The notes beneath the pieces are model-generated. The model was not told the DNA's origin. It made no database searches and saw nothing but the letters and a program-made list of their open reading frames with translations. Shown here piece after piece: positions 1-64,000 of a stretch of DNA of 64,000 bases. The DNA comes from Comamonas sp. NLF-1-9 (GTDB lineage: Bacteria > Pseudomonadota > Gammaproteobacteria > Burkholderiales > Burkholderiaceae_C). Within the stretch, counting starts at the first letter, position 1, and every line of letters begins with the position of its first letter. The DNA lies in NCBI RefSeq assembly GCF_019195435.1, contig NZ_CP078069.1, positions 2,790,001 to 2,854,000 on the forward strand. Direction: 5' to 3'. A program made the translations under genes and the position numbers.

Positions 1-392
1 AATTCCAGGCCGGGCAGGCTCTCGCGGATCTCCAGCAGCTTGTCCACCTGCTCCTGGTCTTCGGCGTAGGCGAAGCGCACCTCGGCGTCCTCCAGCACGA
101 AGCGCATTTCATCGGCCACCGCATCCTGGTACAGCGGAATCGGCACGCCGCCCAGGCTTTGCACCGCAATGAAGCCCATGTAGCAGTAGGGCCGGTTGCC
201 GCTCACGAAGGCCAGGTTCTCGCCACGGCGAAAGCCCAGCGCCGCCAGGCCGCAGGCCATGTGGCGCACGTCGCGCGCGACCTCGGCCCAGCTCCAGCTC
301 TGCCAGATGCCGTACTCCTTCTCGCGCAGCGCCGGCGCCTCGGGGCGCTCCTTGGCTTGCTGCAGCAGCAGATGGGGGAAGGTGCTCGTCAT
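1..392 (-). CDS. AMP-dependent acyl-CoA synthetase, 5' part only
   Basis: Only the N-terminal ~130 residues lie in the window; the frame is open to the left edge. They begin MTSTFPHLLLQQAKERPEAP and continue with the pattern of the AMP-binding (ANL) superfamily: a WSWAEV segment, then LAALGFRRGENLAFVSGNRP and the I/VQSLGGVPIPLYQD stretch, as in long-chain fatty-acyl-CoA synthetases of the FadD15 type. Such enzymes adenylate a carboxylic acid with ATP and transfer it to CoA. The ATP signature loop and the C-terminal domain are outside the window, so substrate class cannot be judged. The gene is transcribed away from the gspA-like gene, with about 160 bp between the two starts. Confidence 0.85.
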   Translation of the reverse strand, partial: MTSTFPHLLLQQAKERPEAPALREKEYGIWQSWSWAEVARDVRHMACGLAALGFRRGENLAFVSGNRPYCYMGFIAVQSLGGVPIPLYQDAVADEMRFVLEDAEVRFAYAEDQEQVDKLLEIRESLPGLE

Positions 393-443
393 GCCTGTGG
401 TCGGTTCGGTTAACACGTACAGGCCCCGATGGTGCGATCTGGT

Positions 444-473
444 TTGACGGAATTTTGTCTTTGCAACGACAAT
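444..473 (+). promoter_or_regulatory. Candidate sigma70 promoter for the gspA-like gene
   Basis: A TTGACG hexamer (444-449) and a GACAAT hexamer (468-473) are separated by 18 bases in the divergent intergenic region, about 80 bases upstream of the chosen start at 552. Match to TTGACA/TATAAT is fair; spacing is one over optimum. Confidence 0.4.
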
Positions 474-551
474 TTAGGGGTTAATGCCCCCTGGGTAAAA
501 CCCTTGGTTTTCGGCCCGGGGCCGGGCAGGCGCCCCCGCTATCCTCAGTCC

Positions 552-2150
552 ATGTACGCAGCCTATTTCGGCCTGGAGCAGCTGCCCTTCTCCATCGCGC
601 CCGATCCGCGCTATCTCTTTCTGAGCGAGCGCCACCGGGAGGCGCTGGCGCACCTGCTCTATGGGCTGGACGGCGGCGGCGGCTTCGTGCTGCTCACCGG
701 CGAAGTGGGCGCGGGCAAGACCACGGTCTGCCGCGGCTTTCTGCAGCAGATGCCCGCACACTGCTGCGCCGCCTACATCTTCAACCCCAAGCTCAGCGCC
801 GAGGAGCTGCTGGCCACGGTGTGCGACGAGTTCGGCGTGGCGCTGCCCGACAACCGGCGCGGCCCGCCCAGCATCAAGCAGTGCGTGGATGCGCTCAACG
901 CCTGGCTGCTGGCCCAGCACGCGGCGGGCAAGAGCTGCGTGCTGGTGATCGACGAGGCGCAAAGCCTGTCCGGCGACGTGCTCGAGCAACTGCGCCTGCT
1001 CACCAACCTGGAAACCGACGAGAAGAAGCTGCTGCAGATCATCCTGATCGGCCAGCCCGAGCTGCGCGCGCTGGTGGCGCGGCCCGAGCTCACGCAGCTC
1101 GCGCAGCGCGTGATCGCGCGCTACCACCTGGGCGCGCTGAGCAAGGGGGAAACCGCGCAATACGTCGCCCACCGCCTGGCCGTCGCCGGCTGGCAGGGGC
1201 CGCTGCCATTTGCCCCGGCGGCGCTGGCGCGCGTGCATGCGCTCTCGGGCGGCGTGCCCCGGCGCATCAACCTGCTGTGCGACCGCGCCCTGCTTGCGGC
1301 CTATGCGGCCGGGCACAAGCAGGTGGATGCGCGCCGCGTGAGCGCCGCCGCGCGCGAGGTGTTTGCGCACGCCGCACAGCCCGGCGCGCCGCGCCGCTGG
1401 CCGCTGGCGCTGGCCGGGCTTGCGGGGGGCGTTCTGCTGACCGGCGCGGCGCTGGCGCTGTCTGGCCACTGGCCCTGGCGCAGCAGCACGCCCCGCGCGG
1501 CGAGCGCGCCCGTGGCAGCACCTGCGGCCAGTGCGCAAGCCGGCGCAGCCGGCGCGCCCACAGCGCCCGCGGCGGACGAAAGCGCGCTCTGGCGCCGCCT
1601 GGCCTCGCTCTGGGGCGCGCAGCTGCCCGAAGGCGCCTTGCCCTGCGCCGGGGCGCTGCCGGGCGAGCTCGCCTGCTGGAGCACCACGCAGGGCGACGAG
1701 GCACTGCTGCGCCAGCTTGACCGCCCGGTGCTGCTGCGCCTGCAAGGCCCGGCCGCGCCCACCGGCTTTGCGCTGCTGCGGGCGCTGCACGAGGGCCGTG
1801 CCGAACTGCTGGACGCGCGCGGGCAGGCGAGCGAGCAGCCCTGGAGCGAACTGGCCGCCGCCTGGAGCGGCGCCGCCTTCACGCTGTGGCGCAGCCCGCC
1901 GGGGCTGGACGCGGCTGGCGTGGACATTGCCGCAACCGAAGCGGGCAGCCAGTGGCTGGCCGCGCAACTGGATCGCGCCGGCATGGCCGCTGCGCCGGCG
2001 CTGCGCACCCGCGTGCGCCAGTTTCAGCGCGCCCAGGGCCTGCAAAGCGACGGCCTGGCCGGGCCGCTGACGCTGATGCGGCTGAACCGCGCCTTGGGGC
2101 GCCAGGAGCCGCGTTTGCTCGCGCCGACAGCCGCGCCAGGAGAGTCTTGA
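552..2150 (+). CDS. GspA/ExeA-like AAA ATPase with peptidoglycan-binding domain
   Basis: This 532-residue protein matches the ExeA/GspA family, inner-membrane ATPases that with GspB help type II secretion machinery pass through peptidoglycan. An N-terminal AAA domain carries Walker A GEVGAGKTT (about 50-58) and Walker B LVIDEAQ (131-137). One membrane segment lies near 283-304. A periplasmic C-terminal region ends in a PG_binding_1-like motif (RQFQRAQGLQSDGLAGPLT, about 475-500). I chose the start at 552 (MYAAYFGLEQLPF) because family homology begins there; an in-frame start at 429 would add an unrelated 41 residues. The gspB-like gene follows 3 bp after the stop, so they are co-transcribed. 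No other secretion genes are in the window. Confidence 0.88.
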   Translation: MYAAYFGLEQLPFSIAPDPRYLFLSERHREALAHLLYGLDGGGGFVLLTGEVGAGKTTVCRGFLQQMPAHCCAAYIFNPKLSAEELLATVCDEFGVALPDNRRGPPSIKQCVDALNAWLLAQHAAGKSCVLVIDEAQSLSGDVLEQLRLLTNLETDEKKLLQIILIGQPELRALVARPELTQLAQRVIARYHLGALSKGETAQYVAHRLAVAGWQGPLPFAPAALARVHALSGGVPRRINLLCDRALLAAYAAGHKQVDARRVSAAAREVFAHAAQPGAPRRWPLALAGLAGGVLLTGAALALSGHWPWRSSTPRAASAPVAAPAASAQAGAAGAPTAPAADESALWRRLASLWGAQLPEGALPCAGALPGELACWSTTQGDEALLRQLDRPVLLRLQGPAAPTGFALLRALHEGRAELLDARGQASEQPWSELAAAWSGAAFTLWRSPPGLDAAGVDIAATEAGSQWLAAQLDRAGMAAAPALRTRVRQFQRAQGLQSDGLAGPLTLMRLNRALGRQEPRLLAPTAAPGES

Positions 2151-2153
2151 GCC

Positions 2154-3002
2154 ATGTCGACGATTCTTGATGCCTTGCGCCGCGCCGAGCACGAACGCCA
2201 GCGCGGCAGCGTGCCCGGCCTGCATGCCCCGGCGCCCCTGTCGGTTGGCATGGGCGGCGCTGCGGCCAGCGCACGTGCGCCGCGCTGGCCCTGGCTGCTG
2301 GCGCTATTGGTCAGCGCTGCGCTCGCCGCGGGCTTGGCCTGGTGGCTGGCCGCGACGCGCACCGCTGCGCAGTCGCAGTCGCAGTCGCAGTCGCAGTCGC
2401 AGTCCGGCGCGGCGGCGGTGCAAGGCCCACTGTCTCCCGCACCATCGCCGACTTCTGTCCCCGCCGCGGCGCATGCGGCTTCCGCAGCAGACGCGGGCGC
2501 CGAGGCAGCCGAAGCGCCCGCCCCGGCCGTGTCCCCGGCCCCGCGCAAGCGCGCGGCGGCACGCAACCACGCCGCAGGCACCGCGGCCGGCCCTGCCGCC
2601 AGCGCTGCATCCGCGCCGACGGCGGCTGCGGGCAGCCAAGCCGCGCCAGCGCCAGCGCCAGCGCCAGCATCCGCTCCTGCGCCTGCGCCTGGGCCCGCCT
2701 TGAAAGCGACCCACGCGCCCACGCTCGCGCCGGTGCCCGCCGCAAAAGCGACCCACGCGCCTGCGACGGGTTCCGTCTTTGCACCGCAAGACCTGCCCGC
2801 GTCGGTGCGCGCCGCGCTGCCCAGCCTGCATCTGGCGGGCATTACCTGGTCGGCCGATCCGCAGCTGCGCATGGCCATCGTCAACGGCCAGGTGCTGCAC
2901 GAGGGCGAGGCCGCAGCCCCGGGGCTGGTGCTGCAGTCGATAGAACAGACGCGCACCATCTGGGCTTTTCAGGGCTACCGCGTCGCCTTGCCGGCGCAAT
3001 AG
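2154..3002 (+). CDS. GspB-like general secretion pathway protein
   Basis: A 282-residue protein that begins MSTILDALRRAEHERQRG, the usual opening of GspB/ExeB-type proteins, has a single membrane helix at about 45-66, a long Ala/Pro-rich periplasmic linker (about 67-215), and a C-terminal GspB domain (LHLAGITWSADPQLRMAIVN followed by a G-to-YRVAL ending). GspB works with GspA as an inner-membrane complex linked to peptidoglycan and secretin assembly. A good ribosome site (AGGAGA) lies in the end of the preceding gene. The linker contains a QS dipeptide run encoded by a perfect hexanucleotide repeat and several Pro-Ala repeats, so its length probably varies between strains. Confidence 0.82.
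   Translation: MSTILDALRRAEHERQRGSVPGLHAPAPLSVGMGGAAASARAPRWPWLLALLVSAALAAGLAWWLAATRTAAQSQSQSQSQSQSGAAAVQGPLSPAPSPTSVPAAAHAASAADAGAEAAEAPAPAVSPAPRKRAAARNHAAGTAAGPAASAASAPTAAAGSQAAPAPAPAPASAPAPAPGPALKATHAPTLAPVPAAKATHAPATGSVFAPQDLPASVRAALPSLHLAGITWSADPQLRMAIVNGQVLHEGEAAAPGLVLQSIEQTRTIWAFQGYRVALPAQ
2370..2405 (+). repeat. (CAGTCG)n in-frame hexanucleotide microsatellite
   Basis: Five exact CAGTCG units plus a sixth ending in C instead of G, encoding six Gln-Ser pairs in the periplasmic linker of the GspB-like protein. Because the unit is six bases, slippage would change linker length without breaking the frame. Confidence 0.95.
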
Positions 3003-3012
3003 GGGAGGGCAG

Positions 3013-3750
3013 ATGCTCGGCGACTCACCGATCTACCAGCGCCGGCGCGCACCCAGCACGCGCGAGCTGGCCGACATCCCCTGGCTTGCGCGCCTCACGC
3101 CCGTCGAGCGTGAGCGTGCACGCGCCGCGCTGGTGGTCGGCGACGCCTACCCCGGCGACTACGTCTGCCGCACCGGCCGGCCCGTGACCTACTGGTTCGG
3201 CATCATCGACGGCCTGCTCAAGATGACCATAGACAGCGCGCGCGGCGATGCGGTGACCATCATCGGCGTGCCCCCGGGCGGCTGGTTTGGCGAAGGCACG
3301 GTGCTCAAGCGCGAACCCTACCGCTACAACATCCAGGCGCTGCGCAAAAGCCTGGTCGCGGGGCTGCACATCGACACCTTTCATTGGCTGCTGGACCATT
3401 CGATAGGCTTCAACCGCTTCATCATGGACCAGCTCAACGAGCGCGTGGGCCAGTTCATCGCCGCGCGCGAGACCGACCGCCTGCACAACCCCGACGCGCG
3501 CGTGGCGCTGAGCCTGGCGGCGCTGTTCAACCCCGTGCTCTACCCCGGCGTGCGCCAGGTGCTGCGTATCACGCAGCAGGAACTCGCTTACCTGGTCGGC
3601 CTGTCGCGCCAGCGCGTGAACGAAGCGCTGGCACGGCTGCAGGACGAGGGCGCCATTCGTGTCGAATACGGCGGCCTGCGCGTGCTCGATGTGCAGGCCT
3701 TGCGCGCGCACCTGCAGCCCGAAGCGCGCCCGGATGCGGACGAGCGTTGA
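3013..3750 (+). CDS. Crp/Fnr-family transcriptional regulator
   Basis: The 245-residue protein has a cyclic-nucleotide-binding-type beta-barrel (about 30-150; DYVCRTGRPVTYWFGIIDGLLKMT is typical) followed by a dimerisation helix and a C-terminal winged helix-turn-helix (ITQQELAYLVGLSRQRVNEALARLQDEG, about 178-206). There is no N-terminal cysteine cluster like that of FNR, so oxygen sensing through an iron-sulfur cluster is unlikely; the ligand cannot be read from the sequence. A clear ribosome site (GGGAGGGC) lies 10 bp downstream of the gspB stop, so it may be read with the gspAB pair. Its targets are unknown. Confidence 0.85.
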   Translation: MLGDSPIYQRRRAPSTRELADIPWLARLTPVERERARAALVVGDAYPGDYVCRTGRPVTYWFGIIDGLLKMTIDSARGDAVTIIGVPPGGWFGEGTVLKREPYRYNIQALRKSLVAGLHIDTFHWLLDHSIGFNRFIMDQLNERVGQFIAARETDRLHNPDARVALSLAALFNPVLYPGVRQVLRITQQELAYLVGLSRQRVNEALARLQDEGAIRVEYGGLRVLDVQALRAHLQPEARPDADER

Positions 3751-3781
3751 GGGCGGCGATATCGCCCCGCGCCGCCATATT

Positions 3782-3896
3782 TCCCCCTCCCCTCTGGGTA
3801 GGGCCGGCGTGGGGGCCAGCAGCGGCAATGGCCAGACCTTGCTGCGCTGGCGCTTGACGCAGCCCCCATCCCTGCCTTCTCCCAGAGGGGGAAGGA
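3782..3896. repeat. Imperfect inverted repeat in the Crp-htpG intergenic region
   Basis: Left arm about 3782-3816 (CCCCTCCCCTCTGGG followed by a CCGGCGTGGGGGC segment) pairs imperfectly with 3862-3896 (GCCCCCATCCC then CCCAGAGGGGGAAGG). It follows the regulator stop codon by about 30 bp. It looks like a dispersed intergenic palindromic repeat and may act as a transcript end. The remainder of the 390 bp gap 3751-4140 holds an AAGCGC-family repeat and the htpG promoter region. Confidence 0.6.
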
Positions 3897-3917
3897 GTGC
3901 CCCGCAGGGCAAATATT

Positions 3918-3974
3918 AAAAGCAAAATCGGCCTGTAACGCTTGTTACACAAGCGCTATCAGCTATCATTTTTA
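3918..3974 (-). repeat. AAGCGC-core palindromic repeat, copy 1
   Basis: Shares the pattern GCAAAATCGGC(C)TG.AACGCTT...ACAAGCGCT..CAGCTATC.TTTT with the copy at 26771-26828 and, in reverse orientation, with copies at 21947-22000, 33204-33262 and 41104-41168. The central CGCTTGT/ACAAGCG segment can fold as a hairpin. It is placed between the regulator and htpG. Confidence 0.75.
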
Positions 3975-4033
3975 GGCTTCCTGCACATGCCAAGCCGATC
4001 AACCCAGCCGCGCAGGCCGCCGGCCCCAAGCGG

Positions 4034-4060
4034 TTGAAATCGCCGCGCCTGCCCTTATCT
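4034..4060 (+). promoter_or_regulatory. Candidate sigma32 heat-shock promoter of htpG
   Basis: TTGAAA (4034-4039) and CCCTTATCT (4052-4060), separated by 12 bases, resemble the RpoH consensus CTTGAAA/CCCCATnT, about 80 bp upstream of the HtpG start. htpG is a classic sigma32-dependent gene, which supports the reading. Confidence 0.5.
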
Positions 4061-4140
4061 GCCACACGCCCTGCCCGTTCGCCGGCTGTCACCGCGGCCG
4101 CAGCGGGCGCTTTTTCGTGCTTTCTTTCGTCGTGTCATCC

Positions 4141-6102
<1,962 letters not shown>

Positions 6103-6270
6103 AGTGCCAGCAACGGTTATGAGCCGAATTTCCGTGCTCCGCCTGATTGCGGCAGCGTCTCCACATTCCCGGAGCGGGAGTGGTTGGCGGTGCCGGGGCT
6201 GAACATGCTCGCCTGGCGCCAGCACGCGGGTGCACGCCGCCAGCGCATGTAAATCCAACGCGCTCGGCGG

Positions 6271-6310
6271 GCGAGAAAACGGCAGACCTTGCGGGGCCTG
6301 CCGTTTTCTC
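6271..6310. terminator. Bidirectional terminator-like hairpin after htpG
   Basis: GAGAAAACGGCAG (left) pairs with CTGCCGTTTTCTC (right) around a short G-rich loop. The right arm supplies a TTTT tract for the plus strand and the left arm does so for the minus strand. It lies 170 bp after htpG and about 20 bp before the exosortase start. Confidence 0.7.
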
Positions 6311-6331
6311 TTGATCGGCCAGAATACGACC

Positions 6332-6949
6332 ATGCTGCGCTTCTTTCTGCTCTTTCTTGGCATTCAGCTTTCGCTGTTTGGCGTGAACATGCTCAACTGG
6401 GTGCAGCAGCATGCGGTGCTGCCCTGGACGGCGCTGCTTGCGCGCATCAGCGCGGGGCTGGTTACCTGGTTTGACGCCAGCGCGGCCGCGCAGGGCAAGG
6501 TGTTGTGGAATACCGCCACGGGGTTTGGCGTGTCGATCGAGCCCGGCTGCAATGGCATCGAGGCCTGCATCGTGCTGGCCGCGGCCATCCTGGCGTTTCC
6601 CGCGCCCTGGCGCAGCAAGCTGCGCGGCCTGCTGATCGGCTGCGTGGCGGTGCAGGCGCTGAATGTGGTGCGCGTGATCAGCCTGTTCTACATCGGGCAA
6701 TGGAACACCGCAGCCTTCAATTTCGCGCACGAGTTTCTCTGGCAGGCGCTGATCATGCTGGACGTGCTCGTGGTCTGGCTGCTGTGGGTGCGCACCACCA
6801 CGCGCGCCGGCGCGCACGAGGGTGACGGCCCACCGCCGCCCGATGGGCCGCCTGCGGCGCCGCCGCCGTCCCCGCGCACGCCAGCGCCGCGTGGCCAGGG
6901 CGTGGTCAGCCATTCGCCCGACCTGTCGCTGCCGCACGCCCGCGCATGA
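6332..6949 (+). CDS. xrtH: Exosortase H (XrtH, IPTLxxWG-CTERM type)
   Basis: A 205-residue polytopic inner-membrane protein of the exosortase/archaeosortase superfamily. Its catalytic triad is visible: Cys73 in EPGCNGIEA, Arg114 in NVVRVISLFY and His133 in FNFAHEFLWQ. The small size and the pairing with the next gene fit exosortase H, which is thought to cleave and transfer secreted proteins bearing a C-terminal IPTLxxWG-type sorting signal. The start at 6332 (MLRFFLLFLGIQ) begins at the first membrane helix; no strong ribosome site precedes it. A Pro/Ala-rich cytoplasmic tail (about 155-205) extends beyond the conserved core. The stop overlaps the next start (ATGA). No substrate protein with such a tail is in the window. 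Confidence 0.85.
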   Translation: MLRFFLLFLGIQLSLFGVNMLNWVQQHAVLPWTALLARISAGLVTWFDASAAAQGKVLWNTATGFGVSIEPGCNGIEACIVLAAAILAFPAPWRSKLRGLLIGCVAVQALNVVRVISLFYIGQWNTAAFNFAHEFLWQALIMLDVLVVWLLWVRTTTRAGAHEGDGPPPPDGPPAAPPPSPRTPAPRGQGVVSHSPDLSLPHARA

Positions 6950-7572
6950 CTGCCGCCGCGCCACCCCGAGCCGGCCCGGTGCTGCTGCGCTTTGCCTTGA
7001 TTGCGGCTGCGGCCATCGTGGTGCTGACGCTGGCCTGGTCCAAAGCCTCACCCTGGCTGTCCTACCCGGTGGCAGCGCTGTCGCACGTGGTGCTGGAGCA
7101 GGGCGCGCCGATGTGGGTGCGCAGCGTACGCAAGGCGCCCGGCAGCATCGAGGTGGACACGGCGGTGAGCGTGCGCGACCCGCAGTCCGGGCGCCTGGGC
7201 GACGTGGTGCTGGAGGCCGACCCCGGCCGTTACGCCTATGGCCTGCCGATCTTCCTGGCGCTGCTGCTGGCCGCCTGGCTGACCCACCGCACGCCGGGGC
7301 GCCTGGGGCGGGCGCTGCTGGGTTATCTGCTGCTGTTGCCGGTGCAGGTTTTCAGCCTGGTGATGTATTTGTGGATGCAGCTTGCCGGCGCGGCGCAGTA
7401 CCAGGCGCGGCTGCTGTTCATCGACCCGTGGCAGCTTGAGCTGATCGTCTATGGCTACCAGCTCGGCGTGCTGGTGCTGCCTACGCTAGCCCCGGTGCTG
7501 GTGTGGCTGCTGCTTGATCAGCGGTTTTTCAAGGACGTGATCATCCCGGGCTGGAAGCGGCGGCCGCAGTAG
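6946..7572 (+). CDS. Exosortase H-associated membrane protein
   Basis: A 208-residue protein with about four hydrophobic segments (near 13-33, 97-113, 122-145 and 165-187) and a periplasmic loop of about 50 residues containing ARKAP-like and D/G-rich stretches. It starts inside the stop codon of xrtH (ATGA overlap), so the two are translationally coupled. Conserved partners of this type accompany XrtH in Comamonadaceae; their biochemical role is unknown. Nothing in the sequence suggests an enzyme active site. Confidence 0.7.
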   Translation: MTAAAPPRAGPVLLRFALIAAAAIVVLTLAWSKASPWLSYPVAALSHVVLEQGAPMWVRSVRKAPGSIEVDTAVSVRDPQSGRLGDVVLEADPGRYAYGLPIFLALLLAAWLTHRTPGRLGRALLGYLLLLPVQVFSLVMYLWMQLAGAAQYQARLLFIDPWQLELIVYGYQLGVLVLPTLAPVLVWLLLDQRFFKDVIIPGWKRRPQ

Positions 7573-7683
7573 CGGCGCCGCCCGCTTGCCGGCGGGCGCT
7601 GCAGGGCGATGGCGGGCATGCTAGTGTCCGGCGTGGCCGCGCACCATTTGCCGGGCAGACATGACCACCGCCGTTTGCATTGC

Positions 7684-8616
7684 ATGCCGATAAAGACTTC
7701 ACCTCTGCTGGCCCGCATGGCGCCGCGCCACTGGTTGCAGGTGTCCATCGCCGTGGCGGTGCTCACCATCGTGCTCAAGACGCTGGCGTGGTGGGTGACC
7801 GGTTCGGTCGGGCTGCTGTCCGACGCGCTGGAGTCCTTCGTCAACCTCGCGGGGGCGGTGTTTGCGCTGGCCATGGTGACCGTGGCCTCGCGGCCGGCGG
7901 ATGAAGACCACCCCTTCGGCCACCACAAGGCGGAGTATTTTTCCTCGGGTTTCGAGGGGATCCTGGTCGTTGGCGCGGCCATTGCCATCATCTGGGCGGC
8001 GGTGCTGCGTCTGCTGCAGCCGCAGCCGCTGCAGCAGCTTTCCTGGGGCGTGGGCCTGGCGCTGCTCAGCTCGGTCTTCAACGGGCTGCTTGCCTGGGGC
8101 ATGTTGCGCGCGGCGCGCGCGCGCCGCTCTGTGGCGCTGGAGGGCGACGCGCGCCACTTGATTACCGACGTATGGACCTCCGGTGGCGTGGTCGTCGGCC
8201 TGTTTGCCGCCGGCGCCACCGGCTGGTACTGGCTGGACCCGGTGGTGGCGCTGCTGGTGGCGCTGAACATCCTGAAGGAGGGCGGTGCGCTCATCTGGCA
8301 GGCCTCGCAGGGGCTGATGGACAAGGCGCTTGCGCCCGGCAAGCTCGAACGCATCGACGCGCTGCTGCAGCGCTACGCCCAGGCCAGCGGGCAGGTGGTG
8401 TACTTTGACAGCCTGAATTCCCGGCGCGCGGGCAGCCGCAGCTTTGTGCAACTGCACATGCACGTGCCCGCCCACTGGACCCTGGGGCGTGCGGCGACCG
8501 AGCGCGCCACGGTCGAGGCCGAACTGATGGCGGCCGTGCCGGGTCTGGTTGCCACGATAGAGCTGCTGCCCATAGGCGGCAGCACGGTGTTCGAGCAGAT
8601 GGAAGAGGCGCAATAG
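7684..8616 (+). CDS. Cation diffusion facilitator (FieF-like metal efflux protein)
   Basis: A 310-residue CDF transporter: six predicted membrane helices in the first ~200 residues and a cytoplasmic C-terminal ferredoxin-like domain of ~80 residues. Metal-site motifs are recognisable: DALES in the second helix, HPFGHHKAEYFSS after the third, and HLITDVWTSGG in the fifth. CDF proteins exchange protons for divalent cations (Zn, Fe, Mn or others) to expel them; the ion cannot be assigned. The start at 7684 (MPIKTSPLL) is preferred over an in-frame one 75 bp upstream because the family begins there. It converges on fliT with 22 bp between the two stop codons. Confidence 0.9.
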   Translation: MPIKTSPLLARMAPRHWLQVSIAVAVLTIVLKTLAWWVTGSVGLLSDALESFVNLAGAVFALAMVTVASRPADEDHPFGHHKAEYFSSGFEGILVVGAAIAIIWAAVLRLLQPQPLQQLSWGVGLALLSSVFNGLLAWGMLRAARARRSVALEGDARHLITDVWTSGGVVVGLFAAGATGWYWLDPVVALLVALNILKEGGALIWQASQGLMDKALAPGKLERIDALLQRYAQASGQVVYFDSLNSRRAGSRSFVQLHMHVPAHWTLGRAATERATVEAELMAAVPGLVATIELLPIGGSTVFEQMEEAQ

Positions 8617-8638
8617 CGGGCGCGCCTGGCGCGCCGCC

Positions 8639-8938
8639 TCAGTGTACGGTCTGTGCCTGCTGGTCCAGCAGCCGGTCGAAGCGCGCGAGCCAGGGCTCGG
8701 CCAGCAGGCGGATCTGCGCGTCGTTGCGCAGGATGCGCTGCATGATCTGGCTCTTTTCGCGGCGGTGGGCGGGCGCGAGCTTTTGCGTCTGGGCGTGGTA
8801 GCGCAGCTGCTCTATCAGCACCGAGCAGGTGCTCTCGCAGCGCACCACCTCGTCCCAGTTTTCAAGCTGGGCCGCCTGCAGCATGCGCTGGCTGCTTTCC
8901 TCGATGGCCTTGTAGTAGTCGATCAGGGTCTCGGGCAT
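8639..8938 (-). CDS. fliT: Flagellar protein FliT
   Basis: A 99-residue, almost wholly helical protein beginning MPETLIDYYKAIEESSQRML, in the standard place after fliS. FliT is the export chaperone for the filament cap protein FliD and, in enterics, also a negative regulator of FlhDC; the regulatory part is not guaranteed here. The start lies 8 bp after the fliS stop, so fliS-fliT form a unit driven by the sigma28 promoter upstream of fliS. GC-rich palindromes in the 22 bp before the convergent efflux gene may end the transcript. Confidence 0.85.
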   Translation of the reverse strand: MPETLIDYYKAIEESSQRMLQAAQLENWDEVVRCESTCSVLIEQLRYHAQTQKLAPAHRREKSQIMQRILRNDAQIRLLAEPWLARFDRLLDQQAQTVH

Positions 8939-8946
8939 GGCGTGAC

Positions 8947-9417
8947 TCAGGCGTTGGCGACCATGGGGTGATGGAGGGCGGGCTGCGCTGCACCGGGCGC
9001 CATGCTTTCGTGGTTGGCGGCCGGCGGCTGCTTCATGGCCTTCCAGCCCTGGGCGATGGGTTCGAACAGGCGTGCCACTTCCGCCAGCATGGCGTCGTCG
9101 TTCTTGACGTTGGCCTCCAGCAGGCGACGCAGCGCGTAGTCGTAGACGGTGTGCAGGTTGGCGGCAATCTCGCCGCCGTTGTCGGTGTCCAGCGCCGTCA
9201 TCAGCCCTTCTTCGACGATGCGCACCGCCTTGCCTATGCTCGCGCACTTGGCCGGCACGTCCTGGCGCGCCAGCGCGCCCCGGGCGGCAGCCACTGCACC
9301 GAGCACGCCGTCCAGCAGCAGGCTGACCAGCTGGTGCTGGTCCATGGTGTGCATGCTGGTTTCGACGTTGATGCGCTGGTAGGCGGAAGCGGCGCGGGGA
9401 GGGAAGGCGGTGAGCAT
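8947..9417 (-). CDS. fliS: Flagellin chaperone FliS
   Basis: A 156-residue protein with the FliS signature near the N-terminus (SAYQRINVETSMHTMDQHQLVSLLLDG). It is helical throughout, with a longer low-complexity C-terminal tail than the ~130-residue enteric protein. FliS binds the C-terminal helices of newly made flagellin, prevents premature polymerisation, and hands it to the export gate. It has its own sigma28 promoter in the gap after fliD, which suits its late role with flagellin. Confidence 0.93.
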   Translation of the reverse strand: MLTAFPPRAASAYQRINVETSMHTMDQHQLVSLLLDGVLGAVAAARGALARQDVPAKCASIGKAVRIVEEGLMTALDTDNGGEIAANLHTVYDYALRRLLEANVKNDDAMLAEVARLFEPIAQGWKAMKQPPAANHESMAPGAAQPALHHPMVANA

Positions 9418-9449
9418 GGCGGCTGTCCTGTGACTGTCTTCTAGACCTG

Positions 9450-9476
9450 ATATCGGCAGCGGACGGAGAAACTGAA
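9450..9476 (-). promoter_or_regulatory. Sigma28 (FliA) promoter for fliS-fliT
   Basis: On the minus strand: TTCAGTTT, 11 bases, GCCGATAT, close to the FliA consensus TAAAGTTT-N11-GCCGATAA. It is the best -10 match in the window and ends 33 bp before the fliS start. Confidence 0.85.
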
Positions 9477-9484
9477 GCCTGCCC

Positions 9485-10918
9485 TCACATCTTCTGCTTG
9501 TTCCAGGTTTCCACCTGCTGCGCGATGTAGGCGTTGAGCGCATTGAGCTTGCTCATCTGCGCGTCGAGCGCGGTGTAGCGCGCCTTGAGCAGCGCCTCGG
9601 TGCTGTCGGCGCGATCGTTGATGCGGGCGATCTCCTTGGCGTTGCGCTCCATGGTGGCCTTGAGCTGCTTGTCCTTGGAGGCGAAGAAGCCGTCGGAATC
9701 AAGCAGCTGCGCCGTCGCCGCCTTGATCTTCTCGGCCACGCCGTCCACCGTGGCCGCGCTGCCGTCGGCGCCGATGAACAAGGCCTTGACCGCGTCCGGG
9801 TCGTTGAGTGCTTCGCCGAGCTTGGCGTTGTCGATGGACAGGTCGCCGCCCTGGATCATGCCCAGGCCTATGCTCGACAGCGTCTTGTAGGCCCCCGTGC
9901 TGCTGGACAGCGACTGCACCACGTTGCGCAACTGGTTCTGCAGCGTCACCGCAGCGGAGTCGCCTTGCAGCAGGCCGCCCTGGCCGGTGGCCTTGTCGAA
10001 CTTGGTCAGCTCGTTGAGCGCCTGGTTGGCGGCGTTGTAGGCCACCACGAAGTCCTCGATGTTCTTCTTGACGGCAGAAGCGTCCTTGCTGACGGTGATG
10101 TCCACCGCGCTGGTGGTGAGCTCGCTCGCCTTGAAGGTCACGCCGGCCACCGCGTTTTCAAAGGTGTTGGTGCTGGAGACGACGTCGAACAGGCCGTTGA
10201 TGCGCGCCTTGGCGTCGGCGCCGGCGTGCACCCCAGGGTCGGTGGAAAGCCCGTTGGCCAGGCGCGAGAGGCCGGCGCCGTCGCCCGAATCACCGTCGGC
10301 GTCCGTCACCGTGAGCTGAAACCCGGCATCCTCGCCGGTGCTCTTGCTGCGCAGCATCAGGCGTTGGCCAGCCACGTCGGTCACGATGGTGGCCGTCACG
10401 CCGGCATTGGCACCATTGATCTTGCCCGCGATGTCGGACAGCGTGTCGCTGGCGCTGATGTCGATGTTGACCGCGCTCGCGCTGCCCGCCGTGAAACTGC
10501 CGCCATTCCAGCGGCCGATCTCGATCGAGAGCGAGCCCGCACCCACCGCCTGGTTGCCCGTGAGCGCGTCGGAGCTGCTCACCTGCGCCTTGGCCAGTTG
10601 GCTTACCTCCACGCTGAAGGTGGTTTCCACCGTGCCGCCAATGGCCGTGGCGGTGAGGGCCTTGTCGTTGGACGAGCTGGCGGTCACCGCATTCCAGCCG
10701 GTGACGCTGGCCAGCTTGCTGGCCGCGCCCTGCAGCGTGGACACGAGGGACTGCAGTTTGCCGAAGGTGGAAATCCGCGCTTCGGTGAGCTTGTTCTGGT
10801 CGTTGAGCCCGTTGCTGCGCGTGATCGGCAGCTTGACGGCGTCCACCGAGGCCTTGATCAGTCCGTTGACATCGACGTTGCCACCCAGGCCCACGCCGAT
10901 GGATGAAAAACTGGCCAT
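9485..10918 (-). CDS. fliD: Flagellar filament cap protein FliD
   Basis: A 477-residue hook-associated protein 2. It begins MASFSSIGVGLGGNVDVNGLI (FliD_N domain, about 1-110), has the Ser/Thr/Asp-rich middle and FliD_C domain, and ends in a coiled coil (LKATMERNAKEIARINDRADSTEALLKARYTALD region). Five FliD chains form the cap that inserts flagellin at the filament tip. Ribosome site AAGGAGG lies 6 bp from the ATG. No convincing sigma28 box precedes it; a minus-strand GATAAT at 10957-10962 could be a -10 element of an earlier-class promoter. The 235 bp up to flagellin 1 contain only that and a hairpin. Confidence 0.96.
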   Translation of the reverse strand: MASFSSIGVGLGGNVDVNGLIKASVDAVKLPITRSNGLNDQNKLTEARISTFGKLQSLVSTLQGAASKLASVTGWNAVTASSSNDKALTATAIGGTVETTFSVEVSQLAKAQVSSSDALTGNQAVGAGSLSIEIGRWNGGSFTAGSASAVNIDISASDTLSDIAGKINGANAGVTATIVTDVAGQRLMLRSKSTGEDAGFQLTVTDADGDSGDGAGLSRLANGLSTDPGVHAGADAKARINGLFDVVSSTNTFENAVAGVTFKASELTTSAVDITVSKDASAVKKNIEDFVVAYNAANQALNELTKFDKATGQGGLLQGDSAAVTLQNQLRNVVQSLSSSTGAYKTLSSIGLGMIQGGDLSIDNAKLGEALNDPDAVKALFIGADGSAATVDGVAEKIKAATAQLLDSDGFFASKDKQLKATMERNAKEIARINDRADSTEALLKARYTALDAQMSKLNALNAYIAQQVETWNKQKM

Positions 10919-11099
10919 TGCTGCCTCCTTGCACTTGTGCCCACCTTGCAGCGGACATTATCAAACCGCGATGCGTCTGCGTGTCCCGGAAAAGGCCGGT
11001 GCAACTGCGCTACTTTGCACCACCCGCGCCCGGAATGCGCAAAAGCGGCCGGAGCCGCCAGGCCCCTGCCGCATTGCATCAAACGCTTTCGGGTAGAGG

Positions 11100-11135
11100 G
11101 GCGGCGCGCCGGGTCAACCCCCGGCGCTGCCGCCC
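11100..11135 (-). terminator. GC-rich hairpin after flagellin 1
   Basis: GGCGGCGCGCCGGG and CCCCGGCGCTGCCGCC flank a five-base loop, 18 bp after the flagellin stop. A uridine tract is missing, so termination is inferred from position and stem strength. Confidence 0.5.
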
Positions 11136-11152
11136 TTCAGCCCCGCGCTGCC

Positions 11153-12670
11153 TCAGCGCAGCAGGGCCAGCACACCTTGCGGCAACTGGTTGGCCTGCGC
11201 CACCATGGCGGTGCCGGCCTGCTGCAGGATTTGCGTGCGCGACAGGTTGGCGGTTTCCGCCGCGAAGTCGGCATCCAGAATCCGGCCGCGAGAGGCGGAC
11301 ATGTTCTCGGACGTGACCTGCAGGGCGGCAATCGAGGTCTCGAAGCGCGACTGCAGGGCGCCGAGCTTGGCGCGTTCACCGGCGATGTAGGACAGGGCCG
11401 AGTCGACGGTCTTGAGCGAGTGCGTGGCCTTGGCGAAATCGGTGATGTCCAGATCAGACACTTTCTTCAGATCCGAATTCAGCGTGGCTGCCGTGCCCGA
11501 CAAGGCAGTGGTCGTGGTGGATACCGCGCTGAAGGACTTGTCAGAATCCAGCGTGATGTAGCCGCTGACCGCAACCGCGACGGCGCCGGCGTTGGTCGCC
11601 ATCGATTGCGACGTGCCCATCGTGGACACTCCGCCCTTGCCATCGCCGGTCATCTTCACCACGTCGACCGTACCTGCATTGGCGGCTGCCGTGCTGCCGA
11701 TGGCAATCGTGTTGCCGGTGGCATTGGTCAGCACGATGGCTGTGGCGTCCTTGTTCAGCGATGCGACCACGCCCGTCTTGGACGATTGCTCGTTGATGGC
11801 CTGGACGGCAGCAGACAGACCTTCGGCCCCCGAGTTGGCGGTGAGCGAGAAGGAGATGGTCTTCGGATCCGCCTTGTTGTCGGATTCGATGGTGATCGCG
11901 TAGGAGCCGATGGCACCAAACGTCACCTGGGCCTCGGTGCGGGCCGTGGCCGTCACGCCGGTGGACTGGGTCTGCTGATTGACCGCCTGCGCTATTGCCG
12001 TGGCATGCGCATTGGAACTTACCGCGATATTGGCGCTGCCCAGCGCGCCATTGATGGCGATCGTGCCAGCGGCGACGCCGTTGGAGCCATAGGCGGTTGC
12101 CGTTGCAATGGTGGCTTGGGCGGTCGTGCCGCCTGCGGCGACGCCCGACACCTGGTTGTTGCCATAGACGCTGGTGCGCAGGTTGGCGGTAGCGGCAACG
12201 ATGGTCTGGTTGGCATTGGCACCGACCTGGAATTGCTGGGTGCCAAAGGCGCCGTCGAGCAGTTTTTGCCCGTTGAACTCCGTGGTTTGCGCCACGCGGT
12301 CCAGTTCGGACACCAACTGGTTCACTTCCTGCTGCAGCGCCTGGCGGTCGGACGCGCTGTTGGAGGCGTTGGCCGACTGCACGGCCAGCTCGCGAATGCG
12401 CTGCAGCATGTCGCCGGCGGCCTTCATCGCGCCTTCAGCGGTCTGCGCCAGCGAAATGCCGTCGTTGGCATTGCGCGCCGCCTGGTTCAGGCCGCGGATC
12501 TGGCTGGTGAAGCGCTCGGAGATCGCCATGCCGGCCGCGTCGTCCTTTGCGCTGTTGATGCGCAGGCCCGACGACAGGCGCTGGATGGAGGTATTGAGCG
12601 AACTCTGGCTCAGACCCAGGTTGCGCTGGGCGGTCAGCGAGGCGACGTTGGTGTTGATAGTGGCGGCCAT
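11153..12670 (-). CDS. fliC: Flagellin 1
   Basis: A 505-residue flagellin with the conserved D0/D1 N-terminal domain ([17 protein letters not shown]; about 1-165), a Ser/Thr/Ala-rich central region (about 170-410) that is surface exposed in filaments, and the conserved C-terminal domain ending [18 protein letters not shown]. Flagellin is exported unfolded and polymerises as the filament. The start at 12670 is preceded by AAGGAGAA. Expression should depend on the sigma28 promoter at 12803-12829. The central region is rich in Ser and Thr, the residues O-glycosylated in other flagellins. A close paralogue lies head-to-head 318 bp away. Confidence 0.97.
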
Positions 12671-12802
12671 TGCAAATTCTCCTTCAAGGAAGCTGATGAA
12701 TATGGCGGTGTCGCCATGTGGGCCCATGGCTGAATGGCCCAGCCCACAGTGCCCCGAAGGGCTTTCTGGTGGCGGCGGAGGTGTTACGCCCCGTTGCAAG
12801 CT

Positions 12803-12829
12803 ATTTCGACCGGCCGGCGCGGAACTTTA
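12803..12829 (-). promoter_or_regulatory. Sigma28 promoter for flagellin 1
   Basis: Minus strand TAAAGTTC, 11 bases, GTCGAAAT. The -35 box matches consensus at seven of eight positions and the spacer is exact. It leaves a leader of about 125 bases. The 318 bp between the two flagellin genes contain this element, a weak plus-strand candidate at 12841-12867, and no gene. Confidence 0.82.
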
Positions 12830-12840
12830 GGCCTGAATTT

Positions 12841-12867
12841 GCAAGCTGCCCGTGGTTTGCCCGGCTT
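12841..12867 (+). promoter_or_regulatory. Weak sigma28-like candidate for flagellin 2
   Basis: GCAAGCTG (12841-12848) matches the flgM -35 box at seven of eight bases, but the element 11 bases on, CCCGGCTT, keeps only CCG of the -10 consensus. No better plus-strand candidate is visible in the gap. Confidence 0.2.
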
Positions 12868-12988
12868 ATCCGGCGACTGCAGCGCGCTCAAATTTCCACA
12901 ATCTGCCCATCTTCCCGTCTTGTCTGCCAGACGGTGTGTTGGCCACCCAGTGCGGACGTACAGCCCTCAGCCATCAGGAGCACGAGCC

Positions 12989-14512
12989 ATGGCCGCGACC
13001 ATCAATACCAATGTGGCTTCACTGACAGCGCAGCGCAATCTGGGCATCAGCCAGGGGTCACTCAATACTTCGATACAGCGCCTGTCCTCGGGCCTGCGCA
13101 TCAACAGCGCCAAGGACGACGCGGCCGGCATGGCGATCTCCGAGCGCTTCACCAGCCAGATCCGCGGGCTGAACCAGGCGGCGCGCAACGCCAACGACGG
13201 CATTTCACTGGCGCAGGTGGCCGAAGGCGCGATGAAGGCGGCGGGAGACATCTTGCAGCGGGTGCGCGAACTGGCGGTGCAGTCGGCCAACGCGTCCAAC
13301 TCGATCAGCGACCGCCAGGCGCTGCAGCAGGAAGTGAATCAGCTCGTGGCGGAACTGGACCGGGTGGCGCAAACCACGGAGTTCAATGGCCAGAAGCTGC
13401 TGGACGGAAGTTTCGGCACATCGCAATTCCAGGTGGGCGCCAACGCCAACCAGACCATCGTGGCGGCCACGGCCAACCTGCGCACCAATGTCTACGGCAA
13501 CAACCAAGTCTCCGGCACGGCCGCCGGGGGCACCGGAGCGCAGCCCACGATAGCGGCGACAAGCGCCTATGGCTCCAACGGCGTGGCCGCTGGCTCACTG
13601 GTCATCAATGGCGCCCTGGGCAGCAGCGAGACCATCGCCGTGGCCACGGGAGCGCACGCCAAGGACGTGGCGCGCGACATCAATCAGCAAACCCAGCTTA
13701 CCGGCGTGAGCGCGACGGCGCGCACCGAAGCGCAGCTGGCTTTCGGCACCGCCGGCTCCTACGCCATCACGCTGGAGTCGGACAATACGCCCGACCTCAA
13801 GACCATTTCGTTTTCGCTCACCTCGCCGACCGGCTCCGAGGGCTTGTCCGCTGCCGTGCAGGCCATCAACGAGCAATCCTCGAAAACCGGGGTGATCGCC
13901 TCGCTGAACAAGGATGCGTCGGCCATCGTGCTGACCAATGCGACGGGCAACACGATTGCGGTCGGGCATACCGCGTCGGACAACGCGGGCACCGTCACCG
14001 TCACCAAGATGGTGGGAGACGGCAGCGGCGGCACCGCCGCCCTGGGTACGCCGCAGACCATGGCAACCAACGCCGGCGCGGTCGCGGTTGCGGTCAGCGG
14101 CTACATCACGCTGGATTCGGACAAGTCCTTCAGCGCTGCGTCCACGACCACCAACGTGCTGGATGGCGCCGGCACGGGTACGCTCAATTCGGACCTCAAG
14201 AAGGTCTCCGAGCTGGACATCACGGACTTCTCCAAGGCTACCCATTCGCTCAAGACCGTCGATTCGGCCCTGTCCTACATCGCCGGGGAGCGCGCCAAGC
14301 TCGGTGCCCTGCAGTCGCGCTTCGAGACCAGCATCGCCAGCCTGAACATCACGTCGGAAAACATGTCGGCGTCGCGTTCGCGCATCCTGGATGCGGACTT
14401 TGCGGCGGAAACCGCCAACCTGTCGCGCACCCAGATCCTGCAGCAGGCCGGCACCGCCATGGTGGCGCAGGCCAACCAGATACCACAGGGTGTGCTGGCG
14501 CTGCTGAAGTAG
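12989..14512 (+). CDS. fliC: Flagellin 2
   Basis: A 507-residue flagellin, closely similar to flagellin 1 along its whole length. The N-terminal ~100 residues differ at only a few positions, the C-terminal ~90 likewise, and the central domain differs by scattered substitutions and short indels rather than replacement. It ends [18 protein letters not shown]. The start at 12989 is preceded by AGGAG at a slightly long distance. It is divergent from flagellin 1 and followed 101 bp later by the glycosyltransferase gene. Unlike flagellin 1, a clear sigma28 promoter is missing, so it may be expressed differently or weakly. Confidence 0.97.
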
Positions 14513-14613
14513 GGCGCCGCGCTGCGCCACTCCGGGTCTGACACCCGCACCCGGTGCACTACCATGGCGCGGCGGCGTCAGTGAGGCCCGCAGCCGGCGT
14601 GAAGACTGCCATC

Positions 14614-16794
14614 ATGAAGCAACACCACCACGACCCCATGGCAGAGCGCCTGCAGGCCGCCCGGGCCGGCGGCGACTGGCCCTTGCTCATCCGCCTTTGC
14701 CGTCAGGCCCTGCGCAAGAATGGTCGCCACCAGATGGCCCACCGCCTGCTGGGCTTTGCGCTGGGACAAAAAGGTGAAGTCGATGCGGCCCTGCAGGCTT
14801 TCGGCAGAGCTGCCGTCCTGTATCCGCACGATGCGGAGCTGCTGATCAACCATGCCAACCTGCTGGTCGGCCAGGAGAGGCCACGAGAGGCGCTGCCCCT
14901 GCTGGAAGAAGTGGTGCGACTGCGCCCCGAGCGCAGCGTCTGCTGGATGAAGCTGGCCCAGTGCTGCTATCCCATCAATCTGCACCAGAGGGGATATGAG
15001 GCGAGCGAACACGCGCTGAGATGCGCTGTTGACGACCTGGAACGCGTCAACGCCCTGACACAGCGCGCCATACATCGGCGGGAACTGGGGCAGATACGCG
15101 AAGCGGTGCAGGACTGTACCGAAGCCATCGCCCTGGCGCCCCAATTCGCCGCCAACCATTCCAATCGCCTGCTGTTCATGCTGGCAGACCCCGAGACCAG
15201 CCCGCAGGCGCTGACCGCTGCCGCCAGGGAATTCGGCAATACGTTCGAGCCGCAGTTCAAGCCCCACTGGCCCAGCTATGAAGAGCGCCGCGGCGATCCT
15301 TGGCGCAGACTGAAAGTGGGCTTCATCTCGCCGGACTTTCGCAAGCATGCGGTGATGTGTTTTGCCGAGGGCATCCTGGCGCAGCTGGACCGTCGCCAGT
15401 TCGAGGTGTACGGGTTCTACACCTACCCGCAGGACGACAACGTGACCGAACGGGTGCGTTGCCACGTGGACCATTTCATCCGCCTGCATGATCAGGACGA
15501 AGAGCAGCGCGCCCTGACCATACGCCGCCACGCAATCGACATCCTGGTCGACATGAGTGGCCACACCGGGCACCATTCGCTGCTCACCCTGGCGCGCAAG
15601 CCCGCGCCGGTGCAGGCTACCTTCATCGGTTTCGTGGCTACCACGGGTTTGACTGCCATCGACTATTACCTGACGGACGAGGTCATCAATCCGCCGGGGG
15701 CGGATGCGTTGTTTACCGAGACGCTGTTCAGGCTTCCCACTTACCTCACCAGCTACCGCGCCCACAGTCGCAATCCATTGTGGCGCTACCAGCCGCGCTA
15801 CGCCGTGCAGCCCACACCTGCCCTGCGCAACGGCTTTGTCACCTACGGTTCGTGCAACAACCTGGGCAAGTTGACGGATGACGTGTTGACGCTGTGGGGT
15901 GAAATCTTGCAGCGGACGCCTGCGGCGCGCCTGTTGATTGAAGGCAAGGGGTTTGAAAAACCCGAATTCGCGGCAGACTACAAAGATCGCTGCGCCAAAC
16001 TTGGCATAGATGTCCAGCGACTGATGCTTGTGCCGCTGGATACCGACAGGCAGTACCTGGCCTATCACGACATCGATATTGCGCTCGATCCCTTCCCTTT
16101 GACCGGCGGGACCACAACTCTCGATACCTTGTGGATGGGGGTGCCCTTGGTGTCGATGGAGGGAAGCAGTTCGCCCGCGCGGATCAGTACAGAGGCACTG
16201 ACCTACCTGGGCCGCTCGCAATGGCTGGCCAAAACCCGAGACGAGTACCTGGCCTTGGCGATCGGCTTTGCGGCTGATATAGAGCAACTCAACGCTTTGC
16301 GCCTATCGCTGCGCGATGAAGTCGAACGATCACCGCTGATGCGTGACGATATCGTTTGTCCACATTGGGCCGATGCATTGCGCACCATGTGGCTGCGCTG
16401 GCAGGCCGGACTGGAGCATCCCGATGATGCGCAGGCCCAGGAGCGTGCCGTGGCCGCCTGGCTGGCCGCTTGTCCGGCGCACCTGCGCACGCCGCCCGTA
16501 CCGCGTGTGGGTCTGCCCGATGGCGCCGAGCTGGCGCTGCCGCAAGCGCATGCGCGGCTGCAGGAGTTGGTGGAACGCGCGCTGGCCCGCGATACGGGCA
16601 AGGACTGCGCGCAAGCCCCTCTAAAGATGGACCAATGCTGGCGCAGCGTGACCGAATTCGCCGAACTGGTCTTGAGCGCCGTGCCCAATGACCCGGTGGC
16701 CTTGGCCTGCTTGGCCGAAGTGGAACACGCTCACGGCCAAACCGAATTTGCCGTGACTTACCTGCGTTACGCCACCAAGGCGATGGCGCTGTAG
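14614..16794 (+). CDS. SPINDLY-family (GT41) O-GlcNAc-transferase-like protein, probable flagellin glycosyltransferase
   Basis: A 726-residue cytosolic protein: TPR-like helical repeats (about 10-190), then a two-part GT41 catalytic region (about 225-590). Recognisable motifs are KVGFISPDFRKHAVM, DMSGHTGHHSLLTLA, the TGLTAIDYYLTDE block, YGSCNNLGKLTDDVLTLW and ALDPFPLTGGTTTLDTLWMG. The Lys in NNLGK corresponds to a nucleotide-binding Lys of eukaryotic OGT; where OGT has NGHTT, this protein has TGGTT. A helical TPR-like tail follows (about 620-726). GT41 enzymes transfer a sugar from a nucleotide donor to Ser/Thr of proteins. Directly downstream of flagellin 2, on the same strand, flagellin is the likely acceptor. 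I chose ATG 14614 over an upstream GTG. The acceptor and donor are inferences. Confidence 0.85.
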   Translation: MKQHHHDPMAERLQAARAGGDWPLLIRLCRQALRKNGRHQMAHRLLGFALGQKGEVDAALQAFGRAAVLYPHDAELLINHANLLVGQERPREALPLLEEVVRLRPERSVCWMKLAQCCYPINLHQRGYEASEHALRCAVDDLERVNALTQRAIHRRELGQIREAVQDCTEAIALAPQFAANHSNRLLFMLADPETSPQALTAAAREFGNTFEPQFKPHWPSYEERRGDPWRRLKVGFISPDFRKHAVMCFAEGILAQLDRRQFEVYGFYTYPQDDNVTERVRCHVDHFIRLHDQDEEQRALTIRRHAIDILVDMSGHTGHHSLLTLARKPAPVQATFIGFVATTGLTAIDYYLTDEVINPPGADALFTETLFRLPTYLTSYRAHSRNPLWRYQPRYAVQPTPALRNGFVTYGSCNNLGKLTDDVLTLWGEILQRTPAARLLIEGKGFEKPEFAADYKDRCAKLGIDVQRLMLVPLDTDRQYLAYHDIDIALDPFPLTGGTTTLDTLWMGVPLVSMEGSSSPARISTEALTYLGRSQWLAKTRDEYLALAIGFAADIEQLNALRLSLRDEVERSPLMRDDIVCPHWADALRTMWLRWQAGLEHPDDAQAQERAVAAWLAACPAHLRTPPVPRVGLPDGAELALPQAHARLQELVERALARDTGKDCAQAPLKMDQCWRSVTEFAELVLSAVPNDPVALACLAEVEHAHGQTEFAVTYLRYATKAMAL

Positions 16795-16865
16795 TGGTGA
16801 TGACGATTTGGCACACCGAGGCATCTCAGTCGGCAATGATCGCGTTCGTGGTCTTGCGCAACCCG

Positions 16866-17762
16866 TCATGGCAAGGCAAGGCCTCCGAATTCATGGAGCA
16901 TCTTGCTTGAACCCACAGTGCCGCAAATTCGAGCGTCAAGTGCGTGAATTTTAATGCGTGATATCAGATCGGCATGGCCTATTGCGGATTCAAGCACCCA
17001 GGAGCCGAAACCACCATCGACCAAGTGATCTTCAATGGTCTCTATTTTGCTGAATTTCTTTGCGTACTGTATTTGCCGGGATTTTTGGTTCAGTCCCCAC
17101 AAAGGCAGACTGTGCACGCTGTAATCTTGATATGCAGAACTATTGATCCAATTCATCGCAATATCGAGCGTTGCGCCTGTGGTGAGTAATGTTTTTTGAT
17201 CTGGAACGTTGCATTCACTCTGGAAAACCTTCAGCCATTCTCCAGGTTTTATTTCTGGTACCGCCGAGTGAAAGCAAGGCTCTCCTGCCTTCCCGAGTCT
17301 GAGATAAGACGGTTGAGGGTTGGATATCAGATAGCGCAAACATGCGCGAACTTCCAAGGGGTCGCCCGGGGCTGCGATCAACATGTTTGGGAAAATACGC
17401 ATCAAAGCATAATCTTGAACCGCATGATGAGAATACCCCAAGGCACCATAAGCCACGCCGCCGCCAACTGAAACCACAGTTACCGGAAGATTATGGAAAT
17501 CCACATCGTTTCGGATTTGTTCCGCACAGCGGAAGGTGGGGAAATTGGCAATCGAGTAGGTGAATACATGATAACCTTCAGATGCCATACCTGCCGCTAG
17601 TCCGGTCATGTTTTGCTCTGCAACACCCGCATTGATGAAGCGGTCTGGAAAAGTATCGGCAAAAGGCTCGATAACCGAAAACCCCAAATCACCGGTAATC
17701 AAGGCGATGTTTTCGTGCTCTCTGGCCAGGCTGACCAGTTCGTCTATGAATGCATTTCGCAT
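16866..17762 (-). CDS. Transketolase, C-terminal subunit
   Basis: A 298-residue protein matching the pyrimidine-binding and C-terminal domains of a split transketolase. It has the catalytic Glu of ThDP enzymes in the motif INAGVAEQNMTGLAAG (about 45-60) and the His-rich SHHAVQDYALMR segment that helps bind substrate phosphate or sugar. It needs the N-terminal subunit encoded just upstream (stop TGA and this ATG are separated by one base). Together they would move a two-carbon ketol unit between sugars. It is the last gene of the rfbF-to-transketolase operon and is visibly AT-richer than the flagellar genes. A housekeeping pentose-phosphate role is unlikely in this context. Confidence 0.87.
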   Translation of the reverse strand: MRNAFIDELVSLAREHENIALITGDLGFSVIEPFADTFPDRFINAGVAEQNMTGLAAGMASEGYHVFTYSIANFPTFRCAEQIRNDVDFHNLPVTVVSVGGGVAYGALGYSHHAVQDYALMRIFPNMLIAAPGDPLEVRACLRYLISNPQPSYLRLGKAGEPCFHSAVPEIKPGEWLKVFQSECNVPDQKTLLTTGATLDIAMNWINSSAYQDYSVHSLPLWGLNQKSRQIQYAKKFSKIETIEDHLVDGGFGSWVLESAIGHADLISRIKIHALDARICGTVGSSKMLHEFGGLALP

Positions 17763-17763
17763 A

Positions 17764-18564
17764 TCAGCCGCGCTCCAACTCGTGCAAAGCCTTGGCAAGC
17801 TGAATGTCATCGGGCGATCGATAATGCCATTCAACAGAATTTTCCATATAAGATACGCCCTTGCCTTTGATGGTGTGGGCTATCAACAATGAAGGCTTGC
17901 CAGCGCTCCATGGCGTGGTGCTCAGCATATCTGTCAAGGAGGCGTGGTCGTGGCCATCTGCTTCTCGAACTTGCCAGCCGAATGCGGAAAATTTGTCAAC
18001 CAATGGCTCCAGGCGCAGCGTTTGCTCCACTGTAGTCAAGCTCTGCAGCTTGTTGTAATCAATGATCGCCACCAAATTGTCAAGATGGTGGTGGGCTGCA
18101 AACAGCAGTGCTTCCCAATTGCTACCCTCTCCCCACTCTCCGTCACTCAGTAATACAAAAGTTCTCCAGTCGGATTTTTTCTTTTTGGCTGCCAGGGCCT
18201 TGCCAACGCCAAAAGGCAGTCCATGACCCAACGACCCAGTAGAAAATTCGGCACCAGCAACCTGGTGACTGATGTGATTCATGAGTGCTGAACCGTCTTG
18301 GCCGTAGGTCTCCAGATCTTCTGCCGTGATGAATCCACATTCGGCCAGGGCGGCATATATGGCAACACATGCATGCCCTTTGGACAACAAAAATCGATCG
18401 CGCTCTGGCCATTCCGGATCGGCCGGAGAAACGGCAAGTACTTTACCATATAAAACGGCAACTATATCACAGATGGATAATGCGCTTGCGATGTGCGATG
18501 CTTTCGCGGCATGCACCATGCGAAGTGCTTGCATGCGCATTTTGCGGGCAAGTTCAATTGTCAT
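17764..18564 (-). CDS. Transketolase, N-terminal (ThDP-binding) subunit
   Basis: A 266-residue partner of the downstream C-terminal subunit. It has the substrate/ThDP histidine region LLSKGHACVAIYAAL (about 60-74) and the ThDP-Mg motif SDGEWGEGSNWEA...DYN (about 140-170), with Ser in place of the first Gly of the usual GDG. Its start overlaps the stop of the preceding reductase (ATGA), indicating translational coupling. Split transketolases like this occur in sugar and secondary-metabolite clusters, where they can attach or remove two-carbon units. Base composition is clearly lower in GC than the surrounding genome. Confidence 0.87.
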   Translation of the reverse strand: MTIELARKMRMQALRMVHAAKASHIASALSICDIVAVLYGKVLAVSPADPEWPERDRFLLSKGHACVAIYAALAECGFITAEDLETYGQDGSALMNHISHQVAGAEFSTGSLGHGLPFGVGKALAAKKKKSDWRTFVLLSDGEWGEGSNWEALLFAAHHHLDNLVAIIDYNKLQSLTTVEQTLRLEPLVDKFSAFGWQVREADGHDHASLTDMLSTTPWSAGKPSLLIAHTIKGKGVSYMENSVEWHYRSPDDIQLAKALHELERG

Positions 18565-19508
18565 TCGAGAAAGTGTTGTTTGGGCAATGAATCCAAAATG
18601 GCACGCGCTTCAATTTCTATTCCTTCCAGTGAAGAATACAGGGGGGCGTACCCGATGCTCGAAGCTTGTTTGCCAGTTGGATAGTAATTGACTTTCGTAT
18701 TGATTTTGGGCAACCCGTTTTTCTTGGCCTCCTTGTAAACCAGCCCGAAATTTTCACTCATGAACTGAAGCAGTGCTTTTTTGGACACCGGAGCGCGGCT
18801 GTAGCAATCGAGCACTCGATTTTCGAAAGGAGAGGCCAGTACTTTTTCAATCAATTGATGAAAATCCACTGGATGCAAATAATCGCGCACAATGTGATCG
18901 GACGAAACTTCCAGAGTTGATCTATTGTGTATGGCACGGAGTATTTCAGAAATGAAAAATTGCGCACCCAAGTCTTGTGACCGACTGAAATAACTAAAAA
19001 TGCGGACGTCGACAATCCCCAGATGATCCAGGGAGCGATGGTTCAACTCGGTGCACAACTTTGAAATTCCATACCAATCCGCGGGTTGGGGCTGGTTTAT
19101 TTCCACAGTTGCATGCGTGTGCATGTTGGGCGGCACGAGAAAAGACGATCCGTATGTTGCGCCGCTACTCAAAAATATATATCGGCAGTCCGTGTGAGAT
19201 GCCAAATAATCCAATGCAATCTGGTCAAATTGGCGGGTTGTTTCAAATATCTTCCTGCCCATGGCCAATGCCGTTGCTGGGTTGCCTGCCCCTACAAAAT
19301 TGATTATTGCGTCAAATGTCTTTTCCGTGGAGAAATGGTCAAAGTTGGAGATGACGGGGCGATTTGAGTGATCGACACTGCTTAGCCAATGCTCTACCGC
19401 ATCAGGCCGACGCGCAAACAACGTCAAGTCGTGATCGTTTTTTTCAAGAAAACACTTGATCAAATCTTTGGCGATTTGGCTTGTGGCCCCAAGTATGGCA
19501 ATTCTCAT
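18561..19508 (-). CDS. NAD-dependent epimerase/reductase (extended SDR)
   Basis: A 315-residue extended short-chain dehydrogenase. The N-terminal Rossmann motif is GATSQIA (7-13), the active site is Ser114/Ser115 with Tyr146 and Lys150 in WYGISK, and the substrate half carries VRIFSYFSRSQD. The family includes nucleotide-sugar epimerases, dehydratases and 4-ketoreductases, and the sequence alone does not separate these. With an upstream set that makes a CDP-4-ketosugar and a downstream transketolase, a reductase of the 4-keto or newly added keto group is the most sensible guess. It starts 6 bp after the methyltransferase and overlaps the transketolase N subunit by 4 bp. Confidence 0.82.
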   Translation of the reverse strand: MRIAILGATSQIAKDLIKCFLEKNDHDLTLFARRPDAVEHWLSSVDHSNRPVISNFDHFSTEKTFDAIINFVGAGNPATALAMGRKIFETTRQFDQIALDYLASHTDCRYIFLSSGATYGSSFLVPPNMHTHATVEINQPQPADWYGISKLCTELNHRSLDHLGIVDVRIFSYFSRSQDLGAQFFISEILRAIHNRSTLEVSSDHIVRDYLHPVDFHQLIEKVLASPFENRVLDCYSRAPVSKKALLQFMSENFGLVYKEAKKNGLPKINTKVNYYPTGKQASSIGYAPLYSSLEGIEIEARAILDSLPKQHFLE

Positions 19509-19514
19509 TGGAAT

Positions 19515-20291
19515 TCACAATTCTATATAGGAAATCCATGGGTCAATAGTGAATCGATTGATTCTGTGACTATTTATCCCCATGACCTCTTCCAGTGCCC
19601 GGGTTTCTCCTGGAAAAGAATTGCAATTGATTTCGTCAAATGCGACTATTGCGCCCTTCGGCATTTTTGGCAGGAAAAGTTCGAGCGCTCTTTTGGTTGG
19701 CTCATACAAATCGAAATCCAGATACAGCAGCGAGATAATTGTATGGGGGTTGTCTTGAAGATATTTCTCTGACGTTTCAAAAAAATCACCGGAAACGAAA
19801 TCGATATTGTTGATGTGCGAAAGGTGTCGTTCTTTGTTGTGTTTTTTCGCCGAGGCAAGTAATTCTTCAAGACTTGATCCGCGCAGATCACCAACTTTGT
19901 TTTGGAATTCGGCGGTATTGTCCATGTCTTTATTTATGCCCGGGAAGCCATTGAATGTATCGAATCCCACGATTTTTCGCGTGTGATTTGCTGGTTCATA
20001 AATATTGCTTAACTGAGCCCATGAAAACAGGCCTGCACCGTTGAATACTCCACACTCTACGATTATCCCTGTGACTCCCAATATTTTCTTGAATAATTCA
20101 TGCTTTGCCAAAAACCTTGCAATGGATCTTTTCGGCACAAATCGCGGAAAGGCTTCAAGCTTGTCTATCAATGGTATTGAGGATTTTGCAAATGCCTGTT
20201 CGGTCAGGGAATAGGAAATTTTGTCGTTTTCCGAATGACGGCTGCCCAATGTCCCATTGGGGCTGATTGCGAGCGGGATGTCCTGTTTCAT
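19515..20291 (-). CDS. TylF/MycF-like SAM-dependent sugar O-methyltransferase
   Basis: A 258-residue protein of the TylF (macrocin O-methyltransferase) family. The SAM site is IVECGVFNGAG (about 77-87), followed by GFDTFNGFPG, the metal/catalytic acidic region LYLDFDLYEPT and the FDEINCNSFPGE motif, typical of these Mg-dependent sugar methyltransferases. It probably O-methylates the sugar made by this operon, either as nucleotide sugar or after transfer. ATG 20291 (MKQDIPLAIS) is chosen; a TTG 75 bp upstream would add a hydrophobic stretch not seen in the family. This gene is among the most AT-rich in the window, consistent with acquisition by transfer. Confidence 0.8.
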   Translation of the reverse strand: MKQDIPLAISPNGTLGSRHSENDKISYSLTEQAFAKSSIPLIDKLEAFPRFVPKRSIARFLAKHELFKKILGVTGIIVECGVFNGAGLFSWAQLSNIYEPANHTRKIVGFDTFNGFPGINKDMDNTAEFQNKVGDLRGSSLEELLASAKKHNKERHLSHINNIDFVSGDFFETSEKYLQDNPHTIISLLYLDFDLYEPTKRALELFLPKMPKGAIVAFDEINCNSFPGETRALEEVMGINSHRINRFTIDPWISYIEL

Positions 20292-20325
20292 GGCAATCCA
20301 GATCCAAATTATTATTGCGACAAAG

Positions 20326-20418
20326 TCATGCAAATAGAGAGCCAGCGTGGTAGCGATTCGGCTCAATCAAAAACAAGCTTTTGAGCGAAACCTTGTCGCG
20401 TTGGCTGATCGCTCGCAT
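20326..20418 (-). CDS. Small ORF with strong ribosome site at the rfbH/methyltransferase junction
   Basis: A 30-codon frame beginning MRAISQRDKVSLKS follows a textbook ribosome site (GGAGAAACGCC-ATG) 18 bp after rfbH, and ends before the methyltransferase. I recognise no family. It may be the surviving 5' end of a gene replaced when the AT-richer block arrived, or a short leader peptide. The base composition changes sharply across it. Confidence 0.3.
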   Translation of the reverse strand: MRAISQRDKVSLKSLFLIEPNRYHAGSLFA

Positions 20419-20436
20419 GGCGTTTCTCCGATTCGT

Positions 20437-21753
20437 TCATTCAAAGTCGACGCCCAGATAGGCCCGGATGCTCTTGGCGGCAAATTCCAGCATCTCCTGC
20501 GTCAGCGCCGGTTGCACGCCGATCCAGAAGGTGTCGTTCATCACCTTGTCGGTGTGCTCCAGCGTGCCACTCACGCGGTAGTTGCGGCCCAGCATATAAG
20601 GCTGGCGCGTGAGGTTTCCGGCGAAAAGCAGGCGGGTTCCCACTTTGTTCTGATCCAGGTAGGTGAGCAGGTCCAGACGCGAAACCGGGGCGTTGTCGCG
20701 CAGCGTGATGGGAAAGCCGAACCACGAGGGGTCGCTGCCCGGCGTGGCGTGGGGCAGGATGAGAAATTCTTCGCAGTCGCGCAGCCGCTCGTGCAGCCAA
20801 GCGAAATTGGCTTTGCGCCGGGCAATGAATTGATCGGCCTTTTCAAGCTGCGCCAGGCCGCAGGCGGCCTGCATGTCGGTGATCTTGAGGTTGTAGCCCA
20901 GGTGGCTGTAGGTGTATTTGTGGTCGTAGCCCATGGGCAGGGTGCCGAACTGCTGGGCAAAGCGCTTGCAGCAGGTGTTGTCCTTGCCGGGCGCGCAGTA
21001 GCAGTCGCGCCCCCAGTCGCGAAAGCTCTCGGCGATCAATTTGAGTTCATCGTTGTTGGTGAACACCGCGCCGCCCTCGCCCATGGTGATGTGGTGCGCA
21101 GGATAGAAGCTCAGCGTGCCGATGTCGCCGAAGCTGCCTACCTTGCGGCCCTGCCAGGTGGAGCCGAGCGCGTCGCAGCAGTCCTCGATCAGCCACAGGC
21201 CGTGCTTTTTGCACAGCGCGGTGACGACGTCCAGGTTGAACGGGTTGCCCAGCGTGTGGGCCAGCATGATTGCCTTGGTTTTCGGGCCGATGGCCGCCTC
21301 GATCCGGCTGGCGTCGATGTTGTAGCTGCCCAGCTCGATGTCGACGAATACCGGCACGGCGCCAAATTGCAGCATGGGGTTGACCGTGGTCGGAAAGCCT
21401 GCGGCCACGCCGATCACCTCGTCGCCCGGGCGGATGGCGCGGCTGCCCAGCCGCGGGCTGGTCAGCGTGCTGAACGCGACCAGGTTGGCCGAGGAGCCCG
21501 AATTGACGGTGATGGCGTGGCGCACGCCCAAAAAGGCCGCCAGCTTGAGTTCGAAGGCGGCGTTGAAGCGGCCGGTGGTCAGCCAGCCATCCAGGCTGGC
21601 CTCGACCATGTATTTGAGTTCCTCTGCGCCTAGCAGCTTGCCCGAGGGCGGCACAGGCGTGCTGCCGGGCTCGAAGGCCTGCGGGCGCAGGCTGGCGGCG
21701 GCGTACTGCTCGACCAGCCGGGCAATGTCGGCGCGAATTTCTTGCGGCGTCAT
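20437..21753 (-). CDS. rfbH: CDP-4-dehydro-6-deoxyglucose-3-dehydrase (E1, iron-sulfur PMP enzyme)
   Basis: A 438-residue PLP-fold protein. It preserves every diagnostic feature of E1/RfbH. Histidine (residue 220 or 221, in [12 protein letters not shown]) occupies the usual Schiff-base lysine position. Cysteines 193, 251, 253 and 261 give exactly the C-X57-C-X1-C-X7-C pattern that binds its [2Fe-2S] cluster. With a reductase partner E1 removes the C3 hydroxyl of CDP-4-keto-6-deoxyglucose, giving the 3,6-dideoxy-4-keto sugar. The start at 21753 overlaps the rfbG stop by 4 bp; a longer upstream frame is spurious. No E3 reductase gene (ascD/ddhD/rfbI) is in the window. Confidence 0.95.
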
Positions 21754-22829
21754 GGGCTTTCCTCGAAGGCGCGCAGGTCGGCCAGGCACAAGGCGCGGGC
21801 GTCCTGCCCTGCGGCCTGGGCGCGGTACCAGGCCATGGTGCGCGCCACGGCCTGCTCCAGTGTCCAGCGCGGCGCCACGCCCAGCGTCTGGCGGGCCTGG
21901 GCGGTTTCCAGTGCAAGCCAACCGGCCTCGTGCGGCTGATTATTACTATTTTGATAGCTGATTGCGCTTGTTGGATAAGCGCCAGAGGCCAATTTCAATA
22001 CAAATTCGACCGTCGCCGCTTCATGCGGCAGCGGGCCGAAGTTGTAGGCCCCCGCCAGTTCGGGCTGCTCCCACAGGCGCTCGGCCAGTCTCAGATAGGC
22101 GGCCAGCGGTTCGAGTACGTGCTGCCAGGGGCGGGTGGCCTGCGGGTTGCGGATCACCAGCTCTTGCCCTGCGCCCCAGGCGCGCACGGCGTCGGGGATG
22201 AGGCGGTCCTCGGCCCAGTCGCCGCCTCCAATCACGTTGCCCGCGCGCGCGGTGGCCAGCGCCAGGCCCTGGGCCTGCAAAAAGGCGCTGCGGTAGCTGG
22301 CCGCGACCAGTTCGCACGCGGCCTTGCTGGCGCTGTAGGGGTCGTGGCCGCCGAGCGCGTCGTCCTCGCGGTAGGGCCAGGCCCATTCGCGGTTGCGGTA
22401 GACCTTGTCGGTGGTGACGACGACGGCCACGCGGGCGTCGCTCTGGCCGCGCAGCGCATCGAGCACATGGGCCGTGCCCTGCACGTTCGTGGCCCAGGTG
22501 GCCAGCGGCTCGGCGTAGCTCTGGCGCACCAGGGCCTGCGCGGCCAGGTGCAGCACGATCTGCGGGCGCGCCTTGCGCACGATGGTGGCCACGGCCTGCG
22601 CATCGCGGATATCGGTGCAATGGCTGGCCTGCAAGTCGCCTGCGATCCTTGCCAGGGTGAACAGATTGGGTCTGCCGACCGGTGCGAGCGACAGGCCCGT
22701 GACCTCGGCGCCGAGCTCTGTCAGCCACAGTGCCAGCCACGCGCCCTTGAAGCCGCTGTGGCCGGTGAGCAGCACGCGCTTGCCGCGCCAGAAGGCGAGC
22801 GACGGGGCAGGGGTGGCGTTCACCAGCAT
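21750..22829 (-). CDS. rfbG: CDP-glucose 4,6-dehydratase
   Basis: A 359-residue extended SDR. It shows the NAD-binding [10 protein letters not shown] motif (about 25-34), the [11 protein letters not shown] strand with active-site Thr/Asp, and YSASK with catalytic Tyr and Lys (about 167-171). It converts CDP-glucose to CDP-4-keto-6-deoxyglucose. It overlaps rfbF by 10 bp and rfbH by 4 bp, so the three are tightly coupled. Unusually, near its 3' end the reading frame runs through a copy of the dispersed AAGCGC repeat (21947-22000), which supplies the [16 protein letters not shown] segment before the conserved [10 protein letters not shown] motif. The frame is intact, so the protein probably still works. 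Confidence 0.95.
21947..22000 (+). repeat. AAGCGC-core repeat inside rfbG, copy 2
   Basis: TATTTTGATAGCTG followed by a GCGCTTGTTGGATAAGCGCCAG palindrome and GGCCAATTT. It is the cleanest copy of the family in the window and lies entirely within coding sequence, translated in frame on the minus strand. Confidence 0.8.
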
Positions 22830-23590
22830 TTCCAGGGCGCCTGGCCGCTGGCCCAGAGCTCTTCGAGCAGGTTTTTCTCGCGCAGCGTGTCCATGGGCTG
22901 CCAGAAGCCGTGGTGCTCGAAGGCGCGCAATTGGTTCTGACTCGCCAAGGTCTTCATCGGCGTGGATTCCCACGGGCTTGCGTCGCCATCGATGAGCCCG
23001 ATGACCTCGGGCTGCAGCACGAAGAAGCCGCCATTGATCCAGCCGCCGTCGCCGGCCGGCTTTTCTTCAAAACCGGTGACTGCACCGCCCTCGTGCGCCA
23101 GCGTGCCGAAGCGACCCGGCGGCTGCACGGCGGTGATGGTGGCCAGCCGCCCGTGCGCGCGGTGAAACGCAAACTGCTCCTCCATGTCCAGATCGGCCAC
23201 GCCGTCGCCGTAGGTGAAGCAGAAGGTTTCGCCGGGGTCCAGGTACTCGCGCACGCGGCGCAGGCGACCGCCGGTCTGGGTGTTCTCGCCGGTATCGACC
23301 AGGGTCACGCGCCAGGGCTCGGCGTGGCGGTGGTGTACTTGCATGCGGTTTTCCGCCATGTCAAAGGTGACGTCGGACATGTGCAGGAAGTAATTGGCGA
23401 AGTACTCCTTGATGACATAGCCCTTGTAGCCCAGGCAGACGATGAAGTCGTTCACGCCGTGGGCGGAATAGATCTTCATGATGTGCCACAGGATGGGCCG
23501 CCCGCCGATCTCGATCATGGGCTTGGGGCGCAGGTGCGACTCTTCGGCGATGCGGGTTCCAAGCCCGCCGGCAAGGAGGACGGCTTTCAT
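22820..23590 (-). CDS. rfbF: Glucose-1-phosphate cytidylyltransferase
   Basis: A 256-residue nucleotidyltransferase. The signature is at the N-terminus: MKAVLLAGGLGTRIAEES followed by RPKPMIEIGGRPILWHIMKIY, where the GGLGTR loop and the second lysine bind CTP and sugar phosphate. It makes CDP-glucose from CTP and glucose-1-phosphate, the first step of the CDP-3,6-dideoxyhexose pathway. It is the first gene of the minus-strand sugar operon. ATG 23590 is chosen over one 12 bp upstream because the family starts MKAVxLAGG. Promoter signals lie in the 222 bp shared with the divergent motA. Confidence 0.95.
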   Translation of the reverse strand: MKAVLLAGGLGTRIAEESHLRPKPMIEIGGRPILWHIMKIYSAHGVNDFIVCLGYKGYVIKEYFANYFLHMSDVTFDMAENRMQVHHRHAEPWRVTLVDTGENTQTGGRLRRVREYLDPGETFCFTYGDGVADLDMEEQFAFHRAHGRLATITAVQPPGRFGTLAHEGGAVTGFEEKPAGDGGWINGGFFVLQPEVIGLIDGDASPWESTPMKTLASQNQLRAFEHHGFWQPMDTLREKNLLEELWASGQAPWKCW

Positions 23591-23597
23591 GGCGTGC

Positions 23598-23624
23598 AGC
23601 ATACCCAGTGCATGACGTGGTCAA
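23598..23624 (-). promoter_or_regulatory. Weak sigma70-like candidate for the rfbF operon
   Basis: Minus strand TTGACC (23619-23624) and TATGCT (23598-23603) are 15 bases apart, shorter than optimal. Transcription would begin nearly at the rfbF start codon. Confidence 0.3.
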
Positions 23625-23728
23625 AAGCCGCTGGGATGGGCGAAAACCCGGGTATCTTGCGCGATCGCGCCGCACTTGCCCGCAGGGCGCGGGCCCGGCA
23701 ATAGCGCCAAATGGCCGTGCTTTACAGT

Positions 23729-23755
23729 TCAAGTGAGGGGAACGGCGGTCGATAC
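23729..23755 (+). promoter_or_regulatory. Sigma28 promoter for motA-motB-cheY-cheZ
   Basis: TCAAGTGA, 11 bases, GTCGATAC, 57 bp upstream of motA. The spacer equals that of the other FliA sites in the window and the CGATA core is intact. Confidence 0.82.
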
Positions 23756-23812
23756 CCTTGCTAGGATCGGTGCGCCTTTGCGGGGTTTGCGCGCTCAACC
23801 AAGTCAACGCTC

Positions 23813-24673
23813 ATGTTCATCATCATCGGCTATGCCGTCGTCTTCGGAAGCGTCTTCGGCGTGTTCGTGGCGCACGGCGGAAACATCCATGTGCTCATGG
23901 AGGCCTTGCCGTTCGAGATGGCCACGATCGGCGGCGCGGCGGTGGGGGCCTTCGTGGTCAACAACCAGCCCAAGGTGCTCAAGGGGACGCTCTCGGCGCT
24001 GCCCAAGCTGTTCAAGGGCAGCCAGTACACCAAGGCGCGCTACATGGAGCTGCTGGCCATGCTCTACGAGATCCTGCAGAAGGCGCGCAAGGAAGGCCTG
24101 ATGGCCATCGAGGCCGACGTCGAGGAGCCGGAAAAGTCCGAGCTGTTCAAGAAATTCCCCACGGTGGGCAGCGACCACCATGTGCTCGAATTCACCACCG
24201 ACTACCTGCGCATGATGGTCTCGGGCAACCTCAACGCCCACGAGATCGAGGCGCTGATGGACAGCGAGATCGAAACCCACCACCAGGAGGCGCACGGCCC
24301 GGTGGCCGCGCTCACCCGCCTGGCGGGCGCGCTGCCGGCCTTCGGCATCGTGGCGGCGGTGCTCGGTGTGGTCAACACCATGGGCAACGTCGGCCAGCCG
24401 CCGGCGGTGCTCGGCGGCATGATCGCCTCGGCGCTGGTGGGCACCTTCCTGGGCATCTTCCTGGCCTACGCGGTGGCCGAGCCGCTCGCCGGCCTGCTCG
24501 AGCAGCGCAACGAGGACGCCAGCAAGGAGCTGGTGTGCATCAAGTCCACGTTGCTGGCCAGCATGCAGGGCTACAACCCGGCGACGGCCATCGAATTCGG
24601 GCGCAAGGTGCTGTTCTCCGACGTGCGCCCGAGCTTCATCGAACTGGAATCGCACGTGAAGGGCAAGAAATAG
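23813..24673 (+). CDS. motA: Flagellar motor stator protein MotA
   Basis: A 286-residue inner-membrane protein with four membrane helices: two at the N-terminus (from MFIIIGYAVVFGSVFGVFVAHGG), a large cytoplasmic loop (about 60-165) that contacts FliG, and two C-terminal helices including LPAFGIVAAVLGVVNTMGN, which contains a conserved Pro of the ion channel. With MotB it forms the proton-driven stator. It is expressed from a sigma28 promoter with motB and the chemotaxis output genes, so power and steering are made late with the filament. Confidence 0.97.
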   Translation: MFIIIGYAVVFGSVFGVFVAHGGNIHVLMEALPFEMATIGGAAVGAFVVNNQPKVLKGTLSALPKLFKGSQYTKARYMELLAMLYEILQKARKEGLMAIEADVEEPEKSELFKKFPTVGSDHHVLEFTTDYLRMMVSGNLNAHEIEALMDSEIETHHQEAHGPVAALTRLAGALPAFGIVAAVLGVVNTMGNVGQPPAVLGGMIASALVGTFLGIFLAYAVAEPLAGLLEQRNEDASKELVCIKSTLLASMQGYNPATAIEFGRKVLFSDVRPSFIELESHVKGKK

Positions 24674-24699
24674 GGCTTTGCAGCCCGCGGTGATGCGCC

Positions 24700-25662
24700 A
24701 TGGCGGACAAGAAACTGCAACCCATCATCATCAAGCGCGTGAAGAAGGCGGACCATGGCGCGCACGGCGGCGCCTGGAAGATCGCCTACGCCGACTTCGT
24801 GACCGCGATGATGGCCTTCTTCCTGCTGATGTGGCTGCTGGGCTCGACCAGCAAGGGCGACCTGCAGGGCATTGCCGAGTACTTCGCCTCACCGATGAAG
24901 GTGGCGATGCAGGGCGGCGACGGCGCGGGCAACAGCTCCAGCGTGATCCAGGGCGGCGGCACCGATCTGGCGCGCGTCTACGGCCAGATGCGCCGCAGCC
25001 AGGACAGTGACGCCGACAAGGGCCACACCAGCCAGCAGGCCCGACCCCAGAGCATCGAGGCCCAGCGTGCCGAGCGTGCGCGCATCGATGCGCAGCGCAT
25101 CAAGGAGCTGCAGGGCAAGCTCGAATCGGTGATCACCCAGGACATGGCGCTCAACGAATACCGCTCGCAGATCCGCATCGACGTCACGCCCGACGGCCTG
25201 CAGGTGCAGATCGTCGATGAGCAAAACCGCCCCATGTTCGACAGCGGCAGCGCGCTGGTCAAGAACTACATGCGCAGCATCCTGCGCGCCATCGGCGGGG
25301 CGCTGGGCGGGGTGGAAAACCGCGTCAGCATCGCCGGGCACACCGACGCCACGCCCTATGGCAACGGCGAGCGCGGCTACAGCAACTGGGAGCTTTCCGC
25401 CGACCGCGCCAACGCCTCGCGGCGCGAGCTGGTGGCCGGCGGCATGCCCGACGACAAGCTGATCCGCGTGGTGGGCCTGGCCGCCAGCGACCCGCTGCAG
25501 CCGCAGGAGCCGCGCGCCGCGGTAAACCGGCGCATCACCATCACGGTGCTCACGCGCGAGGCCGAAGAGCGCCTGATGGGCCACGACCTGCCGGCGCTGA
25601 GCCTGCCCGCTGGCCCGGCAGAGAAAAACCCGGACAATGCGGCCCCTGGGGCTGCCGGGTAA
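24700..25662 (+). CDS. motB: Flagellar motor stator protein MotB
   Basis: A 320-residue partner of MotA. The single N-terminal membrane helix carries the essential proton-binding Asp32 in AYADFVTAMMAFFLLMWLL. A plug region follows, and the C-terminal OmpA/MotB domain (about 150-285) has the peptidoglycan-binding signature SIAGHTDATPYG...WELSADRANASRREL. The C-terminus is a ~35-residue Pro/Ala tail. It lies 26 bp after motA. Confidence 0.97.
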   Translation: MADKKLQPIIIKRVKKADHGAHGGAWKIAYADFVTAMMAFFLLMWLLGSTSKGDLQGIAEYFASPMKVAMQGGDGAGNSSSVIQGGGTDLARVYGQMRRSQDSDADKGHTSQQARPQSIEAQRAERARIDAQRIKELQGKLESVITQDMALNEYRSQIRIDVTPDGLQVQIVDEQNRPMFDSGSALVKNYMRSILRAIGGALGGVENRVSIAGHTDATPYGNGERGYSNWELSADRANASRRELVAGGMPDDKLIRVVGLAASDPLQPQEPRAAVNRRITITVLTREAEERLMGHDLPALSLPAGPAEKNPDNAAPGAAG

Positions 25663-25730
25663 GCGCCGATGGCGGGCAGCGACGGCGGCCGCAATAATCC
25701 ATTACATGTGTTCGACCGAAAGGGTCTCCA

Positions 25731-26117
25731 GTGTCCTCAGCCCTTCGTTTCCTGATAGTTGACGATTTTTCGACGATGCGCCGCATCGTGCGCAACCTGC
25801 TCAAGGAGAGCGGGTTCACCGAAGCCGATGAAGCCGAAGACGGCGTGGTTGCGCTGCAGAAGCTGCGCAACAGCAAGTTCGACTTTGTCGTCTCCGACAT
25901 CAACATGCCCAACATGAACGGCTTTCAGTTGCTGGCGGAGATCAAGAAGGACGACGCGCTCAAGCACCTGCCGGTGCTGATGGTCACGGCCGAGGCGCGC
26001 AAGGAAGACATCGTTGCCGCCGCCCAGGGCGGGGCCGCGGGCTACATCGTCAAGCCCTTCACCAAGGCCACGCTCGAAGAAAAGGTCACGCTCATCCTCA
26101 AGAAACTGGGCTTGTAG
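25731..26117 (+). CDS. cheY: Chemotaxis response regulator CheY
   Basis: A 128-residue single receiver domain with all key residues: acidic pocket Asp11/Asp12, phospho-acceptor Asp56, switch Thr86 and Lys108. Phospho-CheY binds FliM to change motor rotation. The start is a GTG at 25731 ([18 protein letters not shown]), the position where CheY homologues begin. It precedes cheZ by 2 bp; the kinase CheA and receptors must be elsewhere. Confidence 0.97.
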
Positions 26118-26119
26118 AC

Positions 26120-26755
26120 ATGGCAAGCGAGGACCTCGCCGCAACGCCTGCGACCCCGGACGCCGAGGACGTGCACACGCGCATCGGCCAGCTCACGCGC
26201 CAGTTGCACACCGCACTTTCCGAGCTTGGCTACGCCAACCAGTTGCGCAGCACCATGAGCGAGCTGCCCGACGCGCAAAGCCGCCTGTCCTACATCTCGC
26301 GCCTGACTGGCCAGGCGGCGGAGAAGGTGCTGGGCCGCGTGGAGATGGCCAAGGCCATCCGCGACCGCGTGGCCGACGAGGGCGAGCGTACCTTCGACGC
26401 GCTGATGGCCGACCCGGTGGCGGCCGTGGCGCGCGGTGAGATCTACAACTTTCTCGTCGACCTGCGCCAGGCGGGCGAGGAGCTCGATGGCCATCTGACC
26501 GAAATCATGATGGCCCAGGACTTTCACGACCTCACCGGCCAGGTGATCGCGCGCGTGGTGAACCTGGCCGCGACCATCGAAGAGCAGCTGGTGCAGCTGG
26601 TGATCCAGACCGCGCCGCCGGGCACCGTGGTCCAGGCGGCGCCCGCCGAGCCGCCGCGCCTGCAGGGCCCGGTGGTCGAACCCGAGAAGAACCCCGGCGA
26701 GGTGGTTACCGACCAATCCCAGGTGGACGATTTGCTGGCCAGCCTGGGTTTTTGA
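26120..26755 (+). CDS. cheZ: CheY-P phosphatase CheZ
   Basis: A 211-residue helical protein with the CheZ active region (HLTEIMMAQDFHDLTGQVIARVV, about 125-147), including the Asp and Gln that attack CheY-P. The C-terminus (DQSQVDDLLASLGF) is the CheY-binding amphipathic helix. It ends the motA-cheZ transcript; a repeat that can form a hairpin follows directly. Confidence 0.95.
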   Translation: MASEDLAATPATPDAEDVHTRIGQLTRQLHTALSELGYANQLRSTMSELPDAQSRLSYISRLTGQAAEKVLGRVEMAKAIRDRVADEGERTFDALMADPVAAVARGEIYNFLVDLRQAGEELDGHLTEIMMAQDFHDLTGQVIARVVNLAATIEEQLVQLVIQTAPPGTVVQAAPAEPPRLQGPVVEPEKNPGEVVTDQSQVDDLLASLGF

Positions 26756-26770
26756 GCGGGCTGCTGTGTT

Positions 26771-26828
26771 ACAAGCAAAATCGGCTGCAAACGCTTTCTG
26801 GACAAGCGCTGACAGCTATCGTTTTGAT
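26771..26828 (-). repeat. AAGCGC-core repeat, copy 3 (after cheZ)
   Basis: Same orientation as the copy at 3918-3974: GCAAAATCGGC, AACGCTTTCTGGACAAGCGC hairpin core, CAGCTATCGTTTT. The rest of the cheZ-flhB gap (26829-26939) holds a GC-rich element ending TTCGGGCTTTAG and the likely flhB promoter. Confidence 0.75.
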
Positions 26829-26885
26829 GACTTCAGCTCGACGCCGGCTGGGCTGAACAAGGCCCTTGCGGCCCCGCTGTTCGGG

Positions 26886-26914
26886 CTTTAGCCCGCGCGC
26901 CATCTCCCGACAAT
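26886..26914 (+). promoter_or_regulatory. Candidate promoter of flhB (CTTTAG-N17-GACAAT)
   Basis: CTTTAG (26886-26891) and GACAAT (26909-26914) are 17 bases apart. The same hexamers and spacing recur upstream of flgI (41270-41298) and, with CATAAT, upstream of flgB (34951-34979). The 36 bp ending at CTTTAG also align with those before flgI. Confidence 0.5.
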
Positions 26915-26939
26915 GGCCTGACCCCACGGGCAGGCCGAG

Positions 26940-28091
26940 ATGGATTCAAGTCAGGACAAACAACTCCCCGCAACCGAGCGCAAGCTGCAGAAGGCGCGCG
27001 AGGATGGGCAGGCGCCGCGTTCGCAGGAGCTGTCGCACCTGGCGGTGCTCGGCGTGCTTGGTCTGGTGCTGTGGTCCTTCTTTCCGACGCTGCTGGACGT
27101 GCTCACGCGCGAGATGGGGCGCCAGCTCAGTTTTGACGCCGTCGCCCTGCGCGCGCCCGCGGACATGTTCAACCGGCTACAGGCCATGCTGCTCGTGGGC
27201 CTGGCGATCAGCCTGGTGCTGGCGCTGCTGGCGGCGCTGGCGGCGGTGGCGGCAAGCCTGGGCTCGGGCGGCTGGATCTGGAGCCTGAAGGCGCTGCAGC
27301 CGCAGTTCAGCCGGCTCGACCCGCTGCAGGGCGTGAAGAACCTGGTGTCCAAACAGAAGCTGTCCAATCTGGGCAAGATGCTGCTGCTGGCCACGGCGCT
27401 GATCTACGTCGCCTGGAAGTACATGTCCACCAGCGCCGAGAAGATGGCCCAACTGGTGCTGCAGCCCGCCGCCCCGTCGCTGCGCGACGCCGGCCAGTGG
27501 GTGGGCACGGGCGTGGCGCTGCTGCTGCTCGTCGTGCTGCTGTTTGCCGTGGTGGACGTGCCGCTGCAGCAGTACCTGCACCGCTCGCGGCTGAAGATGA
27601 GCCATGAAGAGGTCAAGCAAGAGCACAAGGACTCGGACGGCAATCCGCTGATTCGCCAGCGCATCCGCCAGAAGCAGCGCGAGGTGGCCGAGCGCGCCAG
27701 CGTCAGCGCCGTGCCGCGCGCCGACTTCGTGGTGATGAACCCCACGCACTACGCGGTGGCGCTGCGCTACGACGAAGCCAGCATGGGCGCGCCCCAGGTC
27801 ATCTCCAAGGGCACCGACCTGGTGGCCTTTCGCATCCGCGACCTGGCCATGGAACACGCCATTCCGGTGCTGCGCTCGCCCATGCTGGCGCGCGCGCTCT
27901 ACGCCCATGCCGACCTGGACCAGCCGATTCCGGCGCAGCTCTACACCGCGGTCGCCCAGGTGCTGGCCTACGTCTATCGGCTCAAGGCGGCGATGCGCGG
28001 CGAAGGCCGCATGCCCGACGCCCCGCCGGTTCCCGATGCGCACATTCCGCCGCAGCTCGACCCCCATTCGCCGCAGGCGCAACACAGGTAA
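26940..28091 (+). CDS. flhB: Flagellar type III export protein FlhB
   Basis: A 383-residue inner-membrane export-gate protein. Four membrane helices span about 28-210, then comes the cytoplasmic domain with the self-cleaving NPTH motif at residues 267-270 (VVMNPTHYAVALRYDE). Cleavage lets the export apparatus switch from rod/hook to filament substrates. A Pro-rich C-terminal extension (about 355-383) follows. It begins the flhB-flhA-flhF-flhG-fliA transcript. Confidence 0.97.
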   Translation: MDSSQDKQLPATERKLQKAREDGQAPRSQELSHLAVLGVLGLVLWSFFPTLLDVLTREMGRQLSFDAVALRAPADMFNRLQAMLLVGLAISLVLALLAALAAVAASLGSGGWIWSLKALQPQFSRLDPLQGVKNLVSKQKLSNLGKMLLLATALIYVAWKYMSTSAEKMAQLVLQPAAPSLRDAGQWVGTGVALLLLVVLLFAVVDVPLQQYLHRSRLKMSHEEVKQEHKDSDGNPLIRQRIRQKQREVAERASVSAVPRADFVVMNPTHYAVALRYDEASMGAPQVISKGTDLVAFRIRDLAMEHAIPVLRSPMLARALYAHADLDQPIPAQLYTAVAQVLAYVYRLKAAMRGEGRMPDAPPVPDAHIPPQLDPHSPQAQHR

Positions 28092-28097
28092 AGCACG

Positions 28098-30188
28098 ATG
28101 ACCACGCCTTCCATCCAGACCGCCCGGGCCTGGGCCAGCGACAACCGCTCGCTGCTGCAGGGCTTGTCCATTCCGGTATTGGTCGTGGCCATCCTGGCGC
28201 TGATGGTGCTGCCCTTTCCGCCGTGGCTGCTCGACACCTTCTTCACCTTCAACATCGCGGTGGCGCTGATGGTGATGATGGTCGCCGCCTACATGATCAA
28301 GCCGCTGGACTTTGCGGCATTTCCGGCGGTGCTGCTGCTCACTACCTTGATGCGCCTGGCGCTGAACGTGGCCTCTACCCGCGTGGTGCTGCTGGAGGGC
28401 CACACCGGGCCGGGCGCTGCCGGCGCGGTGATCGAGGCCTTCGGGCACTTTCTGATCGGCGGCAACTTTGCCGTCGGCCTGATCGTCTTTGCCATTCTCG
28501 TGGTCATCAACTTCATCGTCGTCACCAAGGGCGCCGAGCGCATCGCCGAGGTCTCGGCGCGCTTCACGCTGGACGCCATGCCGGGCAAGCAGATGGCGGT
28601 GGACGCGGACCTCAACAGCGGCCTGATCGACGAGTCCGCGGCCAAGCAGCGGCGCCTGGAGATCCAGGACGAGGCCAACTTCTTCGGCGCCATGGACGGC
28701 GCGAGCAAGTTCGTGCGTGGCGACGCGATTGCCGGCATATTGATTCTGATCATCAACATCATCGGCGGCTTTGCCATCGGCATGCTGTCGCACGATCTGT
28801 CGGCCAGTCAGGCGGCCAACAGCTACATCCTGCTGGCGGTGGGCGACGCGCTGGTGGCGCAGATTCCCGGCCTGTTGATCTCGGTGGCCGCGGCCATGGT
28901 GGTGTCGCGCGTGGGCGCGCGCGACGTGGACGTAGGCCGCCAGATCGTGCAGCAGGTCTTCATGTCGCCGCGCGTGCTCGGCATGGCCGCGGGCATCCTG
29001 ATCCTGCTGGGCGTGATACCGGGCATGCCGCACACGGTGTTTCTCATCATGGGCTCGGCCCTGGGCTGGATCGCCTGGATGCTGCTGCAGGCGCAGCGCA
29101 AGCCTGCGGCGCAGGAAGAGGCTGCGCCCGCGCCGGTGAGCGACGGCGAAGCGAGCTGGGACGACTTGCAGCCCGTGGACTTGCTCGGCCTGGAGCTGGG
29201 CTACCGCCTGATCGCGCTGGTGGACAAGGCGCGCCAGGGCGACCTGCTCACGCGCATCAAGGGCGTTCGGCGCAAGTTTGCACAGGAAGTGGGCTTTCTG
29301 CCGCCCGCGGTGCACGTGCGCGACAACCTGGAGCTCAAGCCCAGTGCCTACCGCATCCTGCTGCGCGGCGTGGTGGTCGGCGAGGGCGAGGCCTTCCCCG
29401 GCATGTTCCTCGCGATCAACCCGGGCGGCATCTCCACGCCGCTGATCGGCACGCCCACGACCGACCCCGCCTTTGGCCTGCCCGCGCACTGGATCGACGC
29501 CGCGCAGAAGGAAGCAGCGCAAATGGCGGGCTTTACCGTGGTTGATTCGGAAACCGTCATGGCCACGCATTTGTCACACTTGATGCAGGTGCAGGCGGCG
29601 CGGCTGTTGAGCCGCACCGAGACGCAGCAGCTCGTGGAGCACGTGATGCGCCTTGCACCCAAGCTGATTGAAGAAGTGGTGCCCAAGATGGTTTCGATCA
29701 CGACGTTCCAGAAAGTGCTGCAGCTCTTGCTGGAAGAGGCCGTGCACATCCGCGACATCCGCACCATCATCGAAACCCTGGCCGAGTTCGCCGGCAGCAC
29801 GCAAGACCCGGCCGAGCTGGTGCGCCAGGTGCGCATTGCGCTGGCGCCGGCCATCGTGCAGCAGATCTACGGGCCGACCAACGAGCTCAACGTGATCGCC
29901 ATCGAGCCCGAACTCGAACGCCTGCTGGTGCAGGCGCTTACCGGCAGCAACGGGCCGGCGCTCGACCCCGGCGTGGCCGATCTGCTCACGCACAAGGCGG
30001 CCGAGGTGGCCAACAGGCAGGAAGAGCTGGGCATACCCGCCTGCCTGCTGGTGCCCGACGCCATCCGCTCGGCCATCGCCCGGCTGGTGCGCCGCCTGGC
30101 GCCGCGCCTGCAGGTGCTCTCGCACAGTGAAATTCCCGAAACCCACTCCATCCGCATCGGTCCCGTCCTGAAAGGTGCAACGCCATGA
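28098..30188 (+). CDS. flhA: Flagellar type III export protein FlhA
   Basis: A 696-residue core export-gate protein. Eight membrane helices lie in the first ~330 residues, with the conserved FHIPEP-type region (FAAFPAVLLLTTLMRLALNVASTR) and the VVTKGAERIAEVSARFTLDAMPGKQMAVDADLNSG loop. A large cytoplasmic C-domain forms the nonameric ring that docks export chaperones. It begins 6 bp after flhB and its stop overlaps the flhF start (ATGA). Confidence 0.98.
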   Translation: MTTPSIQTARAWASDNRSLLQGLSIPVLVVAILALMVLPFPPWLLDTFFTFNIAVALMVMMVAAYMIKPLDFAAFPAVLLLTTLMRLALNVASTRVVLLEGHTGPGAAGAVIEAFGHFLIGGNFAVGLIVFAILVVINFIVVTKGAERIAEVSARFTLDAMPGKQMAVDADLNSGLIDESAAKQRRLEIQDEANFFGAMDGASKFVRGDAIAGILILIINIIGGFAIGMLSHDLSASQAANSYILLAVGDALVAQIPGLLISVAAAMVVSRVGARDVDVGRQIVQQVFMSPRVLGMAAGILILLGVIPGMPHTVFLIMGSALGWIAWMLLQAQRKPAAQEEAAPAPVSDGEASWDDLQPVDLLGLELGYRLIALVDKARQGDLLTRIKGVRRKFAQEVGFLPPAVHVRDNLELKPSAYRILLRGVVVGEGEAFPGMFLAINPGGISTPLIGTPTTDPAFGLPAHWIDAAQKEAAQMAGFTVVDSETVMATHLSHLMQVQAARLLSRTETQQLVEHVMRLAPKLIEEVVPKMVSITTFQKVLQLLLEEAVHIRDIRTIIETLAEFAGSTQDPAELVRQVRIALAPAIVQQIYGPTNELNVIAIEPELERLLVQALTGSNGPALDPGVADLLTHKAAEVANRQEELGIPACLLVPDAIRSAIARLVRRLAPRLQVLSHSEIPETHSIRIGPVLKGATP

Positions 30189-31681
30189 ACATCCAGCGCT
30201 TTCACGCCCCCACTGCACGCGAGGCCTTGGCCAAGGCGCGCATGACCTTTGGCGACGGCACGCTCATCCTCTCCAACCGCCCGGTGGACGGCGGCGTGGA
30301 GGTAGTGGCCACGGCCGAAGACTCGCTGCCCGAAGCCCAGCCGCGCGCCCAGCTGCAGCCGGCCACGCCCGCGGCACGCCCGCGCCTGCACGAGCGCGCG
30401 GCCGACCTGGCCGCAAGCCCCGTGCGCAGCCTGCAAGGCGGCGAGGGCTTTGCGCGCAGCTCGGTCGCCAAGGACACCGAAAAGCTGGCGATGAGCACGC
30501 TGTCCTTTCAGGACTACGTGCGCGAGCGCATGCTGCGCCGCCGCCATGAGGCCTTGCACGGTGCCGATGGCGCGGGCGCCGGCGCGCAAGACCAGGAAAG
30601 CCCGGCCGCCAGCGCCGGCGCGCGCCGCGCTGCTGTTGCCGAGCCGTCGCCCGCGCGGGCGCACACCGGCACGACCCAGCGGCGCAGCAGCGCGGCCACC
30701 GCCCCCACGCTTGCGGCCGGCGCCGGCCAGCAAAACCTGATGCACGAGCTGCAGGCGATGAAGGAGCTGATCGAAGAGCGCTTCAACACCCTGGCCTGGC
30801 TCGGCCAGGCGCGCCAGAACCCGGTGCAGTCCAGCCTGATGCTCAAGCTCATCCGCTCGGGCTACTCACCGGCGCTTGCGCGCGCGGTGCTCGAACACCT
30901 GCCCGACAACCTGCCCGCAGCCAAGGCGCTGCAGTGGCTGATGCAGGTGCTCGAGCGCAACCTCAAGACCGACGCGCTGGCGCTGCCGCTGCACGAGGAA
31001 GGCGGCATCCACGCGCTGGTCGGCGCCACCGGCGTGGGCAAGACCACCACCGCCGCCAAGCTGGCCGCGATGTGCGCGCGCACCCACGGGCCGGGCAGCG
31101 TCGGCCTGATCACGCTGGACACCTACCGCGTGGGCGCGCACGAGCAACTGCGCCAGTACGGGCGCATGCTCGGCGTCGTCGCCCACCTGGCGCACGACCG
31201 CGCGGCGCTGCAGGATCTGCTGGGCCTGCTCTCGTCCAAGAAAATGGTGCTGATAGACACCACCGGCGCAGCCCCGCGCGACCCGCGCCTGCAGGAGATG
31301 CTGCAGGTGCTGGACCTGCCCGACGTCAACCGCCTGCTGGTGCTCAACGCCTGCAGCCACGGCGACACCTTCGACGACGTGCTCACCGGCTTCAAGAGCA
31401 GCGGCATGCAGCAGGCCATCCTCTCCAAGACCGATGAGGCGGTGAAGCTCGGCCCGGCCATCGACGCACTGGTGCGCCACCAGATGGTGCTGCGCGGCGT
31501 GACCTGCGGCCAGCGCGTGCCCGAGGACTGGGAGGCGGCCGACGCGCGCCAGCTCGTGGCCGCGTCCATGCGCAGCTCGGTCAAGTCGGCGTTCGACCCG
31601 CGCGAGATCGAGCTCAACTACTTCTTCACCCAGGCGCCCTCCAGCCTGGCCGACGAGGCGGAGCTCACGGATGTGGCCTGA
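30185..31681 (+). CDS. flhF: Flagellar SRP-type GTPase FlhF
   Basis: A 498-residue SRP-family GTPase. An N-terminal B domain (MNIQRFHAPTAREALAKARMTFG) leads to a long low-complexity linker. The NG domain carries the P-loop GATGVGKTTTAAKLA (about 278-292), the DTYRVGAHEQLR motif and the DTTGA G3 motif. FlhF determines where and how many flagella are built, particularly polar ones. It is followed, with an 11 bp overlap, by a gene in the position of FlhG/FleN. Confidence 0.95.
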   Translation: MNIQRFHAPTAREALAKARMTFGDGTLILSNRPVDGGVEVVATAEDSLPEAQPRAQLQPATPAARPRLHERAADLAASPVRSLQGGEGFARSSVAKDTEKLAMSTLSFQDYVRERMLRRRHEALHGADGAGAGAQDQESPAASAGARRAAVAEPSPARAHTGTTQRRSSAATAPTLAAGAGQQNLMHELQAMKELIEERFNTLAWLGQARQNPVQSSLMLKLIRSGYSPALARAVLEHLPDNLPAAKALQWLMQVLERNLKTDALALPLHEEGGIHALVGATGVGKTTTAAKLAAMCARTHGPGSVGLITLDTYRVGAHEQLRQYGRMLGVVAHLAHDRAALQDLLGLLSSKKMVLIDTTGAAPRDPRLQEMLQVLDLPDVNRLLVLNACSHGDTFDDVLTGFKSSGMQQAILSKTDEAVKLGPAIDALVRHQMVLRGVTCGQRVPEDWEAADARQLVAASMRSSVKSAFDPREIELNYFFTQAPSSLADEAELTDVA

Positions 31682-32441
31682 GGCGCACCAGGCGGCGGGC
31701 CTGCTCGGCTTCGTGCGCGCGCCCGGCGTGCGCCTGGTGCCGGTGCTCAGCCACCCCGAGGCCACGCTGGAGCTGGAGGTGCTCTGGCAGCTCGCGCTGC
31801 GCCTGCAGCAGCTCGGTCACGCCACGCTGGTGCTGGACGCCACGGCGGCCGAAGCGCCCGCTGCGCCCGGCCTGCTGCACTGGCTGCACGCCGGCGCCGG
31901 CCCGCGTCCCGACCCCACCGGCCAGCCCATGGTCGCCGCTGCCGCCCAAGGCTTGGCGGCCTTGCAGGTACCGCCCGGCGCCGACGCGCTGGAGCGGCTC
32001 GAGCCGCTGCTGCGCGCGTTTTCTGCGGTGCTGCTGTATGCGCCGCCCGCGGCTGTGGCCGCGCTGCTGGGCGCGCACGATGCCAGCGCGCTGGTGCTGA
32101 ACGTGCCGGGCGATGCGGCGGTGCTGCGCAGCTACGCGCTGCTCAAGCAGATGGCCGCCTTCCCCGGGGTGCATGCCAGCCTGGCCACGGTGACCGCGGG
32201 CGAGGGCCAGGTGCAGGGCGCGCAGCGCAGCCTGCAGGCGCTGCGCGAGGGCTGCGCGCGCTGGCTTGGCGCCAGCCCGCGTGCGGTCCTGGTCAACGGC
32301 GCCGACGCGCAGGCCCTGGGCGCGCTGGCGCTGCGCCTGCTGGAGCAGGCCTGCACGCTTGCGCCGCAGGCCCCGCGCCGCGTGCATGCCAGCCAGGCTG
32401 GCCACGCCGGGATAAGGCGCTACCATGGGCTTTCCGTGTAG
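31671..32441 (+). CDS. Divergent FlhG/FleN-position protein lacking a P-loop
   Basis: A 256-residue protein encoded exactly where the MinD-like ATPase FlhG (FleN) normally sits, between flhF and fliA, overlapping flhF by 11 bp. Pieces of a MinD-like fold are recognisable (ATLVLDAT strand; ALVLNVPGDAAVLRSYALLKQM, resembling the VVTPEPTSxxDAYALIK region; a VLVNGA strand). The N-terminal deviant Walker A motif (KGGxGKT) that FlhG needs to bind ATP is absent; residues 10-40 read VRAPGVRLVPVLSHPEATLEL instead. I infer a degenerate FlhG relative that cannot hydrolyse ATP. An unrelated protein is possible. The function is not proven. Confidence 0.6.
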   Translation: MWPEAHQAAGLLGFVRAPGVRLVPVLSHPEATLELEVLWQLALRLQQLGHATLVLDATAAEAPAAPGLLHWLHAGAGPRPDPTGQPMVAAAAQGLAALQVPPGADALERLEPLLRAFSAVLLYAPPAAVAALLGAHDASALVLNVPGDAAVLRSYALLKQMAAFPGVHASLATVTAGEGQVQGAQRSLQALREGCARWLGASPRAVLVNGADAQALGALALRLLEQACTLAPQAPRRVHASQAGHAGIRRYHGLSV

Positions 32442-32450
32442 CGACTTTGC

Positions 32451-33179
32451 ATGATGTACACCGCCAAGGGCCAGCTCGACCGTGATGCGCTGTTCCACCA
32501 GCACGTGGGACTGGTGCAGCGCATTGCGCACCACATGATCGCCAAGCTGCCCCCGAACGTGGAAGTCGACGACCTGATCCAGGTCGGCCTGATCGGCTTG
32601 AGCGACGCGCTCAGCCGCTACGAGGTGACCCAGGGCGTGCAGTTTGAGACCTTTGCCAGCCAGCGCATCCGCGGTGCCATGCTCGACGAGTTGCGCGACA
32701 ACGACTGGATGAGCCGCAGCTCGCGCAAGAGCCAGAAGGACATCGAACGCGCGGTGCAGCGCGCCGAGCAGCGCCTGGGGCGCACGCCGCTGGAGTCCGA
32801 GATCGCGCAGGAGCTCGGCATGGCGCTGGCCGACTACCAGTCGCTGCTCGGGCGGGTGCGCGGCGCGCAGCTCGTCTATCTGGAAGACATGGGCCACGGC
32901 GGCGACGAGGACGGCGGGGGCGAGGGTTTCCTCGAGCGCAACGTGGCCGACGAAGGCGCGGACCCGGTAGCGCTGCTGCGCGACCAGGGCATACGCAGCG
33001 CGCTGGTAGCCGCCATCGGGCAACTGCCCGAGCGCGAGCAATTCATCATGGGCATGTACTACGAAGAGGACATGAACCTCAAGGAAATCGCCGCCGTGCT
33101 GGGCGTGACCGAATCGCGCGTCTGCCAACTGCACAGCCAGGCGATTGCGCGCCTGCGCACCAAGATGCGCGGACACTGA
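32451..33179 (+). CDS. fliA: Flagellar sigma factor FliA (sigma28)
   Basis: A 242-residue sigma70-family factor of the flagellar class. Region 2 is HVGLVQRIAHHMIAKLPPNVEVDDLIQVGLIGL...GVQFETFASQRIRGAMLDELR, region 3 is SQKDIERAVQRAEQRLGRTP, and region 4 ends in a helix-turn-helix (LKEIAAVLGVTESRVCQLHSQAIARLR). It directs transcription of late genes from the TAAAG/CGAT-type promoters seen before fliS, flagellin 1, motA and flgM, and is held inactive by FlgM until the hook is complete. Two adjacent ATG codons make the start 32451 or 32454. Confidence 0.97.
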   Translation: MMYTAKGQLDRDALFHQHVGLVQRIAHHMIAKLPPNVEVDDLIQVGLIGLSDALSRYEVTQGVQFETFASQRIRGAMLDELRDNDWMSRSSRKSQKDIERAVQRAEQRLGRTPLESEIAQELGMALADYQSLLGRVRGAQLVYLEDMGHGGDEDGGGEGFLERNVADEGADPVALLRDQGIRSALVAAIGQLPEREQFIMGMYYEEDMNLKEIAAVLGVTESRVCQLHSQAIARLRTKMRGH

Positions 33180-33203
33180 AGCGCGCCTGCCCGGCAGGGC
33201 CTG

Positions 33204-33262
33204 TGACTATCAAAAACGTAGCTGTTAGCGCTTGCCCATCAAGCGTTTCAGCCTTGTTTCAT
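33204..33262 (+). repeat. AAGCGC-core repeat, copy 4 (between fliA and flgN)
   Basis: ACTATCAAAAACGTAGCTG, then AGCGCTTGCCCATCAAGCG hairpin with following T-rich stretch. It occupies the whole space between two convergent transcripts, a plausible terminator for both. Confidence 0.7.
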
Positions 33263-33270
33263 CCAAATTT

Positions 33271-33615
33271 TCAAGAGGGTGTGCGCCAGGCCTTGCCACT
33301 CGCGCCCGGCCCGTAGGTGAGCGCTTGCGTCTGCGGCAGCAGGGAGGCCGCCTGTTGCGCGGTGATTGCCAGCACGCGCGCCAGTTGCTCGCGCGTGCTC
33401 GCCAGGCGCGCGCCGGCTTCGGCAAGGCGCCGCGCGGTGCCGGGCGGCCAGGCGGCGGGCGTGCTGCCCAGCGCGTCGGCGCAGGCGCTCATGGCCTGGC
33501 GCAGCGCATGGGCGCGCTGCTCGAGCATGTGCGGGGCTGAAGCGGGGTCTGCCAGCGCGGCCTGCAGTTCGGCCAGCGCGGCTTCCAGGGTGTCCAGGGC
33601 AGGGGCTGGAACCAT
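33271..33615 (-). CDS. flgN: Flagellar export chaperone FlgN
   Basis: A 114-residue helical protein in the standard place after flgM. FlgN-type proteins escort the hook-filament junction proteins FlgK and FlgL to the export gate. Sequence conservation in this family is low; the assignment rests on size, all-alpha character (EAALAELQAALADP...LEQRAHALRQAM) and operon position. It starts 49 bp after flgM and reads from the flgM promoter. Confidence 0.72.
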   Translation of the reverse strand: MVPAPALDTLEAALAELQAALADPASAPHMLEQRAHALRQAMSACADALGSTPAAWPPGTARRLAEAGARLASTREQLARVLAITAQQAASLLPQTQALTYGPGASGKAWRTPS

Positions 33616-33664
33616 GCCTAAAGAATGCGGGGGCGCGGGGTGCCAACCGCGTTGCAGGCGGGCA

Positions 33665-34003
33665 TCAGTGGTTGCGTTGCTGCTGCGCGCGCGAGAGGGT
33701 TTCGTAGGCGTTTTCCAGCAGCTTGTCGGCTACGGCCTCGGCGTTCACGCGGTAGCTGCCGTTGTCGATGGCGGCCTTGATGGCGTCCACTTTTTCGGCG
33801 TTGAAGTCGGCGCTGGCGCGGCCTACTGCGGCGCTGCGCACGTTCTGCGACAGCGTGACCGGCACGCCCGCCGATGCCGCACGCGAAGCCGAGCGCGGCG
33901 CGGCCTCACCGGCCGGTGCAGCGGCGGCCGGCTTGGGCTGCTGCTTGTTGGCAGCGGCGCGCGCCAAGGCCTGTGCGGGGTCTGCGTGCTTGTCGATTTT
34001 CAT
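33665..34003 (-). CDS. flgM: Anti-sigma28 factor FlgM
   Basis: A 112-residue protein with a disordered Ala/Lys/Pro-rich N-terminal half and the conserved C-terminal sigma-binding helices (FNAEKVDAIKAAIDNGSYRVNAEAVADKLLENA, about 68-100). FlgM binds FliA and is exported once the hook is finished, releasing the sigma factor. Ribosome site GGAGAGTG precedes the ATG. It has its own sigma28 promoter, closing the feedback loop, in addition to read-through from flgA. Confidence 0.92.
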   Translation of the reverse strand: MKIDKHADPAQALARAAANKQQPKPAAAAPAGEAAPRSASRAASAGVPVTLSQNVRSAAVGRASADFNAEKVDAIKAAIDNGSYRVNAEAVADKLLENAYETLSRAQQQRNH

Positions 34004-34049
34004 GTCACTCTCCGCCGGCCCCGAACCAGGTGCGGGGCCTCTAGGCAGA

Positions 34050-34076
34050 TTAACGGCACTTGGGCCGCCAGCTTGA
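34050..34076 (-). promoter_or_regulatory. Sigma28 promoter for flgM-flgN
   Basis: Minus strand TCAAGCTG, 11 bases, GCCGTTAA in the gap between flgA and flgM. GCCG and the final AA of the -10 box match the consensus and the spacer is exact. Confidence 0.82.
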
Positions 34077-34105
34077 GCCCGGGGCGCAAAAAAACGGTCC
34101 GCGCA

Positions 34106-34828
34106 TCATAAATTGGCCTCCACTGTTCCGTCATCGTTCACAATGCCGGCAATGATTTTGCCATTGGCCATGCGGATGCGCACATTTTGCCCGGCTGCGC
34201 CCGCGCTCATGGCCTGTCCCGACGACGTGACCGCATAGCCCGGCCCCTGCACCCGCACCTGCACCGGGCTGCCCGCCTTGAACAGATGGGGCGCGCGCAC
34301 CATGTGCTGGCGCAGCGTCTGGCCGGCCACCAGCTGGCGCGCGGCTACCTGGCCCAGCCAGGCTTCGCGGCTGGTCACCACGGCGGCGGGCTCGGCAGCC
34401 CAGTCCACCTCGGCCTGCACCGCGTCGGCCTCGCTCAGCGCATGGCCGGTAGCGATGTTGCCGGTCAGCACCCAGGCCGGGCCGAAGGCCTGCACCGTCA
34501 GCGGCACAAAGACGTTCCAGCGGGTTTCGCCCCCCAGGCAGCGCAGGCCCAGGCGGGTGCGGCCCCACAGGCGCGCGCCCGGCGGCAGATAGGGTTCGAC
34601 CCGCGCGCAGGGCGCAAGGCGCAGGCGCGCGTCGAGCTGGCCTACCGTCACCTGCATGCGCAGCGCGGACGATTCGGCGGGCAGTTGCGCCAGCGCCTGG
34701 TCCACCCACTGCTGGGTCAGCGCGACCAGGTCCTGCGCCGAGCTGGCCTGCTGCGCCTGCGCGGGGTTGCCCAGCAGCGCGACCAGTGCGGCGGCGGCCA
34801 GCGCTTGCAAGAGGCGAATCAATGACAT
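34106..34828 (-). CDS. flgA: Flagellar P-ring assembly chaperone FlgA
   Basis: A 240-residue periplasmic protein with a signal peptide (MSLIRLLQALAAAALVALLGNPAQA) and a SAF-domain C-terminal half (AEPAAVVTSREAWLGQVAARQLVAGQTLRQHMVRAP). FlgA helps FlgI assemble the P ring. It is divergent from flgB with about 200 bp between, and heads the flgA-flgM-flgN unit. Confidence 0.93.
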   Translation of the reverse strand: MSLIRLLQALAAAALVALLGNPAQAQQASSAQDLVALTQQWVDQALAQLPAESSALRMQVTVGQLDARLRLAPCARVEPYLPPGARLWGRTRLGLRCLGGETRWNVFVPLTVQAFGPAWVLTGNIATGHALSEADAVQAEVDWAAEPAAVVTSREAWLGQVAARQLVAGQTLRQHMVRAPHLFKAGSPVQVRVQGPGYAVTSSGQAMSAGAAGQNVRIRMANGKIIAGIVNDDGTVEANL

Positions 34829-34940
34829 GGCGGCGGCTCCTCGGGGCTTGCTTGCGCCAGGGCGCAGAGGCTTTGGGACGCCTGTGACTGTAGGGCCGCC
34901 CGGGCAGCGGCAATGCGCGAAACAGCGGCCTGCGCGCAGC

Positions 34941-34987
34941 CCTTATCGCGCTTTAGAAAAGCAGTGCGGTTTTCATAATCGACGCAC
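34941..34987 (+). promoter_or_regulatory. Bipartite class-II promoter candidate upstream of flgB
   Basis: CCTTAT (34941) is followed, 34 bases start-to-start, by ATAATCGACGCAC (34975-34987). The identical pair CCTTAT/ATAATCGnCGCAC with the same 34-base offset lies upstream of fliF (57071-57117). A CTTTAG-N17-CATAAT match (34951-34979) overlaps it, shared with flhB and flgI. Confidence 0.55.
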
Positions 34988-35028
34988 GCCAGACAGCCTG
35001 CCTTGGCGCCATCCCGAAGAGGCATGCG

Positions 35029-35445
35029 ATGCTCGACAAACTGACTTCCACCCTGAACCTGCACGGCAATGCGCTGCTGCTGCGTTCCGAGCGTCAGCGC
35101 CTCATCGCCAGCAACATCGCCAACGCCGACACGCCGGGCTACAAGGCGCGCGACCTGAAATTTTCCGAAGCGCTGCGCCAGGCCGGCGCGCTGCCCGGCG
35201 AGCGAGCCCCCATGGCCAGCGGCGTGCGCAGCAGCGGCCACATTCCCCTGCGCCCGGGCGGCTCTGGCGGTCAGGCCGGCAAGCCGGGCTATGCCGTGCA
35301 GAGCGAACCGGCGCTGGACGGCAACAGCGTGAACATGGACCGCGAGCGCGCGGCCTTCATGGACAACGCGGTGCGCTACGAGGCCACGCTGCGCTTCATC
35401 AACTACCAGTCGCGCACGCTGCAAAGCGCGATCACCGGGCAGTAA
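35029..35445 (+). CDS. flgB: Flagellar proximal rod protein FlgB
   Basis: A 138-residue rod protein: LRSERQRLIASNIANADTPGYKARDLKF near the N-terminus is the flagellar rod/hook signature. The C-terminal helix ALRFINYQSRTLQSAITGQ packs in the axial structure. It is the first gene of the long flgB-L transcript. Confidence 0.96.
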   Translation: MLDKLTSTLNLHGNALLLRSERQRLIASNIANADTPGYKARDLKFSEALRQAGALPGERAPMASGVRSSGHIPLRPGGSGGQAGKPGYAVQSEPALDGNSVNMDRERAAFMDNAVRYEATLRFINYQSRTLQSAITGQ

Positions 35446-35468
35446 ACAGCGGCTCGCGAGGAGTTCCC

Positions 35469-35873
35469 ATGTCGATGTTCTCCATCTTCAACATCTCGGC
35501 CAGCGCCATCGGCGCGCAGGCCCAGCGTCTGAATGTGGTGGCCAGCAACCTGGCCAACGTGGACGCGGTGGCCGGCCCCGACGGGCAAAGCTACAAGGCG
35601 CGCCAGGTGGTGTTTCAGACCACGCCCATGGGCGAGGAGGGCGGCGCGGGCGTGCGCGTGTCCAACATCCAGGAAAGCGACAGCCCCGGGCGGCGCGTGC
35701 TCGACCCGGCCAACCCGCTGGCCGATGCCGAGGGCTATGTCACGCATTCCAACGTCAACGCGGTCGAGGAGATGGTCAACATGATCTCCGCCTCGCGCGC
35801 CTACCAGAACAACGTCGAGGTGATGAACACGGCCAAGGGGCTGCTGCTCAAGACCTTGCAGATGGGCCAGTAA
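35469..35873 (+). CDS. flgC: Flagellar proximal rod protein FlgC
   Basis: A 134-residue rod protein starting MSMFSIFNISASAIGAQAQRLNVVASNLANV and ending in the conserved VEEMVNMISASRAYQNNVEVMNTAKGLLLKTL axial helix. Ribosome site GAGGAG lies a few bases before the ATG. It is 23 bp downstream of flgB. Confidence 0.97.
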   Translation: MSMFSIFNISASAIGAQAQRLNVVASNLANVDAVAGPDGQSYKARQVVFQTTPMGEEGGAGVRVSNIQESDSPGRRVLDPANPLADAEGYVTHSNVNAVEEMVNMISASRAYQNNVEVMNTAKGLLLKTLQMGQ

Positions 35874-35889
35874 CGCCCGGAGCCACGCC

Positions 35890-36552
35890 ATGTTCATCAG
35901 TCCGATAGACACCAGCGCGCTGGATGCGGGCGCGGCCAGCACCTCGGGGGTGACGCAGCGCAACACCGACCCGAACGCGATGCAGGACCGCTTTCTGAAG
36001 CTGCTGGTGGCGCAGCTGCAGAACCAGGACCCGATGAACCCCATGGACAACGCGCAGATGACCACGCAGATGGCGCAGATCAACACTGTCACCGGCCTGC
36101 AGCAGCTCAACCAGACGGTGCAGGCCATGGCGCAGCAGTTTGCCGGCATGCAGCAGCTCGCGGGCGTGTCGCTGATCGGGCGCGCGGTGCTTTGCGAGGG
36201 CGACGGACTGACCCTCGTTGACCATCAGGCCCAGGGCCTGTTCGACCTGGACCAGGTGGCAAGCGAGGTGAGCGTGGAAATCGTCACGCCCGGCGGCAAT
36301 GTGGTGGACACCGTCCCTCTGGGCGCGCTCGACGGCGGGCGCCACGGCTTTGCCTGGGACGCCCAGGGCTACGAGGGCGACGCCAATGCCTTGCGCTACC
36401 GCGTGCTGGCGCGCAACGGCAAGGACGCGGTGGCGGCTTCGCCGCTCATGCAGCAGGCGGTGATCGCTACCAGCGTGGGCCCGGCCGGGCTGATGCTGAC
36501 CCTGGGCAATGGCCGCACCGTCGCCTATTCCGACATTCACGGCGTGATCTAG
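35890..36552 (+). CDS. flgD: Flagellar hook cap protein FlgD
   Basis: A 220-residue hook-scaffolding protein. The conserved N-terminal MQDRFLKLLVAQLQNQDPMNPMDN-type region is the export and cap segment, and the C-terminal half has FlgD Ig-like and tudor-like domains (GALDGGRHGFAWDAQGYEG). It caps the growing hook and is lost when FlgK arrives. Confidence 0.95.
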   Translation: MFISPIDTSALDAGAASTSGVTQRNTDPNAMQDRFLKLLVAQLQNQDPMNPMDNAQMTTQMAQINTVTGLQQLNQTVQAMAQQFAGMQQLAGVSLIGRAVLCEGDGLTLVDHQAQGLFDLDQVASEVSVEIVTPGGNVVDTVPLGALDGGRHGFAWDAQGYEGDANALRYRVLARNGKDAVAASPLMQQAVIATSVGPAGLMLTLGNGRTVAYSDIHGVI

Positions 36553-36583
36553 CACGCGCAATCACCCCCTCAAGGAGCACCCC

Positions 36584-37849
36584 ATGGGATTCCAGCAAGG
36601 CCTGACCGGCTTGAACGCTTCCAGCAAGAACCTGGACGTGATAGGCCACAACATCGCCAACTCGCAGACCGTGGGCTTCAAGGCCTCGCGCACCGAATTC
36701 GCCGAGATGGTGGCCACGGCCATAGGTTCGGCCGGCGGCAGCAACGCCGGCATAGGCGTGCAGGTGGACGCGATCGCCCAGCAGTTCACCCAGGGCAATA
36801 TTTCCATTACCGGCAACAACCTGGACGTGGCGATCAACGGCAATGGCTTCTTTCAGGTCAGGCAGCCCGACGGCAGCATGGCCTACACGCGCGCGGGCAA
36901 CTTCAAGCTCGACGACAAGGGCAACGTCATCACCAACAGCATGGCGCAGCTCATGGGCTATCCGGTCGACCCGCTGACCGGCCAGCGCAGCGCAAGCTCG
37001 CCCGTGCCGCTGGTCTTCCCCACGGGCGCGCCGATCCCTGCGCGCCAGACCGAGAACATTGTCGTGGCCATGAACCTGGACGCGCGCGCGCCCGATGCCG
37101 CGGGCAGCGCCGGCCCGCCGCCGGTGCCGGCCACGCCGCGTTCGGCCTATGGCACCTCGGTCAACGTTTATGACAGCCAGGGCGTGGCGGTTCCGGTCAG
37201 CCTGTATTTCGAGAAGACGGCTGATCCAAACAAATGGGCCATCTACACGACCCTGGATGAAACGATTCAGGCACCAGGCAGCTCCACGGACTTTCTGGAA
37301 TTTGATGGCAACGGCGCACTGGTGTCGGGCTCGCCGTTCACGCTGACCGTGGACCCGGCACAGGTAAACCCCAATGCTGGACCAACACCGCCTAATGCGC
37401 CAAATCCGTTTCCCGTCACCATTGACTTGAGCAAGGCGACGCAGTTCGGCACCAAGTTCGCCATCTCCGACCTCACGCAGGACGGCTACACCGCCGGCCA
37501 GCTCACCGGCATCAACATCAGCCCGGACGGCACCATCCTCACACGCTACTCCAACGGCGTGAGCCGGCCCGAGGGGCAGATCGCGCTGGCCTCGTTTCGC
37601 AACACCCAGGGCCTGGCGGACGTGGGCAACAACCTGTGGGTGGAAACCTTCAGCTCGGGCCAGCCGGTGATGGGTACGCCCACCGACGGCAACTTCGGTG
37701 CGCTGCGCTCGGGCGCGCTGGAGGATTCCAACGTCGACCTCACCGGCGAGCTGGTGGCCATGATGACTGCGCAGCGCGCCTACCAGGCCAATGCGCAGAC
37801 CATCAAGACGCAAGACCAGGTGATGTCCACGCTGGTGAACCTGCGCTGA
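36584..37849 (+). CDS. flgE: Flagellar hook protein FlgE
   Basis: A 421-residue hook subunit starting MGFQQGLTGLNASSKNLDVIGHNIANSQTVGFKASR. A variable central region (about 150-330) forms the outer hook domains, and the C-terminus is the axial motif (GALEDSNVDLTGELVAMMTAQRAYQANAQTIKTQDQVMSTLVNL). Length is close to that of other betaproteobacterial hooks. Ribosome site AAGGAG. Confidence 0.97.
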   Translation: MGFQQGLTGLNASSKNLDVIGHNIANSQTVGFKASRTEFAEMVATAIGSAGGSNAGIGVQVDAIAQQFTQGNISITGNNLDVAINGNGFFQVRQPDGSMAYTRAGNFKLDDKGNVITNSMAQLMGYPVDPLTGQRSASSPVPLVFPTGAPIPARQTENIVVAMNLDARAPDAAGSAGPPPVPATPRSAYGTSVNVYDSQGVAVPVSLYFEKTADPNKWAIYTTLDETIQAPGSSTDFLEFDGNGALVSGSPFTLTVDPAQVNPNAGPTPPNAPNPFPVTIDLSKATQFGTKFAISDLTQDGYTAGQLTGINISPDGTILTRYSNGVSRPEGQIALASFRNTQGLADVGNNLWVETFSSGQPVMGTPTDGNFGALRSGALEDSNVDLTGELVAMMTAQRAYQANAQTIKTQDQVMSTLVNLR

Positions 37850-37875
37850 CGACACCGGGCTGAGGAGGGAGCGCC

Positions 37876-38616
37876 ATGGACCGCATCATCTACACCTCGA
37901 TGACCGGGGCGAACGCCGCGATGCAGCGTCAGGCGGTGCTGGCGCACAACCTGGCCAACGCCTCGACCACCGGCTTTCGCGCCGAGATGGCCAACTTTCG
38001 CGCCGTGCCCATGCAGGGCGATGGCGCCAAGACGCGGGTGTTTGCGCTGGAGGCCACCTCGGGCCACCGCTCGATCGCCGGGCCGGCGCAGAGCACCGGC
38101 CGCCCGCTCGACGCCATGGCCGTGGGCAATGCCTGGTTTGCGGTGCAGGGGCTCGATGGCACCGAAGCCTATACCCGCGCGGGCGACTTCCAGCTCACCG
38201 CCCAGGGCCAGTTGGTGACGGGCAACGGCCTGCCGGTGCTCTCCGATGGCGGCGCGCCCATAGACCTGCCCCAGGGCGCCGAGCTGGTGCTGGGCGGCGA
38301 CGGCACGCTCAGCGCGCAGATGCCGGGTCAGCCGGCGCAGGCCGTGGCGCGCCTGAAGCTGGTCACTGAAACCGCCGACACCCCGCTCAAGCGCGGCGAC
38401 GACGGCCTGTTTCGCAGCCCGGGCGGCGAGCCGCTGGCGCAAGACCCCAATGCGCAGTTGCGCGCCGGCATGCTCGAGGGCTCCAACGTCAATGCCGTGG
38501 AGAGCATGGTCGGCATGATTGCCGCGGCGCGCCAGTTCGAGCAGCAGATGAAGCTCTTGCAGACCGCCGAGAGCGACGACAAGAGCGCCGGGCGCCTGCT
38601 CAGCCTCAACGCATAA
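37876..38616 (+). CDS. flgF: Flagellar proximal rod protein FlgF
   Basis: A 246-residue rod protein: MDRIIYTSMTGANAAMQRQAVLAHNLANASTTGFRAEM at the start, the central GNAWFAVQGLDGTEAYTRAGDFQLTAQGQLVT module, and the C-terminal axial helix MLEGSNVNAVESMVGMIAAARQFEQQMKLLQT. It adds the second rod segment. It lies 26 bp after flgE. Confidence 0.97.
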   Translation: MDRIIYTSMTGANAAMQRQAVLAHNLANASTTGFRAEMANFRAVPMQGDGAKTRVFALEATSGHRSIAGPAQSTGRPLDAMAVGNAWFAVQGLDGTEAYTRAGDFQLTAQGQLVTGNGLPVLSDGGAPIDLPQGAELVLGGDGTLSAQMPGQPAQAVARLKLVTETADTPLKRGDDGLFRSPGGEPLAQDPNAQLRAGMLEGSNVNAVESMVGMIAAARQFEQQMKLLQTAESDDKSAGRLLSLNA

Positions 38617-38628
38617 GGAAGCATTGCC

Positions 38629-39411
38629 ATGATGAATTCGCTCTGGATCGCCAAGACCGGCATGACGGCGCAGCAGACCAACCTGGACGTGATCTCGCAC
38701 AACCTGGCCAACGTCTCGACCACCGGCTTCAAGCGCAACAACGCGGTGTTTGAAGACCTCGTCTACCAGAACCTGCGCCAGGTCGGCGCCCAGGCCGACG
38801 AGCAAAACCAGCTGCCCACCGGCCTGCACCTGGGCCTGGGCGTGAACGTGGTGGCCACCAGCCGCAAGTTCACCCAGGGCAGCCTGCAGCAGACCGAAAA
38901 CAGCCTGGACGTGGCCATCGACGGCAAGGGCTTTCTCGAAGTGACCTTGGCCGACGGCACCACCGCCTACACGCGCGACGGCTCCTTCAAGCTCGACTCG
39001 CAGGGCCGCGTGGTCACCTCCAACGGCCTGCCGGTAGCGCCCGGCCTGGTGGTGCCGCCCGACACCAAGAACATCAGCATAGGGCAGGACGGCAGCGTCT
39101 CGGTCACCGTGGCGGGCAACCCCCAGCCCCAGCAGATCGGGCAGCTCACCATGTCGAGCTTCATCAACCCCGCCGGGCTCGAGCCCGTGGGCCAGAACCT
39201 GTTTCGCGAGTCCGCCGCCTCGGGCGCGCCGCAGCAGGGGCAGCCCGGCACCAACGGCCTGGGCATCCTCAAGCAGGGCTTCGTGGAGAACTCCAACGTC
39301 AACGTGGTCGAGGAGCTGATCAACATGATCCAGACCCAGCGCGCCTACGACCTCAATTCCAAGGCGGTGCAGACCAGCGACCAGATGCTGGCGCGCCTGT
39401 CGCAACTGTGA
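38629..39411 (+). CDS. flgG: Flagellar distal rod protein FlgG
   Basis: A 260-residue rod protein (MMNSLWIAKTGMTAQQTNLDVISHNLANVSTTGFKR...VEELINMIQTQRAYDLNSKAVQTSDQML). It forms the distal rod that the L and P rings surround. Two consecutive ATG codons leave the start uncertain by one codon. It follows flgF by 12 bp. Confidence 0.97.
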   Translation: MMNSLWIAKTGMTAQQTNLDVISHNLANVSTTGFKRNNAVFEDLVYQNLRQVGAQADEQNQLPTGLHLGLGVNVVATSRKFTQGSLQQTENSLDVAIDGKGFLEVTLADGTTAYTRDGSFKLDSQGRVVTSNGLPVAPGLVVPPDTKNISIGQDGSVSVTVAGNPQPQQIGQLTMSSFINPAGLEPVGQNLFRESAASGAPQQGQPGTNGLGILKQGFVENSNVNVVEELINMIQTQRAYDLNSKAVQTSDQMLARLSQL

Positions 39412-39431
39412 ACGCGATGACGGAGGCCACG

Positions 39432-40130
39432 ATGCGCATGCATGCCCTGTTTTTTGCTGCCGTGCTGGCACTCCTTGCCGCCGGCTGCGCCAGCGTCAAC
39501 CCCGCGCCTCCGGTGGACGTGCTGCCCACCGAGCCGCCGCGCCTGGCCCCGCCCGCGCCGCTCAGCGGGCCGGCCACCGGCAGCCTGTTCAACGCCGCCA
39601 GCTACCGTCCGGCCATGGAAGACCAGCGCGCGCGCTTCGTCGGCGACCTGGTGACCATAGAAATCATGGAGACCATAGACGCCAAGCAAAACAGCCAGTC
39701 CAACGTGGCGCGTGCGTCCAAGAACGAGGCCGGCATCACCGCGCTGCCCTTCGTGCCCGCGAGCGTGCTCGGGCGCGCCAGCCTGGGGGCGGGATCGAGC
39801 AGCGACTTCAACGGCAAGGGCAACACCAGCGCCAGCAACCAGTTCAAGAGCAGCGTCACGGCCATGGTCACCGAGGTGCTGCCCAACGGCAATCTGGTGA
39901 TCGCCGGCGAGAAGCAGGTGGGCGTGAACCGCAGCGTCGATGTGCTGCGCTTCTCCGGCATCATCGATCCGCGCCATCTGCGCCGCGGTCCGGGCGGGCA
40001 TACCGGCAACGTCATCGACTCGCAGTACGTGGCCAATGTGCGCGTGATCTCGCGCGGGCTGGGCGAGCAGGCCGAAGCCCAGGCCATGGGCTGGCTGGCG
40101 CGCGCCTTCAACTCCGTCACCCCGTTCTGA
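39432..40130 (+). CDS. flgH: Flagellar L-ring lipoprotein FlgH
   Basis: A 232-residue outer-membrane lipoprotein; the lipobox LAAGC places the lipidated Cys at about residue 19. The conserved FlgH core follows (FVGDLVTIEIMETIDAKQ and VLPNGNLVIAGEKQVGVNRSVDVLRFSGIIDPRHL). I chose ATG 39432 because GGAGG sits just upstream; earlier in-frame GTG and ATG codons overlap flgG. FlgH forms the L ring. The next gene upstream of flgI is not a known flagellar gene. Confidence 0.96.
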   Translation: MRMHALFFAAVLALLAAGCASVNPAPPVDVLPTEPPRLAPPAPLSGPATGSLFNAASYRPAMEDQRARFVGDLVTIEIMETIDAKQNSQSNVARASKNEAGITALPFVPASVLGRASLGAGSSSDFNGKGNTSASNQFKSSVTAMVTEVLPNGNLVIAGEKQVGVNRSVDVLRFSGIIDPRHLRRGPGGHTGNVIDSQYVANVRVISRGLGEQAEAQAMGWLARAFNSVTPF

Positions 40131-40139
40131 GGGCGGGCG

Positions 40140-41105
40140 ATGCGCGCCGTGCTCAGGTGGCGGGCCTTGCTGCTGGCGCTGGCGCTCGGCGCTGCGGCGC
40201 TGGCCGCCGGTGCGCAGGGCCAGGGGCCGGTGGTCGTGTGGCCCAATATCCCGCTGATCCGTGCGGCCGACCTGGCCGAGTATGCACAAGACCGCCAGGC
40301 GATCGCCGACCTGCACGCCGGCAAGGCCGAGCCGGAAAAGCTGCTGGCCACGCTGCAGGCGCTAGACGCGCTGCAGACGCATGCACAGCAGGGCGCGCTG
40401 GCCGAGCTCGGGCGCAGCCTGAACGTGCAGCTGATCGCCGAGCTCGACGCCCTGGCGCGGCGCCACCAGCTCGGCGCGCCGCGGCTGCGCTTTGATTTTT
40501 CCGGCATCACGCCCCAGCAGTTGCAGCGCCCGCTGGTGCTCGATGGGCTGCAGGAGCGCCTGGCGCAGATCCAGATGGCCGGCTACATCACCTACACGCG
40601 CCTGGACGGCACGCTGGTGCAGGCCACGCTCACGCTGGTGCGGCTTGGCAGCGGCGCGGCGCAAAGTTTTTCCGCCACGGTGCCGGTGCAATTGCTCGCG
40701 CGCACGCTGGCGCAAGACGTGTTCGACCACTTCGAGGGCGCGCGCCTGGCGCCGCACCGCCGCCCGGCCGACGCGGGCAACTGGCTGGCCTCGGCGCCCG
40801 GCCACGCCGACCGGCTGGTCTCGCGCGAGGCGGCCATGGGCTATTGCCGCTCGCAGGGCGCCGAGCTGCCCAGCGCGCAGGAGCTGCAGGCGGCCGAGGC
40901 CGCGGGCTTTTACGGCGGCGGCCTGGCGCTGCGCGAAGGCGGCGTCTACCACGTGCAGACCGGCCTGTACGACACCGCCCTGGCCCAGGACGGCGACGCG
41001 CGCGTGCGCCCCAACTTCATCGCCAGCGTGCCCAACGGCTTGTACTACTGCCTGCGCCACGCCGCGCCGGCGCGGACCGCATCTGGCGCGCGCAAGCAGC
41101 GCTGA
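40140..41105 (+). CDS. Unknown exported protein encoded between flgH and flgI
   Basis: A 321-residue protein with a signal peptide (MRAVLRWRALLLALALGAAALAAGAQG). It has a helical middle rich in Ala/Leu, a predicted beta segment (GYITYTRLDGTLVQATLTLVRLG, about 150-173), and a C-terminal part with AMGYCRSQGAELPSAQELQAAEAAGFYGG...NGLYYCLRH. This part resembles the Cys-x-RLP-xx-E-L pattern of FGE/DUF1566-like C-type-lectin folds; its two Cys (about 239 and 306) could pair. It is 9 bp after flgH, on the same strand, in a place where flgI normally follows. A periplasmic or outer-membrane role with the L/P rings is inferred from position only; I do not recognise a named family. Confidence 0.7.
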   Translation: MRAVLRWRALLLALALGAAALAAGAQGQGPVVVWPNIPLIRAADLAEYAQDRQAIADLHAGKAEPEKLLATLQALDALQTHAQQGALAELGRSLNVQLIAELDALARRHQLGAPRLRFDFSGITPQQLQRPLVLDGLQERLAQIQMAGYITYTRLDGTLVQATLTLVRLGSGAAQSFSATVPVQLLARTLAQDVFDHFEGARLAPHRRPADAGNWLASAPGHADRLVSREAAMGYCRSQGAELPSAQELQAAEAAGFYGGGLALREGGVYHVQTGLYDTALAQDGDARVRPNFIASVPNGLYYCLRHAAPARTASGARKQR

Positions 41106-41168
41106 AATTCTCAATGTTTTTGGCCTCTAGCGCTTGGTACACAAGCGCTTGCAGCTATTGTCGTAATA
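41104..41168 (+). repeat. AAGCGC-core repeat, copy 5 (before flgI)
   Basis: GGCCTCTAGCGCTTGGTACACAAGCGCTTGCAGCTAT-type sequence with a hairpin core, beginning at the stop codon of the unknown gene. Together with the following ~100 bp it separates flgI from the genes upstream. Confidence 0.7.
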
Positions 41169-41269
41169 GCAACCGTGTGAACGTGGATGGCACCCGGCGG
41201 CGCGGCATCCCGGCTGCACCCAGCCGCGCCAAAGCAGGTAACAAGCGGCTCGAGCGCACGCTTTTCGGG

Positions 41270-41298
41270 CTTTAGAACTTGGCCGCTCTGCCCACAAT
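41270..41298 (+). promoter_or_regulatory. Candidate promoter of flgI (CTTTAG-N17-CACAAT)
   Basis: CTTTAG (41270-41275) and CACAAT (41293-41298), spacer 17, within a 36 bp block (AACAAG...TTCGGGCTTTAG) that aligns without gaps to the block before flhB. The -10 hexamer ends 6 bp before the flgI ATG, so a transcript from it would be essentially leaderless. Confidence 0.45.
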
Positions 41299-41304
41299 GG
41301 GCGC

Positions 41305-42426
41305 ATGAATCCCGTGTCTGCGCGCTCTTGCTTGCCTTGGCTTCTGGCCCTGCTGTTGCTTGCCTGCCTGGCCCCGGCGCAGGCGGCGCGGGTCAAGGAG
41401 ATTGCCGCAGTGCAAGGCGTGCGCAGCAACCAGCTTTCGGGCTATGGCCTGGTGGTGGGGTTGGACGGCACCGGCGACCAGTCCACGCAGATGCCGTTTA
41501 CCGCGCAAGCCATGGCGAACTATCTGCAGCAGATGGGCATCTCGCTGCCGCCGGGCACTACCGCGCCCCAGCTCAAGAACGTGGCCACGGTGGTCGTCAC
41601 GGCCGAGCTGCCGGCCTTTGCGCAGCCGGGGCAGGCGATCGACGTCGTCGTCTCGTCCATAGGCAATGCCAAGTCGCTCAAGGGCGGCACCCTGATCGCC
41701 ACGCCGCTGCGCGGCGCCGACGGGCAGATCTACGCGCTGGCCCAGGGCAATGTGGTGGTCAGCGGCGCGGGGGCGGCCGCAGGCGGCTCCAAGGTGCAGA
41801 TCAACCACTTGTCGGCGGGGCGCATCCCCGAGGGCGCGCAGGTGGAGCGCAGCGTGCCCACGCCGCTCAACGAGGGCGAGACCATCACGCTCGGGCTCAA
41901 GGCTTCGGACTTTCAACTCGCGCGCAAGGTGGCGCTGGCGATCAATGCGCGCTCGGGGCCGGGCACGGCGACCGCGCTGGATGGGCGCACGGTGCAGGTG
42001 CGCGCGCCCATGGAGCCGGGTGCGCGCGTGGCCTTCATTGCCGAGCTTGAAGAGCTGCAGCTGCCCGACTCCACGCCCGCAGCCAAGGTGGTGATCAATG
42101 CGCGCACCGGCTCCGTAGTGCTCAACCAGGCGGTGACGTTGGGGCCCTGCGCCATCGCCCACGGCAATCTTTCGGTGACCATCAGCAGCACGCCGGTCAT
42201 CAGCCAGCCCAACCCCTTCGGCCAGGGGCAGACCGTGGTCGCGCAGCAAAGCGCCATCACCATCCAGCAGCAGGGTGGGCAGGTGCAGCAGATGCCCGCG
42301 TCGCCGCAGCTTGCCGACGTGGTGCGCTCGCTCAACGCGCTGGGCGCCACGCCGCAGGACTTGCTCGCCATCTTGCAGGCCATCAAGGCCGCGGGCGCGC
42401 TCAACGCCGAGCTGGAGGTGATCTAG
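41305..42426 (+). CDS. flgI: Flagellar P-ring protein FlgI
   Basis: A 373-residue periplasmic protein with a signal peptide (MNPVSARSCLPWLLALLLLACLAPAQA) and the family start RVKEIAAVQGVRSNQLSGYGLVVGLDGTGDQ. FlgI, with FlgA help, forms the P ring around the distal rod in the peptidoglycan layer. Gene order flgI-flgJ is conserved, with 1 bp between the stop and the next start. Confidence 0.97.
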   Translation: MNPVSARSCLPWLLALLLLACLAPAQAARVKEIAAVQGVRSNQLSGYGLVVGLDGTGDQSTQMPFTAQAMANYLQQMGISLPPGTTAPQLKNVATVVVTAELPAFAQPGQAIDVVVSSIGNAKSLKGGTLIATPLRGADGQIYALAQGNVVVSGAGAAAGGSKVQINHLSAGRIPEGAQVERSVPTPLNEGETITLGLKASDFQLARKVALAINARSGPGTATALDGRTVQVRAPMEPGARVAFIAELEELQLPDSTPAAKVVINARTGSVVLNQAVTLGPCAIAHGNLSVTISSTPVISQPNPFGQGQTVVAQQSAITIQQQGGQVQQMPASPQLADVVRSLNALGATPQDLLAILQAIKAAGALNAELEVI

Positions 42427-42427
42427 C

Positions 42428-43345
42428 ATGGCCATCACCTCCTCGGGCATCGGCGCTGCTGCAGGCCTGGCGGTCGATGGCCGGGGGCTGGAGGCGCTCA
42501 AGCTGCAGGCCAGCGCGGGCGACGCCCAGGCCCAGCGCGCCGCCACCGCGCAGGCGGCGCGCCAGCTCGAATCGCTCTTCATGCGCGAGCTGCTCAAGAG
42601 CATGCGCGAGTCCACTCGCCAGCTCAACCCCGACAGCGGCAACGAAGGCGGCCTGGCCACCGATTTGTTCGACCAGCAGATGTCGGTGCAAATGGCCGGC
42701 CAGCCCGGCGGCCTGGCGCAGATGATCGAGCGCGAGCTCACGCGCCAGCTCGGCGCCAGCGCCGCAGCCAGCGCGCCGGTGGCGGCCATGCTGCCCAAGA
42801 GCACCTTCAGTTTTGCCGGCGCGGGGGCACCGGCGTCCCCGCAGAGCTTTGTGCCCTCCAGGGGTCAGGGCGAGTTCGTGCAGCAGCACCGCGCGGCCGC
42901 CCAGGCGGTGGCGCGCGAGAGCGGCATCCCGGCGGCCTTCATGCTCGGCCAGGCCGGGCACGAGACCGGCTGGGGCAGGAGCGCGATACGCACCGCGGAT
43001 GGCGGCAATTCGCACAACCTCTTCGGCATCAAGGCCACGGGCGGCTGGCAGGGCAAGGTGGCCGAGGTCACGACCACGGAATACATCGACGGCACACCGC
43101 GCAAGCTGGTGGCGCGCTTTCGCGCCTACGACTCCTACGAAGAGTCGTTTCGCGACTACGCGCGGCTGATCACGCAGAACCCGCGCTACGAAAAAGCGCT
43201 GGCCAAGGTCGATTCGGTGCAGGGCTGGGCCGCCGAGCTGCAGCGCGCGGGCTACGCTACCGACCCCAACTACGCGAGCAAGCTCAGCCGCGCGATCCAG
43301 AGCACCATGGCGCTGGCGCGCCCGGCAGCGGGCACGCAGGCGTGA
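42428..43345 (+). CDS. flgJ: Flagellar rod cap / peptidoglycan hydrolase FlgJ
   Basis: A 305-residue two-domain protein. The N-terminal rod-cap domain (about 25-105; QLESLFMRELLKSMRESTRQ) scaffolds rod assembly. The C-terminal glucosaminidase domain (about 155-300) contains GQAGHETGWGRSAI with the catalytic Glu and the NSHNLFGIKA motif, and cuts peptidoglycan to let the rod through. The presence of both domains is the beta/gammaproteobacterial form. Confidence 0.96.
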   Translation: MAITSSGIGAAAGLAVDGRGLEALKLQASAGDAQAQRAATAQAARQLESLFMRELLKSMRESTRQLNPDSGNEGGLATDLFDQQMSVQMAGQPGGLAQMIERELTRQLGASAAASAPVAAMLPKSTFSFAGAGAPASPQSFVPSRGQGEFVQQHRAAAQAVARESGIPAAFMLGQAGHETGWGRSAIRTADGGNSHNLFGIKATGGWQGKVAEVTTTEYIDGTPRKLVARFRAYDSYEESFRDYARLITQNPRYEKALAKVDSVQGWAAELQRAGYATDPNYASKLSRAIQSTMALARPAAGTQA

Positions 43346-43358
43346 AAGAGGCACAAGC

Positions 43359-45329
43359 ATGAGTGGTTTGCTCAACGTCGGCGCCCGCGCCCTGATGGCC
43401 AACCAGGTGGCGCTGCAGACCGCGGGCCACAACATCTCCAACGTCAACGTCGCGGGCTATTCGCGCCAGAAGGTGGTGCTCGACCCGGTGCAGGGCCAGT
43501 TCACCGGCGGCGGCTACATCGGCAAGGGCGTGAGCGTGACCACGGTGCTGCGCGAGCACGACGAGCTGCTCACGCGCCAGGCCGCGGCCGCGCAGTCCAT
43601 GCAGGCGAGCGACGCGGTGCGCGCCCAGCGCCTGATGCAGTTGCAGAACATCTTCAGCGGCGGCACCCAAGGGCTGGGCGCGGCGATCAACGACATGCTC
43701 AACTCCCTGGGCGACGTGGTCACTTCGCCGACCGACATCACCGCGCGCACCGTCTCGCTCACGCGCATGGACGAGGTGGCGGCGCGCATGCGCTCTTCGG
43801 CCCAGCAGCTGCAGGAGCTGGGCTATGCGGTGGACCAGCAACTGGCCAGCGACATGGACCATGTGAACACGCTGGCGCGCAATGTTGCGGCGGTGAACGA
43901 GCAGATTGCCAGCGCGCGCGGCAATGGCCAGACGCCCAACGACTTGCTGGACCAGCGCGACCAGTTGATCCGCGAGCTCAACCAGTACGTGCAGACCACG
44001 CAGATCCCGGCCGACGACGGCACCATGGGCATCTTCGTCGGCGGCAGCCAGGCGCTGGTGCTGGGCAACAAGGCGGCCACGCTGGCGGTGCGCGAGTCGC
44101 AGCTCTTTCCGGGCAGCGCGCAGCGCGCGCTGTACTTCACGCCGCCGGGGGGCATGCCGATAGAGATGAGCACCGACTTGCTCGGCGGCGGTGAGGTCAC
44201 CGGACTGATGCGTTTTGCCAATACCGACCTGAGCGACGCGGGCAACCTGCTCGGGCGCATGGCGCTGGCCATAGGCGCGACGCTCAACCGGCAGCAGGCG
44301 CTGGGCCTGACGCTGGACGGCGCGCAGGGCCAGCCGCTGTTTTCCGTGCCTGCCAGCATGCCCGGCTACAGCAGCAACATGGCCACCCAGGGGCAGGTCA
44401 GCTTCAGCGACCCCGCGGCCTTTGCCGCCTCGGACTACGAAGTGCGCTTCACCTCGGCGGCGCCGCCCGGCGGCGTGGTCGTGCGCCTGTCCGACGGCAA
44501 GAGCACCACTGTGCCCGACTTCAACGCCGTGCCGCCCCCCGAGATCGACGGCCTGCGCTTTCAGTTCACCACGCCCGGCGTGGTGGGCGAGCGCGTGCTG
44601 TTCAAACCCTTTTTCAGCGCCGCCTCCAGCGTGCAGGCGCTGGTGAAGTCGCCGCGCGATCTGGCGGCGGCCAACCCGGTCAATGCCCGGATGGGGACAT
44701 CCAACACCGGCACGCTGCAGCTGGCCGGCCTGCAGGCAAGCGGGCCCGCGCTGACGCTGCCACCCAACGGCGACCCGGCAACGCCCCCGACCTTTGCGGG
44801 CGGCATCGAGCTGCGCTTCACCGGGCCCGGCAGCTACGACATCGTCAACCAGGGCAGCGCTCCGCCCATCACGGTGGCCACCGGCCAGAGCTATGTGCCG
44901 GGGCAGCCCATCACCATCGACGGCTGGACGATCACGCTGCAGGGCACGCCGCATGCGGGCGACACGGTCAGCGTGGGCAATGCGCTGGACCCGCAGTACG
45001 GCGACTGGTATACGCGCGATGCGGGCAACGCCAAGGCGCTGATGAATCTGCGCGATGCGCGGCTGTTTGACGAGTCGAGCATGGCCGACGGCTACGCCAG
45101 CCTGATGGCCCAGGTTGGCACGCGCACGCAAAGCGCGCTGTATGCGGCCAAGGTGTCGGCCTCGATTGCCGATGATCTGGAAGCCAGCCGCACGGCGGTT
45201 TCCGGCGTCAACCTGGACGAGGAGGCGGCCAAGCTGATCCAGTACCAGCAGGCCTACCAGGCCTCGGCCAAGGTGCTGCAGGTGGCGCAGAACATTTTTG
45301 ACAACCTGATCTCCATCGTCGGACGCTGA
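43359..45329 (+). CDS. flgK: Hook-filament junction protein FlgK
   Basis: A 656-residue hook-associated protein 1. It starts MSGLLNVGARALMANQVALQTAGHNISNVNVAGYSRQ and ends in the C-terminal axial motif (SGVNLDEEAAKLIQYQQAYQASAKVLQVAQNIFDNLI). The middle is longer than in enterics, with added beta-rich outer domains. FlgK forms the first junction layer between hook and filament and is escorted by FlgN. Confidence 0.97.
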   Translation: MSGLLNVGARALMANQVALQTAGHNISNVNVAGYSRQKVVLDPVQGQFTGGGYIGKGVSVTTVLREHDELLTRQAAAAQSMQASDAVRAQRLMQLQNIFSGGTQGLGAAINDMLNSLGDVVTSPTDITARTVSLTRMDEVAARMRSSAQQLQELGYAVDQQLASDMDHVNTLARNVAAVNEQIASARGNGQTPNDLLDQRDQLIRELNQYVQTTQIPADDGTMGIFVGGSQALVLGNKAATLAVRESQLFPGSAQRALYFTPPGGMPIEMSTDLLGGGEVTGLMRFANTDLSDAGNLLGRMALAIGATLNRQQALGLTLDGAQGQPLFSVPASMPGYSSNMATQGQVSFSDPAAFAASDYEVRFTSAAPPGGVVVRLSDGKSTTVPDFNAVPPPEIDGLRFQFTTPGVVGERVLFKPFFSAASSVQALVKSPRDLAAANPVNARMGTSNTGTLQLAGLQASGPALTLPPNGDPATPPTFAGGIELRFTGPGSYDIVNQGSAPPITVATGQSYVPGQPITIDGWTITLQGTPHAGDTVSVGNALDPQYGDWYTRDAGNAKALMNLRDARLFDESSMADGYASLMAQVGTRTQSALYAAKVSASIADDLEASRTAVSGVNLDEEAAKLIQYQQAYQASAKVLQVAQNIFDNLISIVGR

Positions 45330-45340
45330 AGGAGGCGCAC

Positions 45341-46678
45341 ATGGCAGACAGTTTCTACCGCGTGGGCACCGCCACGATGTACGACAGCGCCACGCGCAAT
45401 CTGGGCATGCGCCAGAAGTCGCTGGTGGACCTGCAGGAGAACCTCACCAGCGGCAAGCGCGTTGTGCGCCCCAGCGACGATCCGGTGGCCGCCGCCCAGG
45501 CCGAGCGCGCGATGACGCGCATCAACCGCATCCAGGCCGAGCAGCGCCAGCTCGACATCCAGCGCGGCAACGTGGCGCTGGCCGAATCCACGCTGGGCGA
45601 CGCGGTCGGCGTGGTGCAGGAGATGCGCCAGCTGCTGGTGGCAGCAGGCAATGGCTCGCTCAAGCCCGAAGACCGCCAGACCTATGCGCTGCAATTGCAA
45701 AGCCTGCAAGACCAGCTCAAGGAAGTGATCAACCGCAAGGACGTCAATGGCATGCCGCTGCTGGGCGCGCTGGGCAGTGCGCTCGCGCCCTTCGTCGGCC
45801 CGGTGCCGGGCGCGCCCGACTATCTGTTCCAGGGCCTGCCCGGCCAGGCGGCGAGCCAGGGCAGCGCGGTCGCCACGCAGTTCGATGGCCACGCGGCGCT
45901 GATGTTCGACCCGCAGCGCGACGGGATGTACCGCGCCGCCCTCGGCAACGCCAATCCGGCTTATCCGCTCGATGGCCGACTGTTCAACACCAGCGTGGTC
46001 AAGATTGCCAATGCCGCGCAGATCCAGCCCAATGCCGCGCCGGGCGGCGCGCCGCACACCTATCAGGTGCAGTTCGGCGCGGTGACCACGCACCCCGACG
46101 GCAGCTACGACATCAGCTACACCATCAGCAGCAGCAACCCGGCTTTTGTCCCGCCGGGGCCGCTCACCGCCGCCAACATCGTGCCGGGCCAGCCCTTCAC
46201 GCTGCCCATCAGCATCACCGACCCGGGCGGCGCCACGCTGCAGTTCGAGATCAAGGGTCTGGCGCAGTCCACGCCCGCGGGGCTGGTGCCCTCGCCCGCG
46301 CCCGGCGACACCGTCACGATCAGCGCCACGGCCAGCCTGATGAGCACCATGGACGACGCCGTCGCCGCGCTGCGCAACGCGGGCAACAGCAACGCCGGCA
46401 TCCAGGCGGTGGGGCAGGCGCTGGGGCAGCTCGACTACGCCATGGACCGGCTGCACAACCTGCGCGGCTACGCCGGCGAGCTGCTCAACCGCGCCGACCG
46501 CATCTCGGGCGACCAGCAGACGCGCTCCATCCAGCTGGAAGAAGACCGCTCGCGCGCCGAAGACCTGGACATGGTCAAGGGCATCTCGGACTTCCAGAAC
46601 GCCAACGTCGGCTACCAGGCGGCGCTGCAGTCCTACGCCATGGTGCAAAAGCTGTCGCTGTTCAACTACATCGGCTGA
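45341..46678 (+). CDS. flgL: Hook-filament junction protein FlgL
   Basis: A 445-residue hook-associated protein 3. It has the flagellin-like N-terminus (VGTATMYDSATRNLGMRQKSLVDLQENLTSGKRVVRPSDDPVAAAQ) and C-terminal helix (VKGISDFQNANVGYQAALQSYAMVQKLSLFNYIG). At 445 residues it is considerably longer than the ~317-residue E. coli protein, the extra length being in the central exposed region. It follows flgK by 11 bp and is the last gene of the flgB-L run. Confidence 0.95.
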   Translation: MADSFYRVGTATMYDSATRNLGMRQKSLVDLQENLTSGKRVVRPSDDPVAAAQAERAMTRINRIQAEQRQLDIQRGNVALAESTLGDAVGVVQEMRQLLVAAGNGSLKPEDRQTYALQLQSLQDQLKEVINRKDVNGMPLLGALGSALAPFVGPVPGAPDYLFQGLPGQAASQGSAVATQFDGHAALMFDPQRDGMYRAALGNANPAYPLDGRLFNTSVVKIANAAQIQPNAAPGGAPHTYQVQFGAVTTHPDGSYDISYTISSSNPAFVPPGPLTAANIVPGQPFTLPISITDPGGATLQFEIKGLAQSTPAGLVPSPAPGDTVTISATASLMSTMDDAVAALRNAGNSNAGIQAVGQALGQLDYAMDRLHNLRGYAGELLNRADRISGDQQTRSIQLEEDRSRAEDLDMVKGISDFQNANVGYQAALQSYAMVQKLSLFNYIG

Positions 46679-46742
46679 GCGGCCGCCCGCAGGCGGCGCG
46701 CCCCTTGGTCGACAATAGCCGCAGCATCCGCGCGCACGCCCC

Positions 46743-47978
46743 ATGGTTCAATCGGTTCTAGGCAGTCTGACTCTTGGCTACCGCCCCTTGTGGAACGGGG
46801 CACGGCGCATGGCCGGCGTGCAGTTGTTCGTCGCCGGCGACGACAACGTGCAAGTCGATGCGCTGCACCTGCTGCGCACCATCGAAGAGCTCTGGGACGC
46901 CAGCTCCCCGCCGCTGCTGCTGGCGCCGCGCACGCCGCAGATCCTGGCCGAATGGCTGGAGCACGCGCCCCCGGGCTCGCCCTCGATCGAGGTGAGCGAC
47001 GCCTGGCTGGTGGACCCGGACTTGCTCACGCGGGCGCGCGCCGCCCAGCGCCGCGGGCTGAAGCTGGTCTGGCACGGACCGCTGGCGCGCCTGCCCGAGC
47101 CCGAGGTGGCGGCGCTGTTTCACACCAGCGTGCTCACGCTGGAGGTGCAGGACGCAGTGGCCGCACTGCGCGCTGGCAAGGCGCAGGCGGCACGCGGCGC
47201 CGGGGCCAGCGCCAGCCCCATCATTGCCGGACAGATCTACGAAGGCGTGGACAGCCGCGCGCTGATGCGCCACTGTCTGGACGGCGCGGGCGCGCTGGCG
47301 CTGGCCGGCTGGCCGGCGGACGACGTGCTCTACAGCCTGCGCCATCAGAGCCTGGCGCCGGCGCATGAGGTGGTGCTCAAGCTGCTCAAGGCGATCGACG
47401 ACGAGCAGTCCATCGATGCGCAGGAACAGGTGCTGGGTGAAGACCCGCTGCTTGCCTACCGTTTCATGACCTATACCAACTCGGCCGCGCTGGGCCTGCG
47501 CACCGGGGTCGATTCGGTGCGCCGCGGCCTGGTGATGATGGGCTATGGCTCGATCCAGCGCTGGCTGGGCGACCAGTTGCCCGGCGCCAGCACCGAGCCC
47601 GATCTGCGTCCGGTGCGCGAGAGCGCCGTGCTGCGCGCACGTCTGGCCGAGCAGCTGATCGAAGCCGGCGTGGGCAAGGAGCTGCGCGCCGAGATGTATC
47701 TGTGCGCGCTGTTCTCGCGCCTGGACGCGCTCATGGGCGAGCCGCTGGGCGCCATCTTGCGCCGCCTGCCGCTGTCGGAGCGGGTGTACGAGGCGGCCGT
47801 GCTGCACACCGGCCCCTATGCGCCCAGCCTGGACATGGCGGTGGCGCTGGAGGGCGAGGACGCGGCGCTCGTGCGCCGCCTGTGCGAAGAGCATGGGCAC
47901 GAGCGTGAACAGGTCAACCGCTCGCTGCTGCACGTGCTGCGCGCCTGGGAGGTGCCGCGCGGCCCGCATGGGGCATGA
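46743..47978 (+). CDS. HDOD-domain signalling protein with degenerate EAL-like N-terminus
   Basis: A 411-residue protein. The C-terminal ~220 residues match an HDOD domain (VVLKLLKAIDDEQSIDAQEQVLGEDPLLAYRFMTYTNSAALGL...SVRRGLVMMGYGSIQRWL), as in YuxH-type proteins. The N-terminal half is about the size of an EAL domain but lacks recognisable EAL and DDFG catalytic motifs, so c-di-GMP hydrolysis is unlikely. Such proteins usually relay signals in motility or biofilm control. It starts 64 bp after flgL, on the same strand; a GACAAT-type -10 element (about 46712) may drive it independently. Confidence 0.75.
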   Translation: MVQSVLGSLTLGYRPLWNGARRMAGVQLFVAGDDNVQVDALHLLRTIEELWDASSPPLLLAPRTPQILAEWLEHAPPGSPSIEVSDAWLVDPDLLTRARAAQRRGLKLVWHGPLARLPEPEVAALFHTSVLTLEVQDAVAALRAGKAQAARGAGASASPIIAGQIYEGVDSRALMRHCLDGAGALALAGWPADDVLYSLRHQSLAPAHEVVLKLLKAIDDEQSIDAQEQVLGEDPLLAYRFMTYTNSAALGLRTGVDSVRRGLVMMGYGSIQRWLGDQLPGASTEPDLRPVRESAVLRARLAEQLIEAGVGKELRAEMYLCALFSRLDALMGEPLGAILRRLPLSERVYEAAVLHTGPYAPSLDMAVALEGEDAALVRRLCEEHGHEREQVNRSLLHVLRAWEVPRGPHGA

Positions 47979-48006
47979 TCGGCGTTTTTCCTCCTGGAGC
48001 TCCGAG

Positions 48007-49446
48007 ATGCCTGCACGCCCCGCGCTGGCGGCCACGCCGCTGTGCGATCTGCTCGATTGCCGCTATCCGCTGATCCTTGCCGGCATGGGTGGGGTGGCGC
48101 GCGCCGAACTGGTCGCGGCGGTCAGCGGCTTTGGCGGCCTGGGCATCCTCGGCATGGTGCGCGAGCCGCTGGCGCTGATCGAGCGTGAAGTCGCCGAGGT
48201 GCGCCGGCGCACCGACCGGCCGTTTGGCGTCAATTTGATACCGGCGGGCACGGCGCGCGCGCTGCTGCGCTCGCAGGTGGATTTGTGCATCGCCCTGCAG
48301 GTGCCGGTGGTCGAGCTGTTCTGGGAGGTGGACGAAGCGATCATCGCGCGCCTGCGCGGCGCCGGCATTGTCGTGCTGCACCAGGTGGGTAGCGCGCAGG
48401 AGGCGCTGCAGGCGCAGGCCGCGGGCGCGCACGCCATCGTCGCCCAGGGCGTGGAAGCCGGCGGCCACGTGCGCGGGCGCCAGCCGCTGATGCAGTTGCT
48501 GCCCGAGGTGCTGGGCTGCGTGCAACTGCCGGTGGCCGCCGCGGGCGGCCTGGCCGACGGGCGCGACGTGGGCCGGGTGCTGGCCATGGGCGCGCAGGCA
48601 GCGGTGCTGGGCACGGCGTTGATGATGACGACCGAATCCTTTGCCCACGAGGTGCACAAGCAGCGCCTGGTGCAGGCCGAAAGCCGCGAGGTGTTGCTGA
48701 CCGAGGACTTTCACATCAACTGGCCGCCGCTGGCCGCAGTGCGCGTGCTGCCCAACGCGGTCACGCGCGGCGAGCGCGGCGACCCCTTCACCAGCGCGCC
48801 GCAGGTGATCGGCGAGGAAGAGGGGCGGCCCATCTACTGCTTCAGCACCGACTCGCCCCTGCGCTCCATGACCGGCGATCTCGAAGCCATGGCGCTGTAC
48901 GCGGGCCTGGGCGTAGGCCGCATTCACGACATCGTGCCGGCGGCCGAGCGGTTGCAGGCCCTGGCCGACGGCGCGGCCGCGCATCTGCGGCTGGTCGGCG
49001 CGCCGCCCGCGCCGCTGACTTCGCCCGTGTGCTATGCGGGCGAGCAGCAGCAGACGCAGCAGGCGCGGCTCGCTGCCCGCCTGGGCGCGCTGCTTGCGCC
49101 CGAGCGCGCGCTGGCCGGCGCGCTGCATGCGCTCGCACTGCAGGCGAGCGCCCCCGTGCGCGCGCAGCACCTGGCGCCGCTGCTGCGGGCTCAGACGCAG
49201 CTGGCCGGCGTGCTGGTGCGTGCGCTGCGCCAGGCCGATGCCCCGGTAGCGGCCACTGCGGACGCAGCGCCGGCGGCAGCGGCGCAGCCGCTGGCTGCGC
49301 TGCTGGCCAGCGCCGCGGCCTTGCAGGCCGAGTGGAAGGCGCTGCTCGAAGCGATCGACGCAGAGCTTGCCCAGCAGGCCCGCGCGCTGCTTGCGCTGCG
49401 CGCGGAGGCGCTCGATGCGCTGCTGGCCGCCAGTGCGCAGGGCTGA
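48007..49446 (+). CDS. Nitronate monooxygenase-like FMN enzyme with long C-terminal extension
   Basis: A 479-residue protein. The first ~330 residues are a TIM-barrel of the NMO/2-nitropropane dioxygenase family ([76 protein letters not shown]). These use FMN to oxidise nitronates or, in related enzymes, other substrates. After the barrel come ~150 Ala/Leu-rich helical residues not usual for this family. I chose ATG 48007 after a GGAG ribosome site. The physiological substrate cannot be inferred; no linked pathway genes are seen. Confidence 0.75.
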
Positions 49447-49493
49447 CGCGGCGGGCCCGATGCACACCGAGATCGTGCGGGCAGGGGCGGCGC

Positions 49494-50093
49494 ATGCCCT
49501 GGTCTGAATTCACCGCTCTGTTTCTGCTGGCCACGGCCATGAGCTTCACGCCCGGGCCCAACACCTCGCTGGCCACGGCGATCGCGGCCAACCGCGGCCT
49601 CGCGCCGGCGATGCGCTTCGTGCTGGCGGTGCCGGTGGGCTGGTGCCTGATGCTGGTGCTGTGCGCGGCCGGGCTGGGCGCGGCCGTCGCCGCGGTGCCG
49701 GCCTTGCGCTGGTTCATCAAGCTTGCCGGCGTTGGCTACCTGCTCTGGCTGGCCTGGCGGCTGGCGCGCTCGCGCCGGCTGGCGCAGGCGGATGGCTCGC
49801 ACCTGTCGGTCGGCTTCTGGGAAGGCGTGGCGCTGCAATTCGTCAACATCAAGGCCTGGCTGATGCTGCTGGCCATCGTCGCCAGCTGGATCATCGGGCG
49901 CGAGGACGCCATGATGCGCCTGCTGCTGGTGCTGCCGGTGATGGCCGGCTTTGCCTTCACCAGCAATCTGGCCTATGCCAGCGTCGGTGCGCTGGCGCGC
50001 CGCTGGCTGGCCCGGGGCAGCCGGCTGCTGTGGTTCAACCGCGCGATGGGCCTGGTGCTGGCGCTCACCGCGCTGTGGATGCTGGGCGCCTGA
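49494..50093 (+). CDS. LysE-family amino-acid/metabolite exporter
   Basis: A 199-residue inner-membrane protein with about six hydrophobic segments and the family hallmark SFTPGPNTSLATAIAANRG near the N-terminus (about 17-35). LysE/RhtB proteins export amino acids or related small molecules; the substrate is unknown. The start at 49494 (MPWSEFTALFLLATAM) is the first that gives a complete first helix. A GC-rich repeat-like region (50097-50160) with CGCTGAACCAGCGCC and palindromic CGCGCGGCG tracts follows. Confidence 0.85.
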   Translation: MPWSEFTALFLLATAMSFTPGPNTSLATAIAANRGLAPAMRFVLAVPVGWCLMLVLCAAGLGAAVAAVPALRWFIKLAGVGYLLWLAWRLARSRRLAQADGSHLSVGFWEGVALQFVNIKAWLMLLAIVASWIIGREDAMMRLLLVLPVMAGFAFTSNLAYASVGALARRWLARGSRLLWFNRAMGLVLALTALWMLGA

Positions 50094-50176
50094 GGCGACG
50101 CTGAACCAGCGCCTCGCGCGCCGCGCGTCGCCGCCGGGACAAGCGCCGCGCGGCGGCGTTCGCACAATCGGCGGCC

Positions 50177-50848
50177 ATGGGAAGCCTCTACCTCGTGCGC
50201 CATGCGCAGGCCTCGCTGGGCGCGGCCGACTACGACGAGCTCAGCGCCCGCGGGCGGCTGCAGGCGCAGCGCCTGGGCGCATGGTGGCAGGCGCATGGCC
50301 AGCGCTTTGATGCTGTCTGGAGCGGCACGCTGCGCCGCCACGCCCAGACGCTTGAGTGCATGGGCCTGGCGCTGAACGGCCTGCCCGCTGCGCAGCACTT
50401 TGCCGCGCTCGATGAATACGACGGCGCGGCGCTGGTGCGCGCGGTCCATCCCGGCCCCTTGCCGGCGGTGCATTCGCCCGAGGGCTTTCGCAGCTACTTT
50501 CGCCTGCTGTGCGATGCGCTGGCGCAGTGGATGGCCGGCACCCTGAGCCCCGAGGGCATGCCCGACTGGCAGACGTTTTCCGCCGGCGTGCGCGCCTTGC
50601 TGGAACAGGCGCGCGCGCAGCACGCGGGCCAGCGGCTGCTGGTGCTCTCCAGCGGCGGGCCGATCTCGACCGCCATCGCCCAGGTGCTGGGCAGCGCGCC
50701 CGAGGTCGGCATCGCGCTGAACATGCGCCTGCGCAACACCGCGGTGAGCGAGCTCGGCGTGAGCGCGCGCCGCCTGGCGCTGCAGACCTTCAACACCTTG
50801 CCGCATCTGACTGCGCCCGAGGACGTGGCGCTGCAGACCTACGCTTAG
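50177..50848 (+). CDS. Histidine phosphatase (phosphoglycerate mutase-like) family protein
   Basis: A 223-residue cytosolic protein with the phosphohistidine motif LVRHAQAS (about 5-12) and the second catalytic region VLSSGGPISTAIAQVL (about 155-170), where the usual His is replaced by Ser-Gly-Gly. Members include phosphoglycerate mutases, alpha-ribazole phosphatase and general phosphatases; no specific activity can be assigned. A likely -10 element (CACAAT) lies about ten bases before the start. The 100 bp to the next convergent gene contain nothing recognisable. Confidence 0.78.
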   Translation: MGSLYLVRHAQASLGAADYDELSARGRLQAQRLGAWWQAHGQRFDAVWSGTLRRHAQTLECMGLALNGLPAAQHFAALDEYDGAALVRAVHPGPLPAVHSPEGFRSYFRLLCDALAQWMAGTLSPEGMPDWQTFSAGVRALLEQARAQHAGQRLLVLSSGGPISTAIAQVLGSAPEVGIALNMRLRNTAVSELGVSARRLALQTFNTLPHLTAPEDVALQTYA

Positions 50849-50949
50849 GCTGCGCTCAAAAGGGCTCCTGCGCGCGGGGAATTTTTCAGCGCCGCCGCAA
50901 GGCTGCGCTGGTGCAAGCGGCCCGCTTTGGGCGCAAACGCGCCTGGCGA

Positions 50950-51765
50950 TCAGCCGGTCGCGGGCAGCGGCAAACCCTGCAGCTCCGCCATGAGCTGCGC
51001 CAGCGCCTGCCCAGCGGCCTGCACCAACGCGCGGCCCTTGTCCGCAGTGGCGGCGCTCGCGTCGCCCACGGCGCCGCTGGGGTTGTAGTCCTCGATCATC
51101 CAGCCCAGGCGCACGCTCTTGCCATTGCCGGCGATGGGGCAGCGCTCGGCGCGCTCCTGCGAGCTCGAGCGCCAGTGGCGCGCATGCGCCATCTGCACCG
51201 TCTCCGGGGCCAGGTGCAGCATCATCGAGGTTTCGATCGCGCCGCCGTGGATGCCAAAGCGCCATTCCTGCTCGCTGAACAGCGCGCGCACCGGCGCGGG
51301 CAGCGGCAGGTCAGGCCAGCTGCAGCGCCACACCTGCAGGCCCAGGCGCTGGCGCAGGCTGCGCGCGGCGATGTCCATGGGGGCGACGTTGCCGCCATGG
51401 CTGTTGAACAGCAGCAGCCGGCGCACCCCGGCGCGCGCCACAGCCTCGCCCAGGGCCTCCCACAGCGCGAGCAGCGGGGCCGGCGCCAGGCTGAGCGTGC
51501 CGGGGAAGGACAGGTGTTCGGTAGACAGCCCGACGTTTTGCGCCGGCAGCACCAGCAGCGGCAGCGCTGGCGGCAGCTGCGCCAGCGCCGCGTCGAGCAC
51601 GCCCTGCGCCAGCACCGCATCCACGTCGAGCGGCAGGTGCGGGCCGTGCTGCTCCAGCGCCGCCAGCGGCAGCACCGCCAGCGTCTGCGCCGCCAGACCG
51701 CTGTCGCGGGCGGCGGCAAAGTCGCGCGTGCTCAGTGCTTGCCAGTGGCGGGAGGGGTAGGACAT
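50950..51765 (-). CDS. Creatininase-family amidohydrolase
   Basis: A 271-residue metal-dependent hydrolase. The metal-binding motifs EQHGPHLPLDVD (about 38-49), NSHGGN (about 116-121) and the HGG/E cluster IHGGAIETSMML are all present. Family members hydrolyse creatinine, formamidopyrimidines or mycofactocin precursors; in Comamonadaceae such stand-alone genes are mostly of unknown role. It lies 12 bp downstream of the PCuAC gene on the same strand, so co-transcription is likely. Confidence 0.83.
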   Translation of the reverse strand: MSYPSRHWQALSTRDFAAARDSGLAAQTLAVLPLAALEQHGPHLPLDVDAVLAQGVLDAALAQLPPALPLLVLPAQNVGLSTEHLSFPGTLSLAPAPLLALWEALGEAVARAGVRRLLLFNSHGGNVAPMDIAARSLRQRLGLQVWRCSWPDLPLPAPVRALFSEQEWRFGIHGGAIETSMMLHLAPETVQMAHARHWRSSSQERAERCPIAGNGKSVRLGWMIEDYNPSGAVGDASAATADKGRALVQAAGQALAQLMAELQGLPLPATG

Positions 51766-51777
51766 GGCGGGCGGTGC

Positions 51778-52287
51778 TCAGGAGCCGTGGTGCTGCGCGG
51801 CGCCCGCGTCGGGCGCGCCGTGCGGGGCATTTTGCCGCACCGGCACCTGCACCGTCTGGTTCAGGCTTGCGCCCTGCGCGTCGCGCAGTTGCAGCGTGAT
51901 GTCGATCTGCGTGCCCGCCTTGAGCGGCTGCTTGAGGTCCAGCAGCATGATGTGGTGGCCGCCGGGCTTGAGCGTGACGCTCTGCCCCGCGCCCAGCTTG
52001 AGCGAGGGCACGGCGTGCATGCGCATGGTGTCGCCCTCGAGCTTCATCTCGTGCACCTGGGCGACGCCGGCCACGGGGCTGCTGGCGCCCACGAGCTCCA
52101 GGTCGTGGTTGGCCTGCAGCGTCATGAAGGCGCCGGTGCCGCCCTGGCCGGGCACGGTGGCGCGCGCCCAGGCGTCTTGCACTTGCACGCGCGCTTCGTG
52201 CGCGAGGGCGCCCGCGGGCGCCAGAAAACACAAGGCCAGCGCCAGCAGCGCGGGGCGGGTGAAGAAAGAAAAAGAGGCTGTTTGCAT
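51778..52287 (-). CDS. Periplasmic copper chaperone PCu(A)C family protein
   Basis: A 169-residue exported protein with a signal peptide ending ALA-HEARVQV. The copper motif H(M)X10-MX21-HXM is recognisable as HEMKLEGDTMRMHAV...PGGHHIMLL. The C-terminus has extra His residues (PHGAPDAGAAQHHGS). PCuAC proteins deliver Cu(I) to the CuA centre of cytochrome oxidase or store periplasmic copper. ATG 52287 is chosen over an upstream TTG. It is next to a DUF2946 gene and dsbD-like reductase, a grouping consistent with periplasmic copper and thiol handling. Confidence 0.9.
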   Translation of the reverse strand: MQTASFSFFTRPALLALALCFLAPAGALAHEARVQVQDAWARATVPGQGGTGAFMTLQANHDLELVGASSPVAGVAQVHEMKLEGDTMRMHAVPSLKLGAGQSVTLKPGGHHIMLLDLKQPLKAGTQIDITLQLRDAQGASLNQTVQVPVRQNAPHGAPDAGAAQHHGS

Positions 52288-52383
52288 GGTGTTCAAAATG
52301 CGGTGATTGACGGGACGGCGCGCCGCGCGCCGCCGGCCATGGCCGGGCGGGGCGAACGCGCTGCAATGCGATGTGCGGGGCGC

Positions 52384-52749
52384 TCAGGCCTGCGGCGGCC
52401 CGCGCGCGGGCGGAACGTCAAGCGCATGGCCAGCGGTCAGCGTCGTCGCTGCGGGGCCCAGCCAGTGGCCGGCCAGCGGTGCGGCGCAGGGCAGGCCCGT
52501 CCACGCCGCGGGCGGCGGCAGCACCGGCAGGCACAGCGGGCAGTTCAGGTGCGTGTGCCCGGCCGGCGCGCTGCCGGTGTCCGGGCCGTCCGCGCTCCAG
52601 CCGGGGGCGCTGGTGCAGATGTCTTGTGCGGGCGCCGGCTGCAGCACCGGCGCGGCCGCAGCCGCACCCAGGGCCAGCGCGAACCACAGCAGGAGCACGC
52701 GGCCCGACAGGCGGGTGGCGCTGCGGCGAAGGCGGGCAAGCAGGCTCAT
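52384..52749 (-). CDS. DUF2946 protein
   Basis: A 121-residue protein with an N-terminal membrane or signal segment (about 15-33) and the DUF2946 pattern: DICTSAPG, then a His, then NCPLCLPVLPPPA. The Cys and His residues look like a metal site, and such genes commonly accompany PCuAC and copper genes. The molecular role is unknown. It is divergent from the dsbD-like gene and 97 bp upstream of the PCuAC gene on the same strand. Confidence 0.78.
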   Translation of the reverse strand: MSLLARLRRSATRLSGRVLLLWFALALGAAAAAPVLQPAPAQDICTSAPGWSADGPDTGSAPAGHTHLNCPLCLPVLPPPAAWTGLPCAAPLAGHWLGPAATTLTAGHALDVPPARGPPQA

Positions 52750-52849
52750 GGCGGGCGGCCATGATACCCAAGCCGCCGGGGTCTCTGCTCAGGCTCTACC
52801 ATCGGCGCTCCCCGGAACCAAAGCCCGGGCCCGCCCTCCAAGCCGCACC

Positions 52850-55045
52850 ATGTTTGCCCGACTTCGCCCCTTGCTGCCGCGTGCTCTGTTGTTGATAGCT
52901 GCAGCCGCAGTCGCCACGAGCGCTGCAGCCCAATTCCAGTTGAAGAGCAGCTCGGGGGTCGCAGCCAGCAACGTGGTGAACACGCCGCATGTGCGCGCCG
53001 AGCTCGTGGCCCAGGCGCCCGAAGGCGTGGCGCCGGGCAAGCCGCTGACCCTGGGGCTGCTGCTCGAGCACCAGCCGGATTGGCACACCTACTGGCTCAA
53101 TCCGGGCGATTCCGGCCTGCCCACGCGCCTGCAGTGGACGCTGCCCGCCGGCGTGGACGCGGGCGAGATCGCCTGGCCGCTGCCGCGCAAGATCCCGATC
53201 GGCACGCTGGCCAACTACGGCTACGAAGGCCAGGTGCTGCTGCCGGTGCCGATGAGCGTCTCCAGCCTGTTTGCGCCCGCGCCCGGACAGACGCAGGCGA
53301 GCTTCACCGTGCATGCCTCCTGGCTGGTCTGCCGCATGGAGTGCGTGCCCGAGGAAGGCACGCTCACGCTGCAACTGCCGCTGGCCGGCACCACGGCGCT
53401 GAATGCCGAGGCCTTTGCCGCCGCCGAGCGCGCGCTGCCGGCGCCGCTGGCCACTGGCCAGAGCAGCGCGCGCGTGAGCGAAGACGCAATCGAGCTGCAG
53501 GTGCAAGGCCTGCCCGCCGCCTGGCGCGGCCAGGTGCTGGACGTCTTCCCTGAAACGCCCGAGGTGGTGCACAACGCCGCCGAGCCGCTGCAGCAGTGGC
53601 AGGGCGAGGTCTGGACCGCGCGCGTGCCGCTGTCGCCCGAGCGCGGCGCCAGCCCCGAGCTGATGCCCGTCGTGCTGGGCTGGCAGGGCGCGGGCCTGCG
53701 CGTGCCGCTGCCGGTGCAAGGCAGCTGGCCGCCGCTGCCCGAATTCCCGGCGCCGCTGCCGGTGGCGGCTGCGGCTTCGGCGTCGACAGCGGCGGCAGCG
53801 CCCGCGCTGCCCGCGCGCGCACCGGTGGCGGCCGCGCCCGGGGTGTGGCTGCTGGCGCTAGGCGGGGCGCTGCTGGGCGGCTTGCTGCTCAACCTCATGC
53901 CTTGCGTGTTCCCGATTCTGGCGGTGAAGATCGCCGGTTTTGCCGGGCACGCCGGCGCGCCGCGCACCCGGCGCATCGGCGCTCTGGCCTATGCGGGGGG
54001 GGTGGTGTTGTCCTTTTTGGCGCTGGGCGCGCTGATGCTGGCACTGCGCTCCGCGGGGCAGGCGGTGGGCTGGGGCTTTCAGCTGCAGTCGCCGCTGGTG
54101 GTGGCGCTGCTGGCGGCCTTGTTCACCTTGATCGGGCTGAATCTCGCCGGCGTGTTCGAAGTCGGCATGCTGCTGCCTTCGCGCTGGGCCACGGCGCAGG
54201 CGCGCCATCCGGTGACCAATGCCTTTCTGACCGGGGTGCTGACGGTGGCCGTCGCCTCGCCCTGCACCGCGCCCTTCATGGGGGCCTCGCTCGGGCTCAC
54301 GCTGGGCCTGCCGCCGGTGCAGGCGCTGGGCATCTTTGTCGCGCTCGGCCTGGGTCTGGCCGCGCCATATCTGCTGGCCAGCTGGTGGCCCGCGGCCGCG
54401 CGCCTGTTGCCGCGCCCGGGCGCGTGGATGGACACCTTCAAGCGCGTGCTGGCCTTCCCGATGTTTGCCACGGTGGTCTGGCTGGTCTGGGTGCTGGGCC
54501 GGCAAAGCGGCATCGACGGCGCGGCGGCGCTGCTCGCCCTGCTGGTGGCGCTGGCGCTGGCGGTCTGGAGCTTGACGCTGCGCGGTGGCGGGCGCTGGCT
54601 CCTGGCTCCGCTTTCGATAGCTGCTGGCGCTTGGCTGCTGACGGTTTGGGGGCCAAAAGTGGTTGAAATGCAGGCGCCGTCTACGCTGGCAGCTACACAA
54701 TCCGAGGATGGCTGGCAAACCTGGCGCGCCGGCCTGCCCGAAGAACTGCTGTCCCAGGGGCGCGCGGTTTTCGTCGACTACACCGCCGCCTGGTGCGTGA
54801 CCTGTCAGTACAACAAGAAGACGACGCTGGCCAACGCCGAGGTGCGCGGCGACTTTGCCGCCAAGCGCATCGCGCTGCTGGAGGCCGACTGGACGCGCCA
54901 GGACCCGGCGATCACCGCCTCCATCACCTCGTTCGGGCGCAGCGGCGTGCCGCTGTACGTGCTCTACGCGCCGGGGCGCGCGCCGGTGGTGTTCAGCGAA
55001 ATCCTCGGCGTGCGCGAGTTGCGCGCGGCCCTGGCGGCGCTTTAG
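52850..55045 (+). CDS. DsbD/ScsB-type protein-disulfide reductase
   Basis: A 731-residue inner-membrane protein. A signal peptide (about 1-27) is followed by a periplasmic N-terminal domain with Cys161 and Cys165 in LVCRMECVPEE. Next is a CcdA-like eight-helix domain (about 330-600) with redox cysteines in LMPCVFPILAVKI and ASPCTAPFMG. A C-terminal thioredoxin-like domain has AAWCVTCQYNKK (about 646-657). Electrons pass from cytoplasmic thioredoxin through the membrane domain to periplasmic disulfides. The start at 52850 gives a complete signal peptide; an upstream frame is not credible. The linker before the thioredoxin domain includes sequence resembling the dispersed repeat (54611-54668). 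Confidence 0.9.
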   Translation: MFARLRPLLPRALLLIAAAAVATSAAAQFQLKSSSGVAASNVVNTPHVRAELVAQAPEGVAPGKPLTLGLLLEHQPDWHTYWLNPGDSGLPTRLQWTLPAGVDAGEIAWPLPRKIPIGTLANYGYEGQVLLPVPMSVSSLFAPAPGQTQASFTVHASWLVCRMECVPEEGTLTLQLPLAGTTALNAEAFAAAERALPAPLATGQSSARVSEDAIELQVQGLPAAWRGQVLDVFPETPEVVHNAAEPLQQWQGEVWTARVPLSPERGASPELMPVVLGWQGAGLRVPLPVQGSWPPLPEFPAPLPVAAAASASTAAAAPALPARAPVAAAPGVWLLALGGALLGGLLLNLMPCVFPILAVKIAGFAGHAGAPRTRRIGALAYAGGVVLSFLALGALMLALRSAGQAVGWGFQLQSPLVVALLAALFTLIGLNLAGVFEVGMLLPSRWATAQARHPVTNAFLTGVLTVAVASPCTAPFMGASLGLTLGLPPVQALGIFVALGLGLAAPYLLASWWPAAARLLPRPGAWMDTFKRVLAFPMFATVVWLVWVLGRQSGIDGAAALLALLVALALAVWSLTLRGGGRWLLAPLSIAAGAWLLTVWGPKVVEMQAPSTLAATQSEDGWQTWRAGLPEELLSQGRAVFVDYTAAWCVTCQYNKKTTLANAEVRGDFAAKRIALLEADWTRQDPAITASITSFGRSGVPLYVLYAPGRAPVVFSEILGVRELRAALAAL
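54611..54668 (+). repeat. Degenerate AAGCGC-type repeat inside the dsbD-like gene
   Basis: TTTCGATAGCTGCTGGCGCTTG followed after ten bases by GTTTGGGGGCCAAAA keeps the outer parts of the family consensus, while the palindrome is eroded. It is translated in frame in the region between membrane and thioredoxin domains. Resemblance could be chance. Confidence 0.4.
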
Positions 55046-55046
55046 G

Positions 55047-55206
55047 GCGGCGCTGAACAAGTCCCTTGCGCGCCGCGCATCCCGGCTTGGGGCGGTCTGC
55101 GGCGTTGCAAATCCTCGCGATAGCTATGGCTATCGCTGCGGTTTGCGTCTTGCAGCCCATCCCCAGGCCGGGCGCGCGCCATCGCGGGAACTGGTTCAGC
55201 GCCGCC
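55047..55206. repeat. Long imperfect inverted repeat between dsbD and rsmI
   Basis: The two ~80 bp arms begin GGCGGCGCTGAAC and end GTTCAGCGCCGCC, and meet at the perfect centre GCGATAGC-TATG-GCTATCGC (about 55117-55136). Shared outer sequence (CTGAACAAG.CCCT.GCG) also occurs just beyond it at about 55218 and before flhB (about 26850). It fills most of the 212 bp between convergent genes and would form a strong bidirectional stem-loop. Confidence 0.7.
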
Positions 55207-55257
55207 TTGGCGCGAGACTGAACAAGCCCCTCGCGCGTGGCGCCGGCTGCTCGCGTT

Positions 55258-56199
55258 CTATCCGCCTTCGCCGCGCGCGTCGCTCTGTCCGCGCAAGGCC
55301 AGCGCGCGTTCGTAGAGGGCGTTGCGTCCCTCGCCGGTGAGGGCGGCGGCGATCTGCACCGCGCGCTTGAGCGCCAGCTCGGGCAGCAGCAGGCGCAGCA
55401 CCTCGTCGCCGCGCCCCGGCGGCGCGCCGGCGCCGCAGGCCTGTGGGTGCAGCACGATGGCAAATTCCCCGCGGCTGCGCTGGGCGCCCTGCTGCAGCCA
55501 GGCGGCGCAGTCGCGCGCGGGCAGCGTGGCGACTTCCTCGAACTGCTTGGTGAGCTCGCGCGCCAGGGTCACGCGCCGCTCGCCCAGCGCCGCCAGCTCG
55601 CGCACCAGCGTGGCCATGCGGTGCGGCGCCTCCAGCAGCACGATGGCGCGCGGCTCGGCGGCCAACTGCTCCCAGGCGCTTTTGCGCTCGCCCGCGCGCG
55701 CGGGAAGAAAGCCGTGAAAGACGAAGCCCTGCGGGGCGTCGGCGGGCGCGACGGCGCCGGCCACGCTGAGGCTGGCGGTGAGGCTGCTTGCGCCGGGCAG
55801 CGGAATGCAGCGCACGCCCGCCGCCTGCGCCGCGGCTACCAGGCGCGCGCCGGGGTCGCTGATGGCGGGGGTGCCGGCGTCGCTCAGATAGGCCACGCGC
55901 TCGCCCAGCGCCAGGCGCTGCAGCACGGTCTGGGCGGCCTCGGCCTCGTTGTGCTGGTGCAGCGCAAGCCATTGGCCGGGGGCCTTGTCCATGCCGTAAG
56001 CGCGCAGCAGCTGCTGGCTGTGGCGCGTGTCCTCGCAGGCGAGCAGGTCGGCCAGTTGCAGCACCTGCAGCGCGCGCAGCGTGATGTCGGCCAGGTTGCC
56101 TATGGGGGTGGCCACGACGTAGAGCGCGCCCTTTGGATAATTCTGCGCACCGGCCGCATCGCGCGCGCCGACGAGGGCAGTGGCATAGGAGACGCTCAA
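55258..56199 (-). CDS. rsmI: 16S rRNA (cytidine1402-2'-O)-methyltransferase RsmI
   Basis: A 313-residue protein of the tetrapyrrole-methylase fold. The family signature is LYVVATPIGNLADITLRALQVL (about 27-48), followed by CEDTRHSQQLL, YLSDAGTPAISDPGARLV and LPGASSLTASLSVAG. It methylates C1402 of 16S rRNA with SAM. The only suitable start is a TTG at 56197-56199 preceded by GAGGA. That codon shares one base with the ATG of the divergent yraN, so the two genes' ribosome sites lie within each other's first codons. Confidence 0.95.
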   Translation of the reverse strand: MSVSYATALVGARDAAGAQNYPKGALYVVATPIGNLADITLRALQVLQLADLLACEDTRHSQQLLRAYGMDKAPGQWLALHQHNEAEAAQTVLQRLALGERVAYLSDAGTPAISDPGARLVAAAQAAGVRCIPLPGASSLTASLSVAGAVAPADAPQGFVFHGFLPARAGERKSAWEQLAAEPRAIVLLEAPHRMATLVRELAALGERRVTLARELTKQFEEVATLPARDCAAWLQQGAQRSRGEFAIVLHPQACGAGAPPGRGDEVLRLLLPELALKRAVQIAAALTGEGRNALYERALALRGQSDARGEGG

Positions 56200-56594
56200 T
56201 GGGATTCCTCGGTAACAAAACGGCCAGCGGTGCGGCGCCTACCACGCGCGTGCGCGGCCAGCAGGCGGAAGACGCGGCGCTTGCGCACCTGCAGGCGGCG
56301 GGCCTGAAGCTGGTGCAGCGCAATTATCGAACCCCGGGGCGCGGCGGCGGCGAGATCGACCTGATCCTGCGCGATGCCGACGGCACGCTGGTCTTCGTCG
56401 AGGTGCGCAGCCGCGCCAGCGCCGGCTTCGGCGGCGCCGCGGCCAGCATTGGCGCGCTCAAGCGCCGGCGCATCGTCTTTGCCGCGCGCCACTACCTGAT
56501 GCGCCTGCCGTCGCTGCCGCCCTGCCGCTTTGACGTGGTGGCGCTGGGGCCGCAAGGCCTGCAATGGCTGCGCGCGGCGTTTGACGCGCAGTAA
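56199..56594 (+). CDS. yraN: YraN/UPF0102 nuclease-fold protein
   Basis: A 131-residue protein of the YraN family: RGQQAEDAALAHLQAAGLKLVQRNYRTPGRGGGEIDLILRDADGTLVFVEVRSR. The GEIDLI...FVEVR pattern is the PD-(D/E)XK-like core (about 48-71). Biochemical function is unproven. It is divergent from rsmI with overlapping start codons; AGGAGA precedes its ATG. The same pairing of rsmI and yraN is widespread, usually with this divergent layout. Confidence 0.92.
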   Translation: MGFLGNKTASGAAPTTRVRGQQAEDAALAHLQAAGLKLVQRNYRTPGRGGGEIDLILRDADGTLVFVEVRSRASAGFGGAAASIGALKRRRIVFAARHYLMRLPSLPPCRFDVVALGPQGLQWLRAAFDAQ

Positions 56595-56671
56595 GTGGCG
56601 CGGGTCGGCGCGCGAGAAGCGCTGGCGCGGCGTCTGGGCGAGGCGCACGCAGGCCGGCCCGGCCGCGCCCC

Positions 56672-56983
56672 TCACACCTGCATGTTCATGATGTCGGTAT
56701 AGGCCTGCACCAGGCGGTTGCGCACGTGTAGCGTGGCCTGAAAGCCGACCTGGGCCTTCTGGATCGCGACCATGGTCTCTTCGATGCTGACCTTGGGGTT
56801 TTCCAGCTGCACCTGCTTTTGCAGCTCGTCGGCCTGGTTTTGCGCCTTGCTCACGGCGGTCAGCGCCCCTTTGAGCGCGCTGGAAAACCCGGCTTCGGGC
56901 GTGGCGCCCTGGGCCTGGGCCATGCGCCGCGCCGCCAGCGCGCTGGCAAGCGGCAGGGGGGTGGAGGAGATGCGCATGTCCAT
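56672..56983 (-). CDS. fliE: Flagellar hook-basal body complex protein FliE
   Basis: A 103-residue protein ending VSIEETMVAIQKAQVGFQATLHVRNRLVQAYTDIMNMQV, the conserved C-terminal FliE motif that links the MS ring to the proximal rod. I chose ATG 56983 (MDMRISS); an ATG six bases on is equally possible. It is divergent from fliF, with 182 bp of shared regulatory space. Confidence 0.94.
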   Translation of the reverse strand: MDMRISSTPLPLASALAARRMAQAQGATPEAGFSSALKGALTAVSKAQNQADELQKQVQLENPKVSIEETMVAIQKAQVGFQATLHVRNRLVQAYTDIMNMQV

Positions 56984-57070
56984 GGTGTGCTGGCGACTCG
57001 TGCTGCAAAGTGGCTCTATCCTAGGGCGCGGCAGCGCAGCCGGAACAGGGAACAACCGGCCAAATCCGCG

Positions 57071-57117
57071 CCTTATTGGCGCAACGCCGGCAGGGGGGCT
57101 GTGAATAATCGTCGCAC
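57071..57117 (+). promoter_or_regulatory. Bipartite class-II promoter candidate upstream of fliF
   Basis: CCTTAT (57071) and ATAATCGTCGCAC (57105-57117) reproduce, at the same 34-base offset, the pair found before flgB. Other parts of the 182 bp fliE-fliF gap show no clear match to sigma28 or sigma54 consensus. Confidence 0.55.
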
Positions 57118-57165
57118 CGCCCCTGCCTGCCCCGGGGCGCAAGCCTTTGCCTGGAAAGCCGCACG

Positions 57166-58860
57166 ATGCCCAATGCCGCCGTTGCCGAAATGCCGATCGC
57201 CGCGCCGCTGGCGCAAGGGCCGTGGGCGCAGCGCTTTGCCGCACTCGACCGCGCGGCGCGCCTGCGCCTGGCGCTGGGGGCGGCGCTGTTCGTGCTGATG
57301 GCGCTGGCCGCCGCCTGGTTTGCCGCGCGGCCCGACTACCGCGTGCTGTTTGCCAACTTGAGCGACAAGGACGGCGGCGCCATCGTCGCGCAACTGGCGC
57401 AGATGAACGTGCCCTACAAATACACCGAGGGCGGCGGCGCGATCATGGTGCCGGCCGACCGGGTGCACGACGTGCGCCTGCGCCTGGCCTCGCAGGGTCT
57501 GCCCAAGGGCTCGGTGGCGGGCTTCGAGGTGACCGAGACCAGCCGCTTTGGCGTGACGCAGTTCCAGGAGCGGTTGAATTTTCAGCGCGGGCTCGAGGGC
57601 GAGCTCACCCGCTCCATCCAGGCGCTGGCGCCGGTGCAAAGCGCGCGCGTGCACCTGGCGCTGCCCAATCAGAACGGCTTCTTTCGCGAGCAGCAAAAAC
57701 CCTCGGCCTCGGTGCTGGTGAGCCTCTACCCCGGGCGCTTCCTGGACCGCGGCCAGATCGCCGGCATCGTGCATCTGGTGGCCGCCAGCGTGCCCGAGCT
57801 GGCGCCGCAGGCGGTGAGCGTGCTCGACGACAGCGGCAAGCTGCTGTCGCAAAGCCCCGAGAGCGCGGGCGGCGCGCCCACCGGCGAGCAGCTTGCCTAC
57901 GCGCAAAAGCTCGAGCAGCAGTACACCCAGCGCATCGTGGACATCCTCGCGCCGGTGGTCGGGCGCGACAACGTGCGCGCCCAGGTCACGGCCGACGTGG
58001 ACTTCAGCCAGACCGAATCCACCATGGAGCAGCACCGCCCCAACCTGGCCGCCGACGCTAGTGCGGTGCGCAGCCAGCAGGTGATAGAAAACGCCGCCAA
58101 GCCCGGCGACAAGCTGCCCGCCGGCGTGCCTGGCGCGGTCAGCAACCAGCCGCCGCAAAACGCCAGCGCCCCGGTCAACGGCGCCAACCCCGCGCCCGAC
58201 GCCGGTGGCCAGGGTGGTGCGGCGGCGGGTGGTGGCAGCGTGGGACACCGCGAGATCACCACCAACTACGAGGTGGACAAGACCACCAGCGTGACGCGCG
58301 CCGCGCAAGGCGTGGTCAAGCGCGTGAACGCCGCCGTGGTGGTGAACTACCGCATGGTGGCGCAGAGCGGCGGCAAGCCCGCCGTGGCCGAGCCGCTGTC
58401 GGCCGAGCAGATCGAGCAGATGACCGCCCTGGTGCGCGAGGCCGTGGGCTACAACAAGGAGCGCGGCGATTCGGTCAACCTGATGAACGCCCAGTTCCAG
58501 AGCGACGCGCTGGCGCCGGCCGAGCTGCCGCTGTACAAGCAGCCCGAGGTGCTGGAGCTGGCGCGCAGCCTGGGCCTGCCCATAGGCTTGTCGCTGGCCG
58601 CGGTGCTGCTGCTGATGGCCGTGGTGCGCCCGGCGCTCAAGGCGGGCCGGCGCGTCGAGAAGCTGCAGGCCACGCCGGTGCGTCAGGTGGACGCGCTGGC
58701 GGCCGAGCGGATCGAGCGCCCGGCCCTGGCCGCGCCCGTGACGCAGTCCGAGCAGTCACCCACCGAAGAGCAGCTGCGCCTGCAGGAAGCGCGCGCGCTG
58801 GCCAAGGAAAACCCGGTGGCCGTCGCCAACATCGTCAAAACCTGGGTCAACGGCGACTGA
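57166..58860 (+). CDS. fliF: Flagellar MS-ring protein FliF
   Basis: A 564-residue inner-membrane protein. It has two membrane helices (about 38-57 and 466-487), a periplasmic region with ring-building motifs (YRVLFANLSDKDGGAIVAQLAQMNVPYKY; FQRGLEGELTRSIQALAPVQSARVHLALP) and a C-terminal cytoplasmic tail (VANIVKTWVNGD) that binds FliG. It is the housing on which the export gate and rod are built. It is the first gene of the fliF-K transcript. Confidence 0.97.
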   Translation: MPNAAVAEMPIAAPLAQGPWAQRFAALDRAARLRLALGAALFVLMALAAAWFAARPDYRVLFANLSDKDGGAIVAQLAQMNVPYKYTEGGGAIMVPADRVHDVRLRLASQGLPKGSVAGFEVTETSRFGVTQFQERLNFQRGLEGELTRSIQALAPVQSARVHLALPNQNGFFREQQKPSASVLVSLYPGRFLDRGQIAGIVHLVAASVPELAPQAVSVLDDSGKLLSQSPESAGGAPTGEQLAYAQKLEQQYTQRIVDILAPVVGRDNVRAQVTADVDFSQTESTMEQHRPNLAADASAVRSQQVIENAAKPGDKLPAGVPGAVSNQPPQNASAPVNGANPAPDAGGQGGAAAGGGSVGHREITTNYEVDKTTSVTRAAQGVVKRVNAAVVVNYRMVAQSGGKPAVAEPLSAEQIEQMTALVREAVGYNKERGDSVNLMNAQFQSDALAPAELPLYKQPEVLELARSLGLPIGLSLAAVLLLMAVVRPALKAGRRVEKLQATPVRQVDALAAERIERPALAAPVTQSEQSPTEEQLRLQEARALAKENPVAVANIVKTWVNGD

Positions 58861-58887
58861 GGCCGGGGCCGCTGCAGAGAGAACACC

Positions 58888-59883
58888 ATGGACGAGCAAG
58901 GCCTCAATGACGCAGCTGTCTTGCTGATGTCGCTCGGCGAGGAAGAGGCCGGCGAAGTCTTCAAGCACCTCTCGCCCAAGGAGGTGCAAAAGCTCGGCGA
59001 GACCATCGCGCGCATGCGCACCATCTCGCACGAGCGCGTGCAAGAGGTGGTCACGCGCTTTACCAACGAGGCGGCGGCGCAGAGCCTGCTGGTGTCGGAC
59101 ACCAGCAACTATGTGCGCGCGGTGCTCAAGCGCGCGCTGGGCGACGACAAGGCGGCGCTGCTCATCGACCGCATCCTGCAGGGGGGCGACGTCTCGGGCA
59201 TTGAAAGCCTCAAGTGGATGGACCCGCTGGCGGTGGCCGAGCTGCTGCGCAACGAACACCCGCAAATCGTCGCCGCCATCCTGGTGCACCTGGACCCCGA
59301 CCATGCGGCCGACATCCTGATGCAGCTGAGCGAGCGCCAGAGAGGCGAGATCATGCTGCGCGTGGCCACGCTTGAAGGCATACAGCCGACCGCGCTCAAG
59401 GACTTGAACGAGGTCTTGTTCAAGGTGCTGGCCGGCGGCGACAAGGTGCGCAAGAGCTCGCTCGGCGGCGTCAAGGCCGCGGCCGAGATCGTCAACCTGT
59501 TTCGCGGCGGGGTCGATGGCACGGTGCTCGAGAGCATCCGCGAGCAGGACGCGGAGCTGGCGCAAAAGATCATGGACAAGATGTTCGTCTTCGACGACGT
59601 GATGAAGCTCGACGACCGCGCGATCCAGACCGTGCTGCGCGAGATCGCCTCCGAAACCCTTGTGGTGGCGCTCAAGGGTGCGCAGCCCGAGCTGCGCGAG
59701 AAATTCCTCAAGAACATGTCCACGCGCGCCGCCGAGGCCATGCGCGAAGACCTGGAGTCGCGCGGCCCGATCCGCCTGTCCGAGGTCGAGGCGCAGCAAA
59801 AGGAAATCCTCAAGACCGTGCGGCGCCTGTCCGACGAAGGGCAGATCGCCCTGGCCGGCGGCGGCGACGACGCCTTCGTCTGA
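58888..59883 (+). CDS. fliG: Flagellar motor switch protein FliG
   Basis: A 331-residue switch protein: N-terminal FliF-binding domain (AAVLLMSLGEEEAGEVFKHLSPKEVQKLG), middle domain with the EHPQ-type motif (NEHPQIVAAILVHLDPDHAADIL), and C-terminal torque domain (MFVFDDVMKLDDRAIQTVLREI...MSTRAAEAMREDLESRGPIRLSEVEAQQKEIL) with the charged residues that meet MotA. It lies 27 bp after fliF. Confidence 0.98.
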   Translation: MDEQGLNDAAVLLMSLGEEEAGEVFKHLSPKEVQKLGETIARMRTISHERVQEVVTRFTNEAAAQSLLVSDTSNYVRAVLKRALGDDKAALLIDRILQGGDVSGIESLKWMDPLAVAELLRNEHPQIVAAILVHLDPDHAADILMQLSERQRGEIMLRVATLEGIQPTALKDLNEVLFKVLAGGDKVRKSSLGGVKAAAEIVNLFRGGVDGTVLESIREQDAELAQKIMDKMFVFDDVMKLDDRAIQTVLREIASETLVVALKGAQPELREKFLKNMSTRAAEAMREDLESRGPIRLSEVEAQQKEILKTVRRLSDEGQIALAGGGDDAFV

Positions 59884-59900
59884 ACGCGAGCTGCAAGCCC

Positions 59901-60623
59901 ATGCCCGGATCGAACCTGCGCAACTACACCCGCTTCATCCCCGGCGAGGAGATCTCCGAGGCGGTGCGCTGGCAGTTTGGTGCGATCGCCGGCGACGGCC
60001 TGGCGCTGCTCGATGCCGCGCCCGAGGTGGCCGAGCAGGAAGCCAGCCCCGCCCCGGTGCTGGTGGACGAGGCACAACTGCAGCAGGCGCGCGAGGAGGC
60101 GCTGGCCGAAGGCCGGCGCCAGGGCCAGAGCGAAGCTGCGCAAGAATGGCAGCAGCGCCTGGACGACTACGTGCGCGGCCAGGGCCGCCAGGCGGGCGAG
60201 CAACTGGCTGCGCTGGTGCAGCGCCTGGAGGACAGCTTCAGCGGCCTGCAGCAGCAGATGGCCGAGCAACTGCTGCAGCTCGCCTGCGAGATCGCGCGCC
60301 AGGTGGTGCGCCAGGAGCTGCAGTCCAACCCGCGCGCGCTGCTGCCGGTGGTGCGCGAGGCGCTGGCCGGCTTCGTGCAGGACAGCCGCCCGGCGACGGT
60401 GCGGCTGAACCCGGCGGACTGGAAGCTGCTCGAATCGCAGTTGCGCGAGGAATTCGGCAACCAGCGCGTGCAGTGGCAGCCGGACCCGGCGGTGCAGCCG
60501 GGCGACTGCAGCGTGGAGAGCGCGGGCGCGCTGGTGGACGGCGCGCTGGACAGCCGCTGGCGCCGCGCGGTGGGCGCGCTGGGGCTGGTGTCGGCCTGGC
60601 GGGAGATGGGCGATGGCGATTGA
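59901..60623 (+). CDS. fliH: Flagellar export ATPase regulator FliH
   Basis: A 240-residue protein with a long helical N-terminal half rich in Ala/Gln/Glu (GxxxG-like repeats) and a FliH C-terminal domain ([43 protein letters not shown]). FliH holds the ATPase FliI inactive and links it to the C ring. It overlaps fliI by 11 bp. Confidence 0.93.
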
Positions 60624-62016
60624 GGGCGCCGGCGCCTGGCAAGACTTCATCGAGCGCGCGCGCGAGCGCGCCGCCGAGCCGCTGGCGCTGTCCGCCAGCG
60701 GCACGCTCACCCGCCTGACCGGCCTGGTGCTGGAGGCTGCGGGCCTGCGCGTGCCCGTGGGCGCGCAATGCTTGGTGCGCCAGGGCGCCCAGGAGCCGGT
60801 GCTGGCCGAAGTCGTCGGCTTTGCCGGCGAGCGCGCCTTTCTCATGCCCGCGGGCGACGTGCATGGCCTGTCCAGCGGTGCCAGCGTCACGCCCGCGCCG
60901 GCCTACGCGGCGCCGCTGCGCCTGGGTGCCCAGGGGCCGGCGCCGGGCGCAAGCGGCGTCGGCGCGCTGCGCCTGCCGCTGGGCGACGGTTTGCTGGGCC
61001 GCGTGGTCGACGCCCAGGGCCTGCCGCTGGACCATGCGGGCGCGCTGCAGAACGTGGCCGCCATGCCCTTGTCGCGCGAGCCGATCAACGCCATGGAGCG
61101 CGCGCCGGTGCGCGAGCCGCTCGATACCGGCGTGCGCGCGATCAATGCGCTGCTCACCGTCGGGCGCGGCCAGCGCCTGGGGCTGTTCGCCGGCTCGGGC
61201 GTGGGCAAGAGCGTGCTGCTCGGCATGATGGCGCGCTACACCAGCGCCGACGTGATCGTCGTCGGCCTGATCGGCGAGCGCGGGCGCGAGGTCAAGGAAT
61301 TCGTCGAAGACATCCTCGGCGCCGAGGACCGCGGCCGCGCCGTGGTGGTGGCCGCGCCGGCCGATGCGCCGCCGCTTCTGCGCATGCAGGGCGCAAGCTA
61401 CGCAACCGCGGTGGCCGAATACTTTCGCGACCAGGGCAAGCACGTGCTGCTGCTCATGGATTCGCTCACCCGCTACGCCATGGCGCAGCGCGAGATTGCG
61501 CTGGCCATCGGCGAGGCGCCGGCCACCAAGGGCTATCCGCCGAGCTGCTTTGCCAAGCTGCCGGCGCTGGTCGAGCGCAGCGGCAATGGCCTGAATGGCG
61601 TGGGCTCGATCACCGCCTTCTACACCGTGCTCTCCGAGGGCGACGACCAGCAGGACCCGATTGCCGATGCCTCGCGCGCCATCCTGGACGGCCACTTCGT
61701 GCTCTCGCGCGAACTGGCCGAGTCGGGCCACTACCCGGCGATCGACGTCGAGCAGTCGGCCTCGCGCGTGATGGTCAACGTGGTCGGGCCCGAGCACTTC
61801 GAGCTCGCGCGGCGCTTTCGCGCCACCTGGTCGCTCTACCGCAAGAGCAGCGATCTGATCCAGGTCGGCGCCTACGTGGCCGGCTCGGACGCGCAGCTGG
61901 ACGAGGCGATACGCCTGTACCCGCGCATGCAGGACTTCCTGCAGCAAGGCATGCGCGAGGCGGCGCCGCTGGCCGACAGCATCGCCGCCATGGCCGCGGC
62001 GCTGGACGCGGGTTGA
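60613..62016 (+). CDS. fliI: Flagellar export ATPase FliI
   Basis: A 467-residue ATPase related to F1-beta. It contains the Walker [22 protein letters not shown] (about 195), the Walker B strand [21 protein letters not shown], and the export-ATPase motif [21 protein letters not shown]. The hexamer, with FliH and FliJ, energises unfolding and delivery of flagellar export substrates. Confidence 0.98.
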
Positions 62017-62029
62017 GGGGCGTCTTGCC

Positions 62030-62494
62030 ATGGCATCGAACCACGCTTTTGAAGTTGCGATCGAGCTGGCCACGCGTCAGCGCGACGGCGCGCGCAACAC
62101 CCTGGTGCAACTGCGCGGGCACCTGGCCCGGGCGCAGATGCAACTGCATCAGCTCGCCAGCTATGCGCAGGAGACGCGCCAGCGCTGGAGCCCGCGCGAA
62201 GGCGCGCAGCTGCAGCCCGAGGTGCTGCGCCACCAGCGCCAGTTCCTGCAGCGCCTGGAGCACACCATGCAGATGCAGCAGGGCGTGGTGCATGAGCACG
62301 AACAGCGCATCGCGCGCGCGGCGGCAGTGCTGGCCGCAGCCGAGGCGCGCCTGGCCAGCCTGCGCCAGGTGCTCGAGCGGCGCCTGCGCGCGCTGGCGCA
62401 GCAGCAGGCGCGGCGCGAACAGAAACAGACCGATGAGCTGGCCATGCAGCGCCACGTGCGCGGCGCGGGCCGGCAACTGACACAGGGGATATGA
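62030..62494 (+). CDS. fliJ: Flagellar export protein FliJ
   Basis: A 154-residue coiled-coil protein (FEVAIELATRQRDGARNTLVQLRGHLARAQMQLHQL...LEHTMQMQQGVVHEHEQRIARAAAVLAAAE). FliJ works as the gamma-like stalk of the FliI hexamer and as an escort for hook-filament chaperones. It lies 13 bp after fliI. Sequence conservation is low and the assignment rests partly on order and coiled-coil character. Confidence 0.9.
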   Translation: MASNHAFEVAIELATRQRDGARNTLVQLRGHLARAQMQLHQLASYAQETRQRWSPREGAQLQPEVLRHQRQFLQRLEHTMQMQQGVVHEHEQRIARAAAVLAAAEARLASLRQVLERRLRALAQQQARREQKQTDELAMQRHVRGAGRQLTQGI

Positions 62495-62497
62495 GCC

Positions 62498-63919
62498 ATG
62501 GACCCGCTACGCATGCCACCCGCCCAGCCGCAGCCTGCCGCCCAGCCGGCGCCCCAGCCGGCCAGCCAGACCACCGCCCAGGCCGCCACCCAGGCCGCTG
62601 CTGCCGAAACCGGCGCGCGCAAGCAGGGCGCGCAGGAGCCGGGCGAAGCGCGCGACGGCTTCGCGCTGCTGCTGGCGGCGCTCGGCGCGGGCGCGGCGCC
62701 CGATCTGCCGGGCGATGGTGCGTTGGTGCCGGCCGCGCCGGGCAGCGGCGCGCCGGCCGAGGCCGATGCAGCAGTCGTCCAGGCGCTCGATGCCCATGCG
62801 CAAGGTCTGCCCTTGCCGGAACACCTGGCCTTGCTGCTGCAGCAAGGCCAGCACGCCCAGGCCGGTCGCGCGCAGGCCGCGGGTGGCGCAGAGCTTGCAC
62901 GCAGCCAGCCCAGTGAGCAGGCGCGCCAGCAACAGGCCATCGTGCTTCTTGGACAGGAGCTGCACGCGCAGGTAGGACAAGGGTTGGCGCCCAGTTTGAT
63001 GAGCAAGGAAACCGCCCAGATCGACGCCAGCCAGGCGCCTGCGCCTGGCGCGCGCCGCAGCCCCGGCGTCGCGTTGGCCGCCGCCGGCCTGGGTGCGGGC
63101 GCGCATGCCGCCCTGGCCGCAAGCGGCACGCAGGCTGCGGCCGCCTCCGCTCTTGCCGCCGCGCCAGGCACGCCCGCCGACGCGGGCGCGGCGCTCGCCG
63201 AGCTGCCCCAGGGCCTGCAGGCGTTGGCCCAAAGCCTGGACAAGGGCACCGATCAGGCCCGCGTGGCGCTGGCCCCGCTGGCCGCGGGCGGGCGCGGCCC
63301 GGAGAGCGCGCCATCGCCCGCGGCAGCGCTGGCCGGGCTTGCCCATCTGGACGGGCCGGGGCGCAGCGCCGGTCAGGGCGCCAACGGATCGGGCGCGCAG
63401 CAGGGCGGCGCCCATCCGGGCGGCCAGGGTGCGCTGGGCGCGATGGCGCAGGCGACCGGGGACGCTGCCCGCGCTGGTGCGGCCGGCGCGGACGCGGGGC
63501 TGAACACCAGCTTCATGCAAGAGCTTGGCGAGCAGGTCGCCTTCTGGGTGCACCAGAAGAGCCAGCGCGCCGAGTTCACGCTGGACCGCGACGGCCAGGC
63601 GGTGCAGGTGCAAGTGGTGCTGGCGGGCGACGTGGCCAGGGTCAACTTTCTGAGCGACCACGAGGCCTCGCGCCTGGCGCTGGACGCCGGCGTGGAGGAG
63701 CTGCGCAGCCTGCTGCAGCAGCAGGGCCTGGCGCTGGCCGACGTGAACGTGGGCGTGGCCGGCGAGCAAGGCAGCGCGGGCGCGGGTGCGGGCCAGGGCG
63801 GTGGCGAGCGCCCTGCCCCCGGGCGGGGCGAGGGCGCCCAGGCCCGCGTGGTGGCTGCGGGCGAGGCGCTGGCGCCGCAGCGCCCCCGGGGCGACCGGGC
63901 GCTGGACGTCTTCGTCTGA
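62498..63919 (+). CDS. fliK: Flagellar hook-length control protein FliK
   Basis: A 473-residue secreted ruler. The N-terminal ~330 residues are low-complexity Ala/Gln/Pro/Gly; the C-terminal FliK domain (about 335-425) has the usual ELGEQVAFWVHQKSQRAEFTLD...LDAGVEELRSLLQQQGLALADVNV pattern, in which signals for FlhB switching reside. It lies 3 bp after fliJ. The remaining 81 bp of the window are non-coding in my reading; fliL-R would be expected beyond. Confidence 0.94.
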   Translation: MDPLRMPPAQPQPAAQPAPQPASQTTAQAATQAAAAETGARKQGAQEPGEARDGFALLLAALGAGAAPDLPGDGALVPAAPGSGAPAEADAAVVQALDAHAQGLPLPEHLALLLQQGQHAQAGRAQAAGGAELARSQPSEQARQQQAIVLLGQELHAQVGQGLAPSLMSKETAQIDASQAPAPGARRSPGVALAAAGLGAGAHAALAASGTQAAAASALAAAPGTPADAGAALAELPQGLQALAQSLDKGTDQARVALAPLAAGGRGPESAPSPAAALAGLAHLDGPGRSAGQGANGSGAQQGGAHPGGQGALGAMAQATGDAARAGAAGADAGLNTSFMQELGEQVAFWVHQKSQRAEFTLDRDGQAVQVQVVLAGDVARVNFLSDHEASRLALDAGVEELRSLLQQQGLALADVNVGVAGEQGSAGAGAGQGGGERPAPGRGEGAQARVVAAGEALAPQRPRGDRALDVFV

Positions 63920-64000
63920 AGCGCCGCTGCAGCCCCCGCCGGCACCTGCGTAAGCGCCTGGTTTTCGGGCCTGTTTCGGCTATCACTGCCCGCCCCCTGC

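Follow-up and report, generated by a model that had tools for sequence, protein, structure and literature searches.

A candidate flagellin-glycosylation island with a split transketolase predicted to branch a CDP-linked deoxysugar

Background

In the yersiniose-type pathway, which proceeds through CDP-4-keto-3,6-dideoxyglucose, YerE and a reductase, the CDP-4-keto sugar comes from RfbF, RfbG and RfbH; a ThDP enzyme then attaches further carbon to C-4, after which the reductase is expected to act. The same three supply genes occur in the 64,000-nucleotide stretch of Comamonas sp. NLF-1-9 DNA analyzed here (the window), and the same succession of steps is proposed for it. The window differs in that a split transketolase replaces YerE, one more hydroxyl is predicted on the branch, and the predicted target is flagellin rather than O-antigen. 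According to passages of a 2025 review (PMC12247030), YerE belongs to the decarboxylase class and takes pyruvate as donor, and for miharamycin and amipurimycin it has been proposed that split-gene transketolases attach a hydroxyacetyl group to a keto sugar; those passages note 13 further Streptomycete split transketolases and present the branching reactions as untested proposals. The initial annotation of this locus knew of no described pathway that uses a transketolase in this step, a statement that these proposals correct. Compared by description, as given in the same passages, the miharamycin and amipurimycin enzymes belong to antibiotic pathways, the further examples are all from Streptomycetes, and no CDP-deoxysugars are involved.

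Organization of the locus

The locus had been described as a flagellin gene and a GT41 gene followed by a minus-strand series rfbF-rfbG-rfbH-methyltransferase (MT)-SDR-TK_N-TK_C and then motA. All eight genes were present in that order and matched curated families, as follows.

11153..12670, minus strand: flagellin 1 (505 aa; Ser+Thr 21%, central region 26%)
12992..14512, plus strand: flagellin 2 (506 aa), directly upstream of the GT41 gene; 98% identical in the genome G255
14614..16794, plus strand: TPR + GT41 protein, candidate flagellin glycosyltransferase (PF13844 Glyco_transf_41, 132.9 bits)
16866..17762, minus strand: TK_C, C-terminal (PYR) component of the split transketolase (PF02779 Transket_pyr, 105.7 bits)
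17764..18564, minus strand: TK_N, N-terminal (ThDP-binding) component of the split transketolase (PF00456 Transketolase_N, 145.5 bits)
18561..19508, minus strand: SDR, candidate branch-ketone reductase (PF01370 Epimerase, 59.9 bits)
19515..20291, minus strand: TylF-like O-methyltransferase, MT (PF05711 TylF, 37.1 bits); start at ATG 20291, with TTG 20366 also open
20437..21753, minus strand: rfbH (NF011936 equivalog, 737.6 bits, cut-off 423)
21750..22829, minus strand: rfbG, CDP-glucose 4,6-dehydratase (TIGR02622, 474.5 bits, cut-off 278.45)
22820..23590, minus strand: rfbF, glucose-1-phosphate cytidylyltransferase (TIGR02623, 465.5 bits, cut-off 300.25); ATG at 23602 also open
23813..24673, plus strand: motA, bounding the flagellar sugar island on the right
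16792..20393, no strand: cassette exchanged relative to G255 (collinearity break and low GC)

The Pfam matches of GT41, TK_N, TK_C, SDR and MT all exceed the Pfam cut-offs, and the matches of RfbF, RfbG and RfbH to curated equivalogs above cut-off uphold their assignment as the source of a CDP-4-keto-3,6-dideoxy sugar; rfbG above cut-off is single-copy in this genome. Most joints are as tight as had been reported, with overlaps of 10 bp (rfbF/rfbG), 4 bp (rfbG/rfbH) and 4 bp (SDR/TK_N) and near-zero gaps, read from the sequence, of 6 bp (MT/SDR) and 1 bp (TK_N/TK_C). The sole loose joint, rfbH/MT, measures 70 bp to the TTG start or 145 bp to the ATG, and coincides both with a shift in GC content, from 64-70% in rfbFGH to 43-51% in MT-SDR-TK_N-TK_C, and with a breakpoint against the sister genome G255. 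By profile matches, the operon's seven proteins include no flippase, polymerase or glycosyltransferase, in agreement with the initial annotation.

The split transketolase

The N (PP) and C (PYR) halves, TK_N and TK_C, lie side by side and retain the ThDP and catalytic residues expected of a split transketolase: in E. coli transketolase numbering, TK_N keeps H26, H66, H100, D155, N185 and H261, and TK_C keeps Glu411 and His473. Their best PDB relatives, 6yak for TK_N and 6yaj for TK_C, belong to the split transketolase of Carboxydothermus hydrogenoformans, the nearest solved structure, which shares the split organization and the conserved ThDP site and which was characterized with hydroxypyruvate as donor (PMC7661550). 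The two enzymes differ at the acceptor motif, where 6yaj retains HAGLTVGEDGASHQ and the window transketolase carries GGGVAYGALGYSHH; the canonical acceptor residues H461, D469 and R520 are not present in the window enzyme, which has G, L and K instead. Since H461G (47/51) and D469L (41/51) are nearly as common among transketolases with neither rfbF nor rfbG in view, these changes are no marker of CDP-sugar use. A separate full-length transketolase is also encoded.

Alpha-ketoacid dehydrogenase branching enzymes of the AlmCI/AlmCII and AviB type resemble the window proposal in that a keto sugar gains a C2 branch through a two-subunit ThDP enzyme. They are of the pyruvate-dehydrogenase type with an acetyl donor, whereas TK_N is of the transketolase type. 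An E1 of the AlmCI/CII kind was rejected for TK_N because that protein scores far higher with transketolase models (NF004559, 255.8 bits) than with PDH E1 models (PDH E1 alpha, 41.3 bits).

Exchange with a YerE-class cassette

The genome G255, from the same genus, is collinear with the window across the flagellins, GT41, rfbFGH and motA at 89-94% DNA identity. Collinearity ends at 16791 and restarts at 20394, which puts one breakpoint at the stop codon of GT41 and the other 43 bp beyond that of rfbH. At the exchange site G255 carries about 7.2 kb encoding NeuB, a YerE-class ThDP enzyme, PhyH, TylF and SDR proteins; no YerE-type enzyme (no TPP_enzyme N/M/C protein) was found in the window operon. 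The MT, SDR and TK genes behave as a single block that swaps with a YerE-class cassette at the flagellar site, and the alignment places the split transketolase where G255 has its YerE-class enzyme. The pair offers a direct within-genus comparison of the two kinds of cassette.

SDR homologs were found in 6 of 250 family genomes, four beside a split transketolase and two beside a YerE-class gene, and in 10 of 388 phylum genomes, five beside a transketolase, four beside a YerE-class gene and one, at a contig end, beside neither; our own genome is counted in both samples, each time among the transketolase neighbors. In the SDR tree the two labels intermingle, with at least four changes ('none' treated as a state). 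This distribution supports an SDR family common to transketolase and YerE-class clusters, with a predicted role as branch-ketone reductase. Residues S114, S115, Y146 and K150 are invariant across 36 sequences. The top VIA-align match was 8v4h, the NADP-dependent reductase of CDP-glucitol synthesis, and Foldseek ranked 4-epimerases first; the fold does not separate reductase from epimerase.

Distribution of the transketolase and its linkage to rfb genes

TK_C homologs (E <= 1e-20) were present in 29 of the 250 family genomes, and in 11 of these an rfbG above cut-off lay less than 6 kb away. Since independence would predict only about 0.09 such pairs within 10 kb, the linkage is not due to chance. 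The 18 TK_C-bearing genomes without co-location count against the proposed pathway, as do two loci (L044 and L215) that each hold both a transketolase and a YerE-class gene. In the phylum sample TK_C was present in 78 of 388 genomes, with rfbF/rfbG at 8 of the 15 transketolase loci read. Across 119 compared loci, a non-random sample with one contig counted twice, rfbF or rfbG was in view at 68 and none of rfbF, rfbG or rfbH at 44. The window falls inside a clade of 42 in the transketolase tree (support 1.0; one contig counted twice, L173 = L199), and rfbF or rfbG was in view at 37 of these. Among the rfb-linked loci are some from Proteobacteria, Bacteroidetes, Verrucomicrobia, Acidobacteria, a Nitrospina and a Paenibacillus, the last with an SDR-TK_N fusion adjoining rfbFG, TK_C and TylF. 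No second transketolase cassette turned up beside a flagellin, a further point against the proposal: in stretches of about 10 kb on each side, the window was the only one of 11 in the family sample, and there were none in 80 in the named scan.

Methyltransferase, GT41 protein and RfbH partner

The best PDB relative of the methyltransferase is CalS11, a TDP-rhamnose 3'-O-methyltransferase (E 7.9e-40). The GT41 protein joins the PF13844 catalytic domain to several TPR models, as do the protein glycosyltransferases OGT and NGT, from which it is set apart by its association in the genome with CDP-sugar cassettes and flagellin. Known GT41 members use UDP-sugars. Close homologs (E <= 1e-120) occur in seven of the 250 family genomes, including our own; in all seven, flagellin adjoins GT41, and rfbG is located between GT41 and motA, under 6 kb from the former. 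This arrangement supports a tie of the GT41 protein to flagellin and CDP-sugar cassettes. The window has what a flagellin-glycosylation island is expected to have beside flagellin: genes for sugar synthesis and a candidate protein glycosyltransferase. The operon lacks the E3 reductase for the RfbH step (DdhD/RfbI), a point against the pathway proposed below; elsewhere in the genome the best homologs share 38-40% identity with a cluster-borne one.

Proposed pathway

We consider it probable that the locus is an island for flagellin glycosylation and that its cassette produces a CDP-3,6-dideoxyhexose bearing a two-carbon branch. RfbF and RfbG would convert glucose-1-phosphate to CDP-4-keto-6-deoxyglucose, and RfbH, with a reductase partner presumably encoded elsewhere, would remove O-3; these reactions are established for the families concerned. 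TK_N and TK_C, acting as one split transketolase, would take a ketol unit (HOCH2-CO-) from a ketose and place it on the C-4 ketone; the product would be a tertiary alcohol bearing a hydroxyacetyl branch. The SDR would then reduce the branch ketone. The resulting 4-C-(1,2-dihydroxyethyl)-3,6-dideoxyhexose would be related to yersiniose and carry an extra hydroxyl. The CalS11-like enzyme would O-methylate it, probably at the nucleotide-sugar stage, and the GT41 protein would move it onto flagellin. Comparative genomics supports the branched-sugar chemistry (RfbFGH, split transketolase, SDR) put forward in the initial annotation; we infer the product, the donor, the methylation position and the filament target.

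A wider proposal, to which we give somewhat better than even credence, is that a widespread and unrecognized class of split transketolases branches nucleotide-linked 4-keto sugars by ketol transfer, is site-interchangeable with YerE-class enzymes and shares their reductase, and that here the O-methylated sugar is passed to flagellin by a CDP-sugar-using GT41. If so, a textbook enzyme of central metabolism would have been recruited for tertiary-alcohol branched sugars outside the Streptomycetes, the flagellar sugar would have a definite mass of 204.10 Da (190.08 Da unmethylated), and GT41 enzymes able to use CDP-sugars would be suggested. Biocatalysis would gain ketone-accepting transketolases, which passages of the 2025 review (PMC12247030) describe as undemonstrated.

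Alternative explanations

The branched sugar might go mainly into lipopolysaccharide, the flagellar neighborhood being a matter of history. The other transketolase-rfb clusters seen lie away from flagellin, and the genome encodes one Wzy_C ligase/polymerase-type protein, at 2303731, which makes such a use possible. However, no O-antigen cluster was found by eye in the 20 kb around the Wzy_C gene, 20 of 61 family rfbG loci (19 and the window) accompany flagellin or motA, and the arrangement seen in all seven close-GT41 genomes points the same way, so we regard this reading as unlikely. Slightly less likely, in our estimate, is that the transketolase transfers acetyl from pyruvate, as YerE does, to give an ordinary yersiniose-type sugar. 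It stands where a YerE-class enzyme stands, and D469 is Leu in the window; parts of one report (PMC10787763) describe E. coli D469T variants, combined with H100L or H473N in a stabilized background, that accept pyruvate. The window enzyme nevertheless keeps H100 and H473, along with H26, H66 and H261, and the hydroxypyruvate donor of the Carboxydothermus enzyme argues for ketol transfer.

The transketolase could instead serve sugar-phosphate metabolism or another intermediate, with the SDR alone reducing the 4-keto group of the ring, so that an unbranched 3,6-dideoxyhexose results and is methylated. The split-transketolase loci with no rfb gene in view would fit this, as would the SDR fold, which is that of ring-active nucleotide-sugar epimerases and reductases. 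We judge it very improbable, given the separate full-length transketolase available, the clade-wide linkage to rfbFG, the exchange with a YerE-class enzyme and the fusion of transketolase to SDR in Paenibacillus.

Gene content of the flagellin-motA island and proposed pathway

The genome is a single contig of 3.03 Mb (the window is C1:2790001-2854000), and the island contains the following features:

12992..14512, + strand, flagellin 2
14614..16794, + strand, TPR-GT41 protein, directly after flagellin 2
16866..23590, - strand, operon of rfbF, rfbG, rfbH, TylF-like methyltransferase, SDR, transketolase N half (TK_N) and transketolase C half (TK_C)
23813..24673, + strand, motA

The gene order and mostly tight joints described in the initial annotation were confirmed, with five of the six joints being overlaps or gaps of at most 10 bp and only the rfbH/methyltransferase joint looser (70-145 bp). 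RfbF, RfbG and RfbH scored well above the cut-offs of their own equivalog models, and the chemistry of these families is known. No E3 partner of RfbH was found in the operon; candidates elsewhere in the genome have 38-40% identity to a cluster-borne DdhD-like protein. Since the genome also encodes a separate full-length transketolase, pentose phosphate metabolism should not depend on the split enzyme. In the proposed pathway, the split transketolase would transfer a ketol unit to C-4, the branch would be reduced, the TylF-like methyltransferase (nearest solved relative CalS11) would O-methylate the product, and the GT41 protein would transfer the sugar.

According to a 2025 review, the YerE enzyme of yersiniose synthesis branches CDP-3,6-dideoxy-4-ketoglucose at C-4, and transketolases have been proposed, though not shown, as keto-sugar branching enzymes in miharamycin and amipurimycin synthesis (PMC12247030). 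The initial statement that no described pathway has a transketolase at this step is therefore too broad. The same review lists 13 more split transketolases, all Streptomycete, found through gene-cluster similarity, none of them characterised (PMC12247030). Among the matches listed in the open-access literature, we found no report of rfb-linked transketolases. Judged from gene content, the window pathway would work much like the yersiniose type, but that type is defined by YerE, which the window operon lacks.

Linkage of split transketolases to CDP-sugar genes

In a sample of 250 family genomes, TK_C homologs were present in 29 and rfbG over the cut-off in 61, with both in 18 (P = 4e-6). The two genes lay less than 6 kb apart in 11 genomes, where 0.09 would be expected within 10 kb, and all five genomes with a TK_C match below 1e-120 were among these 11. 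Against linkage, 18 of the 29 TK_C genomes had no such co-location. A scan of named genomes, biased because its query alignment was composed of linked members, found rfbF or rfbG at 46 of 80 loci, and at 22 of 23 with at least 60% identity. In the phylum sample, TK_C was found at E <= 1e-25 in 78 of 388 genomes, and rfbF or rfbG was in view at eight of the 15 loci inspected.

We compared 119 transketolases, a mixed rather than random set. In 68 rfbF or rfbG was in view (linked). Against linkage, no rfb gene was in view at 44 loci, and two loci (L044 and L215) contain both a split transketolase and a YerE-class enzyme. The window enzyme belongs to a 42-member clade (support 1.0) that includes 37 linked enzymes. 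Of the five unlinked members, L179, L196, L223 and L224 have a contig end no more than 2.3 kb away on the side concerned, and in L215 rfbH is cut by the stretch edge. Since 24 of the 68 linked loci have rfbF and rfbG without rfbH in the compared stretch, the data suggest that what the acceptors share is the C-4 ketone rather than the 3-deoxy centre. The gene order in Methylovirgula is rfbF-rfbG-SDR-rfbH-TK_N-TK_C. Paenibacillus cellulosilyticus has an SDR-TK_N fusion (Epimerase 19-247, Transketolase_N 383-612); TK_C and a TylF methyltransferase come next, and the group adjoins rfbF-rfbG without rfbH.

Split transketolases of this kind also occur in uncultured alphaproteobacterial and Pelagibacter-type (SAR11) genomes (L215, L216, L218-L222), with rfbF- or rfbG-type genes at six of the seven loci. 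At seven other loci (L043, L187, L226, L242, L251, L263, L266) a TylF-like methyltransferase adjoins the split transketolase with no rfbF or rfbG in view, perhaps for branching of another sugar.

Cassettes at the flagellar site

Close GT41 homologs were found in seven of the 250 family genomes, and in all seven rfbG over the cut-off lay less than 6 kb away (P = 4e-5 for co-occurrence by genome content alone). At each of these loci (the window, L090, L108, L136, L140, L145 and L146) flagellin adjoins GT41, and rfbF-rfbG lies between GT41 and motA. The six loci other than the window, from other genera, carry a cassette with a C-methyltransferase match in place of the transketolase block, and no transketolase was found in these cassettes; that of L140 encodes, by Pfam, a C-methyltransferase and a 3,5-epimerase-type protein. 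CDP-sugar cassettes thus differ among flagellin-GT41-motA islands at one flagellar site. More widely, flagellin or motA accompanies 20 of the 61 family rfbG loci (the window and 19 others), and among the loci compared no transketolase cassette other than that of the window was found beside flagellin.

A genome of the same genus, G255, is collinear with the window over 8001-16791 (88.6% identity; 8001 is the start of the compared stretch) and again over 20394-26000 (94.2%; 26000 is its end). In between, the window's methyltransferase-SDR-TK_N-TK_C block has a GC content of 43-51% against 63-70% in the surroundings, while G255 has approximately 7.2 kb encoding NeuB, a ThDP enzyme, a PhyH protein, a different TylF methyltransferase and a different SDR. 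By its TPP_enzyme N, M and C domains, the G255 ThDP enzyme (609 aa) belongs to the decarboxylase class, as does YerE. The four-gene block is an exchanged cassette, and closely similar rfbFGH and GT41 genes therefore accompany two different ThDP enzymes. By eye, the flagellin-motA interval carries other genes in six further genomes of the genus with a motA match (L161-L166).

The G255 cassette (L089, 1258-6769) represents a second flagellar type, also seen in genome G136 (L143, 2236-7683), with the order rfbH, NeuB-like protein, YerE-class ThDP enzyme, PhyH-type protein, TylF methyltransferase and SDR; identities are from Pfam for L089 and, for L143, by eye from like size and start. The NeuB-type enzyme could supply a long 2-keto acid as donor, and this cassette may then build a long-chain branched sugar. 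Positions 6800-7700 of L089, still within the G255 cassette, have 38% GC and no called gene; the gene caller used misses low-GC genes.

The SDR as partner of both ThDP enzyme types

At E <= 1e-30, SDR homologs occurred in six of the 250 family genomes, including the window's, all in rfb clusters, four with a split transketolase and two with a YerE-class enzyme. Of the ten found in the 388 phylum genomes (again including the window's), five adjoin a transketolase and four a YerE-class enzyme; the remaining one (G323) sits with rfbFGH at the end of a contig, where neither enzyme type is visible. Nine of the ten have rfb genes in view; in the exception, G362, the contig breaks off beside TK_N. 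In a tree of 20 SDRs, five of which came through the transketolase scan and two from one contig, the transketolase and YerE-class labels intermingle, with at least four changes when "none" is counted as a state. Most simply, both ThDP enzymes would yield a branched ketone that is handled by one reductase family.

The predicted SDR structure (mean pLDDT 88.4) folds like nucleotide-sugar epimerases and reductases, and 36 homologs all share Ser114/115, Tyr146 and Lys150. Foldseek placed 4-epimerases on top, while in VIA-align a Campylobacter NADP-dependent reductase of CDP-glucitol synthesis was narrowly the best match; the modeled fold does not distinguish a reductase from an epimerase.

At three loci, putative acetaldehyde dehydrogenase and 4-hydroxy-2-oxovalerate aldolase genes, named by eye, accompany rfbH and YerE-class/SDR genes (L105, 10262-12189; L114, 12789-14710; L178, 6587-8466). 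Their products could make a hydroxy-keto-acid donor.

Active site of the split transketolase

Using E. coli transketolase (TktA) for numbering, the window enzyme keeps E411, H473, R358, S385, H26, H66, H100, H261, D155 and N185, but H461 is changed to Gly, D469 to Leu and R520 to Lys. The acceptor motif is thus altered, whereas that of the Carboxydothermus split transketolase is canonical. Engineering at S385, D469 and R520 shifted the E. coli enzyme off phosphorylated acceptors, as one report describes (PMC5073344). Transketolases without rfbF or rfbG in view also carry H461G (47 of 51) and D469L (41 of 51), so these changes point to a non-standard acceptor across the whole subfamily, not to CDP-sugars alone. 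Lys at 520 is more common in linked (63 of 68) than in unlinked (25 of 51) enzymes.

His100 to Leu is one of the changes by which an engineered E. coli transketolase accepts pyruvate, according to another report (PMC10787763). Leu is found at this position in seven linked, rfbFGH-associated split transketolases (L044, L046, L048, L049, L050, L052 and L177), which may use a different donor.
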